A DNA stretch of 64,000 nt from assembly GCA_030068145.1 (NCBI GenBank), contig JAPJBO010000359.1, positions 1-64,000 of the forward strand. The letters are read 5' to 3'. A model generated the notes under the pieces. It saw nothing but the letters and a program-made list of their open reading frames with translations. It searched no databases and had not been told where the DNA came from. This DNA comes from Diplonema papillatum (lineage: Eukaryota; Euglenozoa; Diplonemea; Diplonemida; Diplonemidae). Within the stretch, counting starts at the first letter, position 1, and each line of letters starts with the position of its first letter. Below are positions 1 through 64,000 of this stretch, one piece after another. The position numbers and the translations under genes were made by a program.

Positions 1-1357
1 CGCGGATTGCCCCGGCATGGACGTGGGAGCGGAACAAGACCTGGGGACTACCGACGTTTTATGCGTTGGTAGCGTGGCTGTCGGACATGCAATGGACCGA
101 GAACGGGCAGGCGTCAATGCTGGAGCTTGCGATCGACTTTGAACTCTTCTCGGGCCTCAGCATGCCGCTGCACGGGAATGCGCCGAAGGGGGTGAGAGAA
201 CGGGGAAACGTCCTGCGCTGCATGATGAGCGCGTTGGACAAGCTGGCGGCACAGCAAGGGCTGGGAAGCTGCATGAGAGGAGAGAGGGTGTGCCCGACGA
301 CGTCGCTGTCGTTCATGGGCATCACGGGGATATCGGGTATACGGCCCAGGCCACGCTTTCGCGAGGCACACACGGGGACGATACTTGAGGAACAAGTGAA
401 AGGAAGCGATGTAGGGACGCAGTGCCCGACGTACCCTGACTGGACGATCGGGAGAGCGGCGAGGTGGGCCCTGCCTGCCCCACCACAACTGCACCCAGAC
501 CCCGTGCATATGCCGGGTGTCGGTATAGAGAAGGCACTCGTCACGTGCGCGACCCATCACAAAGGGAAGTGTGAGGCGTGCAGAGCACTCGTCCGAAGGG
601 ACGCTCCCACGGTAGAGATGTGCTGCCGGCACCATCACCACGCGAACGATGGGCAGCCGATCGCGGTGTGCTCAGAGCACAGCACGACGAAGTGCGGCGA
701 GTGCAAGACGGCGGCGGCGTGTTGCCGCAGCGGGCATCATGCCTGCCGCACGCATGGCAGAGGAACCTGCCAAGAGTGCAAAAGGCTCCCTACGCTGACG
801 CAGAGGCGACCGGCGGCATGTTGCAGCCGCGGCCACCACCAGTCCAACAAGCCGAACGTCCAGTCAACCCCCGGACGCAACAAGAAGAAGAGGCCCTCCT
901 CACCCACCCAGGTGGGCGTAAACGGGAAACGCCAGTAGGAAAGCGAGCGGCGCGAGCGCCGCTCGCGGCAACGAAAAAGGAGACGGCGACGACCGGACGG
1001 GCGACCAAGAGGCCGCCACCAACGCCAGGAACCAGCGAACGACCAGCGCTGAAGAAGAGGGTGCTCGGCACCCCGAAGGAAGGCCCGATCGCCGGCCGCA
1101 AGCGGAAGAAGACGAAGGCGACCACACCCGACTCAGGGGTGCATCGAAGGAAGAAGAAGGTACCGAGGGCAAGCAGCTCTCAGAAACGACCGGGGACCAC
1201 GGGCACACCAATGCCCTCGAAAGTGGAAAACGGGCACTCCTGCCCGCCCTCGTACTCGCCGACTCAGTCTCTGGAATCGCAAGAAAGCCAAACCCCGCTA
1301 GCTCCACAAATGCTCGACCTTGACGACGCAATGACAGGTGACGACGTCATCCGATAA
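1..1357 (+). pseudogene. LINE ORF2 C-terminal fragment, frameshifted
   Basis: The reading frame is open from base 3 and matches ORF2 of the long LINE copy from about its residue 1527 onward. It covers the conserved block with the motif ELAIDFELFSG, then the C-terminal Cys/His array (about 520-860), then the Lys/Arg/Pro-rich tail ending in GDDVIR. Near 926-930 this copy has one base fewer than the intact copy, so the frame breaks after the Cys/His array and resumes in the +2 frame until the TAA after 1354. The rest of ORF2 lies outside the window. The product cannot be full length unless the indel is a sequencing error. Protein identity to the other copy is very high, so the insertion is young. 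Confidence 0.8.
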
Positions 1358-1442
1358 CCTGGCTATCGAGGCAGTGCATGCTAATCCATGTGGTTCATGT
1401 ACTTAAAAGAACTCAATGCTAAACAAACATAACGTGGGCTAC

Positions 1443-1497
1443 GCCGAAGCTTTACCAGCTTCGGCTGACACCATTTGCGCACTTAACCATGGTTAAG
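1443..1497 (+). promoter_or_regulatory. Conserved hairpin and palindrome in LINE 3' UTR
   Basis: A perfect 8-bp stem, GCCGAAGC/GCTTCGGC, encloses a 7-base loop (1443-1465). It is followed by the 16-base palindrome CTTAACCATGGTTAAG (1482-1497). Both recur at 42677-42731 in the other copy. LINE reverse transcriptases often recognise 3' UTR structure in their own RNA, so this is a plausible RT recognition site. That role is inferred. Confidence 0.55.
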
Positions 1498-1582
1498 AAG
1501 ACGACTGAAAGCACAGACACAAAGATAGCTCAAAGCATTTGCAAAATAACACGAAAAGCCTCTAGGCAAAAACCCGTTTTCA

Positions 1583-1785
1583 CAGTTCTTCGCTTATACC
1601 ACCGTGTGTTGTTTTCTCACTCAGGACTTTGACCTGTTGTGTTTGTGATTTGTCGTGTAGGGGTAGAACCGTATGACCTCACGTCCGTTCAAAATGTGGT
1701 TCGGTAGTTACAGCACTTGGGATCTCTTCGGTTCTTTGGCAGCATCGTCGAGCATTTCCTTCCAAGCTCGCGCTTATGTAAAAGA
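1583..1785 (+). repeat. SINE-B dispersed repeat, copy 1
   Basis: This segment recurs at 22097-22316 and, in part, at 52577-52726. Shared blocks include GTTCTTCGCTTA.ACCACCGTG at the start, ACGTCCGTTCAA and TGGTTCGGTAGTTACAGCAC in the middle, and GCGCTTATGTAAAA at the end. The end block resembles the 3' end of the SINE-A family. I see no clean A and B boxes of a Pol III promoter, so SINE is a working label. Confidence 0.6.
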
Positions 1786-3036
1786 CACCCACACAAGCAC
1801 ACGTACTGCCACTACCGCAGAACTCGTATGGCGAGCTTAGACGAGAATCTGATACGAGAATACGACTCGTATGCCACTGCATGCAGCACAGCAGGGGAGT
1901 CCCCCTCCGTACAGAACATTCACTCTAAAAACACCGCAGGGACAAGCTGAAGCGCGAAGCGGAATGCGCTAACCAAGAAAAGTTGCTCGCCGACGAAGCA
2001 AGCAAAGACATGGTTAGAAAGGTGCGCGGTTTTCCGTTTACTTTGATCATAGGTGTCACGGCAGTTTTAGCAGCCGCTGCTTAACAACGTGCTCGCCTGC
2101 CTCCATGGCACTTGCACTTTGCTGCACTCAATGCAACTTGACGTGGAAATGTACAATTTGACCTCATCCTCATTATTGTTGACTCTCCCGACGGACGACG
2201 TCATAAAGTAACACAAGCCCGTGAACAGTGCCCGCTTGCCTTGATGGCACTCAATGCTTAGCAAGCATTGAGCAACAGTCCATGTGGTTCATGCACTTAA
2301 AAGAACTCAATGCTAAACTAAAAAAATTGACGTGGGCGGCTTCAGATTTACGTCTGAATGACACCTCAATACAAAAAGAGTTGTCGACAACTAGCAAGTA
2401 AAAAAAATAAAGCTAAACTAGTAGTTACTACGCATTTCTTTCCTTATGGATGGGGTGCCAGAGTCACCCGATAAGCGGGTGTACTACAACCAAAATGCGT
2501 GGAATTCCACACCCGAAAAACGCGTGTGACACCCGCTCTTTTTACTCCAGCTTCTGAGGCTGGAATCATTCCCGAGGCAGGGATTATATTCCACATTCTC
2601 GCTTTCATCTCAACAACCGTGACAAGTATCGTCTTCACCGTTTCTGCAACGCGACCTTCTCCGAGTTACAATGGAGCTTCGATTTGGTACCGGAAAATAG
2701 GTGTGAGAACAGGCAACCCTTGTGACCCCGTCACCAACTCCCAAGCGGAAGAAGAAATGTCCAATGCCACGCGTCGCATCGAAGGCAGGACTTGGGGGCG
2801 TGCATTGTGGCCCGGGGCCTTTTGTGTCTTCGGGAGTTCTGTTTGCACTTGGTCGTCCCCCGCGCTCTCAAAAAGAAAAACAACAACAAAATGCAGGATG
2901 TGCAGATGAAAACCCACGTCAACGTTCTCAAGCAACAACTGCGCGCTGAGATGGATGCGTATGCTCTTACCCCCCTCATCCTGTGTCTGTGTTTTAGCCT
3001 TTCCCATCTTCGTGGTCAAAAAGACTCTGGCTCTTG
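1786..3036. other. Intergenic, no gene recognised; 50-bp LINE motif
   Basis: No protein family is recognisable in any frame. Bases 2279-2326 repeat the start of the LINE 3' UTR (motifs CCATGTGGTTCATG and AAAAGAACTCAATGCTAAAC), which is also present at 1376-1425, 42755-42805, 50788-50834 and 51138-51187. The block near 2069-2085 (GCAGCCGCTGCT) also occurs in reverse next to the 51138 copy. This is probably decayed transposon sequence. Confidence 0.4.
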
Positions 3037-3260
3037 GAAAAACTCGAGGGACTGCCTTGTGCTCATTTCGAAGGAGGCTAGAGGGGGAGAAAACAATACA
3101 ACTACAAAGTGGGTCTTTTTTGTTGAACGCTTACGCCCGCGAAACCCAGATTTACCTGTGTTTCATGTGGGCTACAGGCTGTAGTACAGCACATTTACCT
3201 CCTTTGATCTATCGCAAGTCTCCTTAAGCATTTCCTACAAAGCAGGTGCTTATACAAGAA
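3037..3260 (+). repeat. SINE-A dispersed repeat
   Basis: This is a full-length copy (about 220 bp) of the commonest repeat in the window. Landmarks are CTCGAGGG.CTGCCTTGTG at the start, ACAACTACAAA.TGGGTCTTT, TTACGCCCGC, TTACCTGTGTTTC.TGTGG, and the end block CCTACAAAGCAGGTGCTTAT followed by ACAA. Other copies lie at 39829-40036, 42232-42588 (two), 53859-54222 (two) and 54346-54566. The copies differ by point changes and short deletions. Confidence 0.7.
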
Positions 3261-3344
3261 GAGGGAGTTCATCCTTCGGAGTAGATGGTTGGAGTTGCGA
3301 GTCCCTTTATCCCCTGTCCTGGATAATCTGAGTAGCGGCTGATA

Positions 3345-4379
3345 CTGCTACTGGGGGGGGGGCTAATTGCTATTGAACGGTATAATACAATTGAACCGTA
3401 TAATACAATTGAACTTTTTTTTCGGGGAATCGGCGCATCCCAACCGTATAATACAATTGAATTGTAATGTTACTGTACGGCTGACACTTTCGCACTGCCG
3501 TTGAGTGTGAGCCAGCCAGTGAGGCGGTTTCAGGGCCGTTTTCGTTTCGGCTTTTTTTTGGAAAAGTCATGTTGGACCTCCAAAGCGGAGAAGAAATCTT
3601 AAAACGAGGTTTTGGCGTGCATTCCGAACCCGGGTCTTCCAAAGGTTTTGAGCATGATCATGATGATGTCGCTGATGCCGTTGCTCGTGCCAAAGTCTTG
3701 GAGCTGGCTGTGTGCGGGGATCATGAAGCACAAACATGGCAATGGGCCGGCAATCGCAGTGTGGCGGTGGCTCCGGAGCTGCTGAGCCAGCTCCGGAGTT
3801 GAGCTTCGGAGCCAGCCGGAGACACTGCCAATCGTGACCGTGGCCCGGCATGGGGGCGATGGCCCATCGGATGGGACATCTTGTTATCCCCAGATTTATC
3901 GGTGGTGCCCGTCTGCCGCCAGCGCTCTCTGTCAAAAAGAGAAAGCAGTAAGTTCGTCGGACTGCGGTCGCCATGCTGTTGGAAACTCTGATACTGAGCA
4001 ACCGCCCCAGAAAAAGTGAACCTTAGGCCCAAGTTAGGGTACTCTCTTGCCAAGAGTCTTGGCAGGAGTCTTGCCAGGTGTTGGTGGAAACACCCACGGC
4101 ATGCACCAGTTGGGTATTTCCGACCCGGTGCACGAGAAATCAGGGCTCGGAGTCCGAACTGCGGGCTCGAACCTTTCGCTTGTTGTGTGAAGGTTTTCCC
4201 TTCAGTTTTTGCTCGGAGTTGCATTGTCATTTAGTCCCGACAACAACGTGTTTCCAACGGGCAAGCTGCACTTCAATTGTACACTAGTGTTTTTGGGGGG
4301 TCTGAGACCCCACAATTCCACGCCGTGTATCGGTATATTACAATTGAACTCAATTGTAATTGGCCCCCCCCAGTAGCAG
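3345..4379. mobile_element. MITE-like element with G/C-tract inverted ends
   Basis: The left end reads CTGCTACTGGGG and continues as a G-run. The right end reads CCCCAGTAGCAG after a C-run, a perfect inverted pair. AT-rich subterminal repeats built on TATAATACAATTGAAC (left, 3375-3460) and CAATTGAACTCAATTGTAAT (right, 4340-4360) are also inverted. The interior has no recognisable transposase, so it is probably non-autonomous. No convincing target-site duplication is visible. Repeated GAGCTGGC/GCCAGCTC blocks near 3775-3820 are internal. Confidence 0.6.
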
Positions 4380-4390
4380 TTATGATTGTT

Positions 4391-4560
4391 TACCAGCAGA
4401 TACTGCGTCCCCTCGTCATGTACCTTGACACGTTACCTACCAGCTGGTGCATGCTGAGCATACCAGCAGATACTGCGTCCCCTCGTCGTGTACCTTGACA
4501 CGTTACGTATCAGCTGGTGCATGCTGAGCATACCAGCAGATACTTCGTACAGCCTTCAAC
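4391..4560. repeat. 70-bp tandem repeat, about 2.4 units
   Basis: Units start at 4391, 4461 and 4531 with TACCAGCAGATACT and contain CCCCTCGTC.TGTACC and AGCTGGTGCATGCTGAGCA. The third unit is cut after about 25 bases and runs into the acceptor of the exon at 4567. Confidence 0.7.
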
Positions 4561-4566
4561 CTACAG

Positions 4567-4699
4567 GCTTGTCGACGGACACAAGGAGCAGCTCCAGAAG
4601 CTTCAAACTAGCCACGACAAGGAGCTCACAGGCATCCTCGCGGAAAACCAGACGATGGTCGAAGAGTTTCAGACGAAGATCGGAGCGCTCGAAAAAGAG
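4567..4699 (+). CDS. Putative coiled-coil exon, unknown gene
   Basis: A 44-codon open segment, rich in Glu, Lys, Gln and Leu with heptad spacing, is bounded by a CAG acceptor (ending 4566) and a GAG|GTCTGC donor (after 4699). It encodes residues such as LVDGHKEQLQKLQ and ENQTMVEEFQTK, a probable coiled coil. It starts in phase 2 and ends in phase 0. A similar exon lies at 17149-17425 on the same strand with the same phases, so the two cannot be joined directly. They may be parts of one long-intron gene or of separate captured fragments. No family assigned. Confidence 0.35.
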
Positions 4700-5264
4700 G
4701 TCTGCGCTTTTCTTTGGGGTAGCGATGCAATGTTGGTACTGATAATCCGAGTCTAGAGGTTATGCTAAAGTTGTAGTCCCGGCCACGGCCGGAAGGTGTC
4801 CGGATGGCGCGGCCTGTGCGACCGTCGCTCTCGACGAGGCTGCGACTGCTACCGCCGCCGCCGCAATCTCCGCCGCGATCTCCGCCGCGATCTCCGCCGC
4901 GATCTCCGCCGCGATCTCCGCCGCGATCTCCGCCGCGATCTCCGCCGCGACCGCCGCCGCGACCGCCGCCGCGACCGCCGCCGCGACCGCTACCGCGTGC
5001 GAGGCCGCTGCCACTGCGGCGACCGCCGCCGCCGACTCGCTGCCATCCAGATTTCGAAGACCCCTTGGATGATGCTGTCGACACTGTGCCGCCTGTGGCG
5101 AGACCTGCGGCTATGGTCCGGACTCGATCGAGGAGGGGATTGACACCGCGCTGGAGGGGAAGAGACGCACGGGGTGCTTGAGACGGGGTTTCCGCGGGCA
5201 GCTGCCGGGGATGGGAAGCACGGGTGTGCACGTCGAAGTCGACCGCCAGCTCAACGCACGACAC
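4626..5264 (-). pseudogene. Decayed LINE tail (ELAVDF domain) with RGGD repeat
   Basis: The first residues read from the minus strand (CVELAVDFDVHT) match the conserved block between the finger and the Cys/His array of both LINEs in this window (ELAIDFELFSG at 42590-50776 and ELAVDFELRTG at 55792-58153). Downstream homology fades into a Gly/Arg/Asp repeat encoded by the minisatellite at 4862-4990. No RT, RNase H or Cys/His array remains nearby, and the open frame has no ATG at its start. It is best read as a relic of a third LINE lineage. Overlap with the coiled-coil exon at 4567-4699 shows that the last part of this frame is fortuitous. Confidence 0.45.
4862..4990. repeat. 12-bp minisatellite (GCCGCGATCTCC type)
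   Basis: About ten head-to-tail units of a 12-base motif. The first units read CCGCCGCGATCT and the later ones CCGCCGCGACCG. The period is a multiple of three, so all frames stay open, which explains the long low-complexity ORFs on both strands. Confidence 0.85.
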
Positions 5265-5344
5265 TTCGCCTGCGTTCGTCGCAATGCCGACAGCCCGCCC
5301 TCAAGAAATCGACGACGACGAAACTTCGTTGGCTGTGAGACACC

Positions 5345-5669
5345 ACTGTGCGGGAGGGAAGGTCAAGATGTCAAGATTACCAGCTGTTGTTTGTTACTGA
5401 TCTCTCTTTGCCTTTGCCTTTATGCGCACGTTTTATGAGGCAGGGACAACAGAGGACAAGAGAGGAACGATTTTGAAATAAGTTGGGCTTGAATAAACGT
5501 TTTTTGGTTCACGGCCGCACAAACGCCACTTGAACATCAAGGTTCGACGGTGCGTTGCTCGCAGTGCTGACCCCGAACTCAGCATCACACGCCGAACTTG
5601 GCCTCAGGATTACCTTAGTTTAGCGTAAATTCATTGGCTTTTAACGCCGAAGAACGTACGCCAAGACGG
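5345..5669. other. Intergenic, nothing recognised
   Basis: No conserved coding frame, RNA gene or repeat shared with the rest of the window is visible. Confidence 0.5.
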
Positions 5670-6190
5670 GCTGATATGGTGCCCATACCGTGGGCTGATG
5701 CCCATAACGGTAGACAAATCTAAGTTTTTGCCCATAACGGTAGAGTCGCAAGTTTTTGCCCATAACGGTTATAGTCGCTAAGTTTTTGCCATAACGGTAT
5801 GGTCGCTAAGTTTTTGCCCATAACGGTATGGTCGCTAAGTTTTTGCCCATAACGGTATGGAAATCCAAGTTTTTGCCCATAACGGTTCCACACTTCCTGT
5901 GTGGATGTTGGGACCTTACTTTGGTCGAAGTTTTGGGTCCAAGTATTGGGTTCAAATTTATGGGTCCAAGTTTGGCTCGGATTTTGGTTCAAGGTTTGGG
6001 TCCAAATTTTGGACCAACTTTTCCGCACGTTGGCGTGAAAAGCTCTTTCTTACTTTTCATGCTCGCCTTTTGCTGTTCAATGTGGCAACTTCTGTTGTGT
6101 TTTCCGCCAGTTCAATTCCGCCAGCGAGAACTTCCATCCACCCGCTCTCATCAATTCCCGATCTCTCTAGATTTGCGGGATGAAACCGGA
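5670..6190 (-). repeat. Repeat-complex copy A
   Basis: Six units of a roughly 30-bp motif (TTTTTGCCCATAACGGTA) lie at 5690-5890. A GGGTCCAA-rich stretch (5925-6010) follows, then a block with TTCCGCCAGTTCAATTCCGC and GATCTCTCTAGATTTGCGGG (6100-6182). The same order recurs at 7978-8592, so this is one end module of a dispersed element. No coding capacity is convincing. Confidence 0.7.
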
Positions 6191-6499
6191 ATTATACAAC
6201 ATGCACGAAAATGAGGTTGCAAACTTTTGGAGACTCAGCTCGAAGTCGCTGCTCGGTAGTGCGCGCATGGCCGGGTGACGTTGGGTTAATGGCCCATCCG
6301 CATCATCGTCAGATCAAGCAACCTGCCTTCTCCCAGCACAGCCGCCCGAACGCGTCAACGGGCCAGTGAACCCAGGTCAACCCTCGTACGTTTCGGTGTG
6401 GCTGAATATCGGCTGGGGGGGTCGAAGGAATTTCTGCATGTTTCAAAATGGGTCAGGCCGTTTTTTGGCGCGGCTCATTTTTTTGGTCTCAAAACCGGT

Positions 6500-6800
6500 T
6501 TGGGCAAAAACTTCACAATCGTGTACCGTTATGGGCAAAAACTTCACATCCGTGTACCGTTGTGGGCAAAAACTTAGGCAGCTATACCGTTATGGGCAAA
6601 AACTTGGGCGACTATACCGTTATGGGCAAAAACTTGGGCGGGTATACCGTTATGGGGTCATTTCCCATTATAGTACACACTTTCTTAGAGTTACCCATTA
6701 TAGTACATACCTCTTAGAGTTACCCAAGATAGTACATGTTTCCTAGAGTTGCCCATTATAGTACATGTTTCCTTAGAGTTGCCCATTATAGTACACACAC
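6500..6800 (+). repeat. Two minisatellites: ACCGTTATGGGCAAAAAC and TTATAGTACA units
   Basis: Bases 6510-6655 carry five units of the motif seen at 5690-5890, in the opposite orientation. Bases 6660-6800 carry five units of a roughly 33-bp motif with CCCATTATAGTACA and TTAGAGTT. Both types return near 7610-7960, the second one inverted, giving an overall foldback arrangement. Confidence 0.75.
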
Positions 6801-6984
6801 TTGAAACTCCTGGAAGGCCCCCAGAAATGCAAGAAAAATGCACAGAAACCGTAGTTTTTGCTTTTTCTTCGTTTTTTAGAGACCCCCCTTTCCCCAGCCG
6901 TGGCCCAGGCACGGGCTGCTGGTTGGGTGAAATACCAAAAGAGTACGGTTTCCTGACTCGGACCTGAGTTTGTGCCCAAAACTT

Positions 6985-7232
6985 GAGTTCCAAACTTGGG
7001 TCCCAAACTTGGGTCCCAAACTTGGGTCCCAAACTTGGGTCCCAAACTTGGGTCCCAAACTTGGGTCCCAAACTTGGGTCCCAAACTTGGGTCCCAAACT
7101 TGGGTCCCAAACTTGGGTCCCAAACTTGGGTCCCAAACTTGGGTCCCAAACTTGGGTCCCAAACTTGGGTCCCAAACTTGGGTCCCAAACTTGGGTCCCA
7201 AACTTGGGTCCCAAACTTGGGTCCCAAGCTTG
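6985..7232. repeat. 13-bp minisatellite (CTTGGGTCCCAAA)
   Basis: About 19 near-perfect tandem units. Each unit contains the self-complementary core TTGGGTCCCAA, so any stretch can fold into hairpins. Because 13 is not a multiple of three and the unit lacks stop codons, five or six frames stay open across it. The long WVPNLGPK-type and LGPKFGTQ-type ORFs here are artefacts of this. Confidence 0.9.
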
Positions 7233-7609
7233 GGTCTCAAACGCGGTGCACCGTGCTGCACACGAGGAAAACCCGGCTGAGGGGAATTGATGCCTGTTGT
7301 GTTTCAGTTTTTGATCGGCATGGCAGCAAACCTTGCCATTTTGGTCCTTGATTCGATGAGAGTCTGGATTTGCTAACCGAACCTGGTTCTGCAGAAACTT
7401 GGACACAACTTGGACTCAAAACTTGGACCCGCACTCAAGTTAGAACAAAGTACTCTTTTGGGCACAAACAGGAAAAGGTGCTGTTTTGGGCACAAACTCG
7501 GGAAACGTACTGTTTTGGACCTTATCCCAGCCTCGTTTTGCCCGGGCTTCGTTCCGCCCCACAGGACAGAACAGAACAGGATAAGAGACCGTACCAGAGC
7601 AAAACGTAC

Positions 7610-8592
7610 TATCATGGACAACTCTAAGGAAACATGTACTATCTTGATCAACTCTAAGGAAAGATGTACTATCTTGATCAACTCTAAGGAAAGATGTACT
7701 ATCTTGATCAACTCTAAGGAAACATGTACTATCTTGATCAACTCTAAGAAAAACCGTACTATCTTGGGATGTACTATAATGGGCAACTCTAAGGAAACAT
7801 GTACTATCTTGATCAACTCTAAGAAAAACCGTACTATCTTGGGTATTGACTCACCGTTATGGGCAAAAACGTGGGCGAGTATACCGTTATGGGCAAAAAC
7901 TTGGGCGAGTATACCGTTATGGGCAAAAACTTAGATTTGTCTACCGTTATGGGCATCAGCCCACACAAATCTAGGGTTTTGCACGATATGGTCGCTAAGT
8001 TTTTGCCCATAACGGTATGAAGTTCTGAATGTTTGCCCATAACGGTATGGTCGCTAAGTTTTTGCCCAGAACGGTATGAAGTTCTAAGTTTTTGCCCATA
8101 ACGGTATGGAAATCTAAGTTTTTGCACATAACAGTACCAGTGTGGCCTGTCAAGTTTTGGGTCTGGATTTTGGATCCTGACTTTGGTCCGAGTTTTGGGT
8201 CCAAAATTTAGCTCCAGCCGGCGAGTCCAGGTTTTGGAAGGTTTTGGGGGTCCAAGTTTTGGGGCTCAAATTTGTGGGCCTAAGACTTTGCCAAAGTTCT
8301 TTGCGTCGGTCGAATTTTAGTTCAAGGTTCGGATCCAAATTTTGGGCCAACATTGGGTCCACATTTTGGCGTGAATGCTGGTACGTCTGCTGAGCTCAGC
8401 TGAGTTCGACTCGCCGGTGTCAGACCGGCACGCGCACCTGAAGTTCAGGCTGCCGCTTTTGCTTTCTTCCTTTTCATGCCTTTTGTTGTGCAGCAATTCC
8501 TGTTGTGTTGCCGCCAGTTCAATCCGCCAACGAGAACTTTTTCTTGTAAACACTGAAGAATTCCGTGATCTCTCTAGATTTTGCGGGATCTA
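7610..8592. repeat. Inverted partner of the 6.5-kb repeats plus copy B
   Basis: Bases 7610-7845 contain about nine units of the GTACTAT..TGATCAACTCTAAG motif, the reverse complement of the array at 6660-6800. Bases 7850-7960 repeat CCGTTATGGGCAAAAAC, and 7980-8130 repeat its reverse complement. Bases 8140-8592 form copy B of the end module described at 5670-6190, diverged by about a fifth by eye. Confidence 0.7.
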
Positions 8593-8599
8593 CCTGGAA

Positions 8600-9576
8600 T
8601 AAGCAACAAGAGGAAAGATGAGATTTCTAACTTAGGAGAGACCTGAGATAGCGCCGTCGCGTTGACTTCCACTGAAAAATAATTCACCCGCAGATTCTGG
8701 AGATGCAAGAATCGCACGGTAAGGCATCCCGTCTCATGGGGCAAGAGAACCAGCAGCAGCAACGGTATGCCGAAACCCATCTCCCCCTAAGCATACAGTG
8801 CATACGAGTCGTATTCTCGTCTAAACTCGTGTTCCGGTCTCCGGAGCAAATGCGTATTGTGGCACACAGAGTTCCACAGTGAGAATAACCTGTACTCGTC
8901 TGAACTCGTCAATACGAGTTTCCGGATGCGGGCAAGCTCAAGAGCAACATCGCCATTTGCGTATCGGATTCGTTTTGCCTGCCGTTGCACAGCAGTGAAA
9001 CGTGGCCCGCACTCGAAGCTTGCACGGGACGAATCAGGACTCGGGACCACACTGTCATTTGCAGTTGTGGAAGCAGCACTTGAGTGGCACTACGAAAGCA
9101 CCAGTACCGGATTCGTTTCCTTTTTCAGCCGTGATAAGGAGGCAAATGAGAAACAACTTCAAGAGAACAAAGTCGCAGAGATATGGCTGATAGTGGTAAG
9201 ACCATCCAAAACCTTGGTGTATTATCCCCCCGCAGAAACCTGTCAGATAAACCCTCCTTTCGCGACAACAAGTTGAGGGCTTCTGTGTACCCGAGAATGT
9301 TTTTGCTGCACGCGATGGAGGCGCACAACAGTTTCACGTCATGCAGTGACTGACACCCCGATATCAAACAACAGCGCTCTCGAAACATTGTGGCAGTGGG
9401 GTCTACCTCGGGGTCAAACTTCGGGTTCGGAACCACTCGCAGCAACTTCGGAAGTTCTGCTGAGTTGGCAGAGAACGTGAGTTTCCTTTCCGTCCGTGTT
9501 TTCAGCAAAGAACGGATCTGACGTTTCCTTTGCTTCCTTTGTTTGTGCGCACTTGTGGATTGTCACTGTGATTCAG
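8600..9576. other. Intergenic, no gene recognised
   Basis: Short open frames are present but none has recognisable motifs. The block near 8800-8830, with TACGAGTCGTATTCTCGTCT, resembles the reverse complement of 1838-1870 and is probably a dispersed repeat remnant. Confidence 0.45.
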
Positions 9577-9649
9577 TGTGACGCCGCAATGTGAGTTATC
9601 TTACGCACCCAGCAAGAAAATCGCAGAAAACGGGAAGCAATGGTTATTT

Positions 9650-9972
9650 GGGGGGAGTCGAATACAAAAGGTACCTCTTGTATTCGCCGTCCGATCCTCC
9701 GAAGAAAGTAAACCCGCGGGAACTCCCTGCGACACACAACGTTGTGGTCCCCGATCTGTTTTCCACGAACGCGAACACAAATTCGGCGAAAAGGTCTACA
9801 TGGGCCAGCGAAGAAATGTCACCAACCAGTTGATCAATTCCTGTCCTTCCGATTGTGTTCCTGGTGGCTACTAACTAAACACTACTAACTAAAAATCCAA
9901 CTATTTTCCAGATCCAAAATGCCTCTTCTATTCAGCGTACCTCTTTGTATTCGACCCCCCCCCCCCCCCCCC
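9650..9972. mobile_element. Short MITE-like element with G/C-run inverted ends
   Basis: The left end (G-run, then GTCGAATACAAAAGGTAC at 9657) is inverted at the right end (GTACCTCTTTGTATTCGA, then an 18-base C-run at 9955-9972). The plan, short inverted repeat plus homopolymer G/C run, matches the larger element at 3345-4379. A good 3' splice site ends at 9911 inside it. Confidence 0.5.
9871..9911 (+). promoter_or_regulatory. Likely 3' splice site before the RT-USP ORF
   Basis: Repeated branch-point-like CTAAC motifs (TACTAAC at 9869-9893) are followed by a pyrimidine stretch and TTTTCCAG ending at 9911. This suggests that an upstream exon is spliced to the RT-USP ORF. No matching upstream exon could be recognised. 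Confidence 0.45.
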
Positions 9973-12525
9973 GACGACACCGCCTTCTTTCTGAAGACGC
10001 ATGTTGACGAGCTCTCGGGCCTGGTCGCGGGTACATGGGATTTCACGACCATGTACGACCAGCTGGGACTCGAGGAACTGCTGGAGGAAATCGCTGGTAC
10101 CATCGACGAAGCCTTTGCAGCGGAGGCCGAACGGCTCGGCGTTCGGGTTGATGAACTGGTCCTAGTACGACCGAAGAGCCAACATGGGCCGCAGAAGAAG
10201 AAACGTTGTTTTGCGTTCATGCTGTTGACGGATCTGAGCTCACAGCAGGCAGCATATTCTGCACACGACCTCAAGGCCCTCCTCGCTTTCTGCCTGGCGA
10301 ACACGTACGTACTGGTGAACGGCATCCTCATGCGGCAAATATTGGGCATCCCGATGGGCGCTAACGCCTCCCCAGACATTGCCAATCTCTTCTGCTACGC
10401 AAAGGAGAAGAGGTACATGATGAGACTCCTGGCTGAAAGGGACATCCGGCGGGCTACACTCCTCAGCATGACGCGCCGTTTTATAGATGACCTGCTCTGT
10501 TTCGGGACGAAACCCCCTCCCGAGTCCATCTACAGCATGGGGTACAAGCAGACGAATGCATGCGTAGGGGATGCGACTTTCCTTGGCATACGGATACGAC
10601 ATGAGGTCTCCGGCGCGTCTGGAAGGCGATACATGCGACTGTCGGTCTTGGACAAGGCGAAAGCCTACCCGTACCGCCCCCTCGCGTACACGTCAGTCCT
10701 GTCTACGGCCCCGTCAAACTTCGGTTCGAGCATCCTCATTGGGGCCCTCGTTCGCAACGGTAGGATCGCCAACAACATATATGATTTCAAGACCGAAATG
10801 AACAACACGGTCTTGAAACTCATGCGGCGTGGTTACCGGAAAAGCGTTTTGAAGAGTGGATTCCGCAAATGGCTCCTGGACACATACCCAGAGGCCAAAT
10901 TTGGCGAGCATTGCGGGAAGGTGCGGAGGCACTTCTTCTGGCTCATTCACGAGGTGGAACGCACTCTATCACTGCCAGAGCCGGCCGCGATGGACCTTGC
11001 GATCGAGCGCCTTCTGGCTGAAAGACCCTTCGTGAAATACAATGGCCGCCCCCAACCTGTCCCGGAAGCTGAAGATGACGCCCCCCGATCACCGCCCACC
11101 GAAGCACCGACCCGACAGGCTGACACGACCGCCCCCCGTGAGTCCACGCGGAAAGGCCACAAGCGAAAGGCTGAAGAGGACGAACAACGGGCTTCAAAGC
11201 GACGCCGCTCGAATGTCCACAAACCGGTTCTAACAGTTGCCCCTCCATCCACGTGCTACCGATCAGACGTTTGTACACACCCGCCTTCCGTGAGGCATGA
11301 TCCGACGCTGTTTGGCCCCGCCGGCCTCCCGAATCTGGGGAACACGTGCTTCTTTGGTGCGGTGCTGCAGCTCCTGCTACGGGTTGGGCCGATCAGAGAG
11401 ATGTACTGGAGCCTTGCGCAGGACCTCCCCAACTGCCGTGGATTTCTCGGGGACTTCCTGGCTTACTTTGCCATGCTGTCAAGCTCTCGCGACAGTGGTG
11501 ACCAGCGTAGCCGGGATTGTCGGAGAATGGGTGTCCAAGCCATCCTGAGCATGTTCGCAAACTTCTGCGATGCACGGCAGCACGATGCGCACGAAGCTCT
11601 GGTAGCGATACTCAGCGCGACTAGTGCGACGCTGGGTCCGGACGAAACGGGGACCCCCTGCCCGGGCTACCAACTCTTCGTAACATGCTTGGAGAACGGC
11701 TGGACCAGCTCAGTACGATGCAGTGCATGTGGACGCACTTCTTCCAGCAGTCAGGTAATGCAATGTTTGCAAATTCCTTGCGGAAGGAAGCTGGAAGACT
11801 CTCTCCACGTGCACGGGTTTGTGAATCCGGAGAGAGTATGCGACTGCAAGGCTGTAGGTACGGTGGTTGAAAGCATGGATCTCCGTCTGACAGCTGAATG
11901 TGTTCTGATGCAGTTTGGCATCTACACGAGAAACGGTGCCAGGCGCCAGAATGACGTGAAACTGCCCCCCTTCTTCGGACCGCCGGACCATCTGCTACGC
12001 CTCGCGGCCGTCGTGGTGCACATGGGGGAGGATACGGCTAGCGGGCACTACGTCACGTACGTTGCGCAAGACACGGGGTGGATCCTCTTCGACGACCTGC
12101 ACGTCACCTCTGTCGACGACATTCCGTGGGGTGACGTTTACCTCGCGGCCTTTGTCCGGATCCCCCGGAATGCCCACGACATGACTGTCCGTGCCCCGTC
12201 ACCCTCCATGGTGCTTCCCACTCAGGATCGGCTACCCGACTTGCCTGCACCCCCAGGTTCAGCCGGTAATTTGATGAGCCGGCAGTCGGAAGGATCACCT
12301 GACTCCTTCTGCCCCTTTGGTAATTCGCCACCCTGCCCGCCCTTGCCGGACTCCCAATGTCTGACACCGCATGGTCAGTTGTTTGAACAGCAGTTAACAG
12401 GTTCCCCGGTGCTGCGATGTCAACACTGCTCCGTCGAATGCACGAAGGATGGCCAGACGTTCCAAGGTCTGAGGGGACTCCGCGCGCATGAGAGACGTTG
12501 CCACCTCGCGGGTGTGAGATTCTGA
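9919..12525 (+). CDS. Reverse transcriptase-USP protease fusion (retroelement)
   Basis: An 868-codon uninterrupted ORF. Residues 20-350 resemble a reverse transcriptase: motif A-like WDFTTMY (Asp41), GIPMGANASPDIAN (143-156) and the catalytic FIDD (Asp190-Asp191), in the style of Penelope-like RTs. Residues about 415-432 form a basic, nuclear-signal-like linker. Residues 468-747 form a USP (C19) ubiquitin protease with the Cys box NLGNTC (Cys477), QHDAHEA (554-560), a zinc-binding finger (Cys601, Cys604, Cys641, Cys643) and the His box GHY (His710) with FDD (724-726). A C2H2-type finger ends the protein (Cys834, Cys837, His857, His862). The N-terminal RT fingers are missing, and the first 18 residues come from a MITE end, so the true start is probably an upstream exon. 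The intact catalytic motifs suggest recent activity. The combination is unfamiliar to me. Confidence 0.75.
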   Translation: MPLLFSVPLCIRPPPPPPDDTAFFLKTHVDELSGLVAGTWDFTTMYDQLGLEELLEEIAGTIDEAFAAEAERLGVRVDELVLVRPKSQHGPQKKKRCFAFMLLTDLSSQQAAYSAHDLKALLAFCLANTYVLVNGILMRQILGIPMGANASPDIANLFCYAKEKRYMMRLLAERDIRRATLLSMTRRFIDDLLCFGTKPPPESIYSMGYKQTNACVGDATFLGIRIRHEVSGASGRRYMRLSVLDKAKAYPYRPLAYTSVLSTAPSNFGSSILIGALVRNGRIANNIYDFKTEMNNTVLKLMRRGYRKSVLKSGFRKWLLDTYPEAKFGEHCGKVRRHFFWLIHEVERTLSLPEPAAMDLAIERLLAERPFVKYNGRPQPVPEAEDDAPRSPPTEAPTRQADTTAPRESTRKGHKRKAEEDEQRASKRRRSNVHKPVLTVAPPSTCYRSDVCTHPPSVRHDPTLFGPAGLPNLGNTCFFGAVLQLLLRVGPIREMYWSLAQDLPNCRGFLGDFLAYFAMLSSSRDSGDQRSRDCRRMGVQAILSMFANFCDARQHDAHEALVAILSATSATLGPDETGTPCPGYQLFVTCLENGWTSSVRCSACGRTSSSSQVMQCLQIPCGRKLEDSLHVHGFVNPERVCDCKAVGTVVESMDLRLTAECVLMQFGIYTRNGARRQNDVKLPPFFGPPDHLLRLAAVVVHMGEDTASGHYVTYVAQDTGWILFDDLHVTSVDDIPWGDVYLAAFVRIPRNAHDMTVRAPSPSMVLPTQDRLPDLPAPPGSAGNLMSRQSEGSPDSFCPFGNSPPCPPLPDSQCLTPHGQLFEQQLTGSPVLRCQHCSVECTKDGQTFQGLRGLRAHERRCHLAGVRF

Positions 12526-13241
12526 TCCGCGTCGTTTGAGCCTCATCGGATTCTTGATTGCTGGCTGGTCTATATTTCACTCCGCACCCGTTTACCCTGA
12601 CTAACGGGAAAAACTCGAAGTGTCTGTACGAGTGAACGCACACTAACATGAGAGGATGAAGGCACGTATATGCCGCCTGGCCCTGTGCTAGGCGTAGTTT
12701 GAGGTTGTACTTATTTCCGAACAACCTACCACGAGCTTATCCACCCACACCCCCATTTTTCCCCTTTCTTTTTATTTACTTTTTCCCGCCCGATGTCGCT
12801 GATGACTAACGGACCGTCGGACCCGTCCCAACGGGGGTGCTTATGGAAGCTGCAATGAAGGCTTAGACCGGTACGGGCTACATGGCAACCCCTGCTCAAC
12901 ATGTAGAACGTGGGGGGCCCTTGATCACATTCATTACGGGTGTGGTCGTGGTGTCGGTCGCAATAGTCGCTTTGCTAGCCAAAGAGAGAGATAGAGAGAA
13001 AAAGAGCGCCAGAGAGAAAAGAAAAGATAACGTTATCTTCCGGAAAAGAAGGGTTACGCGAACCCCCGAAAAAATAATTACCCCCCAAAAAAAATATACA
13101 GAAAAAAAGAAAAACACAAACCGACGGTGACCCCCAAAACCTTTTTCAACCTTTCCAACACCCTTCAAGCTAAACCAATACAACCCCCCCCCCCCCCCCC
13201 CAAAAAAAAAAAAAACATTAAACTAAGTTTTTCCGCCCGGG
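12526..13241. other. Downstream flank, C-run/A-run tract
   Basis: No gene seen. A run of about 20 C followed by about 15 A lies at 13181-13215. A similar C-then-A tract is at 51860-51891. The region may include the 3' end of the RT-USP element, but its terminus cannot be placed. Confidence 0.4.
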
Positions 13242-16200
13242 ACCCCGTAGGCATAGTGGTCAAACGATTCGCATGCGATAATAATTATCGTATTATCGCA
13301 CAAAATTATCGCATATAATCGGCATGCGATAATGTGCGATAATCCATAATACTCTATTTGTACAGAAGATGTACCCCTGTAGGGGCGGGTTCCGGGAAAG
13401 TCTTAAAGTCTTGTGACTTTCTCTGGGGTCTGTAGCAAGAGTGCTATGAGAACCTGTCCTTTTTGGCTACCACATCCAGATTCCGTTGCCGCCCCATCGA
13501 TCGTGCCAGCTGATATGAAGTTGTCCAGATGCTCCGCAGACGCAAGAAGCACATGGGGGTCTCCAGAAGACAGGTGTCATTCTGGAACTTGACAAACAGC
13601 CGAAACAAGACCAACCACGACTTGTGTACGAGGGAAGACCATGTTCGGCGAGCCCAGTGAAACAGCCGGAACCAGACAAAAGCCCCGCGTGAGAGATGTC
13701 TACGCACCGGCACCAGAACGACTGAAGCGTTGCTGACACGGGAGCCTCAGCCTCCCCGGGAAGTGGCGACAAGGTGTATGCTCTTGACGCTGCCTGGATA
13801 CGCCACAAGGAGGACGAAACTGATGTTAAACGGCATAGAAGCCAAGGACCGCTGGAACGACGCCAAACCCGTGTATCCGCAGGACGTACCCTTCGCTCAA
13901 TCCCATCAAGGCCGTGCAGTCGCAAAGAAGAAGAGAGCCCACAGCGCTACAATGCGGCGATCCCCCGCGAGGAGCTCACCCCCCAGCCAGAGATTGACAT
14001 TGCAAGAGGCATCTGTCTGTCGTCGGGTTGCTGACGATGGTCTCGGCCATGAGTAGGGTACGGAAGTGGGTGCGACGTCATGCTGTGTCAGGGGGTGCCC
14101 TACCAGTGCAAGGGTTGTTTCGGTGGACGACTCCCGGATGAAGCAGGAGAAAATACAAGGAACTGTGAGAGCTTGATAGACACCCACAACGTCACGGCAC
14201 GGCCTACGGCGGCGGCCAATGCCTTGATGAGAAACTTCAATTTCCATTGGGTGAAGGGTCCGTCCTGCGGATGCAAAACGTGGGTGGTGAATCCCGGCAT
14301 TGTGGCGTACCCAGGCAGCATACACCTTGTCGCCACTTCCCGGGAAAGGTTGAGGCTCCCGTGTCGGCAAAGCTTAAGTCGTTGATGAAGACGATGAAAG
14401 CTTGCACGTTTGAAGACGATGAGAGCTTGCACGTTTGTCGACAAAGAAGGGATCGAGCCATCGCAGTTGTCAAGTTAGGTGACACTGGTAGTGGTCGGAT
14501 GTCAGTTGTCGAAGCGTCACGGTAGCATGGCGCGAGTGAGAAGGGCTCACGACGAGCACCGCGGACTCGTTTTCTCACTTTCTGCGCCCGTCAAGCCATC
14601 CTGCCTCGTCGCTCCGGGTCCCCCAAAGGATTCTGCGATAATATGCGATAATACGCGACAATCGTGCGATAATGCGAGTGAAAATGCGATAATCGGCGCC
14701 AAAATCCCAAATGCGATAATATGCGATAATCCACCTGGTACGGGCTCCTGGTAAGTTCCCCGAAACTCCCCGATACTCAGCCCGGTTTTTGTGGGAAAAA
14801 GTGGGGCTGCCGGTGGGTGGGCAGGTGAACAGGTGGGTAGTTGGGTAGACGGGTGGGTGGATGGGCGGGCAAGTGGGTGAGGTGTGCAGGTAGGTGTGCT
14901 AGTGTGCTTCGGACGCGGCTCTCTTGAGCCGTCCGTGTTCCTCCTCCTCCGATCCTCTTCCTTGGCCACCTCGACAGCTCGCAGGGCGTTTCTTAACACC
15001 GCGCGATAGAACTCGGATGCATCTACCAACTGTAGCTTGGACTCCTAGGCAGTTGTTGAGGCATACCCTGCAGCCTGCGGATTCGGAGGGCCTGAAGGCG
15101 AACCAGCAGTTGCTGGAAAACCTGCAGGACCTGCCTTTGAGTCCTTGGACACAGGGAGGAGTCTGGAACAGGAAGCGTCTTGTGCGTGAGCTCAGATTCA
15201 ACCATCATCTGACTCCTGTTTGCGGTTGGTACCACGAGTTTGCCATCCTTATGTCAAACTCTTCAATTCCAAGAAGTATTCGCGCCCGCCATCTCCCGAT
15301 GACCTTCCCACTTCTGACCACGCTGCAGCAGTCAGTAAACCGGGCAGACCCAGTCGTCCCCCATCTGGTCCCGAACGACGAGCACCGCTCCTGCACCCGA
15401 GTTTAGCCTTCGATGATTGGAAGCCGTATCGGAAAGTGAGTCAACCCATCCCGGCATTCTGAATACGTGCACCCAGTGTCCACTTCGGAGTCCACATTCC
15501 CTTCACTTATATGAAAAGTTGTAGAGTACGGGAGGAACCGGAAATCTCCGGAAAGATGGTACCCGCATTCCAACTCGTCTCGACCGTAACTGCCCCTGGT
15601 CCTGGTGGTTAGGGTTAGCATGCAAAGAGCCTGTGGCGATAATCTGCATCTGCTCTCTTTCGTGACCTCTTCGTGCTACCCCTCTTCGTCACTGGCACTT
15701 TATCTTGCACCTCTGCCCGCCGCGGAGTGCACGTCTCTGTCTTCGATGATGGCGAATCCTTACGCCGCCGCTTCGTTGCCAGCGGCCGTCCTAGTGTCGT
15801 CGCCTTCTGCGGCGTTCTCGATGGCGGTGTCGGCGCCGGCATCCGCCGCTTCCCTTGTGGCGCTTTGGGCCGATGGTCGCAGCTTGCGTCTCGACTTCGG
15901 CGTCGCTTCGGGCGTCCCCGGGGGCGAAGGCCCGCGCTTCTGTCTCGACTCCGCACATCGGCATATCGTGCTGCAGGCAACCGTGGTAGCGGCCTGGGCA
16001 CGCCTACCTCCATGCGCTGGGTCTCCGCCGCCCACTAAATTTACCCTTTCTGCCCCTTCTTGCCGGAGATGCCGTCTTCGAAGGCCTCCCACCAGCACGT
16101 CCAATCCTACGGCCATCCCCCAGACCTCATCATTGAAGGCGTGCCCGTTCGTCCCAGCTGCGACTCGAGCACGAGCATCGTCTCTGTACCCGCACGACCT

Positions 16201-16511
16201 CTGGTGGAACGGTTCCTGCTCCCCTTGCCGCGGATCCTGTCGCTACCTGTGTCAGACCGTGTCAACCTGTACCTCCCAGTCTGTCCTTCCTTCGCAGCCT
16301 CTATCTTCGTCTTCGGGGCATAGCCAAACACGGGACCGCTTTTCGCAAGGTAGGGCCACAATAGCGTAGCCCCTCCCCGCCTTCGCCAAGGCCGGCTGCA
16401 GGGCACAAAGGAAATACCCCGAAACTCCCCGAATTTTCCCGAACTCCCCGATACTCCCCGATATTTTTGTCTGGACCAGGTGGATAATGCGAATCGTTTG
16501 ACCATGATGCC
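13242..16511. mobile_element. 3.3-kb TIR-bounded element, possibly composite
   Basis: The left end TAGGCATAGTGGTCAAACGA and the inverted right end TAGGCATCATGGTCAAACGA continue as TTCGCAT, about 30 bp with three mismatches. GCGATAAT repeats sit inside the left end (13269-13345) and at 14635-14740, suggesting nested units. An internal inverted duplication pairs 13724-13930 with 14170-14390. CCCCGAAACTCCCCGATACT-type repeats lie at 14757-14782 and near the right end (16418-16465). No transposase is recognised and no target-site duplication is evident. Confidence 0.5.
15615..16013 (-). CDS. Basic low-complexity ORF, possible LINE tail
   Basis: A 132-codon frame rich in Arg, Lys, Pro and Ser, much like the basic C-terminal tails of the LINE ORF2 proteins here. 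Its last codons and the following bases (GATGCAGATTATCGCCACAG, then TCTTTGCAT) also follow the basic ORF that ends at 37703, so both look like the same 3' end of a LINE-type family. There is no catalytic domain. The start is uncertain, and it may be noncoding remnant. Confidence 0.3.
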   Translation of the reverse strand: MEVGVPRPLPRLPAARYADVRSRDRSAGLRPRGRPKRRRSRDASCDHRPKAPQGKRRMPAPTPPSRTPQKATTLGRPLATKRRRKDSPSSKTETCTPRRAEVQDKVPVTKRGSTKRSRKRADADYRHRLFAC

Positions 16512-17148
16512 TAGGGCAGTGATGCTAGGATACGTGGGTTTTCGAGAATCAGGATACGTATCCTACCTGGATACGTGCCCGCAAAACTGTCGGGTTAGCC
16601 TTACTACAAGGCTGCATACAAAGTTCAAACTATGACTGCCACTAGTTAACTGCTCAACCTTTGTCTCATTGACTCGTGACCAGCACCCCGGTTCAAACAG
16701 CTCTGTTTCGCGGCATGCGGACCTCTTGTACAAGAAAATGAGAAAAACATAAGCAGCATTTGCCATCAGCCCCGGGAACCGCTCGGGCTTCTGCGCATAG
16801 CTGCGGAGGCCAGGCCCACACCAAAATGTGCACACGAATACGCGAAGCAGAAGACACTGAACTGAATTTCACAAGATTTTCACTGAACAAGTTTCTGTTT
16901 CCCGCCGTCCGTGACCACGGTGACGGCCTGCTTCGGGGGCTGGCTTTCCGTCTGGCTTCGCCGCCGGCTTGGCGGCGGACATTTGCGCTGCCTTTTCGTT
17001 TGCACCTGGGCTTAAGTGTATTTTGATGACCTCCTGCTGCACGTATTACTCACCACCCTTACTGTCTGTACACCACGTATCCAACACGTATTCTTGCATG
17101 TTTGGAAGAAATATGATGTCTCGTTCGGTGACCAAATCATGTGCACAG
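16512..17148. other. Intergenic, nothing recognised
   Basis: A short palindrome with GGATACGTATCC sits near 16553, flanked by further GGATACGT motifs. The rest has no recognisable gene. Confidence 0.4.
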
Positions 17149-17425
17149 GTACCTTCACGCGGACATCCAGAGACGCGAAGAGCTCATCGATAAGCTTGAC
17201 GGGGAGCTCACGAAGGAGACGAAGGCTCGCCAAGAGCTGCAGAAGAGGGTCGACAACTTCAACGAAACGTCAGCAGTCGAGCGCGCAGCGGCGTTGGTAG
17301 ACGTTGAGAAGGCGTACGAAGAGAAGATCAAGCAACTCAAGCAGGACAACGACCACAGAATCACCCAGCTGAAGGAGATCGCTTTGCAAGCCGACGCAGA
17401 GGCTTCGGAGCGGACAAAGGAGAAG
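17149..17425 (+). CDS. Putative coiled-coil exon, unknown gene
   Basis: A 92-codon open segment bounded by a GTGCACAG acceptor (ending 17148) and a GAGAAG|GTCCGC donor (after 17425). The translation is a near-continuous heptad pattern (for example RREELIDKLDGELTKE and KIKQLKQDNDHRITQLKE), typical of a cytoskeletal or axonemal rod. Composition and phases (2 in, 0 out) match the smaller exon at 4567-4699. Shortly after the donor comes the poly-C tract into which the next transposon is inserted, so the downstream intron carries mobile DNA. Family unknown. Confidence 0.45.
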
Positions 17426-19008
17426 GTCCGCCCCCCCCCAGGGGTGGCCCTAAGCGGCCAGATTGCGGAGTCGTTGGCAGAATCTGACCTGACCCCCCCC
17501 CCCCCCCCCCCCCCTTACACGGTTACACACGTGTGCAGTAGTAAACTTGTAAAATGACCCTTTTACTAGTAAATTAACTAGTAAAAACTTTTACTAGTAA
17601 AATTTACACTTTTACTAGTAAAATTTACAAGTGCACTAGTAAATTTTACTAGTGCACTTGTAAATTTTACTAGTGCACTAGTAAAAATTACAAGTGAATT
17701 CAGGTGTTTTTCAGTCCAAAACAGTGATTTATAGGGGGTTTTGCGTGAAAAATTGCGAGATCGAAAACTGGGGAGGTTTGGTCGATGTGCACTACCCCTC
17801 GGACTGAGTTGGGCAGGGTTGTTGGGGGCCTTGATGGGAATCATCTCCCCTGATAGACAGCGGCGCCGTTGAAAAAGGATGAGAGGAGCAGCGCGCACCC
17901 AACTGGAACTGTACGCACTGTCCAGCCCCTTTACCCTGAGACTTTTGTTGAGCTAGTTGACAGCTGCCGAGGAAAAGCGTCTACAAAATGAGAAGAAACG
18001 GAGGCAAGAGAGACGCACTGTGAGTGGTGTCGTGCCAAATTCACAACAGTGAAACACACTCTACAATAGCGACGTGAGCGGGGAGCGGGGAACCCTGGGC
18101 AGAAGCGGCCGCCTGACTGTTGCGAATACTTCCAGTCGGTCCGAGCATGCCTACCATTTCCCGACACGCTTCGGCACGGAGGCTTTGCCCAAGCAGGGAT
18201 CTTGACATTGTTGTTGCCGCAGTGAGGAGTTCCACACAGCCCATCAATGTAACACTCGGGCTCGACCATAATAGTCAGAATTTGTGAGGTTTCGTAAACA
18301 TGAAAAAGCGGACGAGGCAGCAGGAAGAGTGCTGAACGGACGAAGCGTCTTTGATGTGGATCAATATGTATGCGCCCAAGATGCCGCCGGCCTAGTGCAG
18401 ATGGAAGAGATCGGCAGGTTTGCACGGGGGACCCTCGAGCATCAGAGAGCGACTAAACGCGCCACAGAGCAGCATCAACGGCAAGACGCTGCACCAACTC
18501 CGGAGGTCCAGCGGAGCAGTGCGCTAGTGAGGCAATCGATTCTACAAAACGGCACAACGGAGATATGTGTTTTAGGAGGGTGCAACGAAAAGGCCACCTC
18601 TCAACACATTCTGACAGGGGGCGACACAGCGCACCTTAGATGGTTTCAGCCGGAGGCGGACCAAAGGCCGGTGTTCGGGCACCCACCCGAATGCAGGCCC
18701 TGGACGCCTATGCGAAGGGAACCACGCGGTAATCCGGAGAGTGGCTCTACGCGTTGCCCGGGAGACAAGTGCGCTGAATGGGCAACATGGGCCCTACAAG
18801 CATACACCCCAATAATCAACGACAATAAAATGAAGCAGTAGGCACACCGCGTTCGTTCCCAACACCCCGACCCGACCAAGCAACCACCAAACCCCAAGAA
18901 GTACTAATCTCACGGCAACAGCCCAAACAACTTCCCCTAGCACCCTCGTGTGACAAGAATCCTCCAGTCCTCGAAACCCCCCGTGGATCTTCCATACCAT
19001 AAGCAGAA

Positions 19009-19118
19009 GAAAGTTGGACCGGAAATATGTTGGACCGAAAATATGTTGGACCGGACAAAGGTTGGACCGCGGACGACCAAAACAATTGGACCATTTTGTC
19101 CGGTCCAACATATTTCCG
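19009..19118. repeat. GTTGGACC foldback repeat, copy 1
   Basis: AAGTTGGACCGGAAATATG at the left is inverted as ATATTTCCG after GGTCCAAC at the right, giving a hairpin-forming unit of about 110 bp with extra internal GTTGGACC blocks. Confidence 0.6.
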
Positions 19119-19578
19119 CCCAGGCACGTATCCACTTAGGCGGGGTTGGGTCGATGGGCATGAGGTAAAAAAATGTCCCGTGACAAATGGGTAGTCAGGC
19201 GCGAGAGATGCGTGGGTTTCTTCTTGAGCGTACTAAGATCGTCGTTTATTGGCGGCTCATACTTTTTCCTTCACGGTCAGCCAACCTCGAGCCTCCTCGT
19301 TTGCACTCTGCATTTTTGCGTTTGCACTCTACCAAAGCAATGGGACAGACGGTGGACGCATCTTGGTCCACCCTCGGCACTGACCAACCGCAACCGGTCG
19401 CGATCAAACATCCTTCCACGCAAGGAAGATCTTGTGATTCCACCACAGGACCATGGCCAGTGCAACTCAGCGGGTTACGCAGCGCCGCGCAGTGTTCGGG
19501 AACTCCTGGCGGCGGACCCATGCGCGACTACGGAGTGGAGCGAGTGCTGGCCAGCCGCAAAACTGCACGAAGCCCCCG

Positions 19579-19662
19579 AAAAAAGTTGGCCGGACAAAAG
19601 TTGGACCACCAGAGCCCAAAATAGGTGAGTTGGACCATTTTGTCCGGTCCAACTTATTTCCG
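19579..19662. repeat. GTTGGACC foldback repeat, copy 2
   Basis: Second copy of the same foldback. The right half (TTGGACCATTTTGTCCGGTC, then CAAC.TATTTCCG) is nearly identical to that at 19086-19118. The left half is shorter. Confidence 0.6.
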
Positions 19663-20419
19663 TTTACGGTGTTTGCCTTTCAGAGTTGACCGCACTGTTG
19701 CCCACGACTCAGTCCAAAAAATGGATGCCAAGCCTGTCCGGCATAAGACGCACGCAGGCAGAGATATTCGTAACCTCCTGGGCCAAACGCAAGATACCAG
19801 AGCGTCTTTTGCCGTGCAACTCTATTTCTGGTACCAGGACGTACCTCACGACTCTGCTCTGAGAGGACAAGGACGCCTCCTCCCTCGCGCTCCGTCTGTT
19901 CCGATGTTATTGTCCCGTGTTCCCACCGCATCGAGCCAAAGGGGGGTCGTGTTCGAGTGTTCACGTTTGCCTTGGAGTGGGGGAAACCTGGATTGACGCG
20001 GTCTGCCTAAGCGCGGGGCTCTCAAGCACTGCGTTGACACTTTGCTATGCTCTCCCAGCCCCATTTTGATGAGTTAGGTGAAAAAGAAGCCGGTTCTTCT
20101 GAATGTGTGCTTCACTTGCCACAGTTTCTTCTTGTTTTACCCCAAAACACCTGCCAAAACACCTGAAATCACTTGTAAATTTTACTAGTGCACTTGTAAA
20201 TTTTACAAGTGCACTTGTAAAATTTACTAGTGGCACTTGTAAACCATTTTCACTTGTAAAACCACTAGTAAATTTACTAGTGAAAGCCTTTACTACTGCA
20301 CCGTGTACCCCCCCCCCCCCCCCCCCCCCCCCCACACCTTTGAAATCGTTTGTCCTTTCCCGGGCGTTCTTATTTGTCTGCGTTGATCAGTGTGCGCGCT
20401 ATCTGCCGGCTTGCCAGCC

Positions 20420-21222
20420 GAATCATTTTGAGCCGCACTAGTTAGGTGGAGCTGCCCCGCCTGGCTTGACAAGAGCGGTCTGATCGACAGACCTTCTAAA
20501 TCAGCCGGCCGATTCATTTCGAGCCGCATTAGTTAGGTGAGGCTGCCCCGCCTTGACAAGAGCGGTCTGATCGACAGACCTTCTAAATCAGCCGGCCAAT
20601 TCATTTCGAGCCGTGAGGCTGCCCTGCCTTGACAAGAGCGGTCTGATCGACAGACCTTCTAAATCAGCCGGCCGATTCATTTCGAGCCGCATTAGTTAGG
20701 TGAGGCTGCCCCGCCTGGCTTGACAAGAGCGGTCTGATCGGCAGACCTTCTAAATCAGCCGGCCGATTCATTTCGAGCCGCATTAGTTAGGTGAGGCTGC
20801 CCCGCCTGGCTTGACAAGAGCGGTCTGATCGGCAGACCTTCTAAATCAGCCGGCCGATTCATTTCGAGCCGCATTAGTTAGGTGAGGCTGCCCCGCCTGG
20901 CTTGACAAGAGCGGTCTGATCGGCAGACCTTCTAAATCAGCCGGCCGATTCATTTCGAGCCGCATTAGTTAGGTGAGGCTGCCCCGCCTGGCTTGACAAG
21001 AGCGGTCTGATCGGCAGACCTTCTAAATCAGCCGGCCGATTCATTTCGAGCCGCATTAGTTAGGTGAGGCTGCCCCGCCTGGCTTGACAAGAGCGGTCTG
21101 ATCGGCAGACCTTCTAAATCAGCCGGCCGATTCATTTCGAGCCGCAATAGTTAGGTGAGGCTGCCCCGCCTGGCTTGACAAGAGCGGTCTGATCGGCAGA
21201 CCTTCTAAATCAGCCGGCCGAC
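20420..21222. repeat. 91-bp satellite array, about nine units
   Basis: Units repeat every 91 bp (for example TTAGGTGAGGCTGCC at 20696, 20787 and 20878). The last six or so are nearly identical. The first ones are shorter or diverged. Each contains the inverted repeat GGTCTGATCGGCAGACC, able to form a hairpin. There is no coding frame. Confidence 0.9.
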
Positions 21223-22096
21223 TACCGGGCGGCTTTTTTTAGAGTTATAGTTTGCTTGAGAATCCGGGATTTCATGACCTTCGTCGAATGGGTTCTTTTA
21301 GAGCTAATACGTCTGGTTGGGTTTGGGGGGGCGTGCACGGCTTCTTTCGTGTACACTTTACTTGCTTGTTGGCAAGCATATTTCGCAACGATTTGTGGCC
21401 GTCTTCGCGCGCCACGTGTTTCCGCGCTGCATGAAACGCTTCCAACGGTCTTTTTGACGTGACCACAGAGCCACAGAGTTGTTCTCGCAAAGAAAGAGCA
21501 AACAGGTGAGGCGCCTTTTTCTCTTTTCAACCAAAACAGGAGAAGGAGCGTGTATCATGTATGCATAGTATTGAACGCGGAAGGAAGGAAAATTGGAGAG
21601 AGGAAAGAAGGAGCTGTTCTCGTTTCTTTTTTTTGCTTTCGTTGCTGACAACTTCCCCACCCTTTCACTGCGGCTGGCGACTAGGCACTGCAGTACCGGG
21701 AGGGAGGTCATGCAACCTCTTACCAAAGTTGAGCAGGATTCGGACGAGGCGAGGGTAAGCGTGTTGGCTCGAACTTGAAAACTTATCCTGGGACCACAGA
21801 AATGGGGGCTGCAGGGATAATTCGAGCCGCGCACGCACCTGCCTGGCACAAATGCACGCCCCGACACGCACGAAGTACTTTTCCTTCCTTCCTTTTTTTT
21901 TTTGGGTAGGGGGGCCCTGGGGGGGGTTGCCAAAAACACTCTCCACCTCAATGGCGAGCAAAGAGTAGTGTTCTGTAGCTTCGGTGGCTTGGGCTCCACC
22001 GTGTGGTATGAAAATACTCGACGTTGCTGCTTCGACTCCGAATGGAAGGGAGGAAATATAGAGGTAAGGGGCAAATACAATACAAACACAATCTGA
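21223..22096. other. Intergenic; short repeat shared with 37926-37965
   Basis: Bases 21233-21271 (TTTTTAGAGTTATAGTT, then CGCTTGAGAATC-type sequence) recur at 37926-37965. Otherwise there are Ala- and Lys-rich open frames without recognisable family. Confidence 0.4.
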
Positions 22097-22316
22097 TTTG
22101 TTCTTCGCTTACACCACCGTGTGTTGCTTTCTCACTCAGGACTTTTGACCTGTTTTGTTTGTGTGAGTTGTCGTATCGGGGTAGACCCGCATGACTTCAC
22201 GTCCGTTCAACACGTGGTTCGGTAGTTACAGCACTTGGGATCCCTTCTGTTCTTTGTCGGGCAGCATCGTCGAGCATTTCCTTTCAAGCTGGCGCTTTAA
22301 GCCGCGCTTATGTAAA
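22097..22316 (+). repeat. SINE-B dispersed repeat, copy 2
   Basis: Aligns over its whole length with 1583-1785, with small indels and one extra GCGCTTTAAGCC block before the end block GCGCTTATGTAAAA. Confidence 0.6.
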
Positions 22317-23785
22317 AAAACCTGGAATGCTGCAACGGCAACGGTGTGCTGCGGACGATCAGCTGAAGTTGTCTTGTCACCGACGCAAAGCTTTCAAAAA
22401 TACTCGGAGGGGTCGCCCGGTGCTTTATTTCAGAGTAACAGAGATCCACCACAATAGAATTTTTTGAAATAGTTCTTTTTGTGTTGACCCAGGAATTTCG
22501 CCCGTCACTAAACCCAGATTTACCTGTGTTTCGTGTGGGCCACAAGCACATTCCTCTCAGAGATTTTGCAACTGGCGGAGTATTTCCTTCAGACGAGAAA
22601 GAAAGCTTTTCCATACGCCGCAAGGTGAGCAGCCGTGAAATGCATTCCTTCTCGATGCCAGACGATACAGTCAAGTTTGCACAGACTGACACTGCTGGCA
22701 CAGAGAAGCGGCGGGCTTGTGTTTGCGCCTACACCCTCGACGCAACTTCCTTCCCAGGGAGAGATCCCCTTCGGGGATCGATGATAAGCATTACTGCCGT
22801 GAAGGAGCAAGAAACAAGCGTGGCAACAGCACAACTTCGGATCGTCAGTACACGAATTGTCGCTTCGATCGCGAAAGTTCACGCAAAAGAGATGAGGTGA
22901 ATGCGAGCAGGGCAGAACGTAATTTCACGCAAAAGGGAAGAAGTTAATCTGAGCAGGAGGTTTTGTGACAACTGCACGACAGTGGCGAGAAGGTAGAAGT
23001 CTTGAACTGGGGTTTCAAAACACGGCACTGCTTACAATCATAGATGACCCACATACAAGATTGTCTGATGGCTGGATTGCTTACCCACTATGGAGGGAGC
23101 GCTTAGTTCGCTCTCTTCTTCGAGTTCCTGTATTGGCGAGCAAAGACTCACTGTCGTGTAGTTGGAACCTGTCCTGCACGAAGAGGCGACAGGCCTTTTT
23201 CCATTTTAAAGCGTTTCCTGTAAAGTTGAAATGGTTGGTATTCTCTAAGTCTCGTTGACCGTGGAGGGGCGGAGGATGAAGAAAGGATAATCTTCTTTTG
23301 CTGGACGTACAGTGAGAGCGATGAATGGACCGACGAATGGACGCCTCACCGGCCGGTCGAGAAGAAGAGATTTTGACCGCTCTTTCCTTTGGGCACCGTG
23401 CCTTGCCACGGCCTTCAGATCAGAAATGAGAGACCCGACTTCCCGACTAAGCACCACAGGTGCCCACGAAAGGGGACTGCCGGTGAGCCGGCGGGTGGAG
23501 GACTCAACTTTTCAAAGTTGACGGCACGGCAATTGTCTGTGTACGCAGGTTCCTTTTCTTTTGTCGCACTTCAAATCTCTTGTTTCCAGGGCGTCGTGCT
23601 CCGGCTGTCCTGAGGCTGTGCAGAACAGGCAGAGGAACTGTAGATTGGGAATAAAAGCATCGCGAAAATGTTATGTGTTTTCATCCCCCTCCAGCGAGCT
23701 CCCGCCCGCAGCAGAGGGGGGGGGGGGGAACTTAGTTGAATGTTTAGGGAGGCATGTTTGAGGCTAGCGTCAAGGCTTCTTCGAA
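22317..23785. other. Intergenic, no gene recognised
   Basis: A short SINE-A fragment lies at 22498-22550 (ATTTACCTGTGTTTCGTGTG). No conserved coding frame was found. A G-run is at 23718-23728. Confidence 0.4.
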
Positions 23786-23862
23786 GAAAGTGAGGGGTTG
23801 CAAGAACGTGCTTGGTCCCGTCTGCGCCGTGTTTCGGTCCTTTAAGCCACGGACACGTGAGG
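23786..23862 (+). repeat. R3 dispersed repeat, fragment downstream of the oxidoreductase
   Basis: GTTGCAAGAACGTGCTTGG, then GTGTTTCGGTCCTTTAAGCC and ACGGACAC, match the start of the R3 repeats at 25735 and 61488, with a deletion of about 30 bp. It lies just beyond the stop codon of the oxidoreductase gene. Confidence 0.65.
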
Positions 23863-23894
23863 CGGACCGTGTGGGGGAGGGGGTGGGGAAAAGT

Positions 23895-25616
23895 CTAGAA
23901 GTGGAAGACCTCCTTGTGGACGGGCAGGCGGCGCGAGAAGGCGGCGGCTTCCACGTCCCTGACGAAGGTCTCCGGGCCACACGCGAACACGCCGGTGTCA
24001 GCGGGGCAGCTGGCGAAGACGGCCGCCCAGCTCGGGCGGCCGTTGGTGACCGGGAGCACCGACTTCTTCGGCAGGTCGGAGAACTCGGCGGTGTTGTACA
24101 AGCACCACGCCACGTTGCACGCCGACTCTCCCGCTCTGGCGCGCACAGCCGTTTTGTCGTACAAATCGACCAGCTCCGGACCGTACGGGCTGGCGGCCGG
24201 GTCTCCACGGTACGACCAAACGAAGTCGATGTCAGTACGCTTTTCGACATCGTCAGGGCACGATCCATGCCGGCCGACCGCTGCGGTAACGAAGCTCAAC
24301 GCGGGTGTGATGCCGATTCCTCCGGTGCACAAGATGATGCGCGAGTACCGGTTTTTGACGAGCAGCGGAATCGACGGGTTGCCGAACGGTCCTTGCACTT
24401 TGACGTTCCACTCCGTCGTGGCGTCCGCGAGGCGTTTTGTGAAGGGCCCGGTCTGCTTCACGAACAAGTCGAACGAACTGAGCCCGCTGTCCGTCGCATT
24501 CCCAGGCCCCGACGCGATCGAAAAAGGGTGCCACTCCTGCGACGGGAACCCACCCGGGGCGTCGATGTTGATGAGGACGTACTGCAGGGGCGCGAAGGTG
24601 AAGCCCTCCTTCCGGATGGTCAGCTTCGTGATGCCGCCGCTCCTCCGCTGCACGGCCGATATCTCGGTCGTCACGAACGTCGCGGAGTGGTACCGCATGC
24701 AGACGTCGAACATGTACAGGAACACCGGCACGGCGCTGTACACCATCAGCGTCGGGTAGTGGATCCAAGCAAACACGTACACGACGACGTACAGCGAATG
24801 CACCCAGGCGAAGACGTTCCACATCTTTCGGCGGACAACCGGAAGCGACGTCAGGCCGATCATGCTGAGGGCAACGAATGCGATGAGTCCCGCCGCCGGC
24901 GGCCCGTGAGGAGAGCCAGCGTCCCACGCGCCGACGTGCTCCAAAGCTAATTGGGCTGCCGCGCTGCGGCTTCTCGGGTTCAGGTACACCTTAGCGGCAA
25001 GGTCCGGTTCCCCTTGCAGCCAGAAGCTGTAGTGGTCGACCCACATCCCGATCCCGTGGGCCGCGGTCAGAGCCACAATCCAACCGCCCATGCTTCTGTG
25101 GAACGCCAACGCTCTCTCAAACGGGATGCCGAACGTCGCCAGCAGCACCGACTTCCTCGACACGGGGAACAACTGCAAGATGAGCAACGCTGCCACGACA
25201 CCGCCAATTCCGCGGCTGGTCTTGCCGATGAAGTTGTTGATCGTCGCGTGGTTCCACACGTACAAGAAGCAGAGCAGACACCAGCCGACTATCCAAAGAC
25301 TCATGATCGTCGCGCCCCACGGCAAGCGCAGAGGCAGAGGCGCAATCCCGTCCACGGCCTCCAGCCATGCGGGCAGCGGGGGCAGCAAGCTCGACTGCGG
25401 TACCTTCCGAAGGAACACTGAAGCAACAGCCATGACGACAAGGAGCAGCACCCATCCAAGGATGAGCCCGTTTATGAGCACCCCGTGGTCGCCACGCCAT
25501 TCGAAGTACAGTTGCCCCCCTCTGTTCTGCGCATCAGACCCGACGAACTTCGTCCACAGGAAGTACGGTTGAGGCCCGTCGCAGTTTTTCTCACCGTGGC
25601 ATCCTTGACCGTTCAA
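23895..25616 (-). CDS. NOX/ferric-reductase-type membrane oxidoreductase
   Basis: A 573-residue frame with the ferric reductase/NADPH oxidase plan. Several membrane segments lie at about 46-68, 101-120, 136-152, 242-258 and 270-305. Paired haem histidines are His173/His187 and His273/His286. The FAD-binding motif is HPFSIASGP (363-371), the NADPH-binding motifs are CTGGIGITP (430-438) and CGPE (546-549), and the C-terminus ends in aromatic residues. Such enzymes move electrons from NADPH through FAD and two haems across a membrane to oxygen or ferric iron. No EF-hands are visible. The frame opens upstream without an ATG, while an ATG near 25659 is in another frame, so the start is unresolved (a short 5' exon or a frameshift). 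R3 repeats flank both ends. Confidence 0.85.
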   Translation of the reverse strand: MNGQGCHGEKNCDGPQPYFLWTKFVGSDAQNRGGQLYFEWRGDHGVLINGLILGWVLLLVVMAVASVFLRKVPQSSLLPPLPAWLEAVDGIAPLPLRLPWGATIMSLWIVGWCLLCFLYVWNHATINNFIGKTSRGIGGVVAALLILQLFPVSRKSVLLATFGIPFERALAFHRSMGGWIVALTAAHGIGMWVDHYSFWLQGEPDLAAKVYLNPRSRSAAAQLALEHVGAWDAGSPHGPPAAGLIAFVALSMIGLTSLPVVRRKMWNVFAWVHSLYVVVYVFAWIHYPTLMVYSAVPVFLYMFDVCMRYHSATFVTTEISAVQRRSGGITKLTIRKEGFTFAPLQYVLINIDAPGGFPSQEWHPFSIASGPGNATDSGLSSFDLFVKQTGPFTKRLADATTEWNVKVQGPFGNPSIPLLVKNRYSRIILCTGGIGITPALSFVTAAVGRHGSCPDDVEKRTDIDFVWSYRGDPAASPYGPELVDLYDKTAVRARAGESACNVAWCLYNTAEFSDLPKKSVLPVTNGRPSWAAVFASCPADTGVFACGPETFVRDVEAAAFSRRLPVHKEVFHF

Positions 25617-25734
25617 AACACCTCGAGACGGTCTCCATACTCCTGCATTGTTAGAGTGAGACTCGGGTTCAACACCTTCTCCAGGTTTATATTTAAAGAG
25701 TTGAGAAAGACAGAGAGAGAGAGACCACCAGGAG

Positions 25735-26236
25735 GGGGGGGTTGCAAGAACGTGCTTGGAATGGGTATGTGCTCAACACCGCACTGGTCCCGTCTGCGCC
25801 GTGTTTCGGTCCTTAAGCCACGGACACATAAGGCGGACCATCATCAGCGTGGAACCTGAGTGTCTGCAGACAGGACTGCGGTGTGAGTCTGGTTTGTCAG
25901 GCGGCTGTTCGTAGCTCGTCACAGCCAGGACCACCCGTGCTACTAGAGCACAGGCGAATCCGTCACGGGGAGAAGGCCCCTACAACCGTGTCTGAGCAAT
26001 CAGTTAAAAAACTCAGGGCACTCGCCCTGATTGTGACTGCGACTCGCTAGGCAGCACTGACTTGTCTTCTTTTTACGGTGGCAATCTGCGAAGTAAACTC
26101 CGCAGAGCACAGTGGACATGGGGTTGCCGTGTGCAGCACCAATGGTTGAAGTACCAAAAGGAAAAAGAGTGCGAGGAAGTAATCCTGCGTGCTGAGGGCA
26201 GCAAGTCGCGTTACGCGAAGTACCCTACTGGAATGG
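25735..26236. repeat. R3 dispersed repeat, full copy upstream of the oxidoreductase
   Basis: About 490 bp nearly identical to 61488-61978, from GTTGCAAGAACGTGCTTGG to GCGTTACGCGAAGTACCC. It contains GTGTCTGAGCAATCAGTTAA and CCGCAGAGCACAGTGGACAT. A long interrupted G-run (26237-26273) follows directly. Confidence 0.8.
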
Positions 26237-26519
26237 GGGGGGGGGGGGGGGGTGTTGGGGGGGGGGGGGTGCCCACCCACTCGTTGCCGTCCGGCTGACA
26301 ACGATGCCGAGTTTAGGGGCCTTGCATCAGCACTGGGGGGGGTTCACTTCTGGTCGGCTTCTTGCTTCCCGTTGATGTTCACTCACCTCAGACACAATCG
26401 TCCCAGAAAGTTGTTTTAGGAGGTATTCTGACCATAAACTTGGAGAAGCCATCAACAAAACATCATTTTGGGGCAACTGCAGTGTGACTGCTGTGCAATG
26501 CCTTTTTGTCACCGCTCCA

Positions 26520-26775
26520 CCCCAGGACACCTTGAAAACCCCCCAGAACACTCTGAAAGACCCCCAGAACACCTTGGCAGAACACCTTCAAGCACCCAGA
26601 GGACATTGGAAAATCCCTGGTGCACGTTGGCAGACCCTCAAAACACCTTGAAAGACCTCTTGAACACCTTCGAACCCCGAGAACACCTTGGAAACCCCCC
26701 AGAACACCTCGGAAACCCCCCAGAACACGTTGGAAAGCTCCCAGAATACCCTGAAAGACCACCAGAGCACCTTGC
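26520..26775. repeat. Imperfect minisatellite of AACACCTTGGAAACCCCC units
   Basis: Roughly ten degenerate units of 20-30 bp built on CCAGAACACCTTG and GAAAACCCC. They produce Pro/Glu/His-rich or Val/Phe/Gly-rich frames depending on strand, without evidence of a real protein. Confidence 0.65.
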
Positions 26776-26779
26776 TCGA

Positions 26780-27462
26780 CCCCACCCAACCAGTCTCGAA
26801 ACATTTTTCTGGAAGGGCTGCGCTACGAGCTTGGGACCCTGGGCCGCGATCTGGTAATTCTTCCCCGCACTTAAATCCGGAATCTTGCCCCTGCATTTCG
26901 GCAGTGAACATTCATGGCAAGGCGAGTAGTTAGAACTTAGAAGGGGATTCCGCTATGTTCCTTTCCTTACTCTGCTTGTCTTCGCGGCTCCCTTTCGGCT
27001 GGGTTCGTGGCTGTCCACGTTTGGTGTGCGCTCCTCGTTCATAGGCGGCTTCTGTGGTTTCGGCTTCTTTTGCGGGTGCTTTCACCTGCTTGCTCATCGT
27101 CGCGTAGTAGTAGTTTCAGCTTAGCGTGAGTTTGATCTAAGTAACATCAAGGCAGCCCTTACGAAGACTGGTCAACGCCACATGGGTGCGGGCTTTTGAT
27201 ATCAATCATCATGTTGACGCCGACTCTTCACTGACGATGCCGCGGGTCACCTCCTCGCCTCATTCTTATCCAGGACAGCACTTAGTTGCAGATCAAAAAC
27301 TGTTTGGCGCTGTGGTCCTCAGGAACACCAGAGCTGGTTAACCACAACCTGCCACAATATGGCCCTGATTTGTGGCTCACTTGTGCCTTCGCTATTTTAC
27401 GGGCGCCAAAAGGTTCCCCCCCCTTCAAAAAGACGACAACGTGTGATCTACGCGTCAAACAC
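26780..27462. other. Intergenic, nothing recognised
   Basis: No gene or shared repeat could be identified. The stop codon of the large repeat protein lies at its right edge. Confidence 0.4.
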
Positions 27463-30400
27463 CTATCTTAACCTTCGGGTTTCCAATTGTGACTTGACAA
27501 ATCGAATACTAACACAGGTGTTATCATTCGACCCTGCCCTTTGCATACCTGAAGCATCACCAGCACTGGCGGCGTCCGAACGTGCCTGCAAAAACACGAG
27601 CTGCCTTGCGAGGGTTTTACTGGGACTGTTTGAGGTGCTGGACCTGCCTGGGGACAGGAAGACCGGGTCGGCCACACTATCAATAAACCAGTACCCAAGT
27701 TTTCCATCTCCCGCCAGCAGCAAATCCTTCAAGTTGGCAACTTCATTTCCACTTCCGGTGACGACGATCTCTACGTACACAAGACCTACGGCCAGGTCAG
27801 GCGCTGGGTCTGCTGTGACAACACCTCCCGCGACCGAACGGCGGAGAAGGTAGTTGAGGTAATCACGATCGTCGCAACGGAAATCGTCGTTCGACAGCAC
27901 TCCGCACATCTTGTTGAAGACGACGGATCCGTTGCCACTTCCAGCGCCGGCGAACAGCACATCTCCGGTACTCGCAATTTGGTCTTCCATCACTTCCACA
28001 CCCTTCAGGTTGGCCCACACGACATCAGCTACTGGGGGGGCCCTTAGAATCACGACAACGATCGCCGTCTTCATGTCAGTTTCGCCATCTTCACCGCTGC
28101 CAGCAGCCGCGCTGCCGTCGCCACTGTCTGGGGACAGGAAGACCGGGTCGGCCACACTATCAATAAACCAGTACCCAAGTTTTCCATCTCCCGCCAGCAG
28201 CAAATCCTTCAAGTTGGCAACTTCATTTCCACTTCCGGTGACGACGATCTCTACGTACACAAGACCTAAGGCCAGGTCAGGCGCTGGGTCTGCTGTGTCA
28301 ACACCTCCCGCGACCGAACGGCGGAGAAGGTAGTTGAGGTAATCACGATCGTCGCAACGGAAATCGTCGTTCGACAGCACTCCGCACATCTTGTTGAAGA
28401 CGACGGATCCATTGCCACTTCCAGCGCCGGCGAACAGCATATCTCCGGTACTCGCAATTTGGTCTTCCATCACTTCCACACCCTTCAGGTTGGCCCACAC
28501 GACATCAGCTACTGGGGGGGCCCTTAGAATCACGACAACGATCGCCGTCTTCATGTCAGTTTCGCCATCTTCACCGCTGCCAGCAGCCGCACTGCCGTCG
28601 CCACTGTCCGGGGACAGGAAGACCGGGTCGGCCACACTATCAATAGGCCAGTACCCAAGTTTTCCATCTCCCGCCAGCAGCAAATCCTTCAAGTTGGCAA
28701 CTTCATTTCCACTTCCGGTGACGACGATCTCTACGTACATAAGACCTACGGCCAGGTCAGGCGCTGGGTCTGCTGTGTCAACACCTCCCGCGACCGTACG
28801 GCGGAGAAGGTAGTTGAGGTAATCACGATCGTCGCAACGGAAATCGTCGTTCGACAGCACTCCGCACATCTTGTTGAAGACGACGGATCCGTTGCCACTT
28901 CCAGCGCCGGCGAACAACACTTCTCCGGTACTCGCAATTTGGTCTTCCATCAGTTCCACACCCTTCAGGTTGGCCCACACGACATCAGCTACTGGGGGGG
29001 CCCTTAGAATCACGACAACGATCGCCGTCTTCATGTCAGTTTCGCCATCTTCACCGCTGCCAGCAGCCGCGCTGCCGTCGCCACTGTCTGGGGACAGGAA
29101 GACCGGGTCGGCCACACTATCAATAAACCAGTACCCAAGTTTTCCATCTCCCGCCAGCAGCAAATCCTTCAAGTTGGCAACTTCATTTCCACTTCCGGTG
29201 ACGACGATCTCTACGTACATAAGACCTACGGCCAGGTCAGGCGCTGGGTCTGCTGTGTCAACACCTCCCGCGACCGAACGGCGGAGAAGGTAGTTGAGGT
29301 AATCACGATCGTCGCAACGGAAATCGTCGTTCGACAGCACTCCGCACATCTTGTTGAAGACGACGGATCCGTTGCCACTTCCAGCGCCGGCGAACAACAC
29401 TTCTCCGGTACTCGCAATTTGGTCTTCCATCAGTTCCACACCCTTCAGGTTGGCCCACACGACATCAGCTACTGGGGGGGCCCTTAGAATCACGACAACG
29501 ATCGCCGTCTTCATGTCAGTTTCGCCATCTTCACCGCTGCCAGCAGCCGCACTGCCGTCGCCACTGTCTGGGGACAGGAAGACCGGGTCGGCCACACTAT
29601 CAATAGGCCAGTACCCAAGTTTTCCATCTCCCGCCAGCAGCAAATCCTTCAAGTTGGCAACTTCATTTCCACTTCCGGTGACGACGATCTCTACGTACAT
29701 AAGACCTACGGCCAGGTCAGGCGCTGGGTCTGCTGTGTCAACACCTCCCGCGACCGTACGGCGGAGAAGGTAGTTGAGGTAATCACGATCGTCGCAACGG
29801 AAATCGTCGTTCGACAGCACTCCGCACATCTTGTTGAAGACGACGGATCCGTTGCCACTTCCAGCGCCGGCGAACAACACTTCTCCGGTACTCGCAATTT
29901 GGTCTTCCATCAGTTCCACACCCTTCAGGTTGGCCCACACGACATCAGCTACTGGGGGGGCCCTTAGAATCACGACAACGATCGCCGTCTTCATGTCAGT
30001 TTCGCCATCTTCACCGCTGCCAGCAGCCGCGCTGCCGTCGCCACTGTCTGGGGACAGGAAGACCGGGTCGGCCACACTATCAATAAACCAGTACCCAAGT
30101 TTTCCATCTCCCGCCAGCAGCAAATCCTTCAAGTTGGCAACTTCATTTCCACTTCCGGTGACGACGATCTCTACGTACATAAGACCTACGGCCAGGTCAG
30201 GCGCTGGGTCTGCTGTGTCAACACCTCCCGCGACCGAACGGCGGAGAAGGTAGTTGAGGTAATCACGATCGTCGCAACGGAAATCGTCGTTCGACAGCAC
30301 TCCGCACATCTTGTTGAAGACGACGGATCCGTTGCCACTTCCAGCGCCGGCGAACAACACTTCTCCGGTACTCGCAATTTGGTCTTCCATCAGTTCCACA

Positions 30401-33400
30401 CCCTTCAGGTTGGCCCACACGACATCAGCTACTGGGGGGGCCCTTAGAATCACGACAACGATCGCCGTCTTCATGTCAGTTTCGCCATCTTCACCGCTGC
30501 CAGCAGCCGCACTGCCGTCGCCACTGTCTGGGGACAGGAAGACCGGGTCGGCCACACTATCAATAGGCCAGTACCCAAGTTTTCCATCTCCCGCCAGCAG
30601 CAAATCCTTCAAGTTGGCAACTTCATTTCCACTTCCGGTGACGACGATCTCTACGTACATAAGACCTACGGCCAGGTCAGGCGCTGGGTCTGCTGTGTCA
30701 ACACCTCCCGCGACCGTACGGCGGAGAAGGTAGTTGAGGTAATCACGATCGTCGCAACGGAAATCGTCGTTCGACAGCACTCCGCACATCTTGTTGAAGA
30801 CGACGGATCCGTTGCCACTTCCAGCGCCGGCGAACAACACTTCTCCGGTACTCGCAATTTGGTCTTCCATCAGTTCCACACCCTTCAGGTTGGCCCACAC
30901 GACATCAGCTACTGGGGGGGCCCTTAGAATCACGACAACGATCGCCGTCTTCATGTCAGTTTCGCCATCTTCACCGCTGCCAGCAGCCGCGCTGCCGTCG
31001 CCACTGTCTGGGGACAGGAAGACCGGGTCGGCCACACTATCAATAAACCAGTACCCAAGTTTTCCATCTCCCGCCAGCAGCAAATCCTTCAAGTTGGCAA
31101 CTTCATTTCCACTTCCGGTGACGACGATCTCTACGTACATAAGACCTACGGCCAGGTCAGGCGCTGGGTCTGCTGTGTCAACACCTCCCGCGACCGAACG
31201 GCGGAGAAGGTAGTTGAGGTAATCACGATCGTCGCAACGGAAATCGTCGTTCGACAGCACTCCGCACATCTTGTTGAAGACGACGGATCCGTTGCCACTT
31301 CCAGCGCCGGCGAACAACACTTCTCCGGTACTCGCAATTTGGTCTTCCATCAGTTCCACACCCTTCAGGTTGGCCCACACGACATCAGCTACTGGGGGGG
31401 CCCTTAGAATCACGACAACGATCGCCGTCTTCATGTCAGTTTCGCCATCTTCACCGCTGCCAGCAGCCGCACTGCCGTCGCCACTGTCTGGGGACAGGAA
31501 GACCGGGTCGGCCACACTATCAATAGGCCAGTACCCAAGTTTTCCATCTCCCGCCAGCAGCAAATCCTTCAAGTTGGCAACTTCATTTCCACTTCCGGTG
31601 ACGACGATCTCTACGTACATAAGACCTACGGCCAGGTCAGGCGCTGGGTCTGCTGTGTCAACACCTCCCGCGACCGAACGGCGGAGAAGGTAGTTGAGGT
31701 AATCACGATCGTCGCAACGGAAATCGTCGTTCGACAGCACTCCGCACATCTTGTTGAAGACGACGGATCCGTTGCCACTTCCAGCGCCGGCGAACAACAC
31801 TTCTCCGGTACTCGCAATTTGGTCTTCCATCAGTTCCACACCCTTCAGGTTGGCCCACACGACATCAGCTACTGGGGGGGCCCTTAGAATCACGACAACG
31901 ATCGCCGTCTTCATGTCAGTTTCGCCATCTTCACCGCTGCCAGCAGCCGCACTGCCGTCGCCACTGTCTGGGGACAGGAAGACCGGGTCGGCCACACTAT
32001 CAATAAACCAGTACCCAAGTTTTCCATCTCCCGCCAGCAGCAAATCCTTCAAGTTGGCAACTTCATTTCCACTTCCGGTGACGACGATCTCTACGTACAT
32101 AAGACCTACGGCCAGGTCAGGCGCTGGGTCTGCTGTGTCAACTCCTCCCGCGACCGAACGGCGGAGAAGGTAGTTGAGGTAATCACGATCGTCGCAACGG
32201 AAATCGTCGTTCGACAGCACTCCGCACATCTTGTTGAAGACGACGGATCCATTGCCACTTCCAGCGCCGGCGAACAGCACATCTCCGGTACTCGCAATTT
32301 GGTCTTCCATCACTTCCACACCTTTCAGGTTGGCCCACACGACATCAGCTACTGGGGGGGCCCTTAGAATCACGACAACGATCGCCGTCTTCATGTCAGT
32401 TTCGCCATCTTCACCGCTGCCAGCAGCCGCGCTGCCGTCGCCACTGTCTGGGGACAGGAATACCGGGTACGCCACATTTTCAATAGGCCAGCTACCTATT
32501 TTTGCATCGCCTGCCCGCAGGAGATCCGGAAGGTCTTGCGCTTCGTTTCGGCTTCCGACGACGATGATTTCAACGTAAACAGAGCCGAAGGCCAGGTCAG
32601 GCGCGGGGTCTGCTGTGTCGACACCTGCCGTGCCCAGGCCGCCGAGAAGGACGTTGATGGCGGCACGGTTCTCGCAACGGAAGGCTCCGTAGGAAGGCGT
32701 TCCGCAGACCTTGTTGACGTACGCGGTTCCGTCGCGAGCGCCAGCGAACAGCGCGTTTCCGGTGCTCGCGACGTGGTCCACGATCGCTTCCATGCTGGTG
32801 GGGCTGTCCCATGTCACGTCACTCGGAGCGGCCAAAAACACGCCGACGATCGCCGTTGTGTTCGCTGCTTCCGCTGCAGGCGTGCCGCGGTCTCCACCGC
32901 ATGAGGACAGGTACACCGGGTCGGCAACACTTGCAATCCAGTCGTCTTGAAGCTTCTGGTCGCCGGCTAGTAGGATACCCGGGAGGCCTTGCGCTTCTTC
33001 ACCGTTCCCGAGGACAACAACCTCCAAGTACACCTGTGAGGAATTGACGCCCGATGCGGGGTCCACAGTGGCAACTCCAGGTGTGGATGTGCGGTTGAGG
33101 AGCTCGCTGACGAACGCGCGGTCGACGCAAACCCAGGTGCCGTTGGAATGGATTCCGCAGATTTTGTTGAGGTACACGGCGCGAGGACCGATCCCGCCGC
33201 CGACAGACCCCGCGAACAGGAAGGCCCCGGCTTCCGAGACGCTGTCCGAAATCGTCGCCACGTGCTGCGGGTCGTCCCACAAATCAGAAAGCGACACGTC
33301 CAGCGTCACGCCGACGGTCGCCGTTGTCGTGCATTCAGAACGGACTCGGTCGACCCGCGAGACGCCGGCTATGAAGAAGGACCACCAAATTCCTATCAGG

Positions 33401-33429
33401 AAAACGCAGGGAACGAGCCTCTGCAACAT
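27463..33429 (-). CDS. Secreted or surface protein of 12 tandem modules
   Basis: A 1,988-residue intronless frame starting at a true ATG. The first 22 or so residues are hydrophobic (LVPCVFLIGIWWSFFIAG), a signal peptide or anchor. Two diverged modules follow, then ten nearly identical modules of 160 residues, then a short unique tail without a membrane segment. Each module begins around TAIVVVILRAP, holds two conserved Cys (NKMCGVL and FRCDD), probably a disulphide, and ends in VADPVFL plus an acidic Ser/Gly linker. I recognise no domain family. Extracellular location is inferred from the leader and the Cys pair. Modules alternate between W-F-I-D-S and W-P-I-D-S types, showing a two-module unit of amplification. 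Adhesion or wall roles are guesses. Confidence 0.75.
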   Translation of the reverse strand: MLQRLVPCVFLIGIWWSFFIAGVSRVDRVRSECTTTATVGVTLDVSLSDLWDDPQHVATISDSVSEAGAFLFAGSVGGGIGPRAVYLNKICGIHSNGTWVCVDRAFVSELLNRTSTPGVATVDPASGVNSSQVYLEVVVLGNGEEAQGLPGILLAGDQKLQDDWIASVADPVYLSSCGGDRGTPAAEAANTTAIVGVFLAAPSDVTWDSPTSMEAIVDHVASTGNALFAGARDGTAYVNKVCGTPSYGAFRCENRAAINVLLGGLGTAGVDTADPAPDLAFGSVYVEIIVVGSRNEAQDLPDLLRAGDAKIGSWPIENVAYPVFLSPDSGDGSAAAGSGEDGETDMKTAIVVVILRAPPVADVVWANLKGVEVMEDQIASTGDVLFAGAGSGNGSVVFNKMCGVLSNDDFRCDDRDYLNYLLRRSVAGGVDTADPAPDLAVGLMYVEIVVTGSGNEVANLKDLLLAGDGKLGYWFIDSVADPVFLSPDSGDGSAAAGSGEDGETDMKTAIVVVILRAPPVADVVWANLKGVELMEDQIASTGEVLFAGAGSGNGSVVFNKMCGVLSNDDFRCDDRDYLNYLLRRSVAGGVDTADPAPDLAVGLMYVEIVVTGSGNEVANLKDLLLAGDGKLGYWPIDSVADPVFLSPDSGDGSAAAGSGEDGETDMKTAIVVVILRAPPVADVVWANLKGVELMEDQIASTGEVLFAGAGSGNGSVVFNKMCGVLSNDDFRCDDRDYLNYLLRRSVAGGVDTADPAPDLAVGLMYVEIVVTGSGNEVANLKDLLLAGDGKLGYWFIDSVADPVFLSPDSGDGSAAAGSGEDGETDMKTAIVVVILRAPPVADVVWANLKGVELMEDQIASTGEVLFAGAGSGNGSVVFNKMCGVLSNDDFRCDDRDYLNYLLRRTVAGGVDTADPAPDLAVGLMYVEIVVTGSGNEVANLKDLLLAGDGKLGYWPIDSVADPVFLSPDSGDGSAAAGSGEDGETDMKTAIVVVILRAPPVADVVWANLKGVELMEDQIASTGEVLFAGAGSGNGSVVFNKMCGVLSNDDFRCDDRDYLNYLLRRSVAGGVDTADPAPDLAVGLMYVEIVVTGSGNEVANLKDLLLAGDGKLGYWFIDSVADPVFLSPDSGDGSAAAGSGEDGETDMKTAIVVVILRAPPVADVVWANLKGVELMEDQIASTGEVLFAGAGSGNGSVVFNKMCGVLSNDDFRCDDRDYLNYLLRRTVAGGVDTADPAPDLAVGLMYVEIVVTGSGNEVANLKDLLLAGDGKLGYWPIDSVADPVFLSPDSGDGSAAAGSGEDGETDMKTAIVVVILRAPPVADVVWANLKGVELMEDQIASTGEVLFAGAGSGNGSVVFNKMCGVLSNDDFRCDDRDYLNYLLRRSVAGGVDTADPAPDLAVGLMYVEIVVTGSGNEVANLKDLLLAGDGKLGYWFIDSVADPVFLSPDSGDGSAAAGSGEDGETDMKTAIVVVILRAPPVADVVWANLKGVELMEDQIASTGEVLFAGAGSGNGSVVFNKMCGVLSNDDFRCDDRDYLNYLLRRTVAGGVDTADPAPDLAVGLMYVEIVVTGSGNEVANLKDLLLAGDGKLGYWPIDSVADPVFLSPDSGDGSAAAGSGEDGETDMKTAIVVVILRAPPVADVVWANLKGVEVMEDQIASTGDMLFAGAGSGNGSVVFNKMCGVLSNDDFRCDDRDYLNYLLRRSVAGGVDTADPAPDLALGLVYVEIVVTGSGNEVANLKDLLLAGDGKLGYWFIDSVADPVFLSPDSGDGSAAAGSGEDGETDMKTAIVVVILRAPPVADVVWANLKGVEVMEDQIASTGDVLFAGAGSGNGSVVFNKMCGVLSNDDFRCDDRDYLNYLLRRSVAGGVVTADPAPDLAVGLVYVEIVVTGSGNEVANLKDLLLAGDGKLGYWFIDSVADPVFLSPGRSSTSNSPSKTLARQLVFLQARSDAASAGDASGMQRAGSNDNTCVSIRFVKSQLETRRLR
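27640..32450 (-). repeat. 480-bp coding tandem repeat with a 960-bp higher-order unit
   Basis: Ten units with boundaries such as 28072, 28552, 29032, 29512 and 29992 differ by only a few bases. Diagnostic bases (AATAAACCA against AATAGGCCA, CGAACG against CGTACG) alternate unit by unit in the middle of the array. The pattern fits unequal crossing-over of dimers. Confidence 0.9.
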
Positions 33430-33945
33430 TGTCTTTTTTTAGTGTGTGTCGTTTACTCCGAATAAAATCAATTTCGTGTCAGAGAGCTGTGTGTAAGCTG
33501 AGACTTGTTGTGGCACCCCGCCGACCAATCGGTCAACAATTGTTCAGCGTTTTTGGTTCAAAGGTTCTTGTTTCTTGGGATACCGAAACTGAAAACCAGA
33601 ATCTGTCGTTATTCCGCGCCGGCAGGTTTTAGGCTGACTTCCGGGAGTTTCAGTATCTCCAGGGGAAGGGGTGGAACCGATTGAAAATCTTAGTTTCGTG
33701 TTCAGGCAAAATGTTGACTCCCATGTATGTATGATGCTCGCCTAGGAAGCTAAGTAGTGTCTCGAGAACTACTGCTCGTGAAAGCCGAATGTCAGCCATA
33801 GACGAACAGTTTTCTAGTTTCAGAAGGACAATCCCTAAATACGTCAGAGTGAGAAATTGTGTTTCATTTTCAGAACGAACTGCACTACTCTGTGTGGTAA
33901 AGGGGGGCGACCTCTAATTCTCCATACATGCGCATAAAACGTGTA
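33430..33945. other. 5' flank of the module protein gene
   Basis: Noncoding by appearance. It should contain the promoter, read leftward. I see no strong TATA element. An ACAATG start context follows a short A-run (minus strand, 33429-33441). Confidence 0.4.
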
Positions 33946-34400
33946 CGTCCCTTCAGCGGGCATCGCTTGTGTAAGTCTCTTCATCGAGCATCAAACGTGC
34001 GTCCCTTCAGCGGGCATCGCTTGTGTAAGCCTCTTCATCGAGCATCAACTGTGTAAGTCTCTTCATCGAGCATCAACTGTGTAAGCCTCTTCATCGAGCG
34101 TCAACTGTGTAAGTCTCTTCATCGAGCATCAACTGTGTAAGTCTCTTCATCGAGTATCAAACGTGCAAGTCCCTACAGCGGGCGTCGCTTGTGTAAGCCT
34201 CTTCATCGAGCATCATCTGTGTAAGTCGCTTCATCGAGCATCCGACGTGTGGGTCCCTTCCGCGGGCATCGTGTAAGCCTCTTCATCGAGCATCAACTGA
34301 GTAAGTCTCTTCATCGAGTATCAAACGTGCAAGTCCTTTCAGCGGGTATCGTCTGTGGAAGTCTCTTCATCGAGCATCAACTGTGTAAGTCCCTCCAGCG
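33946..34400 (+). repeat. 28-bp minisatellite (GTGTAAG.CTCTTCATCGAGC)
   Basis: About 15 imperfect units, most reading TGTGTAAGTCTCTTCATCGA then GCATCAAC, mixed with a variant GTCCCTTCAGCGGGCATCG. Each unit carries a GTAAGT donor-like hexamer. The array abuts the coding-like segment at 34401. Confidence 0.85.
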
Positions 34401-34768
34401 ATGCGGTTCCACAGGAAGCAACTGCGCCTGGTTATTCTCTTGCTCGGGATGATGCCAAGAGTCGCAGCGCACGATTCCACGAGAGGATGCTAGACGACAG
34501 GGAGGAACAAGCTCTCAAGTTGGCGACGCAGAGATCGAAAGACATCCCCGTGTCGGACACGATCACGTCGCTGGGAACACTTGACACGGAAACCGCCAAG
34601 GCTCTGAAAACCGGCGTCGACAACGCTCGCGAGCAGGCGAGAACGAAACAAAGCCATCACCAACCGATCCGTCCGACAGGCAACCGCTACGCCCCATACC
34701 GCGGCGCATCGGCTCAACAACACGGCAAAGGAACGACGAAGCCTGCAGCCGGCACCAGTCACAAATGA
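34401..34768 (+). CDS. Putative terminal exon, unknown protein
   Basis: An open segment of about 120 codons ending in a stop after 34765. It can be entered through the acceptor-like CCAG at 34397-34400 or CACAG near 34415. It encodes a charged helix (RFHERMLDDREEQALKLATQ) followed by a Gln/His/Pro/Gly-rich basic end (RPTGNRYAPYRG). The second part is reminiscent of nucleic-acid-binding tails of retroelement gag-like proteins, but no specific family is supported. Confidence 0.35.
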
Positions 34769-34769
34769 C

Positions 34770-36114
34770 TCCTGCCAACTCAGCCCGAAGCGTCAACCCG
34801 AACCACACCAATTACCCGAACCAAACCGCCTTTACAATCCTGCACTATGGACATCGTCGCAACCCACGGACAACTGCCTCCACAGCTGTGGTTGAGGTGC
34901 GCGGTCCCCTGACGCGTTCAGGGGGTGTTTGGAATTGGGTAGGGTGTGGTCGTTCTGCTACCTTTTAAGAAGGCCGCGGAAGTCGGCTGAACCGGGAGCT
35001 ATCGGAGAGAGGTGCTTAGGTATTACAACCTGGTTCGATTGCGGGATAATAAAACCTCGGGGATAAAAGACTGCTTATTTTTCCCTTTCAAGCAGTAGTA
35101 GTAGTATGTGTCGTCTGTCGAAGCAGCCGGAGACAGCAGGCGCAGGGGGCAGGTCTTGCATTACTTTTCTCTCACTGTCGAGAAAGTTTGCGCCTGTTGT
35201 GATGAGGTGGTTGACGCCCCCACGAAGCTCTTCCCGAGGTCTCCGCGTCCAAGATTTCGGCCGCATTGAGGAAAGAGACCTGCTTCGTGCGTAGTAGCTG
35301 TTTGCGTGAGCTCCGACAAAGCAGATCCAAGCGATGACATTTTCGTGCACCGGTCGCCTCCAGTCCGGGCCTTGATTGCTAAAAAGGGTTCTGCACGCAG
35401 ACTCCGCCGCCTCCACGCAGGATTGTGTCAGTGGTGCGGACCAAGGCTTCAGCTCCGCTGGGCTCGTGTACCGTGGGAGGTCCTTTCCCGCCGCGTCTGC
35501 CCAGGCTATTCGGTAGGGTTTAGGGCATCCAGCCTGGTCGACACCATTCTTCTGTTCATTTTTACCGTCACCCCAGAAGTACTTCCCCCAGGCATTCCTC
35601 GGCTCCTGGCCTATCCAGCTTCTTCTTTATCGCCGCCGCTCCTTCTTTGGGCCATGGACATGAAGCCTGCCAAGCTCGTCCAGCATAAAATCAAACAGCC
35701 CTAATGCATGGCCTTCTTCACGCTTCGTCCTGCGACTCCGTGCCTAAAAAGCAGAACCTTGCAGGACAAACAAGGACTGGTGTACGGTAACCTTTTTCCT
35801 CGGGTTGGAGGTGGATGGCTCCTCCGAATGACACGCGTCAATCTCTGCGTCACGTACCTCCCAGATACGCAGCAAAGCCCCTTCTTGTTGTCACCCAACC
35901 ATAGGGTATAAAGCTCACCGCGAAATCGCGACCAGCGGATTTTACTGGGTGTCAGCAGCATATCCATCCGTCGGCTCGTCCACCACCCACAAACCCAGCA
36001 GAGGTGACCAGCCCCACGAAAGTATCGCGGAATAGGTACCTGTACCGTCTTTACTGCGGTTCGCCAGTAATTGCATCGTTCACTTCACCCCATGCCACAG
36101 CAAACACCATGATT
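34770..36114. other. Intergenic; repeat shared with 39113-39260
   Basis: Bases 35095-35240 (AGTAGTAGTAGTATG, CACTGTCGAGAAAGTTTGCG, GATGAGGTGGTTGAC) recur at 39113-39260, so both are remnants of one dispersed repeat. No other gene is recognised. Confidence 0.45.
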
Positions 36115-36279
36115 TGCTTTGATTTGCTTTTATTTGCTCGAGTGAATAATAAGCAAATAAAGGCGAATAAAAGCAAATAAAAGCGAATATATGAGCCAAT
36201 TCACCCACCCCCCCTGAAAGCGACATCAGCTCGATTACACGCGATTACGCGTCGAATACACTCGATTACACTGTACTTT

Positions 36280-37703
36280 TTTTGTGTCTTGCCGTGGACA
36301 CTCTCGAAGGAGAGCGGCACCGGGATCCGTCCCGGTAAAAGGAAGCACCAAGAAAGTATCAAGAGGACGAAAAGACAACGAGAGAGCCCCGACGACACAC
36401 ACACACACACGGATCCGGGGTTCAGGGAACTCGCCGCAGGCTCAGGGCCAGCAGATGGCGACCTTGATGGCTGCCGTCAACGGCCTGGTAGAACAGGCAC
36501 GTTCGGGTGGTGCACGGAGGAGGGACGCTCCATCTGGTTGGACGAGGAGGACGAGGAGGAAGCCGAGCGGGGGATCGATCCAGACGGAACCGACGGGGAG
36601 GTGGAGGGCGCGGAGACGCGTGGGAAGGCATCGGACGGGAAGGGGGTGGACGAAGCAGAGGACGGCGGGAAGAATTGTGAAAACGGGTTTTTGCCTAGAG
36701 AATAAAAAGAAAGGGGAGCGTTCAAAGGCAGAGGACACGGGCGGAAGAGGCGGAAAGGGCAAGACGAATGCAGGTGAGGACGACGGCGGCAGCGGCGGCG
36801 GAAACGGCATAGCGAAGCAAGAAGCGTCGACTGGAAAACAGAGCAAGAACAAGAAGCGCAACGGGCTCGACGGAGGTGTCGGGCAAGAAGAAGAGGAAGC
36901 CGACGGCCGAGCGCGCGATGGAAGAGGACGGGCAGAGGAAAGCCGAAGAAGGCGGGAAGCCAGTCGAAGGGGCGAGGAAGGCGAAAATTGAGCTGAGGCA
37001 GGAGGATTGGGGAGTGCCAGTGGTGGAACACACCAAGCTGGCGGAAGCGACGATGGCGTTCCCATGGCGAGCGCGCGGAAGGTGTGACGTGAGGGGATGC
37101 CGGAGGGCTCGGCCATGGTCACAGTGGCGGCTCTGGAGGGCAGTAGGCGGACAGACGTGGTCTGACGGCGCGGAGAAGGCGCTGCCGGCTTTCGTGACGA
37201 GGTCTCCGGAGGGGGACGTGGTGTACGCGCCCGCGGATGTGAAGGAAGTCGACCTGCAGGAAAGGGCACCACCGGGCGGCCGTGGCGAGAGGTGAAGAAA
37301 CAACAACGAAGAAGAGGAAGGCGGAGCCGGAGGGCCCCGCGCCAGCCCCGAGACAGGCGAAGCGAGAGAACGTAGTGCTCGTTCTGCCGGAAGCAGCGGA
37401 AGGCGAGCGAGAGCCCGCAACATCAACACCGACGTCAGCAGCGAAGGTCGGGAAGACGGCACCAACGCCAGCGAAGAAGCGGCAATCGGACTCCGCGGCG
37501 GAGCCGGTACCGAAAAGGCACAAAGGACGCGTCGATGTGCCACGACCATCGCCCAGGCGCCGAGAAGAAGCAGAAATCGACGCGCAACCGATGAACCTCG
37601 ACGAGCAATCGAAGAAGAAGCGAAGCACCAAACGCGCGCCTGAGCGCGACGATCAAGACGAGCTTAAGAGGCGAAAACATGACACATCACGTGCGAAGAG
37701 ATA
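36280..37703 (+). pseudogene. LINE ORF1-like relic with basic tail
   Basis: The coding character is split over frames. An early piece (MATLMAAVNGLVEQARSGG near 36450) resembles the N-terminus of LINE ORF1 at 50629 (INALIQEARGMAERAN). A later piece (QEDWGVPVVE, from about 36993) resembles its conserved ADWDAPVLPS region. A Lys/Arg-rich frame then runs to a stop at 37703. The 3' side shares its last bases with the ORF at 15615-16013. An (AC) microsatellite (36397-36411) and a 25-base LINE tail (36675-36699) interrupt it. It is probably a deleted, non-autonomous derivative of a related LINE. Confidence 0.35.
36675..36699 (-). mobile_element. 25-base exact match to the AlkB-LINE 3' terminus
   Basis: TGTGAAAACGGGTTTTTGCC plus TAGAG equals the terminal 25 bases at 42590-42614 and, in reverse, 1558-1582. 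It is either an extremely short insertion or a terminus shared with the surrounding LINE-like relic. Confidence 0.5.
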
Positions 37704-37890
37704 ACCGCGCCGTCGGCGATGCAGATTATCGCCACAGATTCTTTGCATTCTAATCCAAACGATTACGCTCGATTACGCTGGATTACAATCGATCAGGGGG
37801 TAGGTCAGGGGCTCAGGATAATAGGCAAATAAAGGCAAATCTAATTTGCTTTTTCTCAACAAAGTTGATTTGCTCATTATTTGCCTTGCT

Positions 37891-38234
37891 TGCATACTAT
37901 GTTTAAATATGCACGAGCGCCCAATTTTTAGAGTTATAGTTCGCTTGAGAATCTGGGATTTTAGAGTCTTGGACTAGAGAATTGTCATTTGTGCGATTTG
38001 ACCTGTACGCGTTCAGGTTAAACCGCTGCCATCGTTCCTTTTTAGCTGTAACAAGTATGCTCACTAAGGAGGTAGTGACTGGTTATCGCAACAAAAAAGC
38101 AAGGTGTGTGGAACAAAAGCAGTCGGTTGGAGATCGCCGTTAGTGTTGAGAACAAAGGGAAAACAAAGAAGAACGGGCAAAAGAAAAACTAAGAAAATTG
38201 AAAAGAAGGAAGACGTCAAGAGGAAGACCAATAA
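37891..38234. other. Intergenic, nothing recognised
   Basis: Contains the short repeat 37926-37965 that is shared with 21233-21271. Confidence 0.4.
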
Positions 38235-38545
38235 GAAGAACATTTCCGGGTGTTTTGGGCTTGCACTGACCGGCGAAGTACACGGCGATCAGCATCAACT
38301 GATCAATGAACAAGGATACTTCGCATGTACCTCCCTCTGAAGGGGCAATTCCCGCAGTGGCACGTTTTCTTGTGTTGACAAAGCAGTGTTGGTACTTGAA
38401 ATTAATGGTGCTGGCAGCGTACTGCATGAAACTTACCAAAGCAGGTGAGTTCCAGTGCACACAAACAAAAGAAAGCGCCACGTCGTTGCTTCGTTTAACC
38501 TTTCACGTGCGACCGTTGTTCCGGAAGTGTTCCTTTCAGGACACG
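38235..38545 (+). repeat. Dispersed repeat, copy 1
   Basis: AAGAACATTTCCGG, GATCAGCATCAACTGA and GACCGTTGTTCCGGAA are repeated in the same order at 39598-39830. Confidence 0.6.
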
Positions 38546-38644
38546 TGTGCCAAGGGCCGTTACGTTGCACGCAGCACCGGATCCTTACGTTAAGCTAGAT
38601 TCGAGACGTAAGTGGTACCCCCGAAAACCGATGGTGCGGTCTGC

Positions 38645-38990
38645 AATACGGGGTAGGGCTACATTCTTATAATCCATATGCAGCTGGTGGCCAACTCAGC
38701 TGCTTAAACAGGCTTGCCTTCCTCTCTAAACGGTTTTGACGGGGCTTGCATAACTTGCCACTGCGGCGAAAAAGTTTGGTACACTTATAAAATGTAGCCC
38801 TCGCCGTTTCACAAACCCCGCACGAACTACGCAATACGGGGTAGGGCTACATATTGAGACTCTACATGCAGCTGGTGGCTAACTGAATGTCTAAAGGGTC
38901 CTGACAGGGCTTGTATAGCTTGCCACTGCGGCCAAAAGAGAGTCCAGTACACTTATAAAATGTAGCCCTCGCCGTTTCACAAACCCCGCG
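38645..38990. mobile_element. Twin short foldback MITEs
   Basis: Two adjacent copies (38645-38818 and 38831-38990) each start with CGGGGTAGGGCTACAT and end with ATGTAGCCCTCGCC, then GTTTCACAAACCCCG. GGGCTACAT and ATGTAGCCC are inverted ends. The copies differ by internal indels. Confidence 0.6.
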
Positions 38991-39112
38991 GGGGAAAACA
39001 GCCCGGAACTGGCTTGCACACTGCGACAGTGTCTGCGCTGCCCCTATGGCACTGAAGAGATGGTGGAACGACCTGACTGCGTGAACCGGGCACACCGCTA
39101 CAAGCCTTCAAT

Positions 39113-39597
39113 AGTAGTAGTAGTATGAGTCGTCTGCCGAAAGCCGGAGACAGCCTTCTTCTTGGAGACCCACCCCCGGCAATCCCGACTGTCCAATCAC
39201 TGTCGAGAAAGTTTGCGCCTACTGTGATGAGGTGGTTGACCAGGCCCCCACGAAGCCTTATACACATCACGGCTACAACGCGAGGATGCAGCCTTGATTA
39301 GGTGTGCACTCAGCCATCAGGCCATTGGCTGCTAAGCACCCCTCGACCGGTCGATTTGCCATTTTTGTGGCCTCTTTTCGCCGGGCGGTGCCGTCAGAAC
39401 TTGTTCCGCGTCGCATCAAGTACATGATGCTGGCGGTTGGGGACCGCGACTCAAGTAAGGTGCGGTCAACAGTGTCGCCACGTGAAGGCCCCCCCAGGAC
39501 ACCTAGACACACTGCGTAAACCGGGTGCACAGCTACAAGCCTTCAAAAGAAAACAGAAGTCCTAATTGAACCCCTTGACTGCCACGATTGAAAATTA
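39113..39597. other. Intergenic; repeat remnant and unassigned frame
   Basis: Bases 39113-39260 duplicate 35095-35240. The open frame at 39304-39519 (residues such as RFAIFVASFRRAVPSE) has no family I recognise. Confidence 0.35.
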
Positions 39598-39830
39598 AGA
39601 ACATTTCCGGAGTTGGGGCTTGCACTGATAAACGAAGCAACTGACGATCAGCATCAACTGACCAAAGGTGATGAAAAATGACAAGGCAAAAGTTTCTTGT
39701 TCTTCGCGTGTACAGGGTGTAAACCTCTGGGGGGTTTACTGTACTAGCACTTTTTCGTTGGCTTCGTTTTCTCTTTCATGTGCAACCGTTGTTCCGGAAA
39801 TGTTCCCGTCAGTACATATGTACTATTAAA
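39598..39830 (+). repeat. Dispersed repeat, copy 2
   Basis: Second copy of the repeat at 38235-38545, interrupted by unrelated sequence near 39700-39760. Confidence 0.55.
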
Positions 39831-40036
39831 AATACCCGAGGGGCTGCCTTGTTTTTACTTCGAAGGAAGCAATACAACTACAAAGTGGGTCTTTTTCGTT
39901 GAACGCTTACGCCCGCCACTGAACTCAGATTCATCACCTGTGTTTCGTGTGGGCTACAGCACATTTACCTCCTTTGATCTTTTGCAGCTGGCAGCCTCCT
40001 CAAGTATTTCCTACAAAGCAGGTGCTTATACAAAAG
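39829..40036 (+). repeat. SINE-A dispersed repeat
   Basis: Copy with a short internal deletion before ACAACTACAAAGTGGG. It ends in GCAGGTGCTTATACAAAAG. Confidence 0.7.
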
Positions 40037-40230
40037 AAAAGTCTAAAACACAGTTGAATTCACGTTGCTCGAGAACTGATCGAGATGCTTTGAGGCAACC
40101 GGAGGTTCTCAGTACACAGACGTGACAAGCAAATGGGAAGTGCAGAAGCATGAGACACATCAGGTCGCCGAACGCATGCCCACCATAGCAGTGGCGCGTT
40201 GCTTGAAATACTCGGAGGTGCCACCTGTAC

Positions 40231-40460
40231 GCACTTTCACTTTCGAAGGAGGCTAGAGGGGGGTTTGCGGTAGATGCAAGAATGTGCTTGGAATGGTATA
40301 TGTGCAACCTGCATTGTGTTTTGATCCCGGAAGCCGGACACATTGGGCGGACCATCAACAGCGCGGAACCTGCAGACAGGACAGCGATGTGAGCCTGGTC
40401 ACGCGCCCATGCACCGGCATATCCGTCTCGGAGAGAGTTCCCCTACGACCGTGTCCAAGC
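40231..40460 (+). repeat. SINE-A scrap joined to an R3 repeat
   Basis: TTTCGAAGGAGGCTAGAGGG (a SINE-A piece) passes directly into a diverged R3 copy (GCAAGAATGTGCTTGGAATG, GGCGGACCATCA). The R3 copy ends where the hAT-type MITE begins. Confidence 0.55.
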
Positions 40461-41024
40461 CAGTGACTGCGGTAAACGCGAAATGAGTAAACGTAAACGT
40501 TTATAAACGGTAAACGTTTACCGTTTGCTTCGTCTAGCCCCAGTTTTGGTCAGGCTGTTGCTAGTTCTGCTTTTGCCGTCGCAGCATCCTACAGTGTTCT
40601 TCAGCTTCTGAACTAGAGCCTCATACACCTCCTTCTCGGTCTTTTTACCCTGGGGCACGTGCCTCGGCAGAAACAATTAGTATGGCGCTTCCGTTTGTTT
40701 GTGCGCATTGCATGCATTGTTAACACAAAAACGTGAAGGTGCCAGGCTGGAAGCCTAGCGAGGCTGTGCTGACCCCTGAAAGACCCCTGTTTTGCCGGAA
40801 AAAGGGGGCCCCCCAACAACCGAAAACCTACCACTCAGGTCGGGAAATCCAAAATAACTGGTCGGATGCTCGTTTAGGCTGAAATAATGGCTGCAGAATA
40901 CAAAAACAAGGCAGAATCCCGTATTATGCGCCTCACCCGAACGTTTACCAGCATTTTACCGTATAAACTGAGTGAACGCAAACGTTTACGAACGGGAAAC
41001 GTTTACCGTTTACTGCAATCACTG
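40461..41024. mobile_element. hAT-type MITE with 8-bp target-site duplication
   Basis: The ends are CAGTGACTGCGGTAAACG and, inverted, CAGTGATTGCAGTAAACG. The flanking octamers GTCCAAGC (40453-40460) and GTCTAAGC (41025-41032) match at 7 of 8 bases. CAGTG ends and an 8-bp duplication are the hallmark of hAT transposons. The interior carries GTAAACGTTTAC palindromic repeats near both ends. It is 564 bp with no transposase, so it is non-autonomous. Confidence 0.8.
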
Positions 41025-41299
41025 GTCTAAGCAGGGGGGGGGGAATACAACTACAAAAAAGGATCTTTTTTTGGTTGAACGCCAACAGGGTGGGGGACTC
41101 CCTGCGGGAGGGTTTCCATTCACCAGTTAAGGGTGAAGCCCGTCGTGAAAAAAGGAACTCTCTGACAGAAGGTCTTTCTATTACAAGTGTGGCGAGGAGG
41201 CGTGTCTGTCTGAGGTCTGAGTGCGGTCAGCATATGGACTTGCACGTTGCCGCGAGAAATGTCCTCAGGCTCTGGACAGTAGGTACGCAATGCCGCAAG

Positions 41300-41560
41300 T
41301 CTTTCGTCTGCATGTAAAACGACGGGCGCCTGTTGCCGATGGACTTCCTGCGTAGCAAAACAGCTTTGCCTGGCGGTTTCCGTCTGCAGGTAGCCGGCTC
41401 GTGCCCGTTGCTGATCGACTTCCTGCATAACAAAACAGCTTTGGCTGGCGTTTTCCGTCTGCAAGAACGGAGACGGCTACCGCCTGCTGCCGATGGACTT
41501 TCTGCGTAGCAAGACAGCTTTGCCGGGCGTTTTGATGTATGGAGACGGCTAGCGCATGGC
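41300..41560. repeat. 75-bp tandem repeat, three to four units
   Basis: Units share GACTTCCTGCGTAGCAAAAC and AGCTTTGCCTGGCG, then TTTCCGTCTGCA. Open frames persist on the minus strand (ARQSCFATQEVHRQQA type), but coding is not shown. Confidence 0.65.
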
Positions 41561-42201
41561 TTCGTGTGTCCGTGTATCCCGCACAGCATTCCGGCTTCTC
41601 GTCGTTTTGAGCGGCCGGGCCTTTTGCTGTCCGCACTTATAAGGGAAGCACGGAAGGGACGGCTAGCGCATGGCATGGTGCCGGCCGTCATCTGGGCACG
41701 GCAGCAGACCAGCTCTCGTCGACGCTTGGGAGACGCGTTGGATCGATTGCTGTGTTTTGAAGAAAGGCTTGACTGTGCGCCTGGGTGGTGTGACGCCAGG
41801 TGTACGCGTAAGACGAATGGATTACTTGCAAAGGGAACGTGTCAGTTAGACTTTGGCGGACACTTCCCGGCATAGGGGAGAACCCACCCGCTTTTTTCAC
41901 TGTAGCTTTGCTCCAGCTTCTGAGACTTGATCCCACCTCCAGCCTCCGACATGCTGGAGGAAGCAAACGCCAGCAATTTCATGCTGCTCGTGTAGCGCAC
42001 TAGCTAGATAGTAGTAGATAGCCACTGCAGTGAGTCAGCCGAAAGGTGCTGAGCACGAGAAATCCTCACAAGCGAGATCTCATGCCGGGATATCACTGCG
42101 CTCCTGCCAGTCATCAGCACCCCTTTTAAATTTGATATGAATCCTTTGCCGGTGGACACTTTGAACAAAACGAGACAAATTTTGGGATAGTCCTACATAG
42201 T
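41561..42201. other. Intergenic, nothing recognised
   Basis: No recognised gene or repeat. Confidence 0.4.
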
Positions 42202-42230
42202 CAAGAATACCTGCGCCGCAGGTATTCTTG
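42202..42230. repeat. Perfect 29-base palindrome
   Basis: CAAGAATACCTGC and GCAGGTATTCTTG flank a three-base centre, giving a 13-bp stem. It lies directly before a SINE-A fragment. Confidence 0.7.
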
Positions 42231-42231
42231 G

Positions 42232-42588
42232 GTTTTGCTGAACGCTTACGCCCGCCACTAGACTCAGATTTACCTGTGTTTCGTGTGGGCTACAGCACAT
42301 TTACCTCCTTTGATCTATCGCAACTGGCAGTCTCCTCAAGCATTTCCTACAAAGCAGGTGCTTGTGTACAAAAATTCTCGAGGGGCTGCCTTGTGCTTAC
42401 CTCGAAGGAGGCTAGAGGGGGAGAAATACAACTACAAAATGGGTCTGTTTTGTTAAACGCTTACGCCCGCCACTGAACTCAGATTCACCTGTGTTTCGTG
42501 TGGGCTACAGCACATTTACCTCCTTTGATCTTTTGCAGCTGGCAGCCTCCTCAAGTATTTCCTATAAAGCAGGTGCTTATACAAAGAA
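42232..42588 (+). repeat. Two tandem SINE-A copies
   Basis: A 5'-truncated copy (42232-42373) is followed head to tail by a full one (42371-42588). The second ends exactly where the LINE 3' terminus (42590) begins, so the LINE landed at the SINE tail. Confidence 0.7.
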
Positions 42589-42676
42589 ATGTGAAAACGG
42601 GTTTTTGCCTAGAGGCTTTTCGTGTTATTTTGCAAATGCTTTGAGCTATCTTTGTGTCTGTGCTTTCAGTCGTCTT

Positions 42677-42731
42677 CTTAACCATGGTTAAGTGCGCAAA
42701 TGGTGTCAGCCGAAGCTGGTAAAGCTTCGGC
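42677..42731 (-). promoter_or_regulatory. 3' UTR palindrome and hairpin of the LINE
   Basis: CTTAACCATGGTTAAG (42677-42692) and the GCCGAAGC/GCTTCGGC hairpin (42709-42731) are conserved with 1443-1497 while the bases between drift. They are candidate RT recognition structures. Confidence 0.55.
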
Positions 42732-42816
42732 GCCGCCCACGTGAGCACTGTTAAGCATTGAGTTCTTTTAAGTACATGAACCACATGGATTAGCATGCAC
42801 TGCCTTGAAAGTCAGG

Positions 42817-45800
42817 TTATCGGATGACGTCGTCACCTGCCATCGCGTCGTCAAGGTCGAGCATTTGTGGAGCTAGCGGGGTTTGGCTTTCTTGCGATTC
42901 CAGAGACTGAGTCGGCGAGTACGAGGGCGGGCACGTGTGCCCGTTTTTGACTCTTGAGGGCATTGGCGTGCCCGTGGTCCCCGGTCGTTTCTGAGAGCTG
43001 CTTGCCCTCGGAACCTTCTTCTTCCTTCGATGCACCCCTGAGTCGGGGGTGGTCGCCTTCGTCTTCTTCCGCTTGCGGCCGGCGATCGGGCCTTCCTTCG
43101 GGGTGCCAAGCACCCTCTTCTTCAGCGCTGGTCGTTCGCTGGTTCCTGGCGTTGGTGGCGGCCTCTTGGTCGCCCGTCCGGTTGCCGCCGTCTCCTTTTT
43201 CGTTGCCGCGAGCGGCGCTCGCGCCGCTCGCGCCGCTCGCGCCGCTCGCTTTCCTAATGGCGTCTCCCGCTGTACACCCACCTGGGTGGGTGAGGAGGGC
43301 CTCTTCTTCTTGTTGCGTCCGGGGGTTGACTGGACGTTCGGCTTGTTGGACTGGTGGTGGCCGCGGCTGCAACATGCCGCCGGTCGCCTCTGCGTCAGCG
43401 TAGGGAGCCTTTTGCACTCTTGGCAGGTTCCTCTGCCATGCGTGCGGCAGGCATGATGCCCGCTGCGGCAACACGCCGCCGCCGTCTTGCACTCGCCGCA
43501 CTTCGTCGTGCTGTGCTCTGTGCACACCGCGATCGGCTGCCCATCGTTCGCGTGGTGATGGTGCCGGCAGCACATCTCTACCGTGGGAACGTCCCTTCGG
43601 ACGAGTGCTCTGCACGCCTCACACTTCCCTTTGTGATGGGTCGCGCACGTGACGAGTGCCTTCTCTATACCGACACCCGGCATATGCACGGGGTCTGGGT
43701 GCAGTTGTGGTGGGGCAGGCAGGGCCCACCTCGCCGCTCTCCCGATCGTCCAGTCAGGGTACGCCGGGCACTGCGTCCCTACATCGCTTCCTTTCACTTG
43801 TTCCTCAAGTATCGTCCCCGTGTGTGCCTCGCGAAAGCGTGGCCTGGGCCGTATACCCGATATCCCCGAGATGCCCATGAACGACAGCGACGTCGTCGGG
43901 CACACCCTCTCCCCTCTCATGCAGCTTCCCAGCCCTTGCTGTGCCGCCAGCTTGTCCAACGCGCTCATCATGCAGCGCAGGACGTTTCCCCGTTCTCTCA
44001 CCCCCTTCGGCGCATTCCCGTGCAGCGGCATGCTGAGGCCCGAGAAGAGTTCAAAGTCGATCGCAAGCTCTAGCATTGACGCCTGCCCGCTCTCGGTCCA
44101 CTGCATGTCAGACAGCCACGCTACCAACGCATAAAACGTCGGTAGTCCCCAGGTCTTGTTTCGCTCCCACGTCCATGCCGGGGCAATCCGCGCAAAGGGG
44201 TGGTCAAATTTCTCGGCAGGCATCGCATCCGCTCTCGACCAGGGGGTCGTGGGGTTCCTGGCTACCCAGCCACGTGCTTCGAGCCCTGCCCGTTCCGCAA
44301 GGATTTCAGCCATCATCTCCTGGAGCCGCCTCGATAAGTGGGCGTTCTCCGGTACAACCACACCATGTTCCAGCGTGCATCGGGGCCACTCGGTTCGGTT
44401 GGCCGCCATCAGCCCGGCGTGTGCTTCCCGCCGGCGAATGTGTGAGTATGCGTCGCAGTCCCAGTAGATATGCTGTTCGTTCTCCGTCACGCCGCTCCCA
44501 CAGTGCTTGCAGCTGGGCGCCTGCGGCTCAGCTCCGGCCTGCCTCATCCGCGACGTGAACTCCGCCGTGTTCACACCCCCCGCAATCGCAACTCGAATTA
44601 GCTTCGCCGTGTGCGCGGAACATTCCCTCGTCTTCCAGAACGCATTCGTGCGCTCCAAGTCGGCTCTTTCCAGCCCCTGATATCCTGGCCTTCTCGCCAT
44701 CAGTCGGGCCCACGTCCTCGTTCTCAGGTCCGCCCTCACTTCGTGCCCCCTCTTCGAGGGCGACGAGGCCAGCGGGTCGAACACTGCACCATTCCGTCGT
44801 AGCGTGCGAGATAGGGGCCCAGGTTCCCATATGTGTCCACACTCCTCCATGCTCCTCATCGCCAGCCCGACTGGGCCGAGGGGTTGGTCCCCCTCGGCGT
44901 ACCGCCCCCGGATACTCTCCATCAGAGGTAGCAGTCGCGGCAGCCTCTCGCACGCCGCGTAGAACGCCGTCGTCACCCGGTACGCTAAACACGTACCGGG
45001 GTCCGTCAGGTGGCCCTTCTCCTGGAAGTTCAGGACCATTTCTCTCGCGCGCTTCGGGTTTGCTCCACCCCAGATCAGACCCATCACCGACGTCGTCAAC
45101 CGCTTCATCGCCACCTTCGACACCGGCGCGAAGGAGCAGCCTGATAGCGCTGCCGGCAACACATTCGACTGCACAATACGGACCCGCTTTTCGTACCGGA
45201 ATGGCGCGTGGCGGAGGCCTTCCGCTAGGGCCGCCGCCCTCTCTACCCTCTTAGAGTCGGACCTCTCCTTTCTGTTCTTCGCCGTTGAGACTAGGGCCCC
45301 CAGACACGTGACGGACTTGCTAAATCGCAGCAGCGCATTTCCGCTTCGGAGTCTGAGCGTCGACTGGTGCCTCTGCCTCGTCGAGAATGCGATGGTCTTC
45401 TCGAGGTTTAGCTGCATTCCGGTGAGTGTGCAGAACTCGTCAACAATGTCGACTCCCTTTTGCAGTGCGGCCTCCGACAGCCTGGACAGTAGTGTGGCAT
45501 CATCCGCGTACGACTTAGGACTCACACCCTCAGCTTCTTTCTTGACCGCTTTCATCACTACCGACAGCAGGGCATTGATGAGTATGACGGACACAGGGCA
45601 CCCTTGAAGGATACCGTTGGTCACACTAAACTCCCTGCCCACCCCTAGCGGCAACTTGAAGCGTCTCGCGAGCAGACTGTAAATCGCCCTCAGCGGCTTG
45701 AGAACCCGACCGTGCAGTCCTAAGTCCTCAGCCAAGCGTAGCACTACCTCTCGCGGGACCATGTCGAAACACTTCCGGAAGTCCAGCGCCACTCCGTAGA

Positions 45801-48765
45801 GCGGCTCTCCGTCCAGCAAGGCGTCCTCCACCTCGAGCCCTATCTCCATCAAGACGTCCTCGATCCGGTGGCCCGGCCGAAAGCCTTTCTGTCCTTCTTC
45901 GATCCACCCCTCCTGCCACAGGACAATGTCCGCAAGCCTGCGGCAGGCCCACAAGCGGTACACGGCGGATGTGACGGTTATCGGCCTCGTGTGCAGCGGG
46001 TCTTGGCTCTCATCTTTCGGCACCATCGACACCAGCGCAGTTGTCATGCTTGCCGGCCAGTCCCCAGTCGCTTCGACCAGGTTCATGACGTCTGCAAGTG
46101 CATTCAGCAGGGGGAGCGGCAACTCCCGCAGTTCAGCCATACGCCAGCCATCCACCCCTGACGCGCTTTTCTTCGGCTTCTTCCTCAGCAGAATTCGCAG
46201 CTCCTCCCCCGTGATTGTTCCGGCTTCCATCAAGTGTGGGCCGATGTGATCCTGGAACCGATCCCGAAACGGCTCGTACTCCGGCTCTGGCCCGTCCTTG
46301 TACTTACGCAGGATAGGGTCCCACGCAGTGTTCAGCGCCTCGTCCATCTCGTCAACATTTGCAGTCACACCCGCCCCCGTTCGCAACACCCCCGACGGCT
46401 CAGCGCGTCCGGCGCAGATGGTTGTCAGACATCGTCTGCTCGCATCGGCCCTCTCGTTCAGCTTGTCTCGGTACTTCGTAAACCTGGCCGCCGATCCTTC
46501 CCTTCCGAGCCTACTCGTCTCTTCCCGCAATGCCGTGAGAAGCTGCTTCGCCTCCTCATGATCCGGGAATCCTTCTGTCCCTTGGCCACCTTTCATGCAC
46601 GCCTGTGCCAGCCGTCTGCTGTTCTGCCAGCAACGGGATACTTCATGCGGAACTGCCTCCGGCCCGCGTCGCTGCGCAAGGTAGCTGCAGATGCGTTCCA
46701 TCCTGTGGATGGCCTTCCGGAGCCGTAGCTGTCTGCTGTTCGCCGCCCCCGACCCGTCGCTCGCAGTGCTTGCCGTGATACAGACTCTCTTAGGCGACGT
46801 CTTTATCCCCCGGCCGGTACTCCTTCCCCTTTCTTCCGCAGGGATTCCGAAGGCATCCTGCAAGTACTGCTCACTGACTCGTGACCACTCGAGCCAGGCC
46901 TCTTCCACTCGCTGTGCTGCCAGCCGTTCTGCGAAATCGGAGTTGGTCAGTCTCTGTACGGCTTCCCTGTTAGCTTCTGTGTCCGAGAGGCCCCACTTGG
47001 GTCCCCCCTCGGTAGGGATTTCCCGCGGTACTTTAAATCGCCACACGATTTGGCGCAGCGCCGCAATGTCCAGGGTCATTGTCACGAGCCGGTGTCCCGG
47101 TACGTTCACCGCGGTGGTGACGCATTGACGGAAAGCTCCCGTCGTTATTCGGTTGAGGAGTATGCGGTCGATCCTCGTGCCTGTCGTCCGGGCGCTGGTA
47201 AAGGTCGGTGGTGGCGGTGTGTCACCGGTACGCGCATGGTGCAGTTCCGCTGCGTCGGACCATCCGTTCCTTAGTGCCTTCCGCAGCACAGGGGACCGGT
47301 CTTCTTCCGTGTTCAGGTCACCCATCACCATTATGGGGACGTCACCGAGGCTATCTGCCGCTGCGAAGAGGATCTTCTCCAGCATGTCCTCACGCTCCTC
47401 GCTCTCCGCCCTCCCGTTTCCGGAAGGGCAGTAGACATTGAACACGTGCACGAACGTGTTGCCGGCCCCTGTTGCTACTACCGTATGGCTCACTCGGTCC
47501 GGGGACCGTATTGCTGCGTGCGAGAGCGCCGTCATCGTATCGTACGCAGGTATCGGTCTCAGTACTAGAGTGGAGAGCCCTCCGTTCGCGGCGTTCACCG
47601 TCGAGCGACTACCGGAGTTTCTACAGAGTCTTCCGGGAGGCGGCAGGCCCCAGTGGCAGCACCATTTCCGCAGGTATTCCTCCGCCTGCGCCCGTTTGCA
47701 CGGAAGGAGTGTCACCTCCTGGCAGCAGAGAAGATCCGCTTCCACCGCGTCGGCCGCTGGGAGATATTGAAGTAAGCTAGTTACGTTCAACGTCGCGAAC
47801 TTCATCTCCGTGCGGCCGGGGCCCGGGTTCTGTTCGATGTCTCCAGCGCTTAACAGCTGCTGTCTAGTAGTTTCCTTAATAGATATAAGAGTTCTTTGGC
47901 GATTACACAAGTCAGTACGTGGCGCGGGGCTGAACTGTTGCTGGGGGGGTGGGGAGGACGCCTGAGGGCGGGGCGGGGGGGGCATGGGGGGAGTTTCTTG
48001 CGGGGTGTCCCGGCCTTGCAAACGTTGGGAGGCGGCCTCGCGCACGGCCCTGTAGGTGAGCGAGACCCGGTCGCGTGCGACATCATCGGGACGAATCCCG
48101 TGTGTCCACAGGCTCCTGGCCTCGCCTTCCATGTGGCACAGTGTGCCGACCGGCAGGGGGGTTCTCACTCTCCGGCTCCCCCTCTCCCACTCCATGACCG
48201 TGTCGCTCAAGAGCGATATGGTCGCTACCCTCGGACCCAGTTCTCTCTGGTCTTTGTGGGGGTTGATCCCCACTCCCCTCCGGTACCAGTTGGCCAGCAA
48301 CTGGTCCGGTTCCCACCCGAGACGGTCACGTATGAGATCCGCCGCTTCTTTCAGGGGCCCCTCGGGGATACCCCGTTCCAGTCTGACCGGGGGTCCGCCC
48401 TGTCGGTAGGCGTGTCCCCACTGCTGGGTCTCTCTGCTTTGTTCTCCCCCCAGCCTCCTCCAAGTGGCTTTCGGCCCGAGCTCGGGTACTCGGCTCAGTC
48501 TGTCCAGAAGATCCCGAGGGATCGTCTGGAAGCTTAGTCCGGGGATTGCTCCCTCCACCCTGACAGGGCCCCCCCCGCAGGCACGCTGGCCTTTGTGGGG
48601 GGATTGTTTGTGCGCTGCGGGTAAATTTCCCGGGCTAATGAGGCCTGGCGCATTGTGGGAGAGAGGGGGGCAAAAAGAAGAAGAAGAAGAAGAGGGATCG
48701 CCACCACCTTCGCCTGCTCCATCGTCGAACTGCGTGCTGGGACTCACGCGCTGGGCGGCCTGCAC
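42817..48765 (-). CDS. LINE ORF2: AlkB, 2A, AP endonuclease, RT, Cys/His array
   Basis: 1,982 codons counted from a GTG; the frame is open from the ORF1 stop at 48814, with no ATG before the first domain. Residues 75-240: AlkB-like dioxygenase with iron ligands His170, Asp172, His222 and 2-oxoglutarate arginines Arg233, Arg239 (RVSLTYR). Residues 308-316: 2A peptide GDIEQNPGP. Residues 319-570: AP-type endonuclease (Glu350, GDLN 482-485, Asp533, His558). Residues about 855-1130: reverse transcriptase (LDFRKCFD, QGCPVS, YADD 1086-1089). Residues 1419-1437: CCHC-type finger. About 1550-1582: conserved ELAIDFELFSG block. 1707-1804: Cys/His array. Then a basic tail to 1982. The expected job is target-primed reverse transcription of the element RNA. 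The AlkB domain may repair or demethylate nucleic acid (inference). Confidence 0.88.
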   Translation of the reverse strand: MQAAQRVSPSTQFDDGAGEGGGDPSSSSSSFCPPLSHNAPGLISPGNLPAAHKQSPHKGQRACGGGPVRVEGAIPGLSFQTIPRDLLDRLSRVPELGPKATWRRLGGEQSRETQQWGHAYRQGGPPVRLERGIPEGPLKEAADLIRDRLGWEPDQLLANWYRRGVGINPHKDQRELGPRVATISLLSDTVMEWERGSRRVRTPLPVGTLCHMEGEARSLWTHGIRPDDVARDRVSLTYRAVREAASQRLQGRDTPQETPPMPPPPRPQASSPPPQQQFSPAPRTDLCNRQRTLISIKETTRQQLLSAGDIEQNPGPGRTEMKFATLNVTSLLQYLPAADAVEADLLCCQEVTLLPCKRAQAEEYLRKWCCHWGLPPPGRLCRNSGSRSTVNAANGGLSTLVLRPIPAYDTMTALSHAAIRSPDRVSHTVVATGAGNTFVHVFNVYCPSGNGRAESEEREDMLEKILFAAADSLGDVPIMVMGDLNTEEDRSPVLRKALRNGWSDAAELHHARTGDTPPPPTFTSARTTGTRIDRILLNRITTGAFRQCVTTAVNVPGHRLVTMTLDIAALRQIVWRFKVPREIPTEGGPKWGLSDTEANREAVQRLTNSDFAERLAAQRVEEAWLEWSRVSEQYLQDAFGIPAEERGRSTGRGIKTSPKRVCITASTASDGSGAANSRQLRLRKAIHRMERICSYLAQRRGPEAVPHEVSRCWQNSRRLAQACMKGGQGTEGFPDHEEAKQLLTALREETSRLGREGSAARFTKYRDKLNERADASRRCLTTICAGRAEPSGVLRTGAGVTANVDEMDEALNTAWDPILRKYKDGPEPEYEPFRDRFQDHIGPHLMEAGTITGEELRILLRKKPKKSASGVDGWRMAELRELPLPLLNALADVMNLVEATGDWPASMTTALVSMVPKDESQDPLHTRPITVTSAVYRLWACRRLADIVLWQEGWIEEGQKGFRPGHRIEDVLMEIGLEVEDALLDGEPLYGVALDFRKCFDMVPREVVLRLAEDLGLHGRVLKPLRAIYSLLARRFKLPLGVGREFSVTNGILQGCPVSVILINALLSVVMKAVKKEAEGVSPKSYADDATLLSRLSEAALQKGVDIVDEFCTLTGMQLNLEKTIAFSTRQRHQSTLRLRSGNALLRFSKSVTCLGALVSTAKNRKERSDSKRVERAAALAEGLRHAPFRYEKRVRIVQSNVLPAALSGCSFAPVSKVAMKRLTTSVMGLIWGGANPKRAREMVLNFQEKGHLTDPGTCLAYRVTTAFYAACERLPRLLPLMESIRGRYAEGDQPLGPVGLAMRSMEECGHIWEPGPLSRTLRRNGAVFDPLASSPSKRGHEVRADLRTRTWARLMARRPGYQGLERADLERTNAFWKTRECSAHTAKLIRVAIAGGVNTAEFTSRMRQAGAEPQAPSCKHCGSGVTENEQHIYWDCDAYSHIRRREAHAGLMAANRTEWPRCTLEHGVVVPENAHLSRRLQEMMAEILAERAGLEARGWVARNPTTPWSRADAMPAEKFDHPFARIAPAWTWERNKTWGLPTFYALVAWLSDMQWTESGQASMLELAIDFELFSGLSMPLHGNAPKGVRERGNVLRCMMSALDKLAAQQGLGSCMRGERVCPTTSLSFMGISGISGIRPRPRFREAHTGTILEEQVKGSDVGTQCPAYPDWTIGRAARWALPAPPQLHPDPVHMPGVGIEKALVTCATHHKGKCEACRALVRRDVPTVEMCCRHHHHANDGQPIAVCTEHSTTKCGECKTAAACCRSGHHACRTHGRGTCQECKRLPTLTQRRPAACCSRGHHQSNKPNVQSTPGRNKKKRPSSPTQVGVQRETPLGKRAARAARAARAPLAATKKETAATGRATKRPPPTPGTSERPALKKRVLGTPKEGPIAGRKRKKTKATTPDSGVHRRKKKVPRASSSQKRPGTTGTPMPSRVKNGHTCPPSYSPTQSLESQESQTPLAPQMLDLDDAMAGDDVIR
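43354..43647 (-). other. C-terminal Cys/His array of LINE ORF2
   Basis: Three imperfect repeats of the pattern C-x2-H...C-x2-C...CC-x2or3-HH (for example CATHHKGKCEAC and CRTHGRGTCQEC), a probable zinc-binding nucleic-acid module. The same module ends the unrelated LINE at 55792-58153 and is retained in the fragment at 1-938. Confidence 0.7.
47818..47844 (-). other. 2A ribosome-skipping peptide
   Basis: The codons spell GDIEQNPGP after a hydrophobic run (QQLLSA), matching the consensus D-(V/I)-E-x-N-P-G-P. Ribosomes skip the Gly-Pro bond, so the AlkB part would be released from the endonuclease-RT part, which starts two residues later. 2A peptides are known in some trypanosome and sea-urchin LINEs. 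Confidence 0.9.
48046..48543 (-). other. AlkB-like 2OG/Fe(II) dioxygenase domain in ORF2
   Basis: The order NWYRRGVGINPHKD, then GTLCHMEGEARSLWTHGI, then RVSLTYR reproduces the AlkB fingerprint (N-x-Y-x2-G-x2-I-x2-H-x-D, distal His, R-x5-R). All catalytic residues are present, so an active enzyme is likely. The substrate cannot be told from sequence. Confidence 0.85.
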
Positions 48766-48813
48766 CGGCCTGGCGGGGCCACAACTGGCGCCGGGGACGG
48801 GTCGCGGTGGCAG

Positions 48814-48816
48814 TCA
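48814..48816 (-). other. In-frame TGA between ORF1 and ORF2
   Basis: The stop is followed by CTG, and 16 further codons lead to the nominal GTG start of ORF2. Both ORFs are in frame zero relative to each other, and ORF2 has no ATG before residue 191. Stop-codon readthrough or reinitiation at a non-AUG codon is required to make the AlkB domain. Confidence 0.7.
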
Positions 48817-50629
48817 ACCCGCACACGCCTTGCACGCGCCGACGTTGCAGCCCTCGCATGTCGTGCGGATCTGGCCCTTCGCCTTCTTCTTCCCGCATAG
48901 GGCGCAGGAGAAACCGGCGGTGGCCTTCGCCGGGCTCCCGAAGGCGTGGACGTGCCCGCCCGCCTCTGCACCGTCCATTGGGACATCGTCCCCAGCGGGT
49001 TCCGGCCCGTCCGCTGCCGGCTCCGGCGTCTTCCTCTTCTTCTGTCCGGCCGCGTCCGCTGGCGGGGCCGCCGGCTGCGGTAGCTCGTCCACCTCCGCCG
49101 CCGGCAGCCGCATCCGCCGCTTCCCGCTGGGGGCGGCAGCGAGCCGCCTGCGCCGCTCCCTCGGCAGCTCACCTCCGTCGTACGGGTTTACCCGGAGGTC
49201 GGGTGCCCCCTCCCGCTGCAGCACCCTGAAGGGAGGGTCGGCCGCCGACGTCACCACGCAAACCCGGGCCCCACTTCGCAGGAACGACGTGGCGACGTCG
49301 ACCTGCCAGCCGGCCTCCCGCAGGACGTACTCGACGTCCGCCTCGTGCTCCCGCGGCGTCGCACCCACCACGAGGAAGCGCGGCTTCGACTCGAGGGGGG
49401 CAGCAGCGTGTTCGGCGGCCGCCGCACGCACCTCCTCCAGCACAGCGCCGCTGCGTGCGCGCACGAGGAGGCGGCTGCCCGTGAGCACGAGACCGGCTGC
49501 CGCCGCGCCTGCCCGCTCAGCTACCGCCAGCGCGACCGCCCTCGTGACCCCCTTTTGCAGGGCGACCACCGGCATGGCGTCCCGGCAGGCCTTCTCCGTC
49601 GACCGCCAGAATCCGCCGTTGGCCAGGATCGCTTCGGCGCGCGCGGGGCACCCGCACGACCAGCTCGCGCCTCCCCTGCTGCGACGACACGCCCCACATG
49701 GCGTCGTCGGGGACGCGGACCTCCGTCTTCAGGGCCGTCTTGACAGCCCTCCGGCACAGGCGAGTCAGGGCCGTGCGCGGGTCCCTCTCGACGCACTCCC
49801 AGGTCTCCGGCGAGGCGTGCTTCCTGGCCACGACGAAGGCCAGTACCGTCGTCGCGGCGTTCGGCTTCACCGCGCCGACGGGCATCTTCTGGACCTTCAC
49901 CTGGCCCCGCTGGCATACCGGCCCGCCGCCCGCCCACAGGTACATATCCTGTACCCGCCCGCCTTCCAGCAGCACTGGGCCCCGGCGTGCGTCGTCGAAG
50001 GCCTCCCGGCACAGCACGCCGAGGCGCACCCGCTTCCCGTCGCGCTCTGCGACGTCCACCGCATCTGCTGCGGGACCCTTCGCTTCTTCGGCTGCGGCGG
50101 CGCTCGGGGCGACCCAGAGGCCAGCTTCGACAGCTTCGAAGTCGGGGGAGGGGAGTACCGGCGCGTCCCAGTCGGCGGCGTCGATTTTACCGGGTGGCGG
50201 GGGCCGCCTGGTCACTTCTGCCCAGGTGGGCGCGTACCCCTGCCGGGGCCGCTGTTGTGGTTGTTGCTGCTCCTGCGGGCGGCGCTGCTGCGTTTGCTGT
50301 TGCTGTTGCTGTTGCGGTTGCGGTTGTTGCTGCTCCTGCGGGCGGCGCTGCTGCGTTTGCTGTTGCTGTTGCTGTTGCTGTTGCTTGCTGCGGTTGCTGC
50401 TGCTGCTGCTGCTGCTGGTTGCTGCTGCTTGCTGCTGCTGCTGCTTCGGTTGCTGCTGTTGCTGCAGTGGCGGCCGTTGTTGCGCCGGCTCCCCGCTGTT
50501 CGCCTCGATCTGACGCCGGAGCAGCGTCGTGGCGACGTCGAGGATGCCGAAAACGGCATCCAGCTGGTCGCGGTTGGCGCGTTCCGCCATCCCGCGCGCT
50601 TCCTGGATCAGGGCGTTAATCCTGTCCAT
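48814..50629 (-). CDS. LINE ORF1 (RNA-binding-type protein), frame disturbed
   Basis: True ATG at 50629. N-terminal helix (INALIQEARGMAERAN), then Gln/Ser-rich low complexity encoded by CAG/CAA repeats (50225-50480), a conserved core with ADWDAPVLPS and later ALKTEVRVPDDAMWG, and a C-terminal zinc-binding motif: C-x2-C, eleven or so residues, C-x2-C-x4-C-x2-C, ending CKACAG. The frame opened at 50629 breaks near 49640-49649 in a C/G-rich run. Removing one base restores a continuous product of about 604 residues (protein text on the far side is clearly the same domain). Either programmed frameshifting, a sequencing error or a young mutation. It ends at a TGA in frame with ORF2. Confidence 0.75.
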
Positions 50630-50776
50630 TTTGACGGAGCTACGGGTAGCCCGCGTTCTTTTCGCGGATGGGTACCGCTGTTGTGTTATGGAGGGTGTTT
50701 GTCCTGGATGAATTCCGGGCGCACTTTACCGGCCGCGTGAGCAGCCAATAAAGTACAGAAACTGTAGCTTTTAAAT

Positions 50777-51187
50777 CGTTCGTTTGTTAAGCATTGAGTT
50801 CTTTTAAGTACATGAACCACACGGATTAACATGCACTGCCTCGATAGCCAGGTTATCGGATGACGTCGTCACCTGCCATTGCGTCGTCAAGGTCGAGCAT
50901 TTGTGGCGCTAGCGGGATTTGGCTTTCTTGCGATTCCAAAGACTGAGTCGGCGAGTGCGGGCAGGAGTGCCTGTTTTCCACTTTCGAGGGCATTGGTGTG
51001 CCCGTGGTCCCCGGTCGTTTCTGAGAGCTGCTTGCCCTCGGTACCTTCTTCTTCCTTCGATGCACCCCTGAGTCGGGTGTGGTCGCCTTCGTCTTCTTCC
51101 GCTTGCGGCCGGCGATCGGGCCTTCCTTCGTTCGTATGTTTAGCATTGAGTTCTTTTAAGTACATGAACCACATGGATTAGCATGCA
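50777..51187 (-). mobile_element. Truncated AlkB-LINE copy, head to tail with the full one
   Basis: A 3' coding fragment of ORF2 (51133-50853, last 93 or so codons to GDDVI-R and stop) plus the first 80 bases of its 3' UTR. The fragment is bracketed by two copies of the 50-bp motif (51138-51187 and 50788-50834) that normally opens the 3' UTR. It adjoins the 5' UTR of the full element. Relative to ORF2 it lacks a few residues in the tail (HSCPHSPTQ). Non-functional. Confidence 0.75.
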
Positions 51188-52576
51188 CATGTTTAGCAGC
51201 GGCTGCCAAACATCCACCGCGCAAGGTGGTAAAAATTGGAGGCTTTTCGGCGCAGATCTGCTGGGTACAGCTTGGCCAGTTCGCCCCGGATTGCTGTCTA
51301 CCGCCGTGTAGGCGAGGAGCTGCGAAAGCTGAAAGAGAGCCTGGATCCCCTTTTCCTTCTTGTGCTTCGTTCAAGATCTTCTTCACTGATCTTGCTGCTT
51401 GATTTCATGCCGAATCGACGGTCAACCATGTCGTCCTAGGGTACGGTTTGCCAGAAGCCCAACCTCTCGCACAACCTGCTCCAGAGCCTTCTTTCCCGCA
51501 CGCTTCTTTGTTCCATGCCAAACTCGTAAATATGCGCCTGAGCTTTTTCGCGTTGCCGGCAGGCTTGTCTTCGTCTTCGTAGTCACTTGGCGCGTCGTAG
51601 GTCCGGTCCGGGTATCGAACTCGCTCTCTTCACTTGCAGTGGACGTCTCTTCACAAGTATCGCATCTTGGTCTCTTTGGCATGCGTGTCTTTCATAATCA
51701 ACAAGGCGCCCGGCAGGTTTTGGTCTTCTGCAGATGCGTGAATACAGCGACTGGTCACAATGCCCTCCAACTGCGCGCGGTGTCCCTACGTTAGTCCGCG
51801 CGCACAAGCGTGGTCTAGAAAACAGACGGCAGAAATTTACACCAAAGAAAAGTCTTTCCCCCCCCCCCCCCCCAAAAAAAAAAATTTGTTCTCTTCTGAA
51901 AGAGAAAAAAGGAACTATGACTACCAAACAACTAATAGTGTCAACGAAGCATTGCTACAAAGAACACCGCGATACCTTGTTGCGACAGTGCACCCGCGTC
52001 ATACGAGGACACCGCCTGATATGGCAAGAACGTCGTCGACGCACTTGTTCATATCCTGTGAAAGGGTTGATTTTAGAGTCAAGTCAAGAAGACCGCCAAC
52101 ATCAGGACGGCGAACGGTATGGTACACCTAATTCAGACTTTTGGAATGCTGTGCAGCCTTTCCCGGCTGAATGAACCACTCGAATACACCCGTCCCGCCG
52201 AAGAGTCCGGGACACGCTTGTACCGCCTCGCGCGTGCTGACCTCTCTTGCACCGGCGCGAACGACCTTCTCGGTACGCAAACAGTACAGGCACGGCATCG
52301 CCTCTGAGGCTGGTACTCCGAGCTCATGGGTTTTAACTTTAGTCTCATCGTCTGTTACCGGAAGGTAGCAATATCTTTTCGTGATTGTCGGCGCGGACGT
52401 CGGTGTCCGCGCCGATTTGGGATGGCGGTCCTCCACAACTGTTGAGCAATCTGGTTGTGGCTGAGACCACTCATTACACCGACGTAGATGCGGGAGTGGA
52501 GAGTATGGTATGCAGCAATTTGCTGGGCTCGTCATCAATATGCTCCGGTACGAAGCTCTTCTCAGTCTTGCCAGTC
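51188..52576. other. Mostly unassigned region; C-run/A-run tract
   Basis: Apart from the small ORF at 51422-51682, no gene is recognised. A run of 17 C then about 12 A lies at 51860-51890. A minus-strand frame (52128-52583) includes CLYCLRTEKV and may be a remnant. Confidence 0.35.
51422..51682 (-). CDS. Small hypothetical basic protein
   Basis: An 86-codon frame from a true ATG. The N-terminal part has a Cys pair (RCDTCEETS) and acidic/Thr-rich linker. The C-terminal half is basic (YLRVWHGTKKRAGKKALEQ). Only modest resemblance to small basic chromatin-type proteins, no confident family. It may be a gene fragment, because coding character fades after the stop. Confidence 0.3.
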   Translation of the reverse strand: MPKRPRCDTCEETSTASEESEFDTRTGPTTRQVTTKTKTSLPATRKSSGAYLRVWHGTKKRAGKKALEQVVREVGLLANRTLGRHG

Positions 52577-52726
52577 TTGTCATGTACGGTAGACCTGCAT
52601 GACCTCACGTCCGTTCAACACGTGGTTCGGTAGTTACAGCACTTGGGATCCCTTCGGTTCTTTGGCTGGCAGCCTTGTGTGTGTGCGGGCATTTCCTTCC
52701 GACCTGGCGCTTATGTAAAACTAACT
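52577..52726 (+). repeat. SINE-B dispersed repeat, partial copy
   Basis: Matches the middle and 3' end of 1583-1785 (ACGTCCGTTCAACACGTGG to GGCGCTTATGTAAAA). The 5' part is missing. Confidence 0.6.
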
Positions 52727-53202
52727 TCTCGCAAGAGGCCCTTCGCAGAGTCCGAGTATTTACAAAGCGCATACCGGCAGACTGTTGGCTCGGAGCCAAA
52801 CTGGGGGCGCGCACGTGAAGAAGATGCCAAAGATCGTCTCCCGACCACCCATATCCTGTGTGTGATGCGAGTTCTCAAGACTGTTTCTTTCTGTGTGTGC
52901 GGCGGCAGCGTACTCTCTTCACAGTTTTTTTGCATTCTAACCCAAAACGAATACACTCGAAGACGCTCGAGTTTTCGCTCGATTACGCTCTACGAAACGA
53001 AGTAGCAGATATTGAACGCGCAACCGATGAGACTGGACGAGCAAGAAAGGGCTACCTAGTTGTTACTCTGAAAAAATTCGCACGAACTGCTGACTGCTCA
53101 GTCTGGGGATCTAAATCGGAGTTGCCAACCTCCTCGCGGTGGGCCCCGTCCACGTGCGCAAACACGGCTGATGGTAACACGTGCACAGTGCGCTGCTTAG
53201 TA
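52727..53202. other. Intergenic; CGATTACGC-like scrap
   Basis: Bases 52930-53040 (CATTCTAACCCAAAACGA, CTCGATTACGCTC, CGCAACCGATGA) resemble the end of the LINE-like relic at 37570-37775 and are probably a fragment of that family. Confidence 0.4.
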
Positions 53203-53346
53203 GGATCTTCCGGTCAGCTCGCACGGCCGCCACACGGTCTCCCCGGCCGCTAGCACCGCGATCGACAGGGCGACCGACTCGGACCCGTCGGCGGCCTTCC
53301 GGAACGCGGGCTAGGGCGCGGGCGCCGCGTACGCCTCCTCGATGCT
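53203..53346 (-). pseudogene. Broken duplicate of the NEK kinase 3' exon
   Basis: About 140 bp match 54693-54832 (kinase C-terminal tail) almost base for base. CTAGGG replaces CTGCGG at 53312, giving an in-frame TAG, and six bases (GCCGGC) are missing. No kinase domain is present, so it is a non-functional local duplicate. Confidence 0.85.
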
Positions 53347-53858
53347 CTCGGATTATTATTTGTCTTCAAAGAAACAAGTTTCTTTTCCTACAAAGAAAAG
53401 AACGGTCGAAGAAAAACTTGGTGGCAAATCAGTGGTGCCATGCCACCTGGTGGAGGGGACCCGGGGGTGGTTGCGCAGTGAAAACGGATTGACGGGAATC
53501 AACCAAGAAGCGCCAATCAGGGCTTACGCTCCACGTGTGGAACGTGCGTTAATTCTTTTGGATTTTGTCCCCCCACGTGTGGATCCAGGTACCACATGTG
53601 TATTTTGACTATTGGTCCACATGCAGGGGAGTCTGGATCCACTGGTGGCCAAGGCCGCACAGCCAGGTGTCGCCAAGTCCAGTAACTACCTAACGACGCT
53701 ATTTTTTTTTTGCCGTTGCACATAAGGGGAAAGGGGTTTCCCCCCTCGAACCTTAAGCGCCCACATGTGGACCACACGATATTTTCTCTGAGACCGAAAA
53801 CGGAGCGTAAGCCCTGGCGCCAATGCAGGAAACCCTCCCAGAGAGGAAAATACCCCCT
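53347..53858. mobile_element. Probable MITE at 53506-53829
   Basis: GGGCTTACGCTCC at 53519-53531 is inverted at 53803-53815, and GCGCCA lies just outside each. Inside are ACGTGTGG/CCACATGTGG blocks. There is no transposase. The remainder of the interval (53347-53505) shows no feature. Confidence 0.4.
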
Positions 53859-54222
53859 GCACTTTTTGTTGCACGCTTACGTCCGCCACTGAACCCAGAT
53901 TCACCTGTGTTCCGTGTGGGCTCCAGCACATTTTACCTCCTTTGATCTATCGCGATTGGCAGTCTCCTCGCATTTCCTACAATACAAAATACTCGAGGAA
54001 CTGCCTTGAGCTCATTTCGAAGGAGAGAAACAATACAACTACAAAGTGGGTCTTTTTTGTTGAACGCTTACGCCCGCCACTAAGCCCAGATTCACCTGTG
54101 TTTCGTGTGGGCTACTAGCATGATTTACCTGTGTCTCGTGGCTACAGCACATTTACCTCCTTTGATCTATCGCAACTGGCAGTCTCCTCAAGCATTTCCT
54201 ACAAAGCAGGTGCTTGTACAAA
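53859..54222 (+). repeat. Two SINE-A copies in tandem
   Basis: A 5'-truncated copy (53859-53984) and a fuller copy (53985-54222) containing a small internal duplication of ATTTACCTGTG. They separate the kinase gene from its broken duplicate. Confidence 0.65.
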
Positions 54223-54345
54223 AGATTTGTATGGCGCTTCCGTTTGTTTGTGCGCACTAGCGGCTTTTCACCTGATTTGGTGAGTTGCTTTTAGTACGCT
54301 GCCAACTACTAATTTTTAGTACGAACAATGCATTGTTAACACAAA

Positions 54346-54566
54346 GAAATACTCGAGGGGCTGCCTTGTGCTTACTTCGGAGGAGGCTAGAGGGGGAGAA
54401 ACAATACAACTACAAAATGGGTCTTTTTTGTTGAACGCTTACGCCCGCCACTAAACCCAGATTTACCTGTGTTTCGTGTGGGCTACAGCACATTTACCTC
54501 CTTTGATCTTTTGCAACTGGCAGCCTCCTCAAGTATTTCCTACAAAGCAGGTGCTTATACAAAAAC
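54346..54566 (+). repeat. SINE-A copy at the kinase 3' end
   Basis: A full copy whose tail (GCTTATACAAAAAC) supplies the stop codon and last few codons of the kinase frame as read on the other strand. The preceding bases 54236-54345 resemble 40680-40735 (TGGCGCTTCCGTTTGTTTGT) with an insertion. Confidence 0.65.
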
Positions 54567-55557
54567 AAGAATCGTGTACTCAAACATGTCGGATACCTGG
54601 TGGGAAACGGGGCACGCGTTGCTGATGGCGTCCGCGTTGAAGGTGGTCAGGTCGCCGGAGCAGTTGATGGCGATGCCGCCGGACCGGAAGATTAGCTCAC
54701 ACGGCCGCCACACGGTCTCCCCGGCCGCGAGCACCGCGATCGACAGGGCGACCGACTCGGACCCGTCGGCGGCCTTCCGGAACGCGGGCTGCGGCGCGGG
54801 CGCCGGCGCCGCGTACGCCTCCTCGATGCTCTTGACGAGCGCCATACGCTCCTCCGCGCAGAGGTCCTTGTTCTTCTGCACGACCTTCGCGAGCTTTTTC
54901 AGCCACGCCACGAAAAAGGGCACGGCGAAGAGCTCCTGCAGCGACGCCCGCTTCTTCGGATCCTTCGCCAGCAGCAGCCCGCAGAGCCCGCGCACGTCGG
55001 CCGAATACCGCGGCGGGAGCGGCGGCAGCCCGCCGTTGAGGATCTCGTCGCGCAGGTCTCCCATGTTTGCCGAAAAAAACGGCTTCCGCAGGCAGAGCAG
55101 CTCGTACAGCACGACTCCCAGGGACCACACGTCGGCTTGCTTGCTATACCGCTGCGACACCCAGAGCTCCGGCGCGAGGTAACACGGCGTCCCGCAGAAC
55201 GTCTCTGCAACCTGGTTGCTCAGCGTGTCGGAGTATATCCGAGAGTACCCGAAGTCGCCCAGCTTCACGATGCCGGCGGCGTTGAGAAACACGTTCGCGG
55301 TCTTCAGGTCCCGGTGCAGCATCCGCCGCTTGTGCACGTAGTCCAGCGCGACGGCGAGCTGGCAGAACAGGAACATGACCTCGTGCTCTTTGAAGTACTG
55401 TGGCTCGCGGCCGGGGCTCGTCCGGGCCTTTATGTGCTGGTTCAAGTCGCCGCCTTCGGCGAACTCCATCGCGATGAGAAGCCGGTCTTGCGTTCCGAAG
55501 TCTGCGACGTACTCTATTATGCAAGGATGCCTCAGAAGCGACATACACCGGATCTCG
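54555..55557 (-). CDS. NEK-like protein kinase, main exon (exon 2)
   Basis: Holds most of the kinase domain: MSLLRHP (alphaC region), the hinge AMEFAEGGDL, HRDLKTANVFL, DFGYSR, the activation segment ending GTPCYLAPE, and the ADVWSLGVVLYELL helix, typical of NEK family Ser/Thr kinases. The acceptor CACACACAG lies just before 55557, and joining to exon 1 (59083) gives the codon AGC and the text SEIRCMSLLRHP, as expected in NEKs. A C-terminal extension includes a charged helix and an Ala/Pro-rich tail. The last dozen or so codons run into a SINE-A copy, so the natural C-terminus may be altered or lie in another exon. Confidence 0.85.
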
Positions 55558-55615
55558 CTGTGTGTGTGAGTATGTGTGGAGGATGGAATTCAACGATGGG
55601 TAACACTTGACGCGG

Positions 55616-55700
55616 GGTATATTTTGCCAGTGTGTGTGTGTGTGTTGCGGACTTGTTTAATGTGGCACTACCCTTAGCGAGAGCGTGTTTCCACGCAAGC

Positions 55701-55731
<31 letters not shown>

Positions 55732-55791
55732 TGCGGACCCGTTTTAACGTGGTGCCTTCCTGTACGAGAGACGTCCACGCTTCTTCCGGTT
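55616..55791. repeat. Short GT microsatellites in the kinase intron
   Basis: Two (GT) runs (55630-55645, 55704-55730) are each followed by TTGCGGAC, then TTTAA.GTGG, an approximate 80-bp duplication. They lie between exon 2 and the LINE tail. Confidence 0.6.
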
Positions 55792-58153
55792 TCACGTTAC
55801 TGCAGATGCTCCCCCAGGCTGTGCGTGGGGGTCTGTGTTTTTCTGTGGGTGATGCCTCTGGCAGCAATGCACGATCTCCAGGCCGCCCGCTGTGCAATCG
55901 CCGCAGCGTCCCAATCTGTGGGCAGGGCAGAAGAGCATTCGTGGTCGCAGGCCGTCCCCCTCACGGTGGTGCTGTTTGAACCGGCAACAGGTTTCCGCCG
56001 GCAAACGCTTCTTTGTACAGTCCTTGCAGCGTGGTTTCCGGTGTTGCACACATATTTCTCCAGGGCGGGATGTGTTCACCGCGTCTTCCGGTGCCTTCTT
56101 GGGTGGTGACCCTCTGCGAGGTCCAGCGCCTGTTACTCTCTCTACCATCTCCACTCTCTGTTTCCAGTTAGTCTTTCCTTGTTCCCATCCTGCAGGGTAG
56201 GCTTTCTCCGGCAGATAGGTTGCCGCCCACGTCAGGTGCTGCGGGTACAAGTTGGTCTCCGCCTGCGCTGTGCCCATCTTCTGCACATGTTCCCGTATGC
56301 CTAGGATCACCTCGTCCGTCTCATCCGAAAGTTGCGCCCGCCGCGACGCTCCCCTTACAACTGATCCTCCGACGGCAGTTAAGATCGTTGTTGTTGCTTC
56401 GTGGCCACTGAACCACTGTCGTCCAGTTACCTTCTTGAATGCTGAGCCTAACTCAATTAGGCTCATCGCTTTTCCGAGTGCGGAGGCACGGAAGGACTGC
56501 AGCTCCGCTTCCTGCTGCTCCCGCGTTGGTCGTTGGCCTTGCACGAGGTCCATTGCCGCGTTGCTCAGAGCATCCGCATCGGTGTTTTGCTCGCGCTTCA
56601 CGTGTTCTACCCGCAGGGAAAGCCGCTGTCGCAGGGCCACTATTTTTGCCACCGCTCGCGTCAGCAATGGCTTCAAGTCTTCTGAACACGCCAATTGCCG
56701 CGTGGTTTGCCCGACTACCAGCGCCGAGTCTCCGCGAATTACACACTGCGCTCCTTCCGTTCCTTCAGCATCCTCCAGGAGCTGCAGCCCCGCGAGAAAT
56801 CCCTCGTACTCGGCCACGTTGTTACTGCGCACGTTTGGCAGCGGGAGCACTATTTGTGCGTACTTGACGCCCTCCTTGTACAGTACCGCTCCTGCGCCCG
56901 CCACGGCAAAGGCAGTCCCGTTGGCCCTCGCTCCTCCGTCAAAGTAGATTGCAACATCGCAACTAGCTGCGGCGTCTTCTGGCAGAGTCTGTCGTGCTGT
57001 TGTGGCCTTCTTCGTGTGTTGTGGCACCGCCGTGTAGTATCTACTTTTGAGCGTTGGGAGGCGGCGTCCGGTGCGCAACTCGAAGTCCACCGCCAACTCC
57101 ACAAAGCTTACCCCGAGTTCGTGCCCCGGCGGCGCCCATTTCAATTCCCTCAGCCAATCCGTGAACGCCATCCACATCTCCGGGCCGTACTTCCACTGGG
57201 TGAGTACTGCCGAAGGCGCAACGTCCGGCACAGCCAGTTTGTGTGGTTCTGCTGGTTTCCATCGTCGCGGATACTCAAGCGTTCGGTGGTGCCGTGTAGA
57301 CCTGTCCAGCATGTCATCTGCCCCTTGACGTGCAGACAGCACCTCCACGAAGTAAAAGTGCAGTTTCTCAAGCAGCTGAAGCCTCTTTCCCTGTTCGGTG
57401 GGTAAGAGATTCGGGTCGTGGAAAGCGGGAGCCACCCCGCACAACCGTAAGCATGGCGGCCACCTGTGTTGCACGGTTCTTAGCTCCCCGTACTTTGAGC
57501 GTATTGTCTCCCAGGCGGGGCATTCCCAAAACAGGTGTTCCACCGTCTCCGGGACCTGTGTGTCACAGTAAGGGCACTCGCTTGCGTTTAGTCCTGTTCG
57601 TCCCGTGACCGGCGTGGCTCCTGCGATTACCGATCTCAGCAGACCGGCCTGGTACGCGGTGAGTGGTGAGTTCCGCATTTCCAAAACGTGCCTCGTTGCT
57701 GCGAAATCGACTCCGCCCTGGACGCCTCCATAGTCATTTCCCCTCCTTGTCGCCAGTCGCGCCATTTCCCGCAAACGCAGGGCATGTCTCAAGTCATGTT
57801 GCAGGAGGCGCGAATTACCCAGGACCGCTGCATCATGCACGACTCCTTCTCCTACCTCATTCACGTACGCGACGCTTGTCGGGGTCACCCACCTCCACTG
57901 GAGTACGTTGAGCGCTTCTTTCAGGAAAGCGAAGGGCCCATGTAGCCTTGCCAGTTCGTCGTTGTGGGCCCATGCTGTTTCCGCCAACGCTCGGGCGTAG
58001 TCCCACTTTTGGACCTGTTCGGCCCAGGTTGTGACTCTCCTGTAGGCCGGTACGACTCCCGGGTCCAGCCTGTGCCCGTGGTGTAGGATGTGTAGCACTG
58101 CTTCCTGAGCTCGTCGTGGCGGCCCCGTCCATACCGCCTCCGTAACCGGTTAC
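55792..58153 (-). pseudogene. 5'-truncated LINE tail with RNase H (in kinase intron)
   Basis: An open frame of about 785 codons, entered after a stop near 58155, with no ATG start. In the 768-residue numbering from 58098: a CCHC-type finger (Cys175, Cys178, His188, Cys193), the conserved block SFVELAVDFELRTG (331-344), an RNase HI domain (Asp387, Glu430, Asp457, His499, Asp507), and a C-terminal Cys/His array (CVQHRKPRCKDC, CPAHRLGRCGDC). No reverse transcriptase remains, so this is a 5'-truncated insertion. The frame is intact to its TGA, so it is young. It differs from the AlkB-LINE by having RNase H, yet shares the block and array. Confidence 0.8.
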
Positions 58154-58453
58154 TGCCGAGGCTCCTGCCGCCCGCTCGTGATGATTGCCCATTGTGCGGA
58201 GCTTTGTCTGGCACGGGCGTTTTGCCTCATGGTTTACATGTTGCTGGTCACAGCATCTCTCCGGGAGCAGCCGTTCTCTCTTGCACGATGCATCGTGTTT
58301 CACGCACCTCAGCGTTCGATTTCCGGGGGGCCTTGCCGTCTGCGACCGCTGGCCGCTGGTCCATCTCTCCCGCTCTCTCCCTCTCCTCTCTGCCGTGCTC
58401 TGCCACGTGGGCTCATAGTGCTGCTCTGGGTGGATGTCCGCCGCCCACCCCTC

Positions 58454-58626
<173 letters not shown>

Positions 58627-58798
58627 GTAATATGGACTCGTTTTTACGTGATGCATTCCTTCACGGAGTACGACCACGTGCGTGCATGTGGGATTGCAAA
58701 AACCGTGGTGTTCTAGGGTCACCGGTGACCATTGAGGCTGGGAGAGGGATGTAGGCATGATTACACACTTTAACTCTAAAAATGAACGAACCCGGTAC

Positions 58799-58941
58799 CT
58801 GTACAGATCTGGCGCCGAAAGGCTGGTGGTCGACACGACCTTCACGACGCACATTTTGCCCGGGATCTGGTTGTCCCGCACGACGTACGCCTCGCCGTGC
58901 GTGCCGCTCCCGATGCGCTTCACCTTCGTGAACCGCGCCGT
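58799..58941 (-). other. Duplicated kinase N-lobe exon (exon 1b)
   Basis: Repeats the glycine-loop coding sequence of exon 1 (IGSGTHGEAYVV, then MCVVKVVSTT) with few changes (N to I, Q to Y). It has its own donor ACAG|GTACC and an AAG| acceptor, starting in phase 0. The surrounding intron is duplicated too, with an offset of about 284 bp. It could be an alternative exon or a dead duplicate. Confidence 0.6.
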
Positions 58942-59082
58942 CTTGTGGGTTAGAGGTTCGGTGTTTTAGGGTCACCGGTTGACCATTGTGAGGCTGGGTG
59001 GCGGGTAGTATGAGGGATGCAGGCATGATTACACACGTTACCACGGGGGGCAGGTAACTCTAAAAATGAACGAAACCAGTAC

Positions 59083-59333
59083 CTCTGCAGATCTGGCGCC
59101 GAAAGGCTGGTGGTCGACACGACCTTCACGACGCACATTTTCCCCGGGTTCTGGTTGTCCCGCACGACGTACGCCTCGCCGTGCGTGCCGCTCCCGATGC
59201 GCTTCACCTTCGTGAACCGCGCCGTCTTGCTGCCTTCCTTCCCGAGGAACCGCGCGCACTCGTCGTCATCCTCCTCGCCCTGCCCCACTTCGCCGCTGCT
59301 GTCCTCGATTTGGCCGAGCAAAGAGAGAGGCAT
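59083..59333 (-). CDS. NEK-like protein kinase, exon 1
   Basis: Begins at ATG 59333 (MPLSLLGQIEDSS), passes an acidic stretch (GEEDDDECARFLG), then RFTKVKRIGSGTHGEAYVV with the glycine-rich loop and the CVVKVV lysine strand of the kinase N-lobe. The donor CAGAG|GTACTGG follows 59083 in phase 2, matching the acceptor of exon 2 at 55557. The intron of about 3.5 kb holds the duplicated exon, a GT microsatellite and the LINE tail. With exon 2 the product is about 417 residues. Confidence 0.75.
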
Positions 59334-59384
59334 GTGTACCGACCGCCCGCACCCGACGCGCCCTCTCACCCCCGCACACCCTTC

Positions 59385-59725
59385 GTAGCGCTACCAGGCG
59401 GCAAGGGTGATGGACCTTTCTTCGGAAGAAGGGCTCACGCACTCAAAGTTCGACTTGCCCTCGCAGCTCTACCAGGCGGCAAGTGTCTTTTCTTCGGAAG
59501 AAGGGCTCACGCACTCAAAGTTCGACTTGTACGCACACCCCTCGCAAGTGTGATGGGCCTTTCTTCGGAGGGGCTCACGCACTCAAAAAATTCGACTTGT
59601 ACCCACACCCCTCGCAGCGCTACCAGGCGGCAAGTGTGATGGACCTTTCTTCGGAAGAAGGGCTCACGCACTCAAAGTTCGACTTGTACGCACACCCCCT
59701 CGCAGCGCTACCAGGCGGGGCGGGT
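59385..59725. repeat. 80-bp tandem repeat upstream of the kinase
   Basis: Four or so imperfect units with CTACCAGGCGGCAAG, TTTCTTCGGAAGAAGGGCTC and CTCAAAGTTCGACTTG. It abuts the 5' end of the kinase gene and may affect its promoter. Confidence 0.75.
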
Positions 59726-60300
59726 GGTGTAGCGTGTGCACGCGTGCGTTTTTATGGCTGCTGCGGATCTCCCTGCTTTTTTTCTCCCCCTCTATTTATA
59801 GATGGAAGGCAGGAGGGGAGGTGTGGGGGGGGGGGGGGGGGGGGGGGTGGAGCGGCAAAAGGCGACGTTCCTTCCTCTTCCAATTTGAAAAAGAAAAAGA
59901 GGTGAGAAAGTGGAAATGTGTCGCGGTTGGCTAGCCCCGAGGGGGAGGGTAGACGGCTCCTCTTCGGCTTGATGGGTCGGACCGGGGTTTGCTTTTCTCG
60001 TTTTCTCTCAGCCGTTGGGCGGGAGGAAGGGTGTTGCGTGTATGTGTGTTTTCTGGCGGTATTTGTAGATTAGAAGGTCGGTATTTTAAATGCCTCCGGT
60101 TGACCGAGAGGCTCCGGTAAGGAGGGGGGTCGAGAGAGAGGGTTAAGAAAAGTGAGAGGGTGCCGAAAATGTCTCACGATTTTCAAACCAAAGTTTGAGG
60201 TCACTCCAGAGCTCAGATCGTTTCCCAAAATCATCTAGTCTCGTGAGGTTCACACTTCAAAGGCATGGATTGATTTTTGAAAAAACAGGTCGTTCGAATG
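59726..60300. other. 5' flank of the kinase, G-run
   Basis: A G-run of about 23 bases with one break lies at 59824-59850. A TATTTATAG motif at 59793-59801 is the only TATA-like element seen. The bases 60170-60300 show no recognised gene. Confidence 0.35.
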
Positions 60301-60306
60301 AAACTC

Positions 60307-60445
60307 TCAAACTTAAGCATATCAATCAGCGCGATGCTCCTAGTAACGGCGAGTGAACAGAGCAGAGCCCACGCCTGAATCGGTGTTCTACGGATATCCG
60401 GAATGTGGCGCAAGCTGCTTGGGGACACAACTGGCTTCGAGGTAT
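60307..60445 (+). rRNA. Large-subunit rRNA 5' fragment (D1 region), degenerate
   Basis: ACTTAAGCATATCAATCAGC, then CCTAGTAACGGCGAGTGAAC and AGAGCCCA, are hallmarks of the start of eukaryotic 25-28S rRNA. About 20-25 bases of the expected region between them are missing, and similarity fades after about 60440. No 5.8S or ITS2-like sequence is evident before it. It is a dispersed rRNA pseudogene fragment rather than a working gene. Confidence 0.75.
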
Positions 60446-60605
60446 GTCTGTGTGTACACGTACACACCCACGAGTATGGTGCAGCGGTGGATACCACCAG
60501 CTACTACCTACTCAGCATCCCTGATACCTAGCAGGTGGATGGATACGTAGGTGTTGTGGATACCACCGCATACCACGATACCACACTAGCTGCTAGTTCC
60601 CCTTT

Positions 60606-60651
60606 GGGTTCCCTTGAGCTGTGATCTTTCGCTGAAAGCTCAAGGGAACCC
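60606..60651. repeat. Inverted repeat, 15-bp perfect stem
   Basis: GGGTTCCCTTGAGCT and AGCTCAAGGGAACCC flank a 16-base loop. Function unknown. Confidence 0.6.
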
Positions 60652-61487
60652 ATTTCCCAAGCAGCAACGTTTTTCCAATCCGATCAACAAATTTTGCGCG
60701 CCTCCTTTGCGCGCCCTCGAACGACACCAACTCTTCTTTTCCCGGTGATTTTGTGCAGATTGTCTTCTTAACTTCGTGTGTCCGTTCAGAGTCACGTCCG
60801 CTACAAAGCGTCCTGTATGCCACGGTCATTTGAGAAGATATGGCCAGTGTAGTGAAGGCCAAATACTTGGCACGGCTCCCTGTTCGTACTAGCCGGTTGG
60901 CCGACCTACAAGAATTAGATGCAGGTTTCTGTACTAAGACGCACGAGAACGCGCCAAGTACTGGGAGGCCAGTCGCAGCCGGCCGCCCACTCTAATTAAC
61001 GCAGTTCCACGGGATAGTGACACGTTGCCTCCGATGGCTTGGTGCTTCCCGCTTCAGATGACAGTGAGGATTGTCAACGCAATACAGGCGGGAAACACAC
61101 TGTATGCCGCTACACTTTGCAAAAGGTCAGCAAACGCATTGCGTCGGCCGAGACCACTTCCAAGCACTGCAAGTCACTCAGTGGGTCTGGGCACTTGTGA
61201 AGGAGTGGATCGGCTCCGAACACACAAGGACAAGACGCCGGGGCCCGCTGACATACAGTTGCTCCAATTCTGGAAGCGCTCTCTTTTTTTCACAGCGAAC
61301 TAGATCAACGTCTGCGCCTGCGCTTCTTCCCGCTGCGAAACGAGGGTAAAAATGCGAAAAGAACTGTGGCTGTTGGCTTGCGCTGAGGACCCGGCCAGGA
61401 TGAGAGGGACCGGGCCCCAGGCTACAATTGGAAGGGAAAGGGTGTAGGAAAAGGGCAAAAAGCGCCGTGAGAACGATCGAGAGAACT
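60652..61487. other. Intergenic, nothing recognised
   Basis: Open frames lack recognisable motifs. Confidence 0.4.
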
Positions 61488-62480
61488 GGGGGGGATTGCA
61501 AGAAGGTGCTTGGAATGGATATGCGCTCGACACCGCACTGGTCCCGGCTGCGCCGTGTTTCGGTCCTTTAAGCGACGGACACATGAGGCGGACCATCATC
61601 AGCGCGGAACCTGAGTGTCTGCAGACAGGACAGCGGTGTGAGTCTGGTTCGTCTCGTCACAGCCAGGACCTCCGTGCTACCAGAGCACAGGCGAATCCGT
61701 CACAGGGAGGAGGCCCCTACAACCGTGTCTGAGCAATCAGTTAAACAAATCAGGGCCCTCGCCCTGATTGTGACTGCGACTCGCTAGGCAGCACTGACTT
61801 GTCTTCTTTTCGCGGTGGCATCATCTGCGAAGTATACTCCGCAGAGCACAGTGGACATGGGGTTGCCGGGTGCAGCACCAATGGTTGAAGTACCAAAAGG
61901 AAAATAGTGCGAGGAAGTAATCCTGCGTGCTGAGGGCAGCAAGTCGCGTTACGCGAAGTACCCTACTGGAATGGGGGGATTGCAAGAAGAAAAGCGCCGT
62001 GAGAACGATCGAGAGAGCTGGGGGGGAGTTGCGAGAACGTGCTTGGAATGAATATGTGCTCAACACCGCAACCTGGTCCATCTGCACCGTGTTGCGGTCC
62101 TTTGAGCCACAGACACATAAGGCAGACCAGCATCAGCGCCGAGCCTGCGGCGTGGGTCTGGATTTCAGGCGGCTGTTGGTAGCTCGTCACAGTCACGACC
62201 ACCCGTGCTACGAGAGAACGGGATGAAAAGAACGTGCTTGCAATGGATGTGTGCTCAACACCGTCCATCTGCACCGTGTTTTCAGTCCTTTGAGCCACGG
62301 ACACAGAAGGCAGACCAGCATCAGCACTGAGCCTGCATGCTTGCAGACAGGACAGCGGCGTGGGTCTGGATTTCAGGCGGCTGTTGGTAGCTCGTCACAG
62401 TCAGGACCACCCGTGCTACGAGAGAACGGGAGGAAAAGAACGTGCTTGGAATGGATGTGTGCTCAACACCGCAACCTGGT
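61488..62480 (+). repeat. R3 repeats in tandem (one full, two or three short)
   Basis: 61488-61978 is nearly identical to 25735-26236. Shorter copies start near 62026, 62228 and 62435 with AAGAACGTGCTTGGAATG or AACGTGCTTGCAATGG. Blocks such as GAGAACGATCGAGAGA.CTGG recur at 61468 and 62000. Confidence 0.75.
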
Positions 62481-62484
62481 GTCG

Positions 62485-62795
62485 GGCTTGTTTTTTGTGC
62501 TACTACCGAAGCCGTGCCGAGTCCCTTTCACCTGGGGCTGCATAGAACTGCCTGGAGCTGTATTCGTCGGTCTATCACGGTTCGTCTTAGCTACGACTGG
62601 AGCTGCGCAAGGTACGACGCAACGGCGGTGTTGCCATGCTCGAGGGCCAGGGCGTGGGGCGAGGCGCCTCTCTTGTTCGTGGCTGCGCACCCGCCGTGCG
62701 GTGCAAGCAGCTGCACGGCTTCGAGCACTCCGGACACGCTGGCGGGGCCCCGGCTGACAGGAGCAGCCGGAAGGACGGCGCCACACTTCTTGTAT
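62485..62795 (-). pseudogene. Decayed duplicate of the ankyrin gene tail
   Basis: Nearly identical to 62881-63230, including the stretch beyond the stop codon, but with an internal deletion of about 50 bases (the bases around 63145-63190 are absent) and point changes that break the ankyrin frame. It arose by local duplication. Confidence 0.75.
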
Positions 62796-62991
62796 GGGTC
62801 TTCTCGGGCAATTCTCCCAAGCCTAGAACAGATTTGGGCGTGTTTTCCGGGATTGTTGGGATATTTCGTAGGGCAGCTGTGGAGTCGGGCTTGTTTTGTG
62901 TTACTACCGAAGCCGTGCCGAGTCCCTTTAACCTGGGGCTGCATAGAACTGCCTGGAGCTGTATTCGTCGGTCTATCACGGTTCGTCTTAG

Positions 62992-64000
62992 CTACGACTG
63001 GAGCTGCGCAAGGTACGACGCAACGGCGGTGTTGCCATGCTCGAGGGCCAGGGCGTGGGGCGATGCGCCTCTCTTGTTCGTGGCTGCGCACCCGCCGTGC
63101 GGTGCAAGCAGCTGCACGGCTTCGAGCACTCCGGACACGCTCGCGCAGTGCAGCGCCGTGTTGCCGGCGGCGTCGACTGCCGCCGCGTGGGCCCCGGCTG
63201 ATAGGAGCAGCCGGATGGACGGCGCATGGCACTTGGCGGCGGCCAGGTGCAGCGGTGTTTTCAAGGCTCGATCGGCTGCGTTCGGACAGGCCCCGAGAGA
63301 CAGGAGGATGCCGACGGTGTCGATGCAGTTGGCGCGCACGGCAAAGTGCAACGCAGACCACCCGTCGCTGTCGGCGGCGCCCAGCAGCAGCCGCAGTCGG
63401 GCGCTACCGCCGCCTGCACACCAAGGGGATCCCGCGGCTTCAGCCTTTGGATCTGCCGTCTTTGCACTGGTTGTTGCCAACACGTCAAGGGATCCTGCTG
63501 CTCCAGTTTTTGAGTCCAGCGTCTTTACGCTGGTGGCTGCCGACATTGCAAGGGGTCCTGCAGCTTCCGTCGTTAAGTCTGGCGCATTTGTACCGGTCGT
63601 CAACACCGCAAGGGATCCCGCGGCTTCAGCCTTTGGATCTGCCGTTTTTGCACTGGTTGTTGCCAACACGTCAAGGGATCCTGCTGCTCCAGTCTTTGAG
63701 TCTAGCGTCAACATTGCAAGGGGTCCTGCAGCTTCCGTCGTTAAGTCTGGCGCATTTGTACTGGTCGTCAACACCGCAAGGGATCCTGCGGGTTCATCCC
63801 TTGAGTCTGCCGTTTTAACACTGGTGGTTGTCGGCACTTCAGGGGGTCCTGCTGCATCCGTCGGTAGGAGTGGCGCATTTGCACTGGTCGTCAACACTAC
63901 AAGGGATCCCGCGGCTTCAGCCTTCGAGTCTGCCGTTTTTGCACTGGCGGTTGTCAACACTTCAAGGCACCTGGCGTCCGGAGCTGCCTCATCTCTTGAG
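62992..64000 (-). CDS. Ankyrin-repeat protein, 5' part beyond the window
   Basis: The frame is open from the right edge to a stop at 62992. The N-terminal half in view is an Ala/Thr/Ser/Pro-rich repeat (units such as TTSAKTADSKAEAAGSLVVL, from tandem DNA repeats at 63430-63960). Then come about four ankyrin repeats (GWSALHFAV, KTPLHLAA, NTALHCASV, ASPHALALEHGNTAVASYL). Ankyrin repeats bind other proteins, and the partner is unknown. No signal peptide or membrane segment is visible in this part. The start lies outside the window. Confidence 0.75.
   Translation of the reverse strand, partial: SRDEAAPDARCLEVLTTASAKTADSKAEAAGSLVVLTTSANAPLLPTDAAGPPEVPTTTSVKTADSRDEPAGSLAVLTTSTNAPDLTTEAAGPLAMLTLDSKTGAAGSLDVLATTSAKTADPKAEAAGSLAVLTTGTNAPDLTTEAAGPLAMSAATSVKTLDSKTGAAGSLDVLATTSAKTADPKAEAAGSPWCAGGGSARLRLLLGAADSDGWSALHFAVRANCIDTVGILLSLGACPNAADRALKTPLHLAAAKCHAPSIRLLLSAGAHAAAVDAAGNTALHCASVSGVLEAVQLLAPHGGCAATNKRGASPHALALEHGNTAVASYLAQLQS
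63430..63960 (-). repeat. Coding tandem repeats in the ankyrin gene
   Basis: Blocks reading GGATCCCGCGGCTTCAGCCT or GGGGTCCTGCAGCTTCCGTC alternate about every 60 bases and form a larger unit of about 190 bases, with at least two larger units plus variants. Confidence 0.7.

Follow-up and report, generated by a model that had tools for sequence, protein, structure and literature searches.

A Diplonema papillatum LINE carries a predicted AlkB-family dioxygenase between a conserved in-frame UGA and a 2A motif

We describe a LINE of the marine protist Diplonema papillatum whose coding frame includes a predicted AlkB-family dioxygenase, preceded by an in-frame UGA that joins it to ORF1 and followed by a 2A (StopGo) motif, an endonuclease, and a reverse transcriptase (RT). 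The copy analysed spans approximately positions 42750–50780 on the minus strand of a 64,000-nucleotide stretch of genomic DNA, referred to throughout as the window. On balance, we favor a model in which this autonomous APE-type LINE has the frame ORF1–UGA–AlkB–2A–endonuclease-RT, such that readthrough and skipping would generate ORF1p-AlkB and endonuclease-RT and AlkB would demethylate the RNA of the element.

Results

Domain organization of the window copy

The original prediction located a LINE with an AlkB-like dioxygenase at positions 42817–48813 of the window. These coordinates are right and correspond to an open frame of 1998 codons on the minus strand, which is bounded upstream by a stop codon at 48814–48816. 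The copy and its borders contain the following features; the original prediction did not include ORF1 across the UGA, the break in its frame, or the spliced leader, nor that the element exists in many copies.

42750–42800 (−), 3′ end of the element (...AACTCAATGCTTAAC), then the right target half (ACGTGGGCGG)
42817–48813 (−), ORF2, an open frame (1998 codons plus stop) for AlkB, 2A, endonuclease, RT, and a Cys/His-rich C-terminus
43354–43647 (−), repeated Cys/His-rich stretch at the C-terminus, from sequence
44455–44511 (−), CCHC-like motif downstream of RT, from sequence, which we take to resemble zf-RVT
45382–45996 (−), reverse transcriptase core (RVT_1), with YADD at 45499–45510
47059–47805 (−), APE-type endonuclease domain, from the Exo_endo_phos match and motif positions
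47818–47844 (−), 2A/StopGo motif GDIEQNPGP, between dioxygenase and endonuclease
48043–48540 (−), AlkB-like 2OG-Fe(II) dioxygenase domain, from the Pfam match and ligand positions
48247–48261, 48100–48102, and 48049–48069 (−), AlkB ligand sites: HxD, the second His (within HGIRP at 48088–48102), and the Arg pair in RVSLTYR, respectively
48814–48816 (−), in-frame UGA joining ORF1 to the AlkB frame, with CUG as the next codon
48814–50629 (−), ORF1 with a C-terminal Cys-rich motif, the frame being broken in this copy into pieces 49517–50629 and 48814–49575
50746–50780 (−), spliced-leader exon (nucleotide 5 onward) at the 5′ end of the copy
50786–50836 (−), 3′-end stub of an earlier copy, adjoining the 5′ end upstream; an older stub lies at 51138–51188

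Pfam models matched the ORF2 frame in the order AlkB, endonuclease, and RT: 2OG-FeII_Oxy_2 (PF13532; E 5.6e-12 and 46.7 bits, above the curated threshold of 31.2), Exo_endo_phos (E 1.4e-8), and RVT_1 (E 1.1e-18). The APE endonuclease followed by RT in a single frame identifies the element as an APE-type LINE. These matches and the position of GDIEQNPGP confirm the earlier proposal of a LINE with endonuclease, RT, and 2A in one frame. Among solved structures, human LINE-1 ORF2p was closest to the RT (E 7.1e-15); the endonuclease matched no solved structure at E 0.1.

The profile search thus gave significant backing to the AlkB domain that had been recognized from its fingerprint, and the match reached E 1.8e-13 when the AlkB segment was searched alone. 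All of the ligands named in the original prediction (His170, Asp172, His222, Arg233, and Arg239, numbered from the GTG at 48765, which equals frame position minus 16) are present. All 15 transposon AlkB rows (6 LINE, 6 Helitron, and 3 from a third kind of repeat) retain the HxD...H iron ligands and the R-x5-R pair, and none shows the ligand mutations that the original prediction had named as evidence against it. The domain did not reach the stricter NCBIfam AlkB equivalog model (14.7 versus 231 bits). Its profile match and ligands place the predicted dioxygenase in the AlkB family. Among solved structures, human ALKBH8 was nearest to the AlkB region of the window alone (E 2.4e-7) and was also the best match of a profile built from four transposon AlkBs (E 2.7e-16). 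Fission yeast P8A3.02c, ALKBH3, ALKBH2, a DNA 6mA demethylase, and ALKBH6 came next with the same profile; matches to ALKBH5 and bacterial AlkB were weaker.

Several other features of the window were observed. An 868-aa ORF at 9919–12525 (+) combines an RT-like stretch with a downstream ubiquitin hydrolase domain (UCH, E 3.9e-21) and may be a further element that has captured a domain. The segment at 55792–58098 (−) encodes the C-terminal portion of a different LINE, a distant relative with 26% identity, in which an RNase H domain (RVT_3, E 2.9e-9) is accompanied by a Cys/His-rich end like that of the AlkB LINE. At 27463–33429 (−), a 1988-aa ORF consists of near-identical repeats of ~170–180 aa, for which Pfam matches were short and unconvincing.

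Copies and subfamilies

The D. papillatum genome is reported to comprise ~280 Mb and to contain a dozen AlkB homologues alongside ~2,500 gene models of transposons (PMC10161547). We searched 271 Mb in 2,910 contigs. A query consisting of 2A and endonuclease gave at least 150 scored genome matches among 885 first-look candidates. The copies fall into subfamilies distinguished by frame length: fam1, to which the window copy belongs (1992 aa), fam2 (2004/2007 aa), and fam3 (2002 aa). Over the longest aligned piece (~7.7–8.6 kb), the fam1 copies fetched show 97.6–98.7% identity to the window; fam2 shows ~93% identity over 5.8–6.0 kb and ~84–87% in pieces upstream of that. Of the 150 matches listed for the 2A-endonuclease query, 19 have frames of 1992 aa. 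Among the 150 matches listed for the Pfam AlkB search, 29 have 2002-aa frames, 6 of which score alike with the fam3 loci that were read. A further 22 score 53.8 bits, slightly below those loci, and are absent from the 11 places of the fam3 UGA pattern; the UGA and 2A readings given below for 2002-aa frames cover the fam3 group. One 2002-aa frame (C107) groups with fam2 in the 2A-endonuclease search. The LINE family comprises at least three subfamilies and, to judge from the similarity of its copies, is young and recently active.

Some copies are 5′-truncated (e.g., L025, L049, and L051), with L025 ending just before the 2A. Among the copies read for target-site duplications, short ones were seen in some (L011 and L014) and none in L020. 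At 3–479 (+), the window contains the terminal part of another copy of the AlkB LINE, 98.7% identical over 159 aa. We rejected an LTR element as an interpretation, the repeats at both ends being neighboring copies or 3′ stubs. Scans of viral contigs revealed no relatives.

Selection on the AlkB domain

We estimated dN/dS from Nei-Gojobori counts with 95% codon-bootstrap intervals, using one representative of each subfamily (the window, L018, and L054); variants of AlkB inside subfamilies are too few for dN/dS, and all values are between subfamilies. For AlkB (166 codons), dN/dS was 0.265 between fam1 and fam2 (interval 0.13–0.51), 0.152 between fam1 and fam3 (0.08–0.25), and 0.157 between fam2 and fam3 (0.08–0.28). 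The corresponding values for the endonuclease were 0.126, 0.152, and 0.162, and that for RT, compared between fam1 and fam2 only, was 0.08. The linker preceding AlkB gave 0.56–0.82 (fam1-fam2 0.82, interval 0.46–1.50) and the linker after it 0.49–0.56, or 0.50–0.77 when its bounds were set slightly differently; both have wide intervals with upper ends of at least 0.95. For the 30 residues that end in the 2A, dN/dS was 0.23–0.38. These values place the AlkB domain under purifying selection, although its fam1-fam2 value is looser than that of the endonuclease and has an interval that overlaps that of the N-terminal linker.

The 2A motif

GDIEQNPGP agrees with the 2A consensus known from the literature, D[V/I]ExNPGP, the activity of which depends on context (PMC4981915). 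As the original prediction would require, the motif is conserved: it is exact in 31 of 31 loci (L001–L025, L049, and L051–L055), which represent 28 copies besides the window, L003–L005 being the same places as L006–L008; 25 of the 31 (L001–L025) were found or fetched by a query that contained the motif. AlkB and 2A are in different frames in L053. Assuming equal residue frequencies, we estimate that D-x-E-x-N-P-G-P (six fixed residues) would be expected by chance ~3e-5 times in 1998 codons. Because of this low expectation and because the motif occupies the same AlkB-endonuclease junction in three diverged subfamilies, a chance 2A is no serious rival.

A conserved UGA joins ORF1 to AlkB

ORF1 and AlkB share a frame across a single UGA, and this relation is the same across the three subfamilies despite indels that separate them. 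Apart from the window copy, all 12 fam1 loci fetched (L006–L017) have an ORF1 without breaks up to the UGA; in fam2, ORF1 is interrupted in four of seven loci fetched (L019, L021, L022, and L024). When the genome was searched with exact-context patterns for each subfamily in which the stop codon position was left open, UGA occupied that position in 110 of 111 matches (fam1, 37/38; fam2, 62/62; fam3, 11/11). The sole exception, in fam1, reads CGA. The next codon is CUG in fam1, CUA in fam2, and CUG in fam3; the C-terminus of ORF1 differs in fam3, and UGA CUG is nonetheless identical. In other eukaryotes, readthrough is promoted by C after UGA and by a CUA motif (PMC12233894). As for a conserved RNA structure after the UGA, six copies were folded individually, and the folds varied from one subfamily to another.

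Of 23 frames read, 21 lack an AUG ahead of the HxD motif. Codon 17 after the UGA is AUG in L006 and L017 (2 of 13 fam1 frames) and GUG in the other fam1 frames, CUG in the three fam3 frames read, and TTA or GTA at the aligned position of fam2. The 16 codons after the UGA show dN/dS of 0.11–0.19 (10–15 codons compared), as if they were translated. By these comparisons, the UGA is a conserved and putatively leaky stop with an in-frame coding extension, the arrangement that characterizes programmed readthrough. UGA as a sense codon is disfavored, since ORF1 and ORF2 of L006 (~2,610 codons) contain only one UGA, at the ORF1/AlkB junction. The conserved in-frame UGA and the 21 AUG-less frames suggest that AlkB is most likely a C-terminal extension of ORF1p.

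Spliced leader and insertion site

The 5′ ends of the elements bear AACCAACGATTTAAAAGCTACAGTTTCTGTACTTTATTG, whole or nearly so, which is identical to the 39-nt euglenozoan spliced leader listed in PMC3795323. Followed by GT, the leader occurs 236 times in the genome, partly in an array of ~1.24-kb spacing as expected for spliced-leader RNA genes. Many copies end in ...AACTCAATGCTTAAC (or CTAAAC or CTCAAC) against the right target half. Empty target sites of the form GGCARCCGCTGCTWAAC-N4-12-ACGTGGGCGG have 725 exact matches genome-wide, compared with 0 for the reversed pattern. Some of them are arranged in tandem, 624 bp apart (C15 and C17). The 3′ end of a copy lies directly upstream, or within ~50 bp upstream, of 14 of 16 distinct leader junctions, the exceptions being L020 and the first junction of L017. 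It looks as though the element has a site preference and as though insertion leaves the right target half usable again. In the window and six loci, Rfam returned 0 matches at gathering, and the target was not recognized as a known structured RNA.

Nineteen stub-leader junctions were listed by a pattern that required the leader from nucleotide 5 on, so that shorter leaders, such as that of L023, are undetectable. They start at leader nucleotide 1 in 9 cases, 2 in 6, 3 in 1, and 4–5 in 3; three of the 15 starts at nucleotide 1 or 2 lean on overlap with the stub. Since the junctions start at the first leader nucleotides, the templates were probably leader-bearing RNAs copied near the cap. In L010, two additional bases separate the leader from the element body.

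Related AlkBs in Helitrons and a third repeat

The Pfam AlkB model had at least 150 scored matches in the genome among 250 candidates, and Helitron_like_N had 68. The two lie on the same strand, 2–4 kb apart, at five places (C65, C166, two on C930, and C1735), where a spacing that is a multiple of three and open frames of equal length indicate a single frame; on C249 they are ~3 kb apart in different frames. In these Helitron-like loci (L033, L034, and L043–L046, on C65, C166, C249, C930, and C1735), AlkB is on the N-terminal side. Helitron AlkBs are 42–48% identical to those of the LINE and show dN/dS of 0.14 (L033-L036) and 0.18 (L033-L044, dS 1.2). A third kind of AlkB repeat (L040–L042; frames of 359–520 aa) is 43–47% identical to the LINE AlkB, and L041 has no Pfam domain besides AlkB. 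L040 also includes one of the empty LINE target sites.

Across five query rows, AlkBs of different transposon kinds score 94–140 bits against one another versus 69 bits or less against host AlkBs. A 16-row tree, from which divergent host rows were dropped beforehand, joins all nine transposon rows with support of 95/96. With 22 rows, the host-transposon split had support of 68/81 and long host branches intruded; we did not retain a single transposon-AlkB clade.

Discussion

ORF1p of LINEs usually packages the RNA of the element. In the model that we favor, most ribosomes would stop at the UGA and produce ORF1p alone, and a minority would read through and append AlkB to ORF1p. Skipping of the bond at 2A would then yield ORF1p-AlkB-2A and a separate endonuclease-RT, with the dioxygenase carried on ORF1p.

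Our tentative candidate for the substrate of AlkB, the least certain step of the model, is the element's own RNA, from which methyl groups would be removed before or during target-primed reverse transcription. Candidate marks include m6A, which would affect the fate of the transcript, and marks of the m1A/m3C type, which would block reverse transcription. This choice follows from the predicted coupling of AlkB to ORF1p, the ALKBH8 profile match, and the precedent of an RNA demethylase in orchid elements considered below; ALKBH8 itself acts on RNA. The presence of AlkB in Helitrons, which copy through DNA, argues instead for a DNA or general role. Moreover, an m6A eraser need not help the element, given that in mammals m6A reportedly helps L1 and ALKBH5 reportedly suppresses it (PMC7873242).

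It is possible, if less probable, that the dioxygenase acts on DNA or on host marks, demethylating the target or the element DNA (e.g., at 6mA, m1A, or m3C) for repair or escape from silencing. The same kind of AlkB in Helitrons and the profile matches to ALKBH2, ALKBH3, and the DNA 6mA demethylase would fit such a role; ALKBH8 is nevertheless the best match, and the predicted ORF1p-AlkB would be separate from the endonuclease. AlkB enzymes are not known to remove 5mC or base J. The Diplonema genome paper reports RNAi together with genes for 5mC methyltransferases and for base J (PMC10161547), which would suit a DNA-directed role.

The original prediction envisaged a dioxygenase released in free form by the 2A. 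One part of this proposal stands, in that the 2A would separate AlkB from endonuclease-RT; the other part conflicts with the in-frame connection to ORF1 through the conserved UGA and with the general lack of an AUG before HxD. A free enzyme would call for independent initiation after the UGA (at a non-AUG codon, by reinitiation, or by internal entry), which we regard as doubtful. The 2A motif itself fits such a product and codon 17 could serve as its start, being GUG or occasionally AUG in fam1 and a near-cognate CUG in fam3. Nothing comparable is offered by the TTA or GTA of fam2, however, and independent initiation would explain neither the frame shared with ORF1 in three subfamilies despite indels, nor the retention of UGA CU(A/G), nor the apparent translation of the few codons compared upstream of codon 17.

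A more specific version of the RNA model, which we consider distinctly unlikely, is that AlkB tethered to ORF1p clears the cap marks of the spliced leader, along with marks of the m1A/m3C type, and thereby permits full-length copies. The modified bases m6,6A and m3U are expected to stall reverse transcription. Both occur in the hypermethylated cap 4 of the trypanosomatid leader (PMC11735809); the leader of this genome reads AACC, not AACU. That 15 of the 19 junctions listed reach leader nucleotide 1 or 2 suggests that RT reaches the capped end.

It is improbable that the domain is a leftover or a non-catalytic nucleic-acid-binding module. AlkB activity is a prediction from sequence, which leaves room for this explanation, but the ligands are intact in every transposon row and dN/dS is 0.15–0.27. 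An assembly chimera or chance fusion can be dismissed in light of the at least 150 genome matches, the recurrence of the 1992-aa frame among those listed, and the purifying selection.

L1Tc, like the element described here, resides in a euglenozoan host. L1Tc of Trypanosoma cruzi and other 2A LINEs also contain an APE endonuclease, RT, and an in-frame 2A (PMC4981915). No AlkB domain is mentioned in the description of these LINEs consulted here (PMC4981915); in the present element, the 2A separates AlkB from the endonuclease, and a UGA connects ORF1 to the frame. Ty3/Gypsy elements of orchids carry an ALKBH5-like domain with RNA demethylase activity in vitro (PMC9289625) and are likewise retroelements with an acquired AlkB-family enzyme. 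The orchid element, however, is an LTR element with an ALKBH5-like domain in its own ORF, in contrast to an APE LINE with a polyprotein and an AlkB whose closest solved structure is ALKBH8. In plant RNA viruses (Alphaflexiviridae, Betaflexiviridae, and Closteroviridae), AlkB domains are thought to keep RNA intact (PMC9289625). They too belong to replicating RNA elements, but these are not LINEs. Retrotransposons with cytosine methyltransferases belong to a different element class. Such captured enzymes, found in dinoflagellates and charophytes (PMC5890265), are also modification enzymes carried as cargo, but they are writers rather than erasers.

No LINE or Helitron with AlkB appeared among the titles and abstract openings listed in searches of the open-access literature. 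AlkB as LINE cargo and this arrangement of known recoding signals therefore appear to be new within that scope, and we do not claim priority.

If the LINE does encode its own demethylase, the effect of methylation on retrotransposition would become testable in a natural element by a single point mutation. The polyprotein apparently stacks two recoding events, UGA readthrough and StopGo. Should the dioxygenase also prove to act on the template as far as the capped leader, a step of RNA demethylation would be built into retrotransposition by an enzyme made through these stacked events, and the same kind of enzyme would be carried by Helitrons as well. The occurrence of related AlkBs in two unrelated classes of element within one genome suggests that mobile DNA benefits from the enzyme.
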